A program made the position numbers and the translations under genes. A stretch of DNA of 35,633 nucleotides from Planctomycetes bacterium GWF2_42_9 (lineage in GTDB: Bacteria; Planctomycetota; Phycisphaerae; Sedimentisphaerales; UBA12454): contig MHYA01000040.1 of the NCBI GenBank assembly GCA_001825675.1, positions 7,147 through 42,779 on the forward strand, in the 5' to 3' direction. Shown one piece after another: positions 1-35,633 of the stretch. Within the stretch, counting starts at the first letter, position 1. Each line of letters opens with the position of its first letter. Under the pieces are notes generated by a model. The model was not told the origin of the DNA. It made no database searches and worked only from the letters and a program-made list of their open reading frames with translations.

Positions 1-695
1 CGGTGCTATCATGGCAGAAGATTTGCCGTTTGCGGGATTTACCGCTCCAAATATATAGACCCACTGATATTCTGTTGTTTGAAAGCTTTTGTGCCCATAC
101 AGATGTTGATGTTCCTTGCTGGCCTATTCGGGCTTCATCCTGAAACCATATTTCTATTTTTTTGTCTTGATTTTCTTTTTGGATTGTTTGGACAAAAAGG
201 GGGGGCGTCATTAAGCCATTGTTCCATTGCAGCCGGATCATTATGCCGATGTCGCGGCCGAGGTGTAAGACAGCTTAAACCCAGCCGATGCATCAGAGCA
301 TAAACCGCATTGAGTGTATATTTTACTCCAAATTCTTTTTGCAATATTCGCATAGCATCTTTTCCACGTAAAGTACATATACCGTTGTCTTCTGATGTAG
401 GGCCTGCCAGAATTCTCTGCTTGAAAAGCTGTTCTTCTTTAGCGGGCAGTATTGTCGGTCTTCCTTTTTGCGGAGTCGGGACAATAGCATCAATACCGCC
501 ATCACGATAAAAGTATGTCCAGCGTTGCACAAAGTTTTTACTTCGCGACAGCACATACATGATATGGCTGATGGTGCGTCCTTCAAGTGCCATAGCCACG
601 GCACGATATTTGTCTCTCTGTTTTGCGTTTTTTTGGATGGCAGCCAGTTGTTTTAGCTTTTTGATATAATCCGGATTGTGTGGTTCAACGTTCAT
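1..695 (-). pseudogene. IS630-family transposase, frameshifted and cut by window edge
   Basis: An IS630/Tc1-type transposase read on the minus strand from ATG at 695. The first frame gives an N-terminal helix-turn-helix region (KQRDKYRAVAMALEGRTISH) and the HRLGLSCLTPRPRH linker, then stops at 135. The following frame continues with KIEIWFQDEARIGQQGT, the first Asp of the DDE catalytic core. A third frame then carries TTEYQWVYIFGAVNPANGK down to base 1. One frame change lies near the run of seven G at 199-205 and another near 90-96. Two shifts in one gene point to decay rather than programmed frameshifting. A longer in-frame start at 872 exists but adds residues atypical of the family. The remaining catalytic part would lie beyond the window, so the far end of the element cannot be seen. 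Confidence 0.85.
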
Positions 696-1148
696 AGCAT
701 AGCCTTTCGTTTTGCCTATACTATGACATATGCTATTGGATAGCGCAAGTCTTATTTTGCTGGCGCGCGAAAGTTTATTCAAATTCATATTACCCCTTAA
801 TGAAACGCCCAAACTCACGTTTAAAACTGATTTAGTGTCATGGGCCTGCCTTTTTAAATCTTCGATAAACATAAATAGGGTCTATAATCAGAAGATTTAA
901 GATTGCTTCATTGTTTTTGAGCTAAAAAACACTACAAAAACCCTTTTGTATTGGTTTTTTTAAGGTGCCTAAATTTGTTGAGTTCGGTAAATCTGACGCA
1001 ACTGCCGATTAAAATGGCGGATTTATTGATAAAAATGGTGTTCCTCAAAGGTTCATACGCATGTATAATACAAGCAATGGATTTGGGTAAAGTCGGTTGC
1101 TACCCCAGAATAGAAGTGTGCTATAGTATAAAATGACTGGAGTGTTAA
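696..1148. other. Intergenic region ahead of the large operon
   Basis: No convincing gene. It must contain one end of the IS630 element, but the matching end is outside the window so the terminal repeat cannot be defined. An AT-only hairpin (ACAAAA…TTTTGT) followed by a short T run lies near 932-960 and is too weak to call a terminator. The only longer frame (951-1136) has no homology I recognise and no ribosome binding site. The region probably carries the promoter for the plus-strand operon. Confidence 0.5.
1041..1069 (+). promoter_or_regulatory. Candidate sigma-70-like promoter of the operon
   Basis: A perfect TATAAT at 1064-1069 sits 17 bp after TTCCTC (1041-1046), a poor match to a -35 box. 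It lies about 80 bp before the first gene of the run. Only the -10 box is good, and AT-rich DNA produces such matches by chance. Confidence 0.25.
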
Positions 1149-1961
1149 ATGTTAAAGAAAAGAACTATTGCCAAATCAAACATCAGGTGGGCGTTCACCC
1201 TTGTAGAATTGTTGGTTGTGATTTCCATAATAGCCATGCTTTTAGCGGTTTTAATACCGGCTTTATCAAAAGCCAGAGAACAGTCTAAACGTGTAATTTG
1301 TGCCAGTAATCTTCATCAGTGTATGGTGGGAGCTTTAATGTATGCGGAGGCTTATAATGGTCGTTTACCCGTCGGAGATCCCCGTTTGGTACCAACTAGG
1401 CCAAAAGGTTGGAATAATCCATGGGTGGTGTATGCCGAACTTTTAGAGGCCTGGCATACCTATATCGGTACATCGTCAAAAAAGAAAGCTGAAGGTATTC
1501 AACAGGTATTTTGTTGTCCTAGTTCGACAGAATGGTATCATCACTTTCCGAAGATTTCACAGGGGGTAGTCTATTATATTGGTTACCTTTATTACGGTGG
1601 CTTACCGGAGTATTGGGAGAACTTAAGATATGGCCCTGATCCAAATCCCTGGACTGGAGCAATTAAAACGAGTGATAGAAGTAAATCGCCGATAATGACT
1701 GACATGACAATGGGATTTTATGGCTCTGCTGGTGGAGAGTGTGGCAAATATTTTATTGCACATGGCAGACGTGGGAAAGCTAACAGCATAGCGGCAGGTA
1801 GGACTAGGGCCGAGGTTAAGGAAGCAATTGAAAAAATGTGTAGTGGATATAATGCGGCTTATCTTGATGGGTGTGTAGAATGGAGTAAGTATAATGATAG
1901 TGATGAACACTGGGTTGGCACTGCTCTGGAAGGCTCTGCGTGGTTTAAGGCAGAAAAATAA
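1149..1961 (+). CDS. Pseudopilin-like protein with type IV prepilin N-terminus
   Basis: 270 residues. The N-terminus has the class-III prepilin signal: a short basic leader, then FTLVELLVVISIIAML with the Glu five residues into the mature helix, followed by KAREQSKRVICASNLHQC. This should be cleaved and N-methylated by a prepilin peptidase, leaving a protein held in the inner membrane or built into a pseudopilus. The C-terminal AAYLDGCVEW resembles the DG motif of the large planctomycetal pseudopilin families (DUF1559-like, H-X9-DG). GGAG six to ten bases ahead of ATG supports the start. It is the first gene of the run and sits next to exported dockerin-like proteins, a frequent arrangement in this phylum. 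Its exact role is unknown; secretion or display of the neighbours is a guess. Confidence 0.85.
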   Translation: MLKKRTIAKSNIRWAFTLVELLVVISIIAMLLAVLIPALSKAREQSKRVICASNLHQCMVGALMYAEAYNGRLPVGDPRLVPTRPKGWNNPWVVYAELLEAWHTYIGTSSKKKAEGIQQVFCCPSSTEWYHHFPKISQGVVYYIGYLYYGGLPEYWENLRYGPDPNPWTGAIKTSDRSKSPIMTDMTMGFYGSAGGECGKYFIAHGRRGKANSIAAGRTRAEVKEAIEKMCSGYNAAYLDGCVEWSKYNDSDEHWVGTALEGSAWFKAEK

Positions 1962-1995
1962 AAGTATAAAATTTATTTTATAAGGAGGATTTTTG

Positions 1996-2703
1996 ATGAG
2001 AAGTAAATGTTGTTGTATTCTTGTTTTTATAGTCGCCTTAGTGTCAGCGGCTGGGGCCACCAGCATCAGTATGATCAACCCCGGCTTTGAAACGGGAGAT
2101 CTTACAGGTTGGGACATCGGGGGTGTCTGGGGAAAGAATGATTCAGTATCAACGGACTATGCTCATAGCGGCAGCTATTCTGACAAGATAGTTAATGATG
2201 GCAGTGTATCCGGTAGTGATATTTATGGATATAGCCTAAACTGTCCTGTTGGCGGGGACTGGAATGCGCATACTATTGCTGCGGGTGACACGTTAATATT
2301 GACCGCATGGGTACTCAATCCTTCATCCGATCCTTTAAAGCCTGGTGAGACAGGCAGGCTTGGGATTAGTGTTGCCGGTGATACTTCCGGATGGCTCTAC
2401 ACGTATTCCGATACTCTTTTCGATGGGACATTGCCACAAGATACATGGGTTCAAGTTTCATACCAACTTACGGTCCCACAGGGAGATTATCGCCTTTTAC
2501 AAATCGAAATCAATATGTTGCAATCATCTTCCATGAGTGGTGGCACCGTATACGCCGATGATTTCCACATTGACAGGATTTTAGCTGGCAGTTGCCAGGC
2601 AGGAGTTTATTTAGAAGGCGACATCAACGAGGATTGTTATGTGAATTTTCAGGATTTTGCGCTGCTTGCACAGAATTGGCTAAAGGATAACTATCTCTAT
2701 TAA
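1996..2703 (+). CDS. Exported jelly-roll protein with dockerin-like C-terminus
   Basis: 235 residues. A signal peptide (about 1-20, ending SAAGA) is followed by a single domain, about residues 25-192, that opens with NPGFETGDLTGW and ends with IYADDF-type strands. This pattern is typical of CBM4/9-like or DUF642-like carbohydrate-binding jelly rolls. The C-terminus, GDINEDCYVNFQDFALLAQN followed by WL, is a dockerin-type calcium-binding repeat with the planctomycetal NWL ending. A strong AGGAGG-like site (1982-1989) precedes ATG 1996; the in-frame TTG at 1993 is probably not used. The same jelly roll recurs in the next gene and twice at the end of the giant protein at 4980. Probably a surface or extracellular glycan-binding accessory protein; no enzyme motif is seen. 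Confidence 0.8.
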   Translation: MRSKCCCILVFIVALVSAAGATSISMINPGFETGDLTGWDIGGVWGKNDSVSTDYAHSGSYSDKIVNDGSVSGSDIYGYSLNCPVGGDWNAHTIAAGDTLILTAWVLNPSSDPLKPGETGRLGISVAGDTSGWLYTYSDTLFDGTLPQDTWVQVSYQLTVPQGDYRLLQIEINMLQSSSMSGGTVYADDFHIDRILAGSCQAGVYLEGDINEDCYVNFQDFALLAQNWLKDNYLY

Positions 2704-2731
2704 AATTAATACCAGTGGAGGACTATATAAA

Positions 2732-4099
2732 ATGAAAAAAAAATGTATGTTAAGTATCTGTATAACTGGACTATTGCTCACGGTTGCTTTGGGTGAGGAT
2801 GTTTTCCTTCCCATCACGAATCCAGGTTTTGAGACCGGAGATTTGACTGGGTGGAATAACTATGGCTACTTTAGGTCAGTGTCCAATGTTTATGCTCACA
2901 GTGGAAGCTATTCTGCTCGAATAGATGATGGTTCATATTCAATGGATGATTATATAGGCATTCTCGAGCAGTATCCTGCCGGTGGCTGCTGGGATGCACA
3001 TACCATTCAGGCAGGCGATAAAATTCAGGTTGGCGCATGGTTTTTAAATCCTTCTATTGATCCGCTTCAGCCGGGGCAATGGGCATATCTCTGTATAGAT
3101 GGTGCTGGCGATAATAGCGGCAGGTTCCATATTCGTGGTACTAACGTTTTTGAACCAACGGTTGAGAATCCTGCTCCTGAAGATGTATGGGTGGAGAGTG
3201 TAAAAACATTTGTTGTTCCTGAAGGTGATTACCGTTTGCTAGATTTAGTTGCGACAGCTTATGATTCTGTCGGTTTTGCAGTAGGAGGTGTGTTTATCGA
3301 TGATTTTTACGCCAAGAAAATTGATAACAGGCTAGCTGTAGAATTAGTTAAAATTGACGAGAATTCAGGCTTTCTGGAATCAATTGTTGTTGCCGGAGCA
3401 TGCTGGAGAGCAGAAAGTTTGATGGAGGGTGTGAAATTTGATGTTGTCAGGGAATTTAATAACGGAACTGATGTTGAAATTTTTATCGGTAATGGAGATA
3501 TACCACCTTCAGATATTGCCGGCGTTGGAGATTTAACTGCGGATTTGCAACTTAAGACGGGTGTTAGTTATTCAGCATCAGACCCCTGCGGTATATTTTG
3601 GTTCGATTCGCCGTTATCCGTCAATGATGTTTCTGGTGTGGCAGTTTCGGTAGAAGATATTAATGACCCCTGCGAAATTTTGACAGTTTATGCTGTCGAT
3701 GTCAATGGTGTTCCAATTGATATTTCCAAGGTCGTAATCTCGCCTAATGATACCGGATACTGGTATCGTGGAACCTGGTACGAGGCGTCACGTAATGCAT
3801 ACAGTGTTATGGGTCTTAGCCCTATGACATTAACCGGCCCGACCGTTGATATGACACAGGGGTATGCAGTCGTAGCGGCTTCGTTTCCTGAGGACATGCA
3901 GGATTTTTACGGCATTAGAGTTATCAGCAGTAAGTCCTCAGCCATTTATGATGTTATTATGCTGCCTCCGATTGTGTCCGGCTCCTGTCAAAGTGGATCG
4001 TACAATGTCGGTGACCTTAATCATGATTGCATAGTGGATATGCTGGATATTGAGCTATTTATGCAAAACTGGTTAAAAAATAACGACCAGAATAGTTGA
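2732..4099 (+). CDS. Exported jelly-roll protein with unassigned middle domain and dockerin-like tail
   Basis: 455 residues. The signal peptide (about 1-21, ending VALG) is followed by the NPGFETGDLTGW jelly roll (about 27-190) shared with the gene before. A middle part of about 235 residues (about 195-425) looks all-beta and carries no motif I recognise; it repeats Asp-Pro-Cys (SDPCGIFWF, NDPCEIL). The end, GDLNHDCIVDMLDIELFMQN followed by WL, is a dockerin-like repeat preceded by SGSCQSGSY, matching AGSCQAGVY in the previous protein. GTGGAGGAC lies just upstream of ATG. Spacing of 28 bp to the gene before indicates co-transcription. Likely an extracellular glycan-binding protein; enzyme activity of the middle part cannot be excluded. 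Confidence 0.8.
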   Translation: MKKKCMLSICITGLLLTVALGEDVFLPITNPGFETGDLTGWNNYGYFRSVSNVYAHSGSYSARIDDGSYSMDDYIGILEQYPAGGCWDAHTIQAGDKIQVGAWFLNPSIDPLQPGQWAYLCIDGAGDNSGRFHIRGTNVFEPTVENPAPEDVWVESVKTFVVPEGDYRLLDLVATAYDSVGFAVGGVFIDDFYAKKIDNRLAVELVKIDENSGFLESIVVAGACWRAESLMEGVKFDVVREFNNGTDVEIFIGNGDIPPSDIAGVGDLTADLQLKTGVSYSASDPCGIFWFDSPLSVNDVSGVAVSVEDINDPCEILTVYAVDVNGVPIDISKVVISPNDTGYWYRGTWYEASRNAYSVMGLSPMTLTGPTVDMTQGYAVVAASFPEDMQDFYGIRVISSKSSAIYDVIMLPPIVSGSCQSGSYNVGDLNHDCIVDMLDIELFMQNWLKNNDQNS

Positions 4100-4171
4100 A
4101 TGGTGTGTTAAGCCTTGGAAGAAGAAGGCTTGTTAAAAATATTTTAAGTTCTTTTTATAAGGAGTGCGAAA

Positions 4172-4849
4172 ATGAAGAAGCGAATGAGAGTAATTGAGTG
4201 TGTTGTTGTTTTAGTGATATTTGCTGTGTGCTGCGTTAATTCTATGGCGGCAACGTATACGGCACATGGTACCGAGGATGCGAGCGTCGCGGTTATTCCC
4301 GCAACGGGCACTTACGGCGATTGGAACGGATTCCCTAACGATGGTACTATAGACGCAGGCGCCGATACTGGAGGTGTTGTCTATTGGGCATGGTTCAAGT
4401 ATGCACTGCCAACTTTTGGTGCAGATGAAGTAATTGATACAGCTTCACTGACCTTTGTACCAGTTGCGGGCCTAAATAATGCTGGTACAACCAATATGGG
4501 AATTTATTATTGCAGTGAAAATAGTTGGAGCGAAGGGACAATAACCTATAACAGCGCGCCATGGTCAGGTGTGGACTCGTCTCCGATAGCTCAACTGATT
4601 CCTTCAATATGGAATTACAATACTGTTGATATCACATCTGCTCTTGTTGGTATGAGCGGCGGGCAGAATGTTACATTTGTTATGACAACGATGAATCAAT
4701 CCGTTGCGGCTGAATGGTATATACAAACCTCCGAAGGGGGTTACCCACCTTATCTTAGCATTAATGCTACAGTTGTTCCTGAGCCTGCTACCATGGCTCT
4801 GTTAGTGATGGGATGTTTTGGGCTGCTTAGAAGGAATCGTACTGTCTAA
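4172..4849 (+). CDS. DNRLRE-domain protein with PEP-CTERM sorting signal
   Basis: 225 residues. A signal peptide (about 1-27, ending VNSMAA) leads into a beta-rich domain of the DNRLRE type (about 28-195): it opens with a T.EDASVA stretch and contains the typical WFKYALP, SLTFVP, ENSWSEGTITYNSAP and W..VDITS blocks. The last 27 residues are a PEP-CTERM tail: VPEPATMALL, a hydrophobic stretch, then RRNR. Such tails are recognised by exosortase (encoded elsewhere), giving release or anchoring at the cell envelope. AAGGAGTGCGAAA precedes ATG. The same DNRLRE domain forms the N-terminal part of the next protein. A hairpin downstream may end a transcript here. Confidence 0.85.
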   Translation: MKKRMRVIECVVVLVIFAVCCVNSMAATYTAHGTEDASVAVIPATGTYGDWNGFPNDGTIDAGADTGGVVYWAWFKYALPTFGADEVIDTASLTFVPVAGLNNAGTTNMGIYYCSENSWSEGTITYNSAPWSGVDSSPIAQLIPSIWNYNTVDITSALVGMSGGQNVTFVMTTMNQSVAAEWYIQTSEGGYPPYLSINATVVPEPATMALLVMGCFGLLRRNRTV

Positions 4850-4922
4850 GAGCGGAATACGAGAAATGTCATGATGATGAGTTGACAAGTTAGAAGTAAC
4901 TAAAATGATAAAGAATAGAGAG

Positions 4923-4952
4923 CAGGGCTATGTTAGTGGAAACGTAGCCCTG
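4923..4952 (+). terminator. Strong hairpin between the PEP-CTERM gene and the giant GH20-like gene
   Basis: CAGGGCTATGTT (4923-4934) pairs with AACGTAGCCCTG (4941-4952): a 12-bp stem with one T·G wobble and a six-base loop. It lies 73 bp after the stop of the PEP-CTERM gene. The T tract after it is poor (TCTATCT), so it may attenuate transcription or protect the 3' end of mRNA rather than be a classical terminator. Its position argues against starting the next gene at 4905. Confidence 0.5.
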
Positions 4953-4979
4953 TCTATCTGGAAAGCAGATAATATAAAG

Positions 4980-7900
4980 ATGTGTTTACAGAATAAAGTT
5001 TGGTTAAATGGCAAATGCGTTAAAGGTGGCAAAGTCGCAAACTGCAGACAAATTCATTTTGTAAGTATATGGGCATATATTTTTATTTATCATATTTGTT
5101 GCAGCAGTTCGATAGCTACAACATACACATTGCCGGCTATTGAGGATACGACTATTGCAATTCAGCATAGTAGTGGTGCTGGCGGCGACTGGAGTTCTCC
5201 CGCCGACACTATTTTTCAGGCAGGTGTGGATGGAGCAGGTTACATTTACTGGGGATGGTTAAAGTTTCATATCCCTGCCCTTTTGCCAAGCGAAAAAATC
5301 TCTTCTGCTGCACTTTATTTTGTGCCGACAAACCTTGTAGTCGGCAGCACACCGTTCGATATTGGTGTTTATTATTGCAATGATAGCAATTGGAGCGATC
5401 AAACATTAACTTATAATACTGCGCCATGGTCAACCGTTGACTCGTCCCCGACAGGCCACGCGGCCCCTATAATATGGGAGTGGAATACGTTGGATGTTAC
5501 TTCCCCCCTTCAAGGTATGCGTGGTGGGCAGGATGTTACATTTGTTTACTCGACAATGGATCAATCTGTTTCTGGTATTTACTGCATGCAGTCTTCTGAA
5601 TCAAACTATATTCCTTATGTTGAGTTACAAACTGTTTCCTTAGCAGGAGGATTTGATTTAAATGGCGACGGATACATTGATTTCAGTGACATAACGATTG
5701 TAGCCGAGTACTGGCTGGATAACTGTTCGCCGGATGATTGGTGTGGCGGTACCGATTTTAGTTATAATGGCACTGTTAACTTTGAAGATTTAGCATTGTT
5801 GGCGTGTCAATGGCTGCAACCAAAAGATTATTCCGTGCCGGGAATATTGAAGAGTTTGGATGTATGGCTTTTCCCTCAGCCTAAAAAAGTTAATGAAGTC
5901 AGTGGAATGTTTGATTTGCAAAACTGCGATGGTATTCGATTCATTGGGTCAGTACCTTATTCCGATGTTAGCAGTATACTGGATCGTTTGAAAAATTCTT
6001 TAGCTCAAAGATCAGGAACAATACTGTCACACGAAAGTGGTTATCCAAGTGACGGCTATATTCTTGCTGGAGTTTTTCCCGACAATAATTTGCCGACCGA
6101 TCTTCATGGTGTATCGGCAAATGAATTTACAGCACTTTCGGAACAAGGATATGTTTTGAATATTGACAGTCACGGTGTAATAGTAGTGGCCAAATATCCT
6201 GAGGGTTTGTTCAATGGAGTCCAAACTTTGATTCAGATTGCTACGGATAGAAAGAAACTGCGGGGGGTGCACATAGTAGATTGGCCGTCTTTGAAATATC
6301 GCGGCGTTCAGCAGGATATCAGCAGAGGGCAGGTTCCCAAAGTCACGACGTTTAAGCGACTGATAGATGTTTTAGCGGAAGCCAAAGGAAATGTACTAGA
6401 GCCTTATATAGAGAATGTATATAAATTTGCCAATTATCCGGATATTTCCCCGACTGAAGGTCTTTCACCAGAAGACGCCAATGAAATATTTGCACATGGT
6501 GTTGACAATAATATCGATGTTCATCCTTTCTTTCAGGTATTAGGACATTCTAGTGGTATTCTTAATCTCCCGCAATATCAGGATCTGCGAGTAAGTCCTT
6601 GTGTGGATCAGCCTTGGATGATGACATGGGATATTCGCAACCCGGAAGCAGTTTCTATGATGCATGATTTAGTTAGTGAAATATGTCAGGCATTCCCAGG
6701 AGCTTATCTGAACGTTGACGTGACCGAGGTTGATATTGATGGTTTTTTGAATACAGGTTCTACTCAGGAAGAAGTGACCGATTTGATATTTAATTATATA
6801 TTGGGTCTTAATGATGTTGTGAAGCAACATGGTATGCACCTTATGATTGCCCAAGGACCTTTAGACAGTGTTGGGTCATTGTCAGGAATGGGGCCTAAAA
6901 TAGATGCAGGTGTTTTCCCACAAGACGTTATGATAGGCAGCTATTATTGTGCGGGCGGAGTATATCAGCCTGCTTGGCAAGTTGACTATCCGCGTTTTCA
7001 AAGTCATGGAATAACTTTCTTTACACAGCCATGGATTGATTCTCATATAAGAATATTGCCATGGGTAAGCCACGCCATGAATTTTTCGGATATGGAAATT
7101 ACTCGTGGGCTGATGTATGGAGCAAAAGGGAGTGTAACTACTGATTGGGGTGATGCGGGACATTTTCACTTTGTTGGTCAGGAGTGGTATCCATTTGTTT
7201 ATCATTGCGCAAGTGCCTGGACTGGCACTCAGCATGACCGGGACTATTTTAATCAGGCGTTTACTCGCCAGTTTTACGGAATAGCTGATGACAGTGTGGC
7301 CCAAGCTATAAAGTTAGCCGGAAATATAAGTGATATTAAGGTTTTAGTTAATGAGGGGAGCGGTCCGACTGAACTTGAAACTTACTATTTCTGGGAATTT
7401 TTCCAAAACCCATTCACGAGCAATTATATTATTCGTCTTGTGGATCCTTTAAATATAGGAGAGAAAATTTTACAGAGAACGAATGAAGCTGTGAATTTGC
7501 TGGAGACGGCATATATCAAAGCTACTAGGAACCAGGATAATATTGAACAATTGCTTTTTGGGGCTAAATGTTATCAAGCTTTGGGCAACAAGTTGATTAT
7601 GGTTGGACACGCTAGAAACGCGAATTATCCCCGGGAATTGTTGAATTCGGAATTGGATTCACTTGTAAATACCTATACTGGCTTAAAGGCAGAGTTTCAG
7701 CGTTTATGGTTGGCAGAAGACAGTGATAATGATGGTTTTGCCACACTAACCAATAATTTTAACGGCACTATTTTAGGTTGTTTAGACAAAATAGGTGCTT
7801 ATAATTTTTTGAGCAACGCAAGTTTTGAGCTAGGAGATCTGACCGGATGGAACACTACATGGAGTTCTAATAGCTCTGTTTCTACGGATTATGCTCATAC

Positions 7901-8834
7901 AGGCGGTTTCTCTGCAAAACTAAGCGGCTCTGTTGACGGCTCAATCCCAACAGCCTATTTAGCCCAATATCCTACAGGCGGAAGCTGGACGGTACCTATA
8001 TTATCTGAAAATGATACAGTCAAATTGGGCGTTTGGTTGTTAAATCCGTCATTGAATCCTTTAAAACTTGGCGAAATGGCACGGTTAAGAGTTCAAATGG
8101 TAGGCGAAGTTTCTGGTTGGTATCCATCATTATACTCGGATTGGTTGATAGACTCCAATACTGCACATGATACTTGGGTAAAACGTGAAATGTCATTCAC
8201 AGTGCCTCAGGGAGATTATGGCTTCCTGTGGGTGGAACTGGATTTGGATGCGCTAAGTGGAGGAATGATATATGCTGATGATTTTTATGCTAATATTTAT
8301 GAACCGTTTTCTATGACAAACGCAGGTTTTGAAACAGGTGATTTTACTGGATGGAACATCAATGGTCAATGGTACCCTAAAAATAGTACTGTATCGACTA
8401 ACTATTTTTACAATGGCACCTACTCACTAAAAATAGATAATCCTACTGGAGCGTATGATCCTGAATCTGGTTATGCAATTCAATACCCTGTGGGCGGTGA
8501 CTGGGGTGCAAATACCATTGCTTCAGGAGATGAAATAATGCTAACGGCATGGGTACTGAATCCTTCATCAGATCCACTGTTGCAGGGTCAGACAGGTAGT
8601 TTGGAAGTGGGCGTGTACGGCGATAATTCAGGGTGGTCCTATATGTACTCTGGAGTTCTGATTGATTCGAATTTACCACATGACACTTGGATTCCGATTT
8701 CATGGGGGATAATTGTTCCACAAGGCGACTACAGGCTTGTAGAGACTAGAATAACTATGAACGAAGCTTATGCTATGGATGGTGGTTCCATATATGCTGA
8801 TGATTTTAACTTACTGCGTAAATTGAAAAAATAA
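4980..8834 (+). CDS. Giant exported protein: DNRLRE + dockerin-like + GH20-like + two jelly rolls
   Basis: 1284 residues from ATG 4980. A longer frame starts at 4905 but would place the 4923-4952 hairpin inside the gene; neither start has a good ribosome site. From 4980: signal peptide with hydrophobic core VSIWAYIFIYHI (about 28-45), DNRLRE domain (about 47-220), two dockerin-like repeats (DLNGDGYIDFSDITIVAEYW and NGTVNFEDLALLACQW, about 225-280), GH20 N-terminal alpha/beta domain (VWLFPQPKK, about 295-430), GH20-like TIM barrel (YRGVQQDISRGQVP from about 440 to 800), a helical part, then two NASFELGDLTGW/NAGFETGDFTGW jelly rolls (about 945-1105 and 1110-1280). At the place of the GH20 Asp-Glu pair it reads NVDVTEVD (Thr582-Glu583). 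Likely an extracellular glycosidase or glycan-binding relative. Confidence 0.8.
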   Translation: MCLQNKVWLNGKCVKGGKVANCRQIHFVSIWAYIFIYHICCSSSIATTYTLPAIEDTTIAIQHSSGAGGDWSSPADTIFQAGVDGAGYIYWGWLKFHIPALLPSEKISSAALYFVPTNLVVGSTPFDIGVYYCNDSNWSDQTLTYNTAPWSTVDSSPTGHAAPIIWEWNTLDVTSPLQGMRGGQDVTFVYSTMDQSVSGIYCMQSSESNYIPYVELQTVSLAGGFDLNGDGYIDFSDITIVAEYWLDNCSPDDWCGGTDFSYNGTVNFEDLALLACQWLQPKDYSVPGILKSLDVWLFPQPKKVNEVSGMFDLQNCDGIRFIGSVPYSDVSSILDRLKNSLAQRSGTILSHESGYPSDGYILAGVFPDNNLPTDLHGVSANEFTALSEQGYVLNIDSHGVIVVAKYPEGLFNGVQTLIQIATDRKKLRGVHIVDWPSLKYRGVQQDISRGQVPKVTTFKRLIDVLAEAKGNVLEPYIENVYKFANYPDISPTEGLSPEDANEIFAHGVDNNIDVHPFFQVLGHSSGILNLPQYQDLRVSPCVDQPWMMTWDIRNPEAVSMMHDLVSEICQAFPGAYLNVDVTEVDIDGFLNTGSTQEEVTDLIFNYILGLNDVVKQHGMHLMIAQGPLDSVGSLSGMGPKIDAGVFPQDVMIGSYYCAGGVYQPAWQVDYPRFQSHGITFFTQPWIDSHIRILPWVSHAMNFSDMEITRGLMYGAKGSVTTDWGDAGHFHFVGQEWYPFVYHCASAWTGTQHDRDYFNQAFTRQFYGIADDSVAQAIKLAGNISDIKVLVNEGSGPTELETYYFWEFFQNPFTSNYIIRLVDPLNIGEKILQRTNEAVNLLETAYIKATRNQDNIEQLLFGAKCYQALGNKLIMVGHARNANYPRELLNSELDSLVNTYTGLKAEFQRLWLAEDSDNDGFATLTNNFNGTILGCLDKIGAYNFLSNASFELGDLTGWNTTWSSNSSVSTDYAHTGGFSAKLSGSVDGSIPTAYLAQYPTGGSWTVPILSENDTVKLGVWLLNPSLNPLKLGEMARLRVQMVGEVSGWYPSLYSDWLIDSNTAHDTWVKREMSFTVPQGDYGFLWVELDLDALSGGMIYADDFYANIYEPFSMTNAGFETGDFTGWNINGQWYPKNSTVSTNYFYNGTYSLKIDNPTGAYDPESGYAIQYPVGGDWGANTIASGDEIMLTAWVLNPSSDPLLQGQTGSLEVGVYGDNSGWSYMYSGVLIDSNLPHDTWIPISWGIIVPQGDYRLVETRITMNEAYAMDGGSIYADDFNLLRKLKK

Positions 8835-8858
8835 CAGTTTGTAATTAGGAGAATAAAA

Positions 8859-9833
8859 TTGCGAATTACAGGCACATTTTTGGATGAGATTACCTATGAT
8901 ATTCCGTCAAATAATTGGGGAAGACAAGAATGGGCGAGAGATTTCGGAGTGATGCGCTCTATAGGTATTGATACGGTTATTCTAATTAGAGCCGGGCTTA
9001 GAAACATAGCGGCTTTTCCGTCAAAAACCTTGAAGAAACATGTAGGCATTCTGCCTGTACAGGGTGATTTGGTAGATATGTTTTTAACGTTAGCTGAACA
9101 GAATGATATGGATTTTTATTTTGGTACATACTATTCTGATGGGTATTTGGGTTCGGACAATAATCAGAGGATAATTGATATTAACAGAGAACTTGTTGAA
9201 GAGGCTTGGAATAAATACGGAAAGCGGAAATCTTTCAAAGGCTGGTATTTGACTGATGAGATCGGGAGAAGAGAAGATGTGGCAGGCATTGAATCTATCT
9301 GTAGATTAGGGAATTACTGCAAAAATATTTCTCCAGATATTCCTGTGATGATATCTCCATACATTTATGGAAAAAAAATATCTTCTAACCCTGTGACATT
9401 AGAACAACACAGAACAGAATGGGACGAGATACTCGCTGGATTTAAAGGAATTGTCGATATAGTTAGTTTTCAGGATGGGCATATGGATTTTAGTGAGTTG
9501 AAGGATTATCTTCTGGTAAACAATGATTTAATACGAAAATATGATATGAAAGCGTGGTCGAACATTGAAACTTTTGATCGTGATATGCCTATAAAATTTC
9601 CTCCTATTGATTGGCGTAAATTGCTATGGAAACTGACTTCTGCGAGTATGGCGGGGTACGACAAATTAATTACGTTTGAATTTTCACATTTTTTAAGTCC
9701 AAACTCACAATGGGCCTCAAGTAAAAATCTCTTTAATCGTTACTGTGAATTTTTTACAATAGATCAGAATAAAAAAACTTACGCTCCTCTAAGTTATACA
9801 AAGAAGTCTCATCAGGATATAGTTAATTTGTGA
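8859..9833 (+). CDS. DUF4434 family protein (predicted TIM-barrel glycosidase-like)
   Basis: 324 residues from TTG 8859, preceded by TTAGGAGAATAAAA. The opening RITGTFLDEITYDIPSNNWG, EWARDFGVMRSIGIDTVILI and KGWYLTDEIG are hallmarks of the DUF4434 family, thought to fold as a TIM barrel and found in carbohydrate loci of Planctomycetota, Lentisphaerota and Bacteroidota. The acidic pair in LTDEIG could be catalytic, but no activity is established that I know of. No signal peptide is seen, so the protein is predicted to be cytoplasmic, in contrast to the gene before it. It follows that gene after 24 bp and is part of the same run. Confidence 0.75.
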   Translation: MRITGTFLDEITYDIPSNNWGRQEWARDFGVMRSIGIDTVILIRAGLRNIAAFPSKTLKKHVGILPVQGDLVDMFLTLAEQNDMDFYFGTYYSDGYLGSDNNQRIIDINRELVEEAWNKYGKRKSFKGWYLTDEIGRREDVAGIESICRLGNYCKNISPDIPVMISPYIYGKKISSNPVTLEQHRTEWDEILAGFKGIVDIVSFQDGHMDFSELKDYLLVNNDLIRKYDMKAWSNIETFDRDMPIKFPPIDWRKLLWKLTSASMAGYDKLITFEFSHFLSPNSQWASSKNLFNRYCEFFTIDQNKKTYAPLSYTKKSHQDIVNL

Positions 9834-9984
9834 ACTAAGAAAATTCGCATGGACGGAAAAACAAAATAGTTAATCTTCAAATCATAGCAGTTTTATAATC
9901 TCTAAAACAATGTTAATAACGATAAATTTTATCAGAAGTTCAAATGGTTATAATCTGGGTGATAATTTTTTTTAGAAAGTAGCT

Positions 9985-11775
9985 ATGAATCTACACATGT
10001 TTGATTTATCTGTAATATTAACCTTTTTTGTTATTTCATTATTAGTTGGTATTGTTGTTGCTAAACGTGCGGGCACGAGTTCCTCAGAGTTTTTTCTTTC
10101 TGGCCGAACAATGCCATGGTGGCTCCTAGGTTTTTCCATGGTAGCCACAACCTTTTCTGCGGATACACCTAATCTGGTCACTGACATTGTGCGGCAACAT
10201 GGAATGGCCGGCAATTGGGTGTGGTATCCATTTCTTCTGACGGGAATGATTACAGTTTTTGTGTATGCAAAACTCTGGAGGCGTTCCGGTGTAATGACGG
10301 ATGTGGAATTTTATGAAATTCGATATAGTGGTAAAGAGGCTGCATTTCTTCGTGCTTTCAGGGCATTGTATCTCGGTGTGTTTTTTAATATAATGATAAT
10401 GGCCAGTGTTACTCTGGCTGCAATAAAAATAGGCGGAGTTATGTTTAATTTCAACCCGCTCAAAAGCGTGCTAGTCGCAGCAACTGTAACGGTCATATTC
10501 AGCACTATGGGAGGGCTTCGCAGTGTATTATTTACAGATTTTTTATTGTTTATAGTCGCAATGATAGGCTCTGTAACGGCAGCTTTTTTTGCGGTTAAGC
10601 ATCCATCTGTAGGGGGGCTACAGAATCTTATTACCAACGCTGCAGTCAAAGAAAAATTGGTCTTTCTACCTGATTTTAACGATACAGATGCTGTCATATC
10701 TCTGCTTATTGTTCCGCTTGCGGTTCAATGGTGGAGCGTGTGGTATCCTGGAGCAGAACCAGGTGGGGGGGGGTATATTGCCCAACGTATACTTGCCGCC
10801 AAGAATGAAAAACATGCCACAGGTGCAACTCTTTTCTTCAATATCGCTCATTACGCATTTCGGCCGTGGCCGTGGTTTATTGTTGCTCTTTCCTCACTGG
10901 TGGTTTTTCCGAATCTTCAATCTTTGAAATCTGCTTTCCCGCATCTTGACCCCTCTATGATTAAAAATGACCTCGCTTACCCGGCTATGTTGACGTTTCT
11001 GCCTCATGGCATACTCGGTTTGGTAGTGGCATCTCTTATCGCTGCATATATGTCAACTATGTCAACACATTTGAACTGGGGTTCTTCTTATGTGGTTAAT
11101 GATTTTTACAGACGTTTCGTCAATCCTTCGGCACCGGAAAGGCAGCTAGTGCGCATCGGGCGCATTTCGACGGTTGTGATGATGATCGCCGCAAGCTCAA
11201 TAGCATTATGGCTTGGAAATGCGCTGAGAGCATTTAATATTTTATTACAAATAGGTGCCGGTACCGGATTGTTGTTTTTACTTCGCTGGTTCTGGTGGCG
11301 AATCAATGCATTTAGTGAAATTGCAGCCATGATAGTATCATTTAGTATAACTATTTATTTTGAGTTTATTCATCAGGCCTTAGGTTTTGAACGATTCGAG
11401 CACTGGAAGCAGTTAGTGATCGGAGTGGCGATTACAACCGTATCTTGGGTGATTGTAACTCTATTTACCCGTCCGACAGATGAGCGGACACTGACAGATT
11501 TTGTTAAACTGATAAATCCTGGTGGGCCCGGCTGGAAGAAAGTCGAAGACAGAGCAAAAAAGAATGGAATATCTATCGAAAGTCAGGCCTCTCGCCCTAA
11601 TTTGCCAATGGGCATACTTTGTATGTTTCTGGGTTGCGTTTTGGTTTACAGTGCTATTTTTGCGACGGGATTTTGGATTTATGATAAGATGTTTATGGCA
11701 GCGATTTTGACGGGCTTGGCGTTATTAGTGGCTGTAACATTGATTAAACTCTGGGGTTCTAAGAATCTATTATAG
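9985..11775 (+). CDS. Sodium:solute symporter (SSS family)
   Basis: 596 residues, inner-membrane protein with about 13-14 hydrophobic segments. The N-terminal part, SEFFLSGRTMPWWLLGFSMV followed by ATTFSADTP, is the family signature around the first helices and the sodium site. DVEFYEIRYSG follows, and a long middle part ends with the typical MSTMSTHLNWGSSYVVNDFY segment. The C-terminal cytoplasmic stretch (TRPTDERTLTDFVKLINPGG) is common in planctomycetal members. Function: sodium-driven uptake of a sugar or other small organic solute; the substrate cannot be read from sequence but is probably a product of the locus. A GAAAG-type weak ribosome site precedes ATG. It lies 151 bp after the DUF4434 gene and 24 bp before URO-D-like 1. 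Confidence 0.88.
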   Translation: MNLHMFDLSVILTFFVISLLVGIVVAKRAGTSSSEFFLSGRTMPWWLLGFSMVATTFSADTPNLVTDIVRQHGMAGNWVWYPFLLTGMITVFVYAKLWRRSGVMTDVEFYEIRYSGKEAAFLRAFRALYLGVFFNIMIMASVTLAAIKIGGVMFNFNPLKSVLVAATVTVIFSTMGGLRSVLFTDFLLFIVAMIGSVTAAFFAVKHPSVGGLQNLITNAAVKEKLVFLPDFNDTDAVISLLIVPLAVQWWSVWYPGAEPGGGGYIAQRILAAKNEKHATGATLFFNIAHYAFRPWPWFIVALSSLVVFPNLQSLKSAFPHLDPSMIKNDLAYPAMLTFLPHGILGLVVASLIAAYMSTMSTHLNWGSSYVVNDFYRRFVNPSAPERQLVRIGRISTVVMMIAASSIALWLGNALRAFNILLQIGAGTGLLFLLRWFWWRINAFSEIAAMIVSFSITIYFEFIHQALGFERFEHWKQLVIGVAITTVSWVIVTLFTRPTDERTLTDFVKLINPGGPGWKKVEDRAKKNGISIESQASRPNLPMGILCMFLGCVLVYSAIFATGFWIYDKMFMAAILTGLALLVAVTLIKLWGSKNLL

Positions 11776-11799
11776 TTTGTCAATAAAGGATGATGCGGT

Positions 11800-12963
11800 A
11801 TGAATCGGAAGGAAAGACTAACGGCCACATTGCTCGGAAAACAGGTTGATCGCTCGGCCGTATCTTTTTATGAATTGAACGGCATTGATGAGGACCCTTA
11901 TGATGATTCGCCGTTTAATATTTATTCGCATCCGTCATGGAAGAGTCTGATAAACCTGACCCGTGAAAAAACAGATCGCATTGTTATGCGGAATGTGCCT
12001 TACTCAATGGGGCCACATATTAAGATACCTTATTGGAGCCATCTGAAGGATATTGGCAGAACGGATGTCAGTTTCGATAATAATGGAAGTCGTTTTATGA
12101 CTTTGACATTGCAGACGGGTTGCAGAACTCTGACCAGTCGCACGCGGCAGGACCGAGACGTTAATACTGTCTGGACATTGGAATATTTATTGAAAGATGT
12201 GAATGATATCAGGGCATGGCTGGAAATGCCTGTTTTTGAGTACAGTGATGGCATTGATTTGTCATATATTACAGAAACTGAGCGATTGTTGGCGGACAGT
12301 GGTATCGTTATGATAGATACGCCCGATCCAGTTTGCTGTGCAGTGGAACTGCTAGGATTTGAAACAATGATGCTGATGGCGACGCTGGAGTCGAAGCTGT
12401 TTCACCAGCTGTTGCAGAGATTTGCTTCAGTGTTACACCACCAGACAGATTACATATCACAGGCTCTCCCTGGGCGACTTTGGCGCATTTATGGCCCTGA
12501 GGCAATGACAGCCCCATATTTCAGGCCAAAGCATTTTAGGGAGTACATTGTAAAATATGATGCCCCGATGATTCACGCGATTGAGCGAAACGGCGGCTAT
12601 GCAAGGATACATTGTCATGGAAAGGTAAAAGATATACTAGACGATATAGTTTCTATGGGCTGTAGCGGGATTGACCCGTTAGAGCCTCCTCCGCAGGGAG
12701 ATGTAGATCTTTGGTATGTCCGCCAAAAGTATGGTGAGCAGCTTGTTCTTTTTGGCAACCTTGAAATTGCCGATATTGAAAATATGCCTACCTTAGAATT
12801 TGAAAAAAGGATTATCAATGCGATAAAGCAAGGAACCTGCGGCAAAGGCAGAGGATTTGTTTTAATGCCTTCAGCTTGTCCTTATGGTCGTGTAGTATCC
12901 GATTTGACATTGAGAAATTATGAAACTATTATAGAAATAGCAGAGAGCTATTCAGGCAATTAA
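11800..12963 (+). CDS. URO-D family protein 1 (MtaA/CmuA-like superfamily)
   Basis: 387 residues. The start NRKERLTATLLGKQVDR, the middle GPEAMTAPYFRPKHFREYI and the region FGNLEIADIENMPTLEFEKR place it in the uroporphyrinogen decarboxylase superfamily. That superfamily also holds corrinoid-dependent methyltransferases such as MtaA, MtbA and CmuA. At the site where MtaA-type enzymes have the zinc ligands His-X-Cys-Gly, this protein reads IHCHG (His271, Cys272, His273), and a late ACPYG (Cys360) could be the third ligand. It lacks the arginine-rich N-terminus of true HemE and sits in a sugar locus, so haem synthesis is unlikely. AAAGGATGATGCGGT precedes ATG. Cytoplasmic. Methyl transfer is inference; the substrate is unknown. 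Confidence 0.75.
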   Translation: MNRKERLTATLLGKQVDRSAVSFYELNGIDEDPYDDSPFNIYSHPSWKSLINLTREKTDRIVMRNVPYSMGPHIKIPYWSHLKDIGRTDVSFDNNGSRFMTLTLQTGCRTLTSRTRQDRDVNTVWTLEYLLKDVNDIRAWLEMPVFEYSDGIDLSYITETERLLADSGIVMIDTPDPVCCAVELLGFETMMLMATLESKLFHQLLQRFASVLHHQTDYISQALPGRLWRIYGPEAMTAPYFRPKHFREYIVKYDAPMIHAIERNGGYARIHCHGKVKDILDDIVSMGCSGIDPLEPPPQGDVDLWYVRQKYGEQLVLFGNLEIADIENMPTLEFEKRIINAIKQGTCGKGRGFVLMPSACPYGRVVSDLTLRNYETIIEIAESYSGN

Positions 12964-13087
12964 TATATGACTAATCAAACAAAAATCAGTAATGTCGAAA
13001 TTTCGCCAAAAAGTCTAATTGCTTAGAGTAAATCAATAAACTAAACAGGAAGTGTCAAATAATTTATTTTTATATAGGAAATTAAGA

Positions 13088-15148
13088 ATGTTTGAAGCTA
13101 GGTCAACAAATGTAAGATCATTGGTGGTATTTTCAATTATTGCGATGTTTTTATCAAATTTATCCTTGCAGGCATTTTCTTCTCCTGTGACAAAAATATT
13201 AAGTCAGAAAAATCTTTGGATTATCCCTGAACCAAAAAAAATTGTTGATGCAGCCGGTTCGTTTAAGCTCAGTTCGTGCAACGAGATTAATTTGATAGGA
13301 GCCGATCTACCTTCGTTATTTAAAGTTAATTTATTAGAGAGATTGGATTTAAAAGCATCAATAACGTTAACCAACAGCAAAGCTCCAAAGCCTCAGGCGA
13401 TTAACCTGATTTTTTCTCCGAATGGCAAGCTTGATACACAAGTGGAGTATATTGATAATGATGAATTCGAAACATTGTCGGTTCAGGGCTATATACTCCA
13501 CATTGATAGTAATAGCATAACCATTGCGGCAAAGGATGTTAGCGGGCTTTTTTATGGAATAGGAACGTTGATTCAAATAGCGGCGGATAATATTTCACTA
13601 CCGGGATTGCATATTTTAGATTGGCCCAGCTTAAGATTTCGCGGTGTGCAGCAGGACGTTAGCAGGGGGCAGGTTCCAACGGTGCAAACATTAAAGCGGT
13701 TAATAGATGTGTTAGCTGCTGCAAAGATGAATGTTCTTGAATTATATATTGAACATACTTTTAAATTCAAGTCGCACCCTGCCATCTCGCCGCCGGAAGG
13801 ACTTTCAGTACAAGATGCAAATGCAATTTTTAACTATGGTGCCGAAAATCATATAGATGTACATCCTTTTCTTCAGGTGCTTGGGCATTCGGGTCATGTT
13901 CTAAACTTGCCACAATATCAGCATTTACGTGTCAGCCCATGTAAGGAAAAACCTTGGATTATGACATGGGATGTCCGTAAACCCGAATCGGTGTCTATGG
14001 TGCACGAATTGATGGGTGATATCTGCAATGCGTTTCCTGGGCAATACTTGAACGTTGATATTACTGAGATCGATATTGATGGTTTTCTGAATACAGGTTC
14101 TACTCAGGAAGAAGTAACTGATTTGATATTTAATTATATTTTGGATCTAAATAATGTTGTGAAGCAACATGGTATGCATCTTATGATTGCCCAAGGACCT
14201 CTTGACAGCATAGGTCATCTTGCTGGCATGGGGCCTAAGCTGGATAAATTGCCTAAAGATATTCTGATTGGTATGTATTATACTGCCGGGGGTGATTATA
14301 AGCCGGCATGGAAAACGGATTTTCCTCGTTTACAAACAAATGGATTCAACTTCTTTGCACAGCCATGGATTGATTCTCATATAAGAATATTGCCGTGGGT
14401 AAGCCATGCCATGGATTTTTCGGATGAAGAGGTAAGCCGGGGGCTGGCTCACGGTGCAATTGGTAGTATTACGTGTGATTGGGGCGATGCGGGACATTTT
14501 CATTTGGTAGGTCAGGAGTGGTATCCGATTGTATATCATGGTGCCAGTGCCTGGACGGGTGCAAATCTTGATAGGAACTATTTTGATCAAGCTTTTACTT
14601 TTCGGTTTTACGGAATATCCGATAGCAGTGTTGCTAAAGCTATACAGTTAGCCGGAAATATTAATGGCCAAAAACTCAAAGTTAAAGACGATTCTGGTAC
14701 GATTACAGAAAAATCATCATACTATTTTTGGGAATTTTTTAACAATCCGTTCACGGATAATAATATGATTTTTTTAGTAGATCCCGTTGAGGAAGGAAAT
14801 AGAATATGTAAAGCTGCTGATGAATCAATAAGTATGCTTCAAAAAGCCTATGCAAACGCCAGTCGCAACAAAGACAATATAGAACAATTGTTATTTGGGG
14901 CAAGATGTTATCAGGCAATGGGGTTGAAGATGATTATGGTCGGCCATGAGCGTGATTCCGCATATTCACGCGAGCAGTTGTGTGTCGAATTGAAAAAAAT
15001 CATTAAGGTTTATGAGAAATTAAAAGCGGATTATAAAAACCTATGGTTAGCTGAAGACCGAGAAAATGATCACATGCACATGTTAATTAGCCGGTTTGAT
15101 AATACTATAAAACCATGTAGAGAAAAATTATCAGAAATTAACAAATAG
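13088..15148 (+). CDS. Exported GH20-like enzyme (beta-hexosaminidase relative)
   Basis: 686 residues from ATG 13088, chosen because AGGAAATTAAGA gives a well-spaced ribosome site; an in-frame GTG at 13052 would add 12 residues. Signal peptide about 1-31 (VRSLVVFSIIAMFLSNLSLQ then AFS). A GH20 N-terminal domain (NLWIIPEPKKIVDAAGSF, about 42-175) is followed by the barrel (RFRGVQQDVSRGQVP, about 185 onward; MNVLELYIEHTFKF where canonical enzymes have the HWHLTDDQ strand). The usual Asp-Glu catalytic pair reads NVDITEID (Thr326-Glu327). It is a close paralogue of the core of the 4980 gene, with stretches nearly identical in DNA. Probably periplasmic or extracellular, acting on a beta-linked sugar; N-acetyl specificity is doubtful. 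Confidence 0.8.
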   Translation: MFEARSTNVRSLVVFSIIAMFLSNLSLQAFSSPVTKILSQKNLWIIPEPKKIVDAAGSFKLSSCNEINLIGADLPSLFKVNLLERLDLKASITLTNSKAPKPQAINLIFSPNGKLDTQVEYIDNDEFETLSVQGYILHIDSNSITIAAKDVSGLFYGIGTLIQIAADNISLPGLHILDWPSLRFRGVQQDVSRGQVPTVQTLKRLIDVLAAAKMNVLELYIEHTFKFKSHPAISPPEGLSVQDANAIFNYGAENHIDVHPFLQVLGHSGHVLNLPQYQHLRVSPCKEKPWIMTWDVRKPESVSMVHELMGDICNAFPGQYLNVDITEIDIDGFLNTGSTQEEVTDLIFNYILDLNNVVKQHGMHLMIAQGPLDSIGHLAGMGPKLDKLPKDILIGMYYTAGGDYKPAWKTDFPRLQTNGFNFFAQPWIDSHIRILPWVSHAMDFSDEEVSRGLAHGAIGSITCDWGDAGHFHLVGQEWYPIVYHGASAWTGANLDRNYFDQAFTFRFYGISDSSVAKAIQLAGNINGQKLKVKDDSGTITEKSSYYFWEFFNNPFTDNNMIFLVDPVEEGNRICKAADESISMLQKAYANASRNKDNIEQLLFGARCYQAMGLKMIMVGHERDSAYSREQLCVELKKIIKVYEKLKADYKNLWLAEDRENDHMHMLISRFDNTIKPCREKLSEINK

Positions 15149-15161
15149 GGAAAAAGACAAA

Positions 15162-16154
15162 ATGGACCATGTTGAACGATTCAGAAATATCATGTCTTTT
15201 AAACAGGCAGATCGGCTCCCAATTGTTGAGTGGGCTATATGGTGGGACAAGACCATCGACAGGTGGCATAAAGAAGGATTGCCTTTAGAGTTGCAAGAAA
15301 ATGTGGATATTCGGGCGTATTTCAGCCTTGATTCTTATAATCAGTTATGGGTATCTTCTTTTACGAAGGACTGTCCATGTCTATCAGAATCAGGTGCAGG
15401 ATACATAAGCACTGCCGGGGAGTACCATAATTTTAAGAAATTTTTATATCCCAATAATCCATTTGAGAAGAATGTACTTTCTATTTGGAACACAATGCAC
15501 CAAAGTGGTGAAATGGTGATCTGGTTTACCTTAGAAGGTTTTTTCTGGCATCCTCGATCTTTATTTGGAATTGAAAAACATATATTTTCGTTTTACGATC
15601 AGCCAGAACTTATGCATGAGATTAATAAGAACCTATTGGATTATCATATCAGGATTGTTGAACAAATATGTGAGATTTGTGAACCAGATTTTATGACGAT
15701 TGCTGAAGATATGTCATATAATAATGGTCCAATGATATCTCGGAAATGTTTCGATGAATTTCTTGCGCCATATTATTTGAAATTGACTAAAATATTAAAA
15801 AAACATAATATTATTATTTTAGTTGATTCTGATGGTGATGTTACTCAAATGATTCCCTGGCTTGAGAACGTTGGTGTCCAAGGGATACTTCCATTGGAAA
15901 GAGCGGCAGGTTGCGATATTTTTGAAATTCGCCAAAAACATCCTAAATTTTGTATGATAGGCGGATTCGATAAAACAGTGATGTCGAAAGGCGAAATCGC
16001 AATGCGAAAAGAATTTGAAAGATTACTGCCGGCCATGAAAGGGGGAGGTTATATTCCTTCAGTTGACCATCAGACGCCGCCAGATGTTTCTTTAAATAAT
16101 TACTGTATTTATGTTTCATTGCTGCGGGAATATGTAAAAATAGCTTGCGAGTAA
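15162..16154 (+). CDS. URO-D family protein 2 (DSDG type)
   Basis: 330 residues. The start MDHVERFRNIMSFKQADRLP, the middle MTIAEDMSYNNGPMISRKCF and the end IPSVDHQTPPDVSLNNYCIY are typical of a URO-D subfamily common in Planctomycetota and Lentisphaerota and of unknown function. Where zinc-dependent methyltransferases have His-X-Cys-Gly it carries VDSDG (Asp222, Ser223, Asp224), so a thiolate zinc site of the MtaA type is absent. It lies 14 bp after the GH20-like gene and 5 bp before the next URO-D gene, hence co-translated. AGGGAAAAAGACAAA precedes ATG. No signal peptide; cytoplasmic. It may form a heteromer or a reaction series with its neighbour, but that is inference. Confidence 0.78.
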   Translation: MDHVERFRNIMSFKQADRLPIVEWAIWWDKTIDRWHKEGLPLELQENVDIRAYFSLDSYNQLWVSSFTKDCPCLSESGAGYISTAGEYHNFKKFLYPNNPFEKNVLSIWNTMHQSGEMVIWFTLEGFFWHPRSLFGIEKHIFSFYDQPELMHEINKNLLDYHIRIVEQICEICEPDFMTIAEDMSYNNGPMISRKCFDEFLAPYYLKLTKILKKHNIIILVDSDGDVTQMIPWLENVGVQGILPLERAAGCDIFEIRQKHPKFCMIGGFDKTVMSKGEIAMRKEFERLLPAMKGGGYIPSVDHQTPPDVSLNNYCIYVSLLREYVKIACE

Positions 16155-16159
16155 TAATT

Positions 16160-17239
16160 ATGACTTCTAAGGAAAGAGTCTTGTTAAGCATTAATCATTC
16201 ACAACCTGACCGAGTGCCTTTGGGATGGGCTGGAATTAATTCAAATATTAAAAAAAAAATCAATAAATATTTAGGTTTAAATGGCAATGATGAGGATTAT
16301 TTGCTTGAAGCACTTGATGTAGATTTGCGTGTTTTAGATTTGCCTTATGTTGGCCCAAAGATACATAAAGATATATCCGGACTAATAGTTGGTACCTTAT
16401 GGGGATGGAGATGTAAATTTATAAAAAATGAATTTGGCAGCTACTTGGATTATTGTGATTTTCCACTGAAAAATGCTGACTTTGATGAGATAGAAGCGTG
16501 GCCGATGCCTCATCCTGATGATTTTGCTTATGATTGCTTGTTAGAACAATGCAAAAGATATAAGGACTATTGTATTGTATTTGGTAATCCTGGTTTGGCA
16601 GATATAATTAATAGCAGCGGTTTTCTATGTACCATGGAAAAAGTATTAATGGACCTGGCAGTAGGAGATAAAACTATTTTAAGATTAATAGATCGAAGGA
16701 ATGAAATTAATCTGCAAATATTAGAAAACGTGCTAAAAATTTCGGGCAAAGATATTGATATAATCTGGATTGGTGAAGATTTAGGAACTCAAAATTCGGC
16801 TCTCATTAGCATATCATTTTTTAGAGAATTTATAAGACCCAGGCATCAAAAATTTATTGATCTCGCAAAGAAATATCGCAAGAAAGTGATGATACATAGT
16901 TGCGGTTCAAGCAGTTGGGCTTTTGAAGATTTTATAGACATGGGGATCGATATAATCGACACAATCCAGCCAGAGGCTAAAAGTATGTCGCCTGCCTATT
17001 TGAAGAATTTTTTTGGAGATAAGCTGAGTTTTCATGGGGCTATTTCAACGGCTGGGCCTTTATCTGATGGAACAGTTGATGATATTATCAAATGTGTTAA
17101 CCAAACTCTTGACATAATGATGCCGAAGGGTGGGTATATAATGGCCCCGACACATATGATTCAAGATAATACTCCCCCTGAAAATATTTTAGCTATGTAT
17201 AACGCGGCTAAGAAATTTGGCTCTTATATAAGGAAATAA
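16160..17239 (+). CDS. URO-D family protein 3 (HxCG type, methyltransferase-like)
   Basis: 359 residues from ATG 16160; a TTG at 16145 would overlap the preceding gene and is disfavoured. MTSKERVLLSINHSQPDRVP is the classic opening of MtaA/CmuA-like URO-D proteins. VMIHSCGSS (His246, Cys248) fits the His-X-Cys zinc motif of corrinoid-dependent methyltransferases. The third ligand, usually Cys near the end, appears to be His (PTHMIQDNTPPEN, His332), the residues around it being otherwise canonical. Of the three URO-D genes in the locus it is the one most likely to handle methyl-corrinoid chemistry. No corrinoid-binding partner or reductive activator is visible in this window. Confidence 0.78.
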   Translation: MTSKERVLLSINHSQPDRVPLGWAGINSNIKKKINKYLGLNGNDEDYLLEALDVDLRVLDLPYVGPKIHKDISGLIVGTLWGWRCKFIKNEFGSYLDYCDFPLKNADFDEIEAWPMPHPDDFAYDCLLEQCKRYKDYCIVFGNPGLADIINSSGFLCTMEKVLMDLAVGDKTILRLIDRRNEINLQILENVLKISGKDIDIIWIGEDLGTQNSALISISFFREFIRPRHQKFIDLAKKYRKKVMIHSCGSSSWAFEDFIDMGIDIIDTIQPEAKSMSPAYLKNFFGDKLSFHGAISTAGPLSDGTVDDIIKCVNQTLDIMMPKGGYIMAPTHMIQDNTPPENILAMYNAAKKFGSYIRK

Positions 17240-17263
17240 ATAACAAGCTTAAAAGGAGATTTT

Positions 17264-18679
17264 GTGGAAGACAGTTCTCAGTGTAATACGATGAAAAACG
17301 ATTCCACCGCTAACACTAAACTTCGTGTCGGACAGAAAATTGCCTGGGGAACCGGAGCGATGGCAGATACTTTGATGGCTAACATCATAGGCGGGCTGGC
17401 ACTGCCTATTTACAATATTGCGTTAGGAGTAAATCCGGTATTGATCGGCTATGCCTTGGGAATCCCTAGATTATGGGATGCGATCACAGACCCATTTATG
17501 GGCAACATATCCGATAACACTCATTGCAAGTTGGGCAGACGCAGACCTTACATTGCACTGGGAGCGATACTTAGTGGAATATTATTTGCTATTTTATGGA
17601 TGCCACCAACCAAATTTAGCCAAACTGGGTTGTTTATATTTTTTCTTATTGTATCCATTCTTTACTTTACTGCTTACACAATCTATACAATTCCTCAGAA
17701 TGCCCTCGGATTCGAGTTGAGTGCCGATTATAACGAGCGGACGAGGGTCATGGCTTATAGGTCATTTTTTGCAGGTGTAGGCGGGTTGCTTTTTCCGTGG
17801 GCATATAAGTTGTGTTTTCTTAAACAATTCGGCAGTAACGAAGTTGAAGGTGTGCGAATTGTTGGTATTATTTTTGGGATTCTAATAATAATAACAGGAA
17901 TGGTGCCTGCTATTTTTTGCCGCGAGAACATACAAGTTCAGACTCAGGTAAAAATATCTCTGATGGAAGCATTTAAATACACGGTTAAAAACGGCACATT
18001 TTTGATTTTGGCGCTAGTGATATTTTTTATATTGTTGGGACTTTTTCTTGTTGCTCCCTTGGGTTCGTATATTAACATTTTTTATGTTTATGGCGGCGAT
18101 AAAAGCTCTGCGGCAACTATCGGCGGAGTTGGCGGAACAATGTATGCAGGAATGTCAATCCTGATGATTCCGCTGGTAACATATCTCGGTACTCATTGGG
18201 GCAAGAAAAGTACGCTGCTTGCGGGACAGTCAATAGTTATTATTTCTTCTCTTTCGAGCTGGTTTCTCTATACCCCCAAGCATCCTTATCTGCAGCTTAT
18301 AACGCTTGCAATGGTGGCACCGGGACTTTGCTGTATTTTTATTCTTACATCTTCCATGTTGGCCGATGTTTGTGATATTGATGAAGTAAATACTGGTCGC
18401 AGACGTGAAGGAATGTATGGAGCTGTTTTTTCATGGGTATTCAAGGGAGGCATTGCTGCTGTTATGGCACTTAGCGGCTATCTTGTTGGATGGTCGGGTT
18501 TTGATGTTAAATTAGAAGCAATGCAGAGACCTCAAACGATACTGAATATGCGTTTTATGTTCGCAGTCGTACCGGCTGCTTGCGTGGGTATTTCATTTTT
18601 GTTAACAATTTCTCTCCCACTTACAAAGAAGCAGGCAATGAAAGTCAGAGCTATTCTTGATGAGCGTAAAAAGATTTGA
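17264..18679 (+). CDS. GPH-family (MFS) glycoside:cation symporter
   Basis: 471 residues from GTG 17264, with AAAAGGAGATTTT directly upstream; an in-frame ATG ten codons later has no such site. About twelve membrane segments. LRVGQKIAWGTGAMADTLM, IGYALGIPRLWDAITDPFMG, NISDNTHCKLGRRRPYI and MLADVCDIDEVNTGRRREGM are diagnostic of the glycoside-pentoside-hexuronide:cation symporters (MelB, XylP, UidB type), including the Asp residues of the cation site. Function: cation-coupled import of a mono- or oligosaccharide across the inner membrane. It is the second transporter of the run, and sits 24 bp after URO-D 3 and 51 bp before the sulfatase. Confidence 0.88.
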   Translation: MEDSSQCNTMKNDSTANTKLRVGQKIAWGTGAMADTLMANIIGGLALPIYNIALGVNPVLIGYALGIPRLWDAITDPFMGNISDNTHCKLGRRRPYIALGAILSGILFAILWMPPTKFSQTGLFIFFLIVSILYFTAYTIYTIPQNALGFELSADYNERTRVMAYRSFFAGVGGLLFPWAYKLCFLKQFGSNEVEGVRIVGIIFGILIIITGMVPAIFCRENIQVQTQVKISLMEAFKYTVKNGTFLILALVIFFILLGLFLVAPLGSYINIFYVYGGDKSSAATIGGVGGTMYAGMSILMIPLVTYLGTHWGKKSTLLAGQSIVIISSLSSWFLYTPKHPYLQLITLAMVAPGLCCIFILTSSMLADVCDIDEVNTGRRREGMYGAVFSWVFKGGIAAVMALSGYLVGWSGFDVKLEAMQRPQTILNMRFMFAVVPAACVGISFLLTISLPLTKKQAMKVRAILDERKKI

Positions 18680-18730
18680 GCTATAAAGCTTTATGGAATT
18701 GGAGAGTCTATTACTGATAAATTATATAAT

Positions 18731-20188
18731 TTGAATCGTAGACAGTTTCTCGAAAAAGCAGGTGTGACAATCGCAGGGACGATGTGTACTGGCATGGTGG
18801 CGAGACGTGATAAGAAAGTATATAATGGAGATTCGTCTAAACCAAAGTACCCAAATTTAGTTTTCGTATTTGCTGATCAATGGCGAGCACAAGCTACAGG
18901 ATATGCTGGAGATTCAAATGCAATCACACCTAATCTCGAAAAACTTGCCAAAGAAAGTATAACTTTTACAAATGCAGTTTCGTGTTGTCCGGTATGTAGC
19001 CCCTATAGGGCCAGTCTCATGACCGGCCAATATCCACTAACTCATGGAGTTTTTCTCAATGATGTTCAACTTAATAGCCCTGCCATCACTATTGCCCAGG
19101 CTTACAATGCATCTGGTTATGACACAGCTTATATAGGCAAATGGCATCTAGATGGACATGGAAGAAATTCCTATGTACCTCTTGAAAGAAGGTTGAGTTT
19201 TAAATTCTGGAGAGGATTTGAATGTTGCCATAACTATAATGATTCTTTCTATTATGCAGACGAGCCTGTAAAGCTTAGATGGAACGGCTACGATGCGGTA
19301 TCACAAACGCAAATGGCACAGCAGTATATAAAGGAGCATGTTGTCAAGGAAAACCCGTTTGCGCTGTTTTTGTCACTAGGGCCTCCTCATGACCCATATA
19401 ATAGCGCACCTGAAAAATATAAAAGACTTTTTTCTGATTCTGAAAAATTACGATTGCGCCCAAATATCCCTTCTGAATTTTACGAAAAATCAAGGCATGA
19501 TCTTTGTGGCTATTACTCGCATATTGCAGCCCTTGATGATTGTGTAGGAAGTTTGCTGGATACGCTTCGTGACTGTGGTATAGAAAAAAATACTATTTTC
19601 GTATTCACATCTGATCACGGAGATATGCTTTACTCTCAAGGGGTACAAAAGAAGCAACAACCATGGAATGAAGCTGTCTGTGTTCCATTTTTGCTGAGAT
19701 ATCCTGCCGTTATGGGATTAAGGAAAAAAAAGATTTCAACACCGTTTAATAGCCCGGATATAATGCCGACATTATTAGGATTATGCGGGGTAGGTATTCC
19801 CAAAACAGTCGAAGGCAATGATTTTTCATCTATTATTACCGGAGAGCGGAATCCGCCTGAAGGCATTGCGGCGCTTATAGCCTGTTATTCACCATTTGGT
19901 GAATGGCCTCGCGATCAGGGCGGTAAAGAATATCGTGGTATTCGTACAGAAAAATATACTTATGTCAAGGATATGCAAAGCCCCTGGCTGCTTTATGACA
20001 ATGAGACCGATCCTTATCAGCAGAGCAATTTATGTAATAAATTGCAGTATAAGGAACTTCAAAAGAAACTTGAAAATATTCTCATACAGAAACTTCAAGA
20101 AACTAATGACGGTTTTCTGTCTGGCTATGACTATATAGAAAAGTGGGGTTATACTGTTGATGAAGCTGGCAATGTCCCTTATCTTTAG
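18731..20188 (+). CDS. Exported sulfatase (S1 family) with Cys-type maturation motif
   Basis: 485 residues from TTG 18731; the NRRQFLEKAG opening is a twin-arginine-like signal and fixes the start even though no good ribosome site precedes it. PNLVFVFADQWR supplies the first metal-binding Asp. CSPYRASLMTG (Cys89-Arg93) is the sulfatase signature whose Cys is turned into formylglycine by anaerobic sulfatase maturase or FGE, encoded elsewhere. GKWHLDGHG and FTSDHGDML provide further active-site and metal ligands. The C-terminal part (EYRGIRTEKYTYV…LYDNETDPYQQSNL) is complete, and the length is normal for the family. Role: removal of sulfate esters from a polysaccharide or oligosaccharide outside the cytoplasm. 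It points to a sulfated glycan as the substrate of the locus. Confidence 0.9.
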   Translation: MNRRQFLEKAGVTIAGTMCTGMVARRDKKVYNGDSSKPKYPNLVFVFADQWRAQATGYAGDSNAITPNLEKLAKESITFTNAVSCCPVCSPYRASLMTGQYPLTHGVFLNDVQLNSPAITIAQAYNASGYDTAYIGKWHLDGHGRNSYVPLERRLSFKFWRGFECCHNYNDSFYYADEPVKLRWNGYDAVSQTQMAQQYIKEHVVKENPFALFLSLGPPHDPYNSAPEKYKRLFSDSEKLRLRPNIPSEFYEKSRHDLCGYYSHIAALDDCVGSLLDTLRDCGIEKNTIFVFTSDHGDMLYSQGVQKKQQPWNEAVCVPFLLRYPAVMGLRKKKISTPFNSPDIMPTLLGLCGVGIPKTVEGNDFSSIITGERNPPEGIAALIACYSPFGEWPRDQGGKEYRGIRTEKYTYVKDMQSPWLLYDNETDPYQQSNLCNKLQYKELQKKLENILIQKLQETNDGFLSGYDYIEKWGYTVDEAGNVPYL

Positions 20189-20208
20189 TGTGAAGAGGAT
20201 TCAAAGCA

Positions 20209-23046
20209 ATGTTACTTAAAGCAAAATGGATATGGAAGCAACAAGATGATTTATGTTATAATCAGACTATTGTTGCTAGAAAAAAGATAGAAGCAAAGGT
20301 GGTGAAAAAAGCATTTGTTAAGATAACTGCTGACAGTTATTATCGCTTATATATAAATGACCATTGGATTAATGATGGACCTCCTCGGAGTTGGCCTGAA
20401 CATTTTCAATATGACACTATTGAAGTTACTGAATTTCTTAAAGCAGGTATCAATGAAATTAAAATCATTTCTCGTTATTATGGCGTTGGTGATTTTCATC
20501 GAGTATGCAAACAGGCAGGAATTCTCTTTCAAATGGATACAGCAGATGTTGATGGTAACAGGACCACAGTTATTTCCGATGAAACGTGGGATATTGCTGA
20601 TGCTGGAGCATGGGTTTCTAATACGCCTAAAATTTCAATTCAGATGGAGCCATTTGAGTATTATGATGCTCGCTTGGAAGATAGTTTAAAATTTACTAAA
20701 GCCACTGTTTTATATGATGCTTATGGTGGGCCATGGAAAGATTTAAAGCCACGAGATGTTGCACTATTGAGCAAAAAGCCGGTTGCCTTTCAGTCTTTTA
20801 TAGGCGCAAACATTGTCAGAAGTGATAGCATTAGTTACTGTCTGCCCGCGACGAGATTGGTGTTTCCCGGCCTTATAGAGGCGAACCTGAAAGTCTGCCC
20901 CGCATGCGGAATGGCGACTATTTTGAAAGTAGATAAGGAAAGTTGCTTTAATTTATACACTGAGGGATTGGTATTTGCGATTGATGGTCAATATAATCCA
21001 AAGGGTGATTACAAACTTAATGCCGGCGATCATTTGATATTGGCATTTGCAGAAGCGAACTACAGTCATATTAAAGAAAAGATTTTTCGGTTTGTGGATC
21101 CACCGAAATTTGAACTACAAAATCCTGTTGATAGAAATGAAGAAAATCCATGGTGTTTTATCCGCTTCAATAATTATGCGTTTTCAGCAGATGATATTAT
21201 ATGGGTTGATTTTTTAAAGGATGATAAAGAAATATTCCAGGGATTTAAAAAATACAAAAATCTAATTGAAAGTTTATTGAACGATGTTAACGATGAAAAA
21301 ACATTTAATAAGTACCTCAAAGGTTATGCAGTAAGCCTTACCACTGAAAATATGTTTGCCCACGATACTTCATGGCGTTTTAAGGAACGCAGAGTTGTTT
21401 CAGATGTTGATGATAATGTGATGAATCCTGATGCACTACTTAATGACGGAACAGATTGTACTATTATAAATCCAAGTGCCGCAGGAGATATTGAACTTAT
21501 GTATGATTTGGGTGAACAGAACTGTGGCTATTATAGTTTTGATTTGACTGCTGATGAAGGCGTTCAAATGAGCATAGATGGAATTGAATATATCAATCCG
21601 GATGGAAGGTTGCAGCACACAAGCGATAACAGTAACGGGTTGTGCTATATAACCAGAAATGGCGACAACAGTTATATTTCTTTGAAGCGTCGGTCAGGAC
21701 GATATATATTTATTACGTTGAGAAAGCAGAAAAGCCCTGTTCATATAAGAAATATAAAATTGATAGCATCAACATACCCTATAGAAAGTAGAGGAAACTT
21801 TTTTTGTAGCGACCCGATGCTGAACAAGATTTGGGAGATATCTGCTCGTACTCTGAAACTTGGTATGGAAGACACATTTACTGATTGCTCACTGTATGAA
21901 CAGACACTTTGGGTTGGTGATGCCAGAAATGAATCTTTATTTGCGTATGGGATTTTTGGGGCAACTGATATAACCAAAAGAAGTATACTTTTGGCTGCAC
22001 AGTCATTGGATAGTTATCCAATGGTTGGTTGTCAAGTTCCTTCAAGTTGGAAGTGTATCATACCGGTTTGGAGTTTTTTGTGGGGAATTTCTGTCTGGGA
22101 CTATTATTGGTACACAGGAGATAAAAAGTTTTTGAAAGAAATTTGGCCCTTCGTTATCAGAAATTTAAAAGGTGCAGAGGAGTATATCAATCAAGATGGA
22201 TTATTTAGTGCTCCCTTCTGGAATTTATTTGATTGGGCTCCCATAGATCAGAGACAAAAGACAGTTCTGCATAATAGTATGTTTTTTGTTGGTGCAATAA
22301 ATGCGGCCATACGCTGTAGCGAAATTGTGAGCAATTATGACGATAAGATCTGGTTGAAAAATATGAAAAACACATTGTGTCGTGGGATTAACAAATTGTG
22401 GGATTCAAATAGAAAGACGTACCCCGACAGCATGCACGATGATGGAATTTCAAGCGATTCTGTCAGCCAGCACACCAGCTTTCTATCAGTTCTCTATGAT
22501 ATTATCGAGGGTTCTAACAGAGGTGACGCTGTATCGAATATGATATCACCTCCGGCGGGGATGGTTCGTGTCGGTTCTCCGTTTGCCATAATGTATCTTT
22601 ATGAGGCGATGGAGAAAGTGGGCTTAGAGCAAAAAATAATTGAATCTATTCGTGAAAATTATTTGCCGATGATAGAGGCGGGTGCGACAACCGTATGGGA
22701 GACATTTGCCGGTATGCGTCCGATGTCGGATGGGCCGAGTCGCAGCCACTGTCACGGCTGGTCAGCATCACCCCTTTACTTTTTTAGCCGAGTTATATTA
22801 GGGGTTAGATATGCCGCTGCAGGTGGAAAGGCGATTAAACTTAAGCCTAGTGTCATAGAGGGTTTGACATGGGCAAAAGGAACGGTTTTAACGCCCAATG
22901 GCCCAGTAGAAGTTGATTGGCAGCTTGAAAAAAATATTTTCAAATTTAATTGTGCATTGCCAAAAGGGACGAATGTGGAATTCGTTGAAAGTGAAAGTCT
23001 TAATCGAGTAAAAGTTGTGAAGAATATAAAAGGAATTAAATTATGA
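20209..23046 (+). CDS. GH78-like alpha-L-rhamnosidase family protein
   Basis: 945 residues. The N-terminal part (AKWIWKQQDD; ITADSYYRLYINDHWINDGP) is the beta-sandwich found before GH78 barrels. The (alpha/alpha)6 domain begins near SDPMLNKIWEISARTLKLGM (about 535) and carries DCSLYEQTLWVGDAR (about 560-574), a variant of the GH78 DCPxRExxxWxGD motif: the acid Glu and Asp are kept while Pro and Arg are changed. TVWETFAGM (Glu about 830) and SRSHCHGWSASPLYFFSRVI then LGV complete the active-site cleft, and a C-terminal beta domain follows. No signal peptide is evident, so it probably acts on imported oligosaccharides. Its stop overlaps the start of the next gene (ATGA), so the two are translationally coupled. 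Rhamnose is the likely but unproven sugar. Confidence 0.8.
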   Translation: MLLKAKWIWKQQDDLCYNQTIVARKKIEAKVVKKAFVKITADSYYRLYINDHWINDGPPRSWPEHFQYDTIEVTEFLKAGINEIKIISRYYGVGDFHRVCKQAGILFQMDTADVDGNRTTVISDETWDIADAGAWVSNTPKISIQMEPFEYYDARLEDSLKFTKATVLYDAYGGPWKDLKPRDVALLSKKPVAFQSFIGANIVRSDSISYCLPATRLVFPGLIEANLKVCPACGMATILKVDKESCFNLYTEGLVFAIDGQYNPKGDYKLNAGDHLILAFAEANYSHIKEKIFRFVDPPKFELQNPVDRNEENPWCFIRFNNYAFSADDIIWVDFLKDDKEIFQGFKKYKNLIESLLNDVNDEKTFNKYLKGYAVSLTTENMFAHDTSWRFKERRVVSDVDDNVMNPDALLNDGTDCTIINPSAAGDIELMYDLGEQNCGYYSFDLTADEGVQMSIDGIEYINPDGRLQHTSDNSNGLCYITRNGDNSYISLKRRSGRYIFITLRKQKSPVHIRNIKLIASTYPIESRGNFFCSDPMLNKIWEISARTLKLGMEDTFTDCSLYEQTLWVGDARNESLFAYGIFGATDITKRSILLAAQSLDSYPMVGCQVPSSWKCIIPVWSFLWGISVWDYYWYTGDKKFLKEIWPFVIRNLKGAEEYINQDGLFSAPFWNLFDWAPIDQRQKTVLHNSMFFVGAINAAIRCSEIVSNYDDKIWLKNMKNTLCRGINKLWDSNRKTYPDSMHDDGISSDSVSQHTSFLSVLYDIIEGSNRGDAVSNMISPPAGMVRVGSPFAIMYLYEAMEKVGLEQKIIESIRENYLPMIEAGATTVWETFAGMRPMSDGPSRSHCHGWSASPLYFFSRVILGVRYAAAGGKAIKLKPSVIEGLTWAKGTVLTPNGPVEVDWQLEKNIFKFNCALPKGTNVEFVESESLNRVKVVKNIKGIKL

Positions 23047-24284
23047 AGAATAAGATTAAAGTTCTGTTTGTTGTTATATCATATTTTCAATCTTTATTAT
23101 TAGCCGTCGATATTGTAAAATCAAATGGCAGCGAAATTGCTGTGCGGCAGATAATTGAATCAACCAGGAGCATAACGTATTATAACGGTGAGATAAGTTG
23201 GGCGAATTTTGATTACAGCCGGTTTGAGTCAACTATTAAAGAGATGCAGGATATGGGTGCGAATACGATTTGGTTTGTGTTACCATGGATAGACTTTCAG
23301 GCACAAGCCTTGCCAGAGCCGCAGTGGAATGAAAAGGCAGTAGAAAACCTTAATAACGCTATTACAATAGTGCAAACGCAGGGTATGAGAGTAATGTTGC
23401 CTTTGTGTTATTTGGGAAAGGGTTGGAGTCCGAAGGGGATAGACCCTAATGTATGGACTGCCGATAAAGACATGTATCAGGCCTTCGGCTTGTATGCTAA
23501 GACGCTTATTACCAGATTGTTGCAAAATGGCAATGATAATATGAGTTTTTTGTTATATGGAGAGGGATGTTATCCAAGTTTTCATCGTACCAGAGAATAC
23601 CAGATTACAGTAAAATCCTTTAGGAAATGGTGCCGTGACAACAATGATGATATTAACTTCTGGAATAGTCGTTGGGGCACATGCTACAAATGGGACAATT
23701 TATTGCCTTTCACTGGAAAAACAGCGAGCGATAAAGAAAACACCCAAAATTTGCTTGCTGACTATTGGAGATGGTCATCGAGTATAATTTGTGAAAGGCA
23801 TGGCAGCCTTGCTCATGAAATAAGAGGTATAATCGGAAATAAGGCATTAATCGGTTATCATGATGATGCGATCATAGCCAAAGACTGGGGGGGCGGAGTT
23901 ACTCCTATACCCAAGGATAATCCTTATCAGTTTTTGAGTTTTGCGCATTATTATACCTTGCATGAGTATGGCTCATTAGACAAGTTTGTATTGCAGACAA
24001 ATGATGTAATTACTAAATTCAAAAAGTTATATCCTGAAATGCCGCTGGGAATTTTTGAGACCGGATTGTGTGAACAAGATTTTGACCGAAACAATCAGGC
24101 CAACGTTATTAGCGAAATTGCCCATATTGCTGAAAGAAAAGATGTTGGTATCAATATCTGGATGTGGCAGGACCACATAACTGGTGATAAGTGTCAGCAG
24201 ACTTTTGGGCTTATTACACAAAATGGGAAAAAAAAACCTGCATATCTGATGCTTCATAAAATCTGGCAGAAGGGTAATAATTAA
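23043..24284 (+). CDS. Exported clan GH-A glycosidase-like TIM barrel protein
   Basis: 413 residues. A signal peptide (NKIKVLFVVISYFQSLLLAV) is followed by a TIM barrel. STIKEMQDMGANTIWFVLPW is strand-helix one of GH5/GH42-like enzymes. FLLYGEGCYP provides a candidate acid/base Glu174 at the end of strand four, and LGIFETGLCEQDF a candidate nucleophile Glu339 at strand seven, as in retaining clan-A glycosidases. INIWMWQDH forms strand eight. The family cannot be named with certainty; GH5- or GH42-like is the closest in style. It starts by a 4-bp ATGA overlap with the GH78-like gene, which ties its expression to that enzyme. Export here and apparent cytoplasmic location of the neighbour suggest successive steps on the same glycan. 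Confidence 0.7.
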   Translation: MKNKIKVLFVVISYFQSLLLAVDIVKSNGSEIAVRQIIESTRSITYYNGEISWANFDYSRFESTIKEMQDMGANTIWFVLPWIDFQAQALPEPQWNEKAVENLNNAITIVQTQGMRVMLPLCYLGKGWSPKGIDPNVWTADKDMYQAFGLYAKTLITRLLQNGNDNMSFLLYGEGCYPSFHRTREYQITVKSFRKWCRDNNDDINFWNSRWGTCYKWDNLLPFTGKTASDKENTQNLLADYWRWSSSIICERHGSLAHEIRGIIGNKALIGYHDDAIIAKDWGGGVTPIPKDNPYQFLSFAHYYTLHEYGSLDKFVLQTNDVITKFKKLYPEMPLGIFETGLCEQDFDRNNQANVISEIAHIAERKDVGINIWMWQDHITGDKCQQTFGLITQNGKKKPAYLMLHKIWQKGNN

Positions 24285-24544
24285 GGACGAACCATTATTG
24301 AAGACTGAAAAACGGCGATTATAGATGCTGCTTTATTGTAGCTTATGTGATACTTCCCTAATTTTAGGTGTTTTTGCCAGAAGCTGCCATGGCGATTTAC
24401 TCCTATTGATTGGCTCGAAAAAAAATTGCATTTAGCAGAACAATTTAGTGAAGCATTACTATTGGGGATATTAGGAGAAATTAATAAAAGCAGAAAAAGA
24501 TTCTTCTTCTTTAGTTATCTAACTATTGATTGGAAAGGGAACAT
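24285..24544. other. 260-bp gap inside the operon, no gene
   Basis: No open gene and no clear promoter. One frame (about 24347-24480) reads LPWRFTPIDWLEKKLHLAEQ without a usable start, which faintly recalls coding sequence, perhaps a decayed fragment. The end of the gap holds GGAAAGGGAAC, the ribosome site of the AGE gene. It is the largest gap within the run and could hold a secondary promoter. Confidence 0.35.
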
Positions 24545-25732
24545 ATGCAAGCAGGCGATATTAAAAAATATATTCAAATATATAGTAAAGGTTTATTGGA
24601 GGATACATTATCTTTTTGGCTAAAGCATAGTATTGATGAAAAATACGGCGGATTTATATTTTCCTTAGACAGGGATGGTAGTATTCTTGATACCGATAAG
24701 CCTATGTGGATTCAGTCTCGCTTTGTATGGCTGCTTTCAACTTTATATAATACAGTAGAAAAAAAACAGCAGTGGCTTGATTTGGCGAAACATGGAATTG
24801 ATTTTATTGAAAAATATGGTTTTGACAAAGACGGTCGAATGTTCTTCAGGGTTACTCAAGACGGCAAAGGTCTTATCAAGCGACGTTATTTATATTCAGA
24901 GTTTTTTGCTGTTCTCGGTTTTGCAGCTTATGCGCAAGCAGCAGGGGAAGAAAGTTATAAGGAAAAAGCGGTAGAGCTTTTCGAGATGATTCAAAAATAT
25001 CTTAATACGCTGGGGCTTTTGTTACCTAAAGGTATACCGGGTGTGCGGGATATGAAAAATCTTGCCATTCCAATGATGATTATTTGTGTTTGTCAGCAGT
25101 TAAAGAATGTTGTTGAAAAGAATTATTGCGATAAACATATTGACAATGCCATAGCAGAAATTGAAAGCCACATAAACGACCAATATAGATGTGTACTCGA
25201 AAACGTCGGCCCAAACGGAGAATTTATAGATCACTTTGATGGTAGAATAGTTACGCCCGGACATGGCATTGAGGCTGCATGGTTTATTCTTCATGAAGCG
25301 CTCTGCAGAGACAGAAATTTGCATTTGATTAACCTTGGATGTAAGATGGTTGATTATTGCTGGCAAATAGGATGGGATAAAAAATATGGTGGAATACTTT
25401 ATTTCAAAGATGCCAGAGGTTTGCCTGTAAGTGAATATTGGCACGATATGAAATTCTGGTGGCCGCAGAATGAGACCATTATCGCAACTTTGCTGGCATA
25501 TTATCTTACTGGTGATGAAAAGTATGCCAACTGGCACAAAGTTGCACATGACTGGGCATACAGGCATTTTCCTGATAAAGAATTTGGCGAATGGTTTGGC
25601 TATTTGCATCGTGATGGAAGACTGTCTAACACGATTAAGGGCAATATGTGGAAAGGACCATTCCACTTGCCTAGAATGCAGTGGTATTGTTGGAAACTTT
25701 TGCAAAAAATGGAGATAAAAAAAAATGTGTAA
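24545..25732 (+). CDS. AGE-family sugar 2-epimerase/isomerase
   Basis: 395 residues from ATG 24545 (GGAAAGGGAAC upstream; a TTG at 24530 is less likely). The whole length matches the N-acylglucosamine 2-epimerase family, an (alpha/alpha)6 barrel: WLKHSIDEKYGGFIFSLDRD, KPMWIQSRFVWLLSTLYN, TPGHGIEAAWFILHEA (His240 and Glu of the conserved PGHxxExxW site), and WWPQNETIIATLLAYYLTG. Members interconvert GlcNAc/ManNAc, epimerise cellobiose-type ends or isomerise mannose; the present sequence does not discriminate. No signal peptide, thus cytoplasmic. Its last 8 bp overlap the PIG-L gene, which suggests that epimerisation and de-N-acetylation act on the same amino sugar or its derivative. Confidence 0.85.
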   Translation: MQAGDIKKYIQIYSKGLLEDTLSFWLKHSIDEKYGGFIFSLDRDGSILDTDKPMWIQSRFVWLLSTLYNTVEKKQQWLDLAKHGIDFIEKYGFDKDGRMFFRVTQDGKGLIKRRYLYSEFFAVLGFAAYAQAAGEESYKEKAVELFEMIQKYLNTLGLLLPKGIPGVRDMKNLAIPMMIICVCQQLKNVVEKNYCDKHIDNAIAEIESHINDQYRCVLENVGPNGEFIDHFDGRIVTPGHGIEAAWFILHEALCRDRNLHLINLGCKMVDYCWQIGWDKKYGGILYFKDARGLPVSEYWHDMKFWWPQNETIIATLLAYYLTGDEKYANWHKVAHDWAYRHFPDKEFGEWFGYLHRDGRLSNTIKGNMWKGPFHLPRMQWYCWKLLQKMEIKKNV

Positions 25733-26573
25733 TGAGATATCTGAACCCTTGAATGTGGTAATTGTTTGCGCTCATCCGGACGATTGTGAATATGCTGCAG
25801 GAGGGACAACATTGCGGTATCGTGAATTGGGGCATAATGTGGTTTACATATCTATGACTAATGGCGACGCCGGACATCAGTCCATGAATCGTGAAGATAT
25901 CAAAAAACGCCGATACGAAGAAACGCGAAATGTAGCTGAGTATCTGGGCATTGAATACCAAATTATGGATATTCACGACGGTGAGGTTTTACCGACACTT
26001 GAAAACCGCCAGATTCTTATTCGTGTATTGAGAAAGTATCGACCTGATATTATTATAACCCATCCCGCAGATGATTATCACCCTGATCACCGCTATACCA
26101 GCCGGTTGGTTATGGATACAGCCTACATGCTTAAAGTGCCATTAATTGTTCCTGATGCTCCTGTATGTGAAAAGAATGTTGTATATTGTCACATAAGTTA
26201 CAAACCGGAAAGCGGTATACCTTCCGTTATTGTTCCGATGGATAAATATATGAATGGCAAAGCGTATGCCTTTCATCTAAATACTTCGCAGGTCTATGAA
26301 TGGCTTCCGTGGGTGGAAAATATTAAATTTAATATTTTGCCTTATGATGAACAAGGCAGGCTGGAATTTTTAAAACAACAGTGGATGGGCAAATGGTCCA
26401 TGGCCGCAGAAAATTATCGAGAAATTATGAAAAAATGCTCAAATGCAAAAATGTCCGGTTCTACTAATTGCATAGAGGCTTATACAATTTCGCCATTAGG
26501 ATTGGACATTACGAATGAAACATTTTCAAAATATTTTCCGTTTGATGATGTGATTTTTAAGGATTCTGTGTGA
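25725..26573 (+). CDS. PIG-L/LmbE family zinc de-N-acetylase
   Basis: 282 residues. VIVCAHPDDCEYAAGG (His17, Asp19, Asp20) and HPADDYHPDHRYTSRL (third zinc His at about 122) are the two metal- and catalysis-defining motifs of the family. Members remove N-acetyl groups from GlcNAc-containing metabolites (GlcNAc-PI, GlcNAc-inositol, bacillithiol precursors, chitobiose). The start overlaps the AGE gene by 8 bp, a sign of translational coupling. No export signal is seen. In this context it probably deacetylates an imported N-acetylated sugar or an intermediate, but the substrate is not readable from sequence. The two GH20-like proteins in the same run have lost the Asp that normally handles the N-acetyl group, which makes the true substrate a real question. 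Confidence 0.88.
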   Translation: MCNEISEPLNVVIVCAHPDDCEYAAGGTTLRYRELGHNVVYISMTNGDAGHQSMNREDIKKRRYEETRNVAEYLGIEYQIMDIHDGEVLPTLENRQILIRVLRKYRPDIIITHPADDYHPDHRYTSRLVMDTAYMLKVPLIVPDAPVCEKNVVYCHISYKPESGIPSVIVPMDKYMNGKAYAFHLNTSQVYEWLPWVENIKFNILPYDEQGRLEFLKQQWMGKWSMAAENYREIMKKCSNAKMSGSTNCIEAYTISPLGLDITNETFSKYFPFDDVIFKDSV

Positions 26574-26626
26574 AAAATTGGTGCTTTATGATATTATGGC
26601 AACTGTAGTTATTGAGCAGGTCTATT

Positions 26627-27787
26627 ATGAATAAGATGTTTAAAGTGCTATTGCTGATTGAAACATCAGAAATGTACGGCCAAAGATTATTGCGTGGAAT
26701 TGTTAAATATTCTCAATTTTATGGCCCTTGGACATTCTATACCGAAATACCATTATATCGGCGAACACGCAACGAAACAAAAATGTCTGCCCTGCAAATG
26801 GGCTGCAATGGAGTTATTACCTATCTGCCTAATAGTAAAATTCATGTTAAAGATGTTATTGGCAATTTGCCGGCGGTAGTGTTTCATGGTACTGTAGAAA
26901 TTCCAACATTGGATTCATCCGTTGGTGTTATAAGCGATTTTGAAAAAACGGGGTGTATGGGAGCGGAATATTTACTCCGCCGTGGTTTTAAAAATTTTGC
27001 ATACTGCGGGTTTAAACGAATGTATTGGTCTGACGCACGTGGCGAAAGTTTTGTCAGAGAAATTAAGAAAGCCGGATTTGCTACACATTGTTATTTTTAT
27101 ATTCCATTTGCAAATAAAGATAAGAGCAATGTCTGTTTAGCGGATTGGTTAAAATCGTTGCCCAAGCCAATTGGGTTGATGGCGTGTAATGATGATGTTG
27201 GACAGCAGGTAATCAATATTTGTCAAATAGAAAACATTTTTGTGCCGGATGAAATCGCGGTTCTTGGTGTTGATGATGACGATTTAATTTGCGGTTTGAC
27301 AAATCCGCCCATGTCCAGCGTTTCACTTGGTGCAGAGAAAGCAGGTTATGAAGCAGCCGAAGTTTTAGATAAACTTATGCTTAGAAAAAAAATTGGGGAA
27401 CACATAATTTTTATTAAACCGACTCATATTGTCAGCCGTCAATCAACGGAAATATTAGCGGTAGAAGATCAGGTTGTAGCAGAGGCCCTGCGGTTTATAC
27501 GCCTTAATTCAGAAAAAATGATTCAGGTTCTTGATGTTGTTAATTACATAGGGGTGTCACGCACAACCTTATCTGAACGATTTTTAAAAAATATGGGTCA
27601 TTCTATTCATGATGAGATTAAGCACGTCAGAAATAACAGAATTGCGAATTATCTAATTGATACAAACATGTCTATCTCAGATATAGCCATTAAGATGGGA
27701 TATACCGATGTTGGTCATATCTCCAGATATTTTAAATCTTATGAAGGTGTTAGCCCACAGACATATCGCGAAAAATATAAGTTATAA
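26627..27787 (+). CDS. XylR-type AraC-family transcription regulator
   Basis: 386 residues from ATG 26627; an in-frame TTG lies at 26612. The N-terminal about 270 residues resemble a LacI/periplasmic-binding-protein ligand domain as in E. coli XylR: KVLLLIETSEMYGQRLLRGI, then GVISDFEKTGCMGAEYLLRR and GLMACNDDVGQQVINIC, and IAVLGVDDDDLICGLTNPPM then SSV. The C-terminal about 100 residues form a double helix-turn-helix of AraC type: VVNYIGVSRTTLSERFLKN and MSISDIAIKMGYTDVGHISR followed by YFKSYEGVSPQTYR. It should bind an intracellular sugar and activate the locus. It is the last plus-strand gene and may act on the promoter before 1149. Confidence 0.88.
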   Translation: MNKMFKVLLLIETSEMYGQRLLRGIVKYSQFYGPWTFYTEIPLYRRTRNETKMSALQMGCNGVITYLPNSKIHVKDVIGNLPAVVFHGTVEIPTLDSSVGVISDFEKTGCMGAEYLLRRGFKNFAYCGFKRMYWSDARGESFVREIKKAGFATHCYFYIPFANKDKSNVCLADWLKSLPKPIGLMACNDDVGQQVINICQIENIFVPDEIAVLGVDDDDLICGLTNPPMSSVSLGAEKAGYEAAEVLDKLMLRKKIGEHIIFIKPTHIVSRQSTEILAVEDQVVAEALRFIRLNSEKMIQVLDVVNYIGVSRTTLSERFLKNMGHSIHDEIKHVRNNRIANYLIDTNMSISDIAIKMGYTDVGHISRYFKSYEGVSPQTYREKYKL

Positions 27788-27994
27788 TTGTGCATCTGTA
27801 AATGGCGAAGCAAAAGTGCGGCACTTCCTATAAAATTCTGTGAAGATGTATCATTTTCGCTGCTGCAGTGGAATTGATGATATTTTCGTAAGCGCCTTTG
27901 TCGCTGCCAAAAAAACCAATTTTTCTGTTATTATAAACCTTGCGTAAAGGAATCATACGTACTCATGGAATAGCATTCGGGAAAAATGTTTTTT

Positions 27995-30025
27995 TTACCG
28001 AAGCAATCCCCATGGACTGAACATAAAATACAGGGTCAGGGTCATCAGCACTATGATCACTCCTGCCGTCATCGCTGCTATGGAAGAATGAAGCTCGATT
28101 TTGGTATTCAATTTAAACTCGACCGGTTTGGTCAACGGCTTACCTAATGTTACAATTAGCATAAGAATCAGACACAATCCGAAACAGATAGCCATGCGGT
28201 TCAGGAATTGAACTTGAGGAACCGTAACCTTTAGTGCGCAATAAGAGACAATGCTTGTTAATAAGCCAAGAACACCTGAAAACCGCGGAGCTTTATGAAC
28301 CAGCAGCCCAAATACAAAGACCGCCAGAATACCCGGAGAAATGAAGCCCTGGCTTTCCTGAATAATCGTAAAGATACTGTTGCTGATTTTCGGATTGCCC
28401 AGCATCGGAGCCAGGCCGATCGCAATAACCGTGAATATCGTCACACAAAGACGTCCCAGCTTGACCGTTGCTTCCGGCGAGGCTTGCGGCGATAAGTATT
28501 TTTTGAAAATATCCATAGAAAATATCGTCGAAGCGGCATTCAGCATTGCCGCCAATGAACTTATTACTGCTCCGAGTAATGCCGCCAGCACAAAACCAAC
28601 AATTCCAACCCCCTGTGGTAGTACACGCCCCAACAACTGCGCCAGCGCCGTGTCATACTTGTAAGCGATAAATTTCTCTGTGGTGACCGCCGCACCGACC
28701 GCTTTTGCGGCTTCTTCTGTTTTGGAATTATACACATCAAGCTCCGCAGCAAGAGCTGGAAAGGCACTTTTCCATCCCTTGTCTTCGGAAATAAAGACGG
28801 TATATGGGGAAACGGATAATTCCTTGTATTTTTGCCGGCCAATCGGCAGAACATAGGTGTTGCCTGCTTTGGCAGCATTCTTGGCGTTTTCATCCGCATA
28901 CACAGCAATTACGAATTTACCTGAAGGCCAGGAGGCAATTTGCTCTTCCGTCGGCGACCGGTTCACCTGCACTAACTGGGTCGACGGATTAGCCATCGCA
29001 TATTTGGCAATAATCGGGGCATTATCTGAAACGGCATCTTTCTGCATGTTTCCGGAAAACAGGTTAAATGCGATAATGCCAGGAATAACGATCACAAATG
29101 GAATCAGCAGTTTCATAAACGCCGCAAACACAATGCCTTTTTGACCCTGAGCCAGTGAGGCCGAGCCTAATGTTCGCTGGGTAATATATTGATTCAGACC
29201 CCAGTAATAGAAATTCGGTATCCATAATCCCAGCAGCAGTGCCGTCCACGGCAGGATGGAATCGTTGGCCGGCAGGAACATATTCATACGCACTTTGTTC
29301 AACTCCCAGAACCGCTCGACGGAGCCGGTTCCTATGGCTAACGTTTTAATGGCAATAGCACCGGTTTTGACATCGGTCACCTGGGATGCCACTGTTGCGT
29401 TACCCAGTTTGTCAAAGGCGAAAAACATAATAATCGCCCCGCCTAATATAAGGGCACTGCCCTGAATTAAATCCGCCCAGGCACAGGCCTTTAAGCCGCC
29501 GGCAAATACATAAACACCTGCAATCAGACCGATGACTAGGGCGCCAATTTGCAAGTTGACGGTATAGCCCATCTGTGCTGCCAGCGATTTTATCGTTAAG
29601 GCTCCGGAATAAGTGACCGACCCAAGCAGCAACATATAAATCCCCAGCGTTGAGACCGCCATAATCAGGCGTGCCCACTGGTTGTAGCGGTACTCTAAAA
29701 ACTCCGGCATGGTGTAAATGCCGGCTTTAAGGAAATAGGGTAAAAAGCAGAATGCCACAACCACCAACGTAATGGCCGCCATCCATTCATAGCTGGCAAT
29801 GGCAAGGCCGACATGACTGGCGGCATTGCCGCTCATGCCAACGAATTGTTCTGTGGAAATATTCGCAGCAACCAGCGAAAAGCCGATCAGCCACCATTTC
29901 AGCCCTCGTCCGGCCAAAAAGTAATCTTCGCCGGATTTTTCATGGCGGCTTTTGAGCATCCCCAAGCTGATAACACTAATTACGAAGGCCACAAAAACGA
30001 TGATATCCCATAAACAGAAAACCAT
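27995..30025 (-). CDS. SGLT-like sodium:sugar symporter with large loop insertion
   Basis: 676 residues read from ATG at 30025, with AAAGGAATATAAAA upstream. SGEDYFLAGRGLKWWLIGFS, LVAANISTEQFVGMSG, YNQWARLIMAVSTLGIYMLL, GLNQYITQRTLGSASLAQGQ and AVISSLAAMLNAASTIFSMD define the sodium/glucose cotransporter branch of SSS. Between DNAPIIAKYA and AYKYDTALAQLLGRVLP, where family members run straight on, about 115 hydrophilic residues are inserted (about 337-455), with repeated Lys/Ala-rich parts. This loop would face the periplasm. The gene is convergent to the operon, visibly richer in G+C than its neighbours, and next to IS remnants, all hinting at separate acquisition. Role: sodium-driven monosaccharide uptake. 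Confidence 0.9.
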   Translation of the reverse strand: MVFCLWDIIVFVAFVISVISLGMLKSRHEKSGEDYFLAGRGLKWWLIGFSLVAANISTEQFVGMSGNAASHVGLAIASYEWMAAITLVVVAFCFLPYFLKAGIYTMPEFLEYRYNQWARLIMAVSTLGIYMLLLGSVTYSGALTIKSLAAQMGYTVNLQIGALVIGLIAGVYVFAGGLKACAWADLIQGSALILGGAIIMFFAFDKLGNATVASQVTDVKTGAIAIKTLAIGTGSVERFWELNKVRMNMFLPANDSILPWTALLLGLWIPNFYYWGLNQYITQRTLGSASLAQGQKGIVFAAFMKLLIPFVIVIPGIIAFNLFSGNMQKDAVSDNAPIIAKYAMANPSTQLVQVNRSPTEEQIASWPSGKFVIAVYADENAKNAAKAGNTYVLPIGRQKYKELSVSPYTVFISEDKGWKSAFPALAAELDVYNSKTEEAAKAVGAAVTTEKFIAYKYDTALAQLLGRVLPQGVGIVGFVLAALLGAVISSLAAMLNAASTIFSMDIFKKYLSPQASPEATVKLGRLCVTIFTVIAIGLAPMLGNPKISNSIFTIIQESQGFISPGILAVFVFGLLVHKAPRFSGVLGLLTSIVSYCALKVTVPQVQFLNRMAICFGLCLILMLIVTLGKPLTKPVEFKLNTKIELHSSIAAMTAGVIIVLMTLTLYFMFSPWGLLR

Positions 30026-30245
30026 TTTTATATTCCTTTAATAAATTTACAAAAAAATTACTCAATCAACCATGCATATCACATCAGTTCAACCCTCGAA
30101 TCCCACTCTGAAAGCACTAAGACAATTTTCTATAATAATACGACAAAGAAACTTGTACAGGATGATATCAGTATAATTGGTTTTACAGAATAAAGGCAAA
30201 ACAGGCCGATGATTTACCGAGAACGATATCGTCTTTGTATTATAA

Positions 30246-30262
30246 GAACTCTAACAAAATGA
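30246..30262 (+). repeat. Left terminal inverted repeat of the IS5-group remnant
   Basis: GAACTCTAACAAAATGA. The core CTCTAACAAAATGA (30249-30262) is repeated in inverse orientation at 30751-30764. TAA (30243-30245) immediately outside is one target-site copy. Confidence 0.85.
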
Positions 30263-30693
30263 GAAATTAGTTAAATGATTCCAACATATTTTAATATAGC
30301 CGATAGCCAAAAATGTCTCATGAATCTCAGAGCGTTTTTCATAACGGATTTTAAGTCGTCGATTCTGGTGCAGCCACGAGATACTACACTCAACAACCCA
30401 ACGATATATTCCAGAACACTGCCATTTTCTGTTCGACTTTGGTTGGCTTGTTGCAGTTTGTTCAACAGGGTGTGGGGTATCTTGTCCCATATACCGGCTT
30501 TTTGCCACTCATGTAGTCTTCTCCATCAGATCATTCCACACCCAATCATTGTTTTGAGAATGAATAAAATTTCGGTTAGAGCATCTCTGTTGGTGACTGG
30601 TTTTCGGCCAGGGTATCCGAATGTTCGTTTCCTCTTTGGCAGTATTGGCTCTATAATTTCCCATAATCTGCCATCAAGTGTGGGTTTTGCCAT
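30251..30693 (-). pseudogene. IS5-family transposase remnant, catalytic centre deleted
   Basis: From ATG 30693 (MAKPTLDGRLWEIIEPILPK) the frame gives the N-terminal domain up to IGCGMI, then an in-frame TGA at 30526-30528 where relatives have a sense codon, then WRRLHEWQKAGIWDKIPHTL and LNKLQQANQ in the same frame. The central DDE region is missing. The C-terminal block RWVVECSISWLHQNRRLKIR, YEKRSEIHETFLAIGY follows in another frame and ends with TAG at 30251-30253, inside the terminal repeat. The defects are therefore a nonsense codon, a large internal deletion and a frame change. Not functional. Confidence 0.85.
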
Positions 30694-30750
30694 GAGTAAC
30701 CTCCATGTCTTTGGGACACTCATGTTATCGGTTATAAATTTAATTTTCTT

Positions 30751-30768
30751 TCATTTTGTTAGAGGCTC
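30751..30768 (-). repeat. Right terminal inverted repeat of the IS5-group remnant
   Basis: Reads GAGCCTCTAACAAAATGA on the minus strand, differing from the left end by one substitution and one extra base in the outer five positions. TAA at 30769-30771 is the second target-site copy. Confidence 0.85.
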
Positions 30769-30771
30769 TAA

Positions 30772-30920
30772 GTTACCGCCGGCAAGTTTTTTCGCCAGCA
30801 ATAAAAGGACTCCTCCACAGAACTGCCGAACCGATAGTCCACTTGCCTGCCATGTCTCAAAGGCCATACGCCAGAACTGTTGCTGATCGCCATTAATTTC
30901 ATTTGCTTTACTCCTGATTT
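30772..30920 (-). pseudogene. IS66-family OrfA (accessory transposition protein) remnant
   Basis: On the minus strand SKANEINGDQQQFWRMAFET followed by WQASGLSVRQFC matches the opening of IS66 OrfA proteins. The next expected block, EESFYCWRKNLPAV, occurs directly after but in another frame, so a few residues (normally a REEGLS-like link) are deleted. The fragment ends at the TAA where the IS5-group element sits, which suggests that element inserted into or next to it. The downstream IS66 genes are not present on the other side. Non-functional. Confidence 0.7.
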
Positions 30921-31745
30921 TATCTCCAATTAGATCATAAGCACATTTTCTTGAGACTCGACAAGATACACTTGGCCAGAAGGATATTGGTGGATCATGT
31001 GATTGACTAAATAACCGCCGAGTTTTGCTAAACATTTTTCAATAGTATGCGATTCATCGTTTACAGGAACAAGATAATCGAGTAGCTCAAAGCAGGTGTG
31101 ATGGAAGATGGCAAGCCACTCAGTCATAATAATGTGGGCAAATATTAATTTTTGAAAGAGCATTAATGCAATATGTTGATCCAATCCAACTTTGCCCTCA
31201 ATGGGCAACACACCCTTTTAAACGCGGCTTTTTGCATTTCTAAACTACTTTTACACCTTTTGAAAAAATATTCTATCTCGGTATTTTTCTAACTAGCGGC
31301 AGCGTACTCACAAAAGCCATGGTAATATTGTTGCTATACGCACATATGTATCTTTCAGGTATTGACTTCCTCTTTTTGGTAAAATTCGCATGGTTGGTAC
31401 GGAAAAAGTTTCACGCCATAATTGCCATGCTGCCAGTCCGTTTCATTGCCACAGAACTGCTTATTTACGTCATCGAGTATTTGACCGCTTTAACGACCGC
31501 AGCGGGGCCTCCTCTGCTACTAGCAAAACTCCACCGCAAGTATTCCAAAGTATCTGCACGAACTTGCTTACGGGAGGAAATCTGCCCCCTCCTTTTTCCG
31601 CTAAGCTGAACTTGCCTGTGCTTAAAGATCACCGAGGTAGCCCCTTTGCCCTTCTGCTTGGGTAATTTAATTGCAGGCGGCACATTATTAATTTTTGAAA
31701 GTTTCCGCATTCCAATAAATTTTACCAAAACTGTCCAAAACCAGG
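30921..31745. other. Unassigned, probably decayed sequence between IS remnants and the six-hairpin gene
   Basis: Several short frames exist (30930-31211 minus, 93 residues; 31465-31728 minus, 87 residues; 31390-31665 plus, 91 residues). None has a recognisable domain, a good ribosome site or convincing composition, and they overlap each other in conflicting frames. The part at about 31430-31670 is richer in G+C and looks like formerly coding DNA, possibly more insertion-sequence debris. The minus-strand 93-residue frame (MLPIEGKVGLDQHIALMLFQ…) is the most protein-like but is unidentified. Confidence 0.45.
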
Positions 31746-34346
31746 TTAAGGGAGAACAGAAATTTCAATTGGCCAGCCGACAATTCCTCCCTGCCCTCCG
31801 TTGTCAGTCACATCCACAATTATACAATTGTTTTCACCTTTACGAACTAAGCTGGCCGGTATCCTATAAAGACGTTCATTGCCAACACCTTTTGTTTCTC
31901 CAACTTTGACGCCATTAAAATATGTTATATCATCATCTGCAATTTTATGTAACCTTAGCATCAAGTCATGCCCTTCCCAATCATAGGGAACAAGCACATG
32001 TTTTCTGAACCACATCCTTCCATCATAATCTTTATACTTTTCCTGAACGAACCACCAATAACTAAACTCTTCGATACGCTCCCAAAAACCTGGCAATTCG
32101 ACGAAATGTCCGCGTTCGGTCGTATGTTTATCGATAAATTCAGTGTCGAGGTGCTCGTTTTCGGTAGGCTGAGCCATCATCCAAAGTCCACGAAGGTCAA
32201 TGGTATCAGAAATATCGACAACAAACTTAGACTTTACTTCTTCACTGTTATTAGCTAAAACAGTAACAGGAATAACATATTTACCATAGTCTAAATTTGT
32301 TCTGCATTCAAAGATTGCTATAGTTTTAGTAACAGAAGATGGCAAACATACTATTGATTTATCATGTTTCTTTAAGATTAATCCTTCCGGAACATTCCAT
32401 TTTATCTTTAAATTAGATTTTTTTTTGGTATTATTTTTAAGTTTCAATTCAGCAAGTATTTGCTTCCCCGGATACATTGGTCGTACTGTGTGAAGCCTGG
32501 AAGGCTCGAATTCAATTTCATGTCCGGGTCTTATATCCAACCTTGATAATGATCCAATATTAACTACTTCATTATTATTATTCTTAAGTACGACCACAAA
32601 GTCCAGCCCGGATAGAGCGTAATCTTTAGAGTCTTCTGCACTTATTTCAAAAATATATTTCTGTTTATCTTTTTGGAATTTACAATTGTCATTAAATCCC
32701 TCAGATATTTTAGTCTTGGTCAACAGAGAAGGCTTCAGATCCGAAGATTTTACATTAATATTCAATATGGCCTTCTTGCCTGAAACAACATAATCTGGGC
32801 AATCAACTTCGATTAATTTATCGTCAGACATTACAACTTTTATAGAATGGCGTCCTTTGATATGCGACGGTATAAAGTTAATTGCTGGTTTTCCATCAAG
32901 CAAAAAAGATTTTATATTGCACCCACTTCCAATTACTTCAATATCAAATACTGCGTCTCTATAATGAATATTGTTTAAGGAAACACCGGATGAAAATTTT
33001 GCGGGGACAGATGGATGAACCCATAAACCTGTTGGGAAAAACCTAAACCCAAATAAACCTTTCATAATTGCCCCAGCATAGCCAGCCGCACTCCAAAGTT
33101 GGTAGTCTTTACCGGCACTGAGTCCATCAGGCAAAATCATATATTCTTTAAAAGTAAGTTTTAAGGCGGCTGACTGCGCAAGAACACAAAGACCTTTCAT
33201 CAATCTCTCTTCATTACCCATTCTGGCATTAGTAATAGACCAAAGTCCCTCAACAAAATGCCATACCGTTGAATCATGGAATGGCCAACGATTTCCATAA
33301 TATGGGTAGATAGTGGGAATGCCCCATTCGGTATCCGGAGCAGTGTTTAGCAGTTTTTCAATTTTTTCTTTTGAGGCAACACCAAATAAAATCGGAAGAA
33401 TTTGACCTAAGGCAGATGCTCTTTCGGTGGCTCTTTCGCTACCTCCGATTAAAAGCTGGCTGTACCAATTACGTGATTCGATCCACAGCTTTTCATTAAT
33501 ATTATCTTTAAGCAAATATGCTCTTCTTAAATATTTCTCCTGTTCTTTTTTTGGTTTTTTCAGAACAGCGGCCATCTCGGCCATAACTTTATTAGCTTCA
33601 TAGTGTATGGCGTTAGTACATGTTGACATAAGACTTGCATGCCCAGTTATTCTATCTGGATAACCGTTAGGGCCGTCATTAAACGTTGCCCCACCACCAT
33701 AAAGATTTTTTTCTGTATCAAATAACTTGTCTGTAGCCAGTTGAATACTTCTGTCCATATCATCATAATGAAGTTTAAGAAAATCTATATCACCAGTAAC
33801 TTTAACATATTCCCATACTGCCGGTATCAAAATAACAAAATCGCTCATTTCATAGGTAATGCCAAAATACACATCATGTATTTGTTCAGGATCAATAGTA
33901 CCTCCGGTATGGATATTATATTCAAGGGAGTCTTTTGTTAACTTGGGAAACAATATAGAGCTCGAAAGAATAGCTACATAACCAGTATCTCTAACCCATG
34001 GCGGACGGCCTGCGCTCGCATTTAAAACTCCTGTCTGTGGGTCAATATTTTTAATATAATCATCTATAGCCATCCTAAAAACAGCATTAAAAATTGGATA
34101 CTCCGATTTAAACTCGGGCATATCAGACAAATCATTCATAGGAGTCCATGTCACATTTTCTGGCCCTTTATCTGTACCATTTGAAATAATTTTCTCATCA
34201 ACTACTGTCGCCATTAGAGAACCCCTGACTACTGAATCGGGATAAATTACAAAAGAATCTGATTTATAAACAGTCTGTCGATCGTCTACTCCCTTAACAT
34301 CTGTAACATAGACAAAAATGACACATAAGAATAATAAATTCTTCAT
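31746..34346 (-). CDS. Exported six-hairpin (MGH1/GH63-like) glycosidase with Ig-like and GH2-type beta domains
   Basis: 866 residues from ATG 34346, preceded by AAAGGAGTTCTA. Signal peptide about 1-19 (NLLFLCVIFVYVTDVKG). An (alpha/alpha)6 barrel (about 80-470) follows, with GRPPWVRDTGYVAIL, GGGATFNDGPNGYPDRITGH and WPFHDSTVWHFVEGLWSITN, the acidic and aromatic blocks seen in GH63/MGH1-like enzymes and related rhamnosidase-type barrels. A beta domain, an Ig-like NEW3-type stretch (about 605-710; KNNTKKKSNLKIKWNVPEG) and a C-terminal jelly roll like the GH2 sugar-binding domain (LRGLWMMAQ…DGRMWFRKHVLVPYDWEGHD then LMLRLHKI; about 715-866) complete it. Placing the GH2-like domain last is unusual. 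The gene is separated from the operon by IS debris and transcribed oppositely. Exact substrate unknown. Confidence 0.75.
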   Translation of the reverse strand: MKNLLFLCVIFVYVTDVKGVDDRQTVYKSDSFVIYPDSVVRGSLMATVVDEKIISNGTDKGPENVTWTPMNDLSDMPEFKSEYPIFNAVFRMAIDDYIKNIDPQTGVLNASAGRPPWVRDTGYVAILSSSILFPKLTKDSLEYNIHTGGTIDPEQIHDVYFGITYEMSDFVILIPAVWEYVKVTGDIDFLKLHYDDMDRSIQLATDKLFDTEKNLYGGGATFNDGPNGYPDRITGHASLMSTCTNAIHYEANKVMAEMAAVLKKPKKEQEKYLRRAYLLKDNINEKLWIESRNWYSQLLIGGSERATERASALGQILPILFGVASKEKIEKLLNTAPDTEWGIPTIYPYYGNRWPFHDSTVWHFVEGLWSITNARMGNEERLMKGLCVLAQSAALKLTFKEYMILPDGLSAGKDYQLWSAAGYAGAIMKGLFGFRFFPTGLWVHPSVPAKFSSGVSLNNIHYRDAVFDIEVIGSGCNIKSFLLDGKPAINFIPSHIKGRHSIKVVMSDDKLIEVDCPDYVVSGKKAILNINVKSSDLKPSLLTKTKISEGFNDNCKFQKDKQKYIFEISAEDSKDYALSGLDFVVVLKNNNNEVVNIGSLSRLDIRPGHEIEFEPSRLHTVRPMYPGKQILAELKLKNNTKKKSNLKIKWNVPEGLILKKHDKSIVCLPSSVTKTIAIFECRTNLDYGKYVIPVTVLANNSEEVKSKFVVDISDTIDLRGLWMMAQPTENEHLDTEFIDKHTTERGHFVELPGFWERIEEFSYWWFVQEKYKDYDGRMWFRKHVLVPYDWEGHDLMLRLHKIADDDITYFNGVKVGETKGVGNERLYRIPASLVRKGENNCIIVDVTDNGGQGGIVGWPIEISVLP

Positions 34347-35287
34347 TAGAACTCCTTTTGAACTTTATTAACAATATTTGCTCTTACCATCTTGAACCTA
34401 GTATTTTTTAATAATTTTTTTTTGCGTCCATGCTGTACGAGATTACATTTTTTATCAGGTATACCACAATTTCTCTGTGGACTATCTGATTTTTTCTTTC
34501 TACTTGAAACATCCTTATGTCCGGATAATTTGTAGCAGAAACTCCATCCTGTGCATTCCTGTGCATTTAATAACGCTGCCAAGGGGGAGTGCCCTTCAAA
34601 AGCATTTCTATTTTAACTGAGCAGAAGCAAAGCCAAATGCCTCCGAAGAATGTTTTCTATATTAATTATATTTCTTACTTTTATAGTAAGCTTGTCTATC
34701 TGTGCGAATTGTCACCTTCCACTTACCGTATTTATCTGCTTTCGTTGAAACTTCCATAAAACACCAACTACCTTTAACTTTTTCACTAAGTTTTTAGTCT
34801 ATCACCATATAGCAATATTAGTTTTTTGTTGCAACACCATATTGTCAAAAAAATTTAGGGCATCTAGCATTTGCATGCAGTTTATGGTCAGAACAAATAA
34901 AATCAAAGTTATAAGTTTGTGCATAAAACACCTTAACAATTTTAATTTTCAATAAGTATAATTGATTTTGGGCAAATGACATATATTACCTTTTATTCAA
35001 CTGCTGACACGGAGATTTTTCGCCTTCTGGCTTAAAACAAAGTTCAGATTATAACAGTTGCTCCCCACAAACTATACGCCATAATTATCAATAAAACCGC
35101 CATTTTAACCAAAAATCAAGGGTTTGCTTCTCCTTATATTTGAACTGCTGACACTTGTGTTTTCAATGGCAAATTGAAAAGACTATAATTTTGACTACTT
35201 AGATCTTCTAAAAAAAATAAAAGAGTATCAACGTTTATAGCAGATAACATGAGTAAACAGATATTTGTTACAAAAAAGGAGCGGGCC
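34347..35287. other. AT-rich gene-poor region
   Basis: No supported gene. A 78-residue minus-strand frame at 34346-34582 runs into the ribosome site of the six-hairpin gene and has a Lys-rich composition without known motifs, so it is treated as chance. This part should hold that gene's promoter. A 10-bp tandem CTGTGCATTC lies near 34549-34567, and a 12-base direct repeat occurs at 34999 and 35143. Nothing else stands out. Confidence 0.5.
34999..35154 (+). repeat. Pair of 12-base direct repeats AACTGCTGACAC
   Basis: AACTGCTGACAC occurs at 34999-35010 and again at 35143-35154, 144 bp apart, each preceded by TT(C/G). The DNA between is not otherwise repeated. It could mark the edges of a lost or small mobile unit, or be chance. 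Confidence 0.4.
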
Positions 35288-35398
35288 ATGGTAGATGAAA
35301 TGCTAAAAACTTGGATAAGCAAACGATTCAATAGTTTTATATGTCGTAGGTTGTATAATATAAAACTTGTTTTTATCCAATCTCTGCAGCGCCGATAA
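35288..35398 (+). CDS. Possible 36-residue small protein
   Basis: AAAAAAGGAGCGGGCC is a near-ideal ribosome site in front of ATG 35288; the frame runs MVDEMLKTWISKRFNSFICR to TAA at 35396-35398. The product is short, basic and without known motifs. The stop lies inside the 35384-35421 hairpin. The only support is the ribosome site and the hairpin, so it may be chance or the remnant of a longer gene. Confidence 0.2.
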   Translation: MVDEMLKTWISKRFNSFICRRLYNIKLVFIQSLQRR

Positions 35399-35421
35399 TG
35401 AGGTTGCACCATGCGCTGCAG
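35384..35421 (+). terminator. Hairpin with 9-bp perfect GC-rich stem
   Basis: CTGCAGCGC (35384-35392) pairs exactly with GCGCTGCAG (35413-35421) across a 20-base loop. No T tract follows, so a rho-independent terminator is only one reading; a recombination or protein-binding site is another. It stands out in an AT-rich surrounding. Confidence 0.35.
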
Positions 35422-35489
35422 CATACAGCTGCGAGGCGTCGCAAGGTCTCGCAATTGAAATTTTCGAAGTCGGATTTAAGCCTTTATTT

Positions 35490-35539
35490 TGCGAAGGGTT
35501 GCGAGAGTATGCGACGGGATGCGAGGGTATGCAAGTGAT
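35490..35539 (+). repeat. Five TGCRA boxes at exact 10-bp spacing
   Basis: TGCGA begins at 35490, 35500, 35510 and 35520, and TGCAA at 35530. The spacers are AGGGT, GAGTA, CGGGA, GGGTA and GTGAT. One box per helical turn puts all of them on the same face of the DNA. Related GCGAG/TCGCA strings occur just before (35432-35455). The 10-bp period does not fit codons, so this is unlikely to reflect a protein repeat. Confidence 0.6.
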
Positions 35540-35633
35540 ACCCAATCATCGATACAAGACTCGGATCAAGGACTCGGATTAGTCATATATAACTATCTGA
35601 AAACAAAGAGGTTATAATTTTAGCCAATTTGTA

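Follow-up and report, generated by a model that had tools for sequence, protein, structure and literature searches.

Many algal and bacterial polysaccharides bear O-methylated sugars as caps. In the literature searched, the route found for removing the methyl group is a P450 monooxygenase reaction: within the polysaccharide utilisation pathway for porphyran, a cytochrome P450 oxidatively demethylates 6-O-methyl-D-galactose, giving formaldehyde (PMC10033563). Being a monooxygenase, this enzyme cannot work without oxygen. Methyl transfer is also a known activity of the uroporphyrinogen decarboxylase (URO-D) superfamily, whose substrate-side methyltransferases pass a methyl group to a corrinoid protein that is reactivated by an activating enzyme; the O-demethylases and methyltransferases known there act on methoxy-aromatics and chloromethane, zinc being part of some of these enzymes and absent from others (PMC13222342). 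MtvB, OdmB, VdmB, MtoB and CdmB are such substrate-side enzymes. The same fold is found in MtaA and MtbA (Protein Data Bank (PDB) codes 4ay7/4ay8), methylcobamide:coenzyme M methyltransferases, and in HemE, the uroporphyrinogen decarboxylase, with its N-terminal RQAGR active-site signature. MtaA-like proteins outside methanogenesis also occur in the mlp gene clusters, for which identity above 25% to a characterised soluble coenzyme M methyltransferase is the defining threshold; the text searched mentions neither glycosidases nor planctomycetes (PMC10418091). Regarding corrinoid-dependent demethylation of sugars, or an expansion of URO-D proteins in glycan loci, no report was found in the open-access literature.

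The locus considered here, a set of genes for the degradation of a sulfated glycan, carries three URO-D proteins (the trio). They share their superfamily with MtvB, OdmB, VdmB, MtoB and CdmB, the first four being likened to them by description; unlike those enzymes, which act on methoxy-aromatics or chloromethane, the trio sits in a glycan locus, away from a corrinoid protein. Tentatively, at a probability of about 0.4, the three proteins are read as substrate-side methyltransferases (MT1) for O-methylated (6-deoxy)sugars, acting via a shared corrinoid protein. In contrast to the porphyran P450, such a route would be anaerobic and would give methyl-corrinoid.

The locus and its three URO-D proteins

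The window, i.e., the whole stretch of 35,633 nucleotides that was analysed, comes from the genome of Planctomycetes bacterium GWF2_42_9. Its relevant features, in window coordinates, are the following:

9985..11775, + strand: SSF-family sodium:solute symporter, probable sugar importer (Pfam SSF, E 4.5e-30)
11800..12963, + strand: URO-D superfamily protein 1, 387 aa, HxHG subfamily (Pfam URO-D)
12610-12621, + strand: HCHG of protein 1 (H271, H273), at the MtaA zinc-motif position (read on DNA)
13052..15148, + strand: GH20-like protein, GH20b domain and partial GH20 catalytic match (Pfam)
15162..16154, + strand: URO-D superfamily protein 2, 330 aa, DxDG subfamily (Pfam URO-D)
15825-15836, + strand: DSDG of protein 2 (D222, D224; read on DNA)
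16065-16070, + strand: DH, the late position of protein 2 (read on DNA)
16160..17239, + strand: URO-D superfamily protein 3, 359 aa, HxCGSSSW...PTH subfamily (Pfam URO-D)
16895-16906, + strand: HSCG of protein 3 (H251, C253), near-invariant in 80 relatives
17147-17155, + strand: PTH of protein 3, late ligand position H337 (Cys in MtaA, His in HemE)
17264..18679, + strand: GPH-family MFS sugar:cation symporter (MFS_2, E 3.7e-71)
18731..20188, + strand: sulfatase, SGSH_C type (domain match)
20209..23046, + strand: GH78 alpha-L-rhamnosidase (domain match)
23043..24284, + strand: GH5-like protein (weak match)
24530..25732, + strand: N-acylglucosamine 2-epimerase, AGE (domain match)
25725..26573, + strand: PIG-L family deacetylase (domain match)
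26612..27787, + strand: XylR-type (LacI/AraC-type) regulator, Peripla_BP_3 and AraC HTH (domain match)

The whole run lies on the + strand, with intergenic gaps mostly ranging from a few bp to about 90 bp; those flanking the URO-D genes are, in order, 24, 88, 13, 5 and 24 bp. Protein 3 starts at the ATG at 16160, the mechanical ORF reaching a TTG at 16145, and a promoter and terminator scan returned counts at chance level only. Domain matches bear out what an earlier note on this DNA had described, namely glycosidases, a sulfatase and sugar transporters in one same-strand run with the three URO-D genes, and neither a corrinoid protein nor the activator RACo was found in the window, as it had also remarked. 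Two GH20-like proteins are encoded (4905-8834 and 13052-15148); both have a full GH20b domain but match the GH20 catalytic profile over only about half of its length. The larger one additionally contains CBM96, CBM_4_9 and a dockerin-like stretch. On the minus strand, a 676-aa ORF (27995-30025) resembles ORFs that adjoin other URO-D paralogues (30% to C30:43431, near an SSF symporter set).

With 31.4, 47.5 and 58.3 bits, respectively, proteins 1, 2 and 3 pass the Pfam URO-D (PF01208) gathering cut-off of 23.9 bits and belong to the superfamily as proposed earlier, while the NCBIfam models for MtaA/MtbA-type methyltransferases (NF004889, NF040654 and TIGR01463) score them at 58 bits or less against cut-offs of 235-400. 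The motifs HCHG, DSDG and HSCG, previously noticed at the zinc-motif position, were re-read from the DNA and their codon positions confirmed; the replacement of the late Cys by His in protein 3 was likewise found, as APTH there against APGC in MtaA 4ay7. None of the three has the H-x-C...C zinc triad of the MtaA/MtbA/CmuA type, the residues being HxH, DxD and HxC...H in proteins 1, 2 and 3. Protein 3 aligns with MtaA 4ay7 over residues 194-358, with the H-x-C at the same place and His where MtaA has its late zinc Cys; as far as can be read from the sequence, it unites the pair known from MtaA with a late His as in HemE.

The AlphaFold models of protein 3 (pLDDT 94.8) and protein 1 (pLDDT 86) adopt the URO-D TIM-barrel fold, with HemE and MtaA as top PDB matches. 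Comparison of the predictions with these two enzymes, proposed in the earlier note for the pocket and made here for the overall fold, gave MtaA as the nearest solved fold to protein 3 (4ay8, E 8.8e-15, TM 0.66-0.70), followed by HemE, whereas protein 1 matched the HemE and MtaA folds about equally. In the protein 3 model, H251 stands at the end of one strand and H337 after the last strand, a predicted placement that fits, as expected, residues at the barrel mouth. Profile searches of the PDB with proteins 1 and 3 returned MtaA as the top match for both, and CdmB (9rui) was matched as well (E 5e-5 and 1.4e-13); with single sequences, protein 1 had no match and protein 2 had one at chance level only.

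The source genome (4.86 Mb in 214 contigs, 92% complete, 7% contamination) holds 42 PF01208 match stretches in 41 proteins, so that three in one locus are less exceptional than first thought. At the zinc-motif place, [HD]-x-[CDH]-G is kept in 39 of the 41 paralogues (23 HxC, 9 HxD, 5 DxD and 2 HxH); in 16 of them the late position is occupied by His, against only 6 with Cys, and the classical HICG...C form occurs three times. Since the pair is kept while its letters vary, the signatures of the trio are samples of a family-wide pattern. A profile built from the 41 paralogues recovers a few further, more remote members, among them C157:5982-7064 (L035), a 360-aa protein of a more distant URO-D branch, with no Pfam match and E 4e-15 to that profile, which adjoins a paralogue of protein 3.

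The RQAGR signature occurs in none of the 41 paralogues, and HemE identity was rejected for lack of it, in agreement with the earlier note, for which a complete HemE active site would have counted against a methyl-transfer role. It is therefore highly improbable that the three are divergent or decaying HemE copies: the modelled proteins 1 and 3 share the fold, and the active-site His of HemE has its aligned counterpart in the late His of protein 3, but RQAGR is missing in every paralogue, the trio having metal-type HxC, HxH or DxD residues instead, a different H-x-C pair is strongly conserved across phyla, and the three genes are open and full-length. On contig C161 of the same genome (L046, 255-5750), TP_methylase/HEM4, ALAD and radical SAM genes are consecutive, which suggests another, siroheme-type heme route in a genome without the HemE signature; HemE would then not be needed there.

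Three separate subfamilies and their neighbours

By BLAST, the nearest paralogues of proteins 1, 2 and 3 are C32_36078 (30%), C169_1167 (53%) and C157_7350 (53%), and in an IQ-TREE phylogeny of 73 proteins each of the trio falls into its own clade, with support of 100/99-100 and members from other phyla. Tandem duplication was rejected on these grounds; the separate clades and different nearest paralogues indicate specialised paralogues and no duplication in place. Orthologs of protein 2 (46-53%) are found in C169, L168, L174, L179 and G157. DxDG and HxCG...H genes lie close together in Chloroflexi (L168), Phycisphaerales (L174) and Lentisphaerae (L179), and three DxDG neighbours in 1.2 Mb have p ~0.01 if a density of two per 5 Mb, our own estimate, is assumed. 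Another member of the Lentisphaerae (L149) carries an ortholog of protein 1, an HxHG gene with 56% identity, about 4.5 kb from an HxCG...H gene. The suggestion that the trio forms one multi-subunit set was not sustained, as only pairs recur and the intact trio was not seen elsewhere.

When about 85,000 species genomes were scanned, using protein 3 and its paralogue as queries, 146 relatives came up, of which 80 were kept. They span Planctomycetota, Lentisphaerota, Verrucomicrobiota, Latescibacterota, Armatimonadota and Chloroflexota, with others in Clostridia, Poribacteria, Ignavibacteria, Spirochaetes and further groups. Across these 80, conservation is 94-95% for H251 and C253, for the GSSSW that follows, and for H337; at the level of the alignment, the late Cys-to-His change is a fixed hallmark of this subfamily. 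The near-invariance of H251, C253 and H337, together with the pattern kept in 39 of the 41 paralogues, argues for a metal-type site under selection.

Regarding the gene context, the 106 nearest neighbours of the other paralogues in the source genome include LacI/XylR-type regulators, Gfo/Idh, SDR, MFS_2, SSF, GH65, GH29, GH38, RhaT and GH78 families, whereas the commonest families among 69 control genes, taken around B12-binding genes and not at random, include one SSF and one MFS_1; URO-D neighbourhoods are thus richer in sugar genes than these control loci. The carbohydrate setting noted for the trio extends, for proteins 2 and 3, to their nearest paralogues, likewise in rhamnosidase/fucosidase loci: that of protein 3 lies with GH106 and GH65, and that of protein 2 with GH29, a GH78-like protein and an SSF symporter. 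GH106 also occurs near a subfamily-3 gene in L101. As rhamnosidases recur, 6-deoxysugars are the likely substrate class.

Of the three subfamilies, whose co-occurrence with carbohydrate loci the earlier note had also proposed to survey, subfamily 3 is often found outside sugar loci. Its nearest neighbours in other phyla are mixed (AraC regulators in 6 of 115, the rest mostly single housekeeping families) and differ little from distal control genes; no tight glycan linkage of subfamily 3 was found in those phyla, where the genes often stand alone. Those mostly non-carbohydrate neighbours speak against the MT1 reading, and would suit corrinoid-linked methyltransferases for S-, N-, aryl-O- or halo-methyl substrates, unrelated to the glycan and placed in the operon by coincidence, in line with the aryl ethers and chloromethane used by the known URO-D methyltransferases (PMC13222342). 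This is nevertheless improbable, given that the trio is closely packed on one strand with a sugar transporter gene on either side, and that rhamnosidase/fucosidase loci return around the closest paralogues of both protein 2 and protein 3, a sugar-gene context that favours the MT1 reading.

Candidate corrinoid partners and the proposed reaction

As substrate-side methyltransferases, the trio would be cytoplasmic TIM-barrel metalloenzymes from the MtaA-like side of the superfamily, representing three ancient subfamilies. The glycosidases and the sulfatase would release O-methylated, probably 6-deoxy, sugars, which the two symporters would import, and each enzyme would use its particular metal site (HxH, DxD or HxC...H) to bind one of these methylated sugars, a different one in each case. 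By analogy, the metal may polarise the ether oxygen of the O-methyl sugar, so that the methyl group is handed to Co(I) of a shared MtaC-like corrinoid protein encoded elsewhere in the genome (contig C81), which a RACo-type activator would keep in the Co(I) state. Demethylation of O-methylated sugars via a corrinoid was also among the suggestions of the earlier note, whose interpretation is partly supported. The MT1 reading is best for protein 3 (HxC...H), where it is fairly supported, and weaker for proteins 1 and 2; what we infer is that the three bind metal and transfer methyl groups, that sugars are their substrates, that they share one corrinoid partner and that the reading extends to proteins 1 and 2. 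The top profile match to MtaA, the modelled folds of proteins 1 and 3 and the existence of URO-D O-demethylases (PMC13222342) all favour it.

The genome search that the earlier note had called for did reveal an MtaC-like protein with the DLHDIG motif: one stand-alone corrinoid protein at C81:75365 (VQGDLHDIGKN), its gene interrupted by an assembly N gap and adjoining ETF and ETF-QO genes. A second B12-binding protein lies at C136. For the RamA-type activator it yielded only a RACo C-terminal fragment of 45 residues at the edge of contig C164. Three similar, scattered B12-binding radical SAM genes were also observed on contigs C26, C22 and C161 (L043, L044 and L046), two of the three starting with CLYPY..GDKGTGVDFFPPTGLEY.

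Among 40 related genomes, a corrinoid protein and RACo are nearly universal at any URO-D count (0 to 41), so that within the order this machinery does not track URO-D number. Relatives without any URO-D still keep both, making mere presence weak evidence; corrinoid protein and RACo must therefore serve something else too, perhaps methionine synthesis. At a wider scale, RACo is present in 48 of 50 subfamily-3 genomes, picked for spread of phyla, against 46 of 148 genomes in the phylum (Fisher p 4e-17, anaerobic lifestyle uncontrolled). Within those 148, where URO-D counting stopped at 13 per genome, RACo occurs in 17 of 21 genomes with at least three URO-D proteins and in 29 of 127 with fewer, lifestyle again uncontrolled. 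Both RACo comparisons count in favour of the MT1 reading, and the URO-D-free relatives against it.

Physical links come from two genomes. In L114 (Ignavibacteriae), an operon of URO-D, corrinoid protein, RACo and URO-D is convergent to a gene pair that includes a protein 3 ortholog. The first URO-D of this operon (EDLGSQ, HTDG, PCHNIQ) belongs to the clade sister to that of protein 3 (support 97/88), both having EDLG[ST]Q and PxHxIQ, and the last is of the late-Cys type. The six genes at 4509-11288 there comprise four URO-D proteins, the corrinoid protein and a full RACo. In L138, one of the two RACo-less subfamily-3 genomes, the protein 3 ortholog stands beside an mtaB-mtaC-cobW set and an AraC regulator, which point away from it in divergent orientation (1211-6816); mtaA is absent from this short contig. 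Both arrangements support the MT1 reading, but corrinoid genes lie near only 2 of the 80 subfamily-3 loci (p ~0.06, not significant alone).

The L138 gene, beside mtaB and mtaC where mtaA might be expected, together with MtaA as the closest fold, could instead point to protein 3 as the acceptor side (MT2), moving the methyl group from a methylated corrinoid protein to folate, thiol or homocysteine, as MtaA does. We consider this quite improbable, because nearly all subfamily-3 relatives have His for the late Cys of MtaA, the source genome already has three paralogues of the classical HICG...C form, and the L114 corrinoid operon has a separate late-Cys URO-D.

Two further genomes bear on whether a corrinoid is involved at all. 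G047, of the same phylum, has 38 URO-D matches, a true HemE by score among them, and neither RACo nor a stand-alone corrinoid protein, its only corrinoid protein being of MetH size; none of its copies examined, which cover part of the 38 loci, belongs to the protein 1 or protein 3 subfamily. This genome is a natural test case for a corrinoid-free URO-D function. G157, 98% complete and without RACo, carries a DxDG ortholog (49%). Therefore, the URO-D expansion generally, and the DxDG subfamily particularly, do not require RACo. These genomes weigh against the MT1 reading, as does the single MtaC-type protein for about 41 URO-D proteins, and they are in turn the strength of a corrinoid-free reaction on sugars or sugar acids (decarboxylation, lyase or isomerase), in which case the corrinoid machinery would be there for other purposes, as its retention in URO-D-free relatives would allow; the D/H-rich sites of proteins 1 and 2 may also suit oxygen ligands. 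Such a reaction is somewhat less likely than the MT1 reading, considering the RACo co-occurrence of subfamily 3, the sister-clade member within the L114 corrinoid/RACo operon and the closeness of protein 3 to the MtaA fold.

Possible meaning for anaerobic glycan degradation

Extending the MT1 reading, a widespread anaerobic O-demethylation of glycans is possible, if doubtful, in planctomycetes and other phyla, where diversified URO-D enzymes, each tuned by its ligands (HxC...H, HxH or DxD) to one O-methyl sugar, would share one corrinoid protein. If true, such a corrinoid-dependent route would explain how O-methylated glycans are digested anaerobically, and would tie polysaccharide breakdown to one-carbon metabolism. 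Whatever the outcome for demethylation, the approximately 41 copies in this one genome, with a strictly conserved, unusual metal motif, represent a large set of unassigned enzymes that family models label just as uroporphyrinogen decarboxylase.
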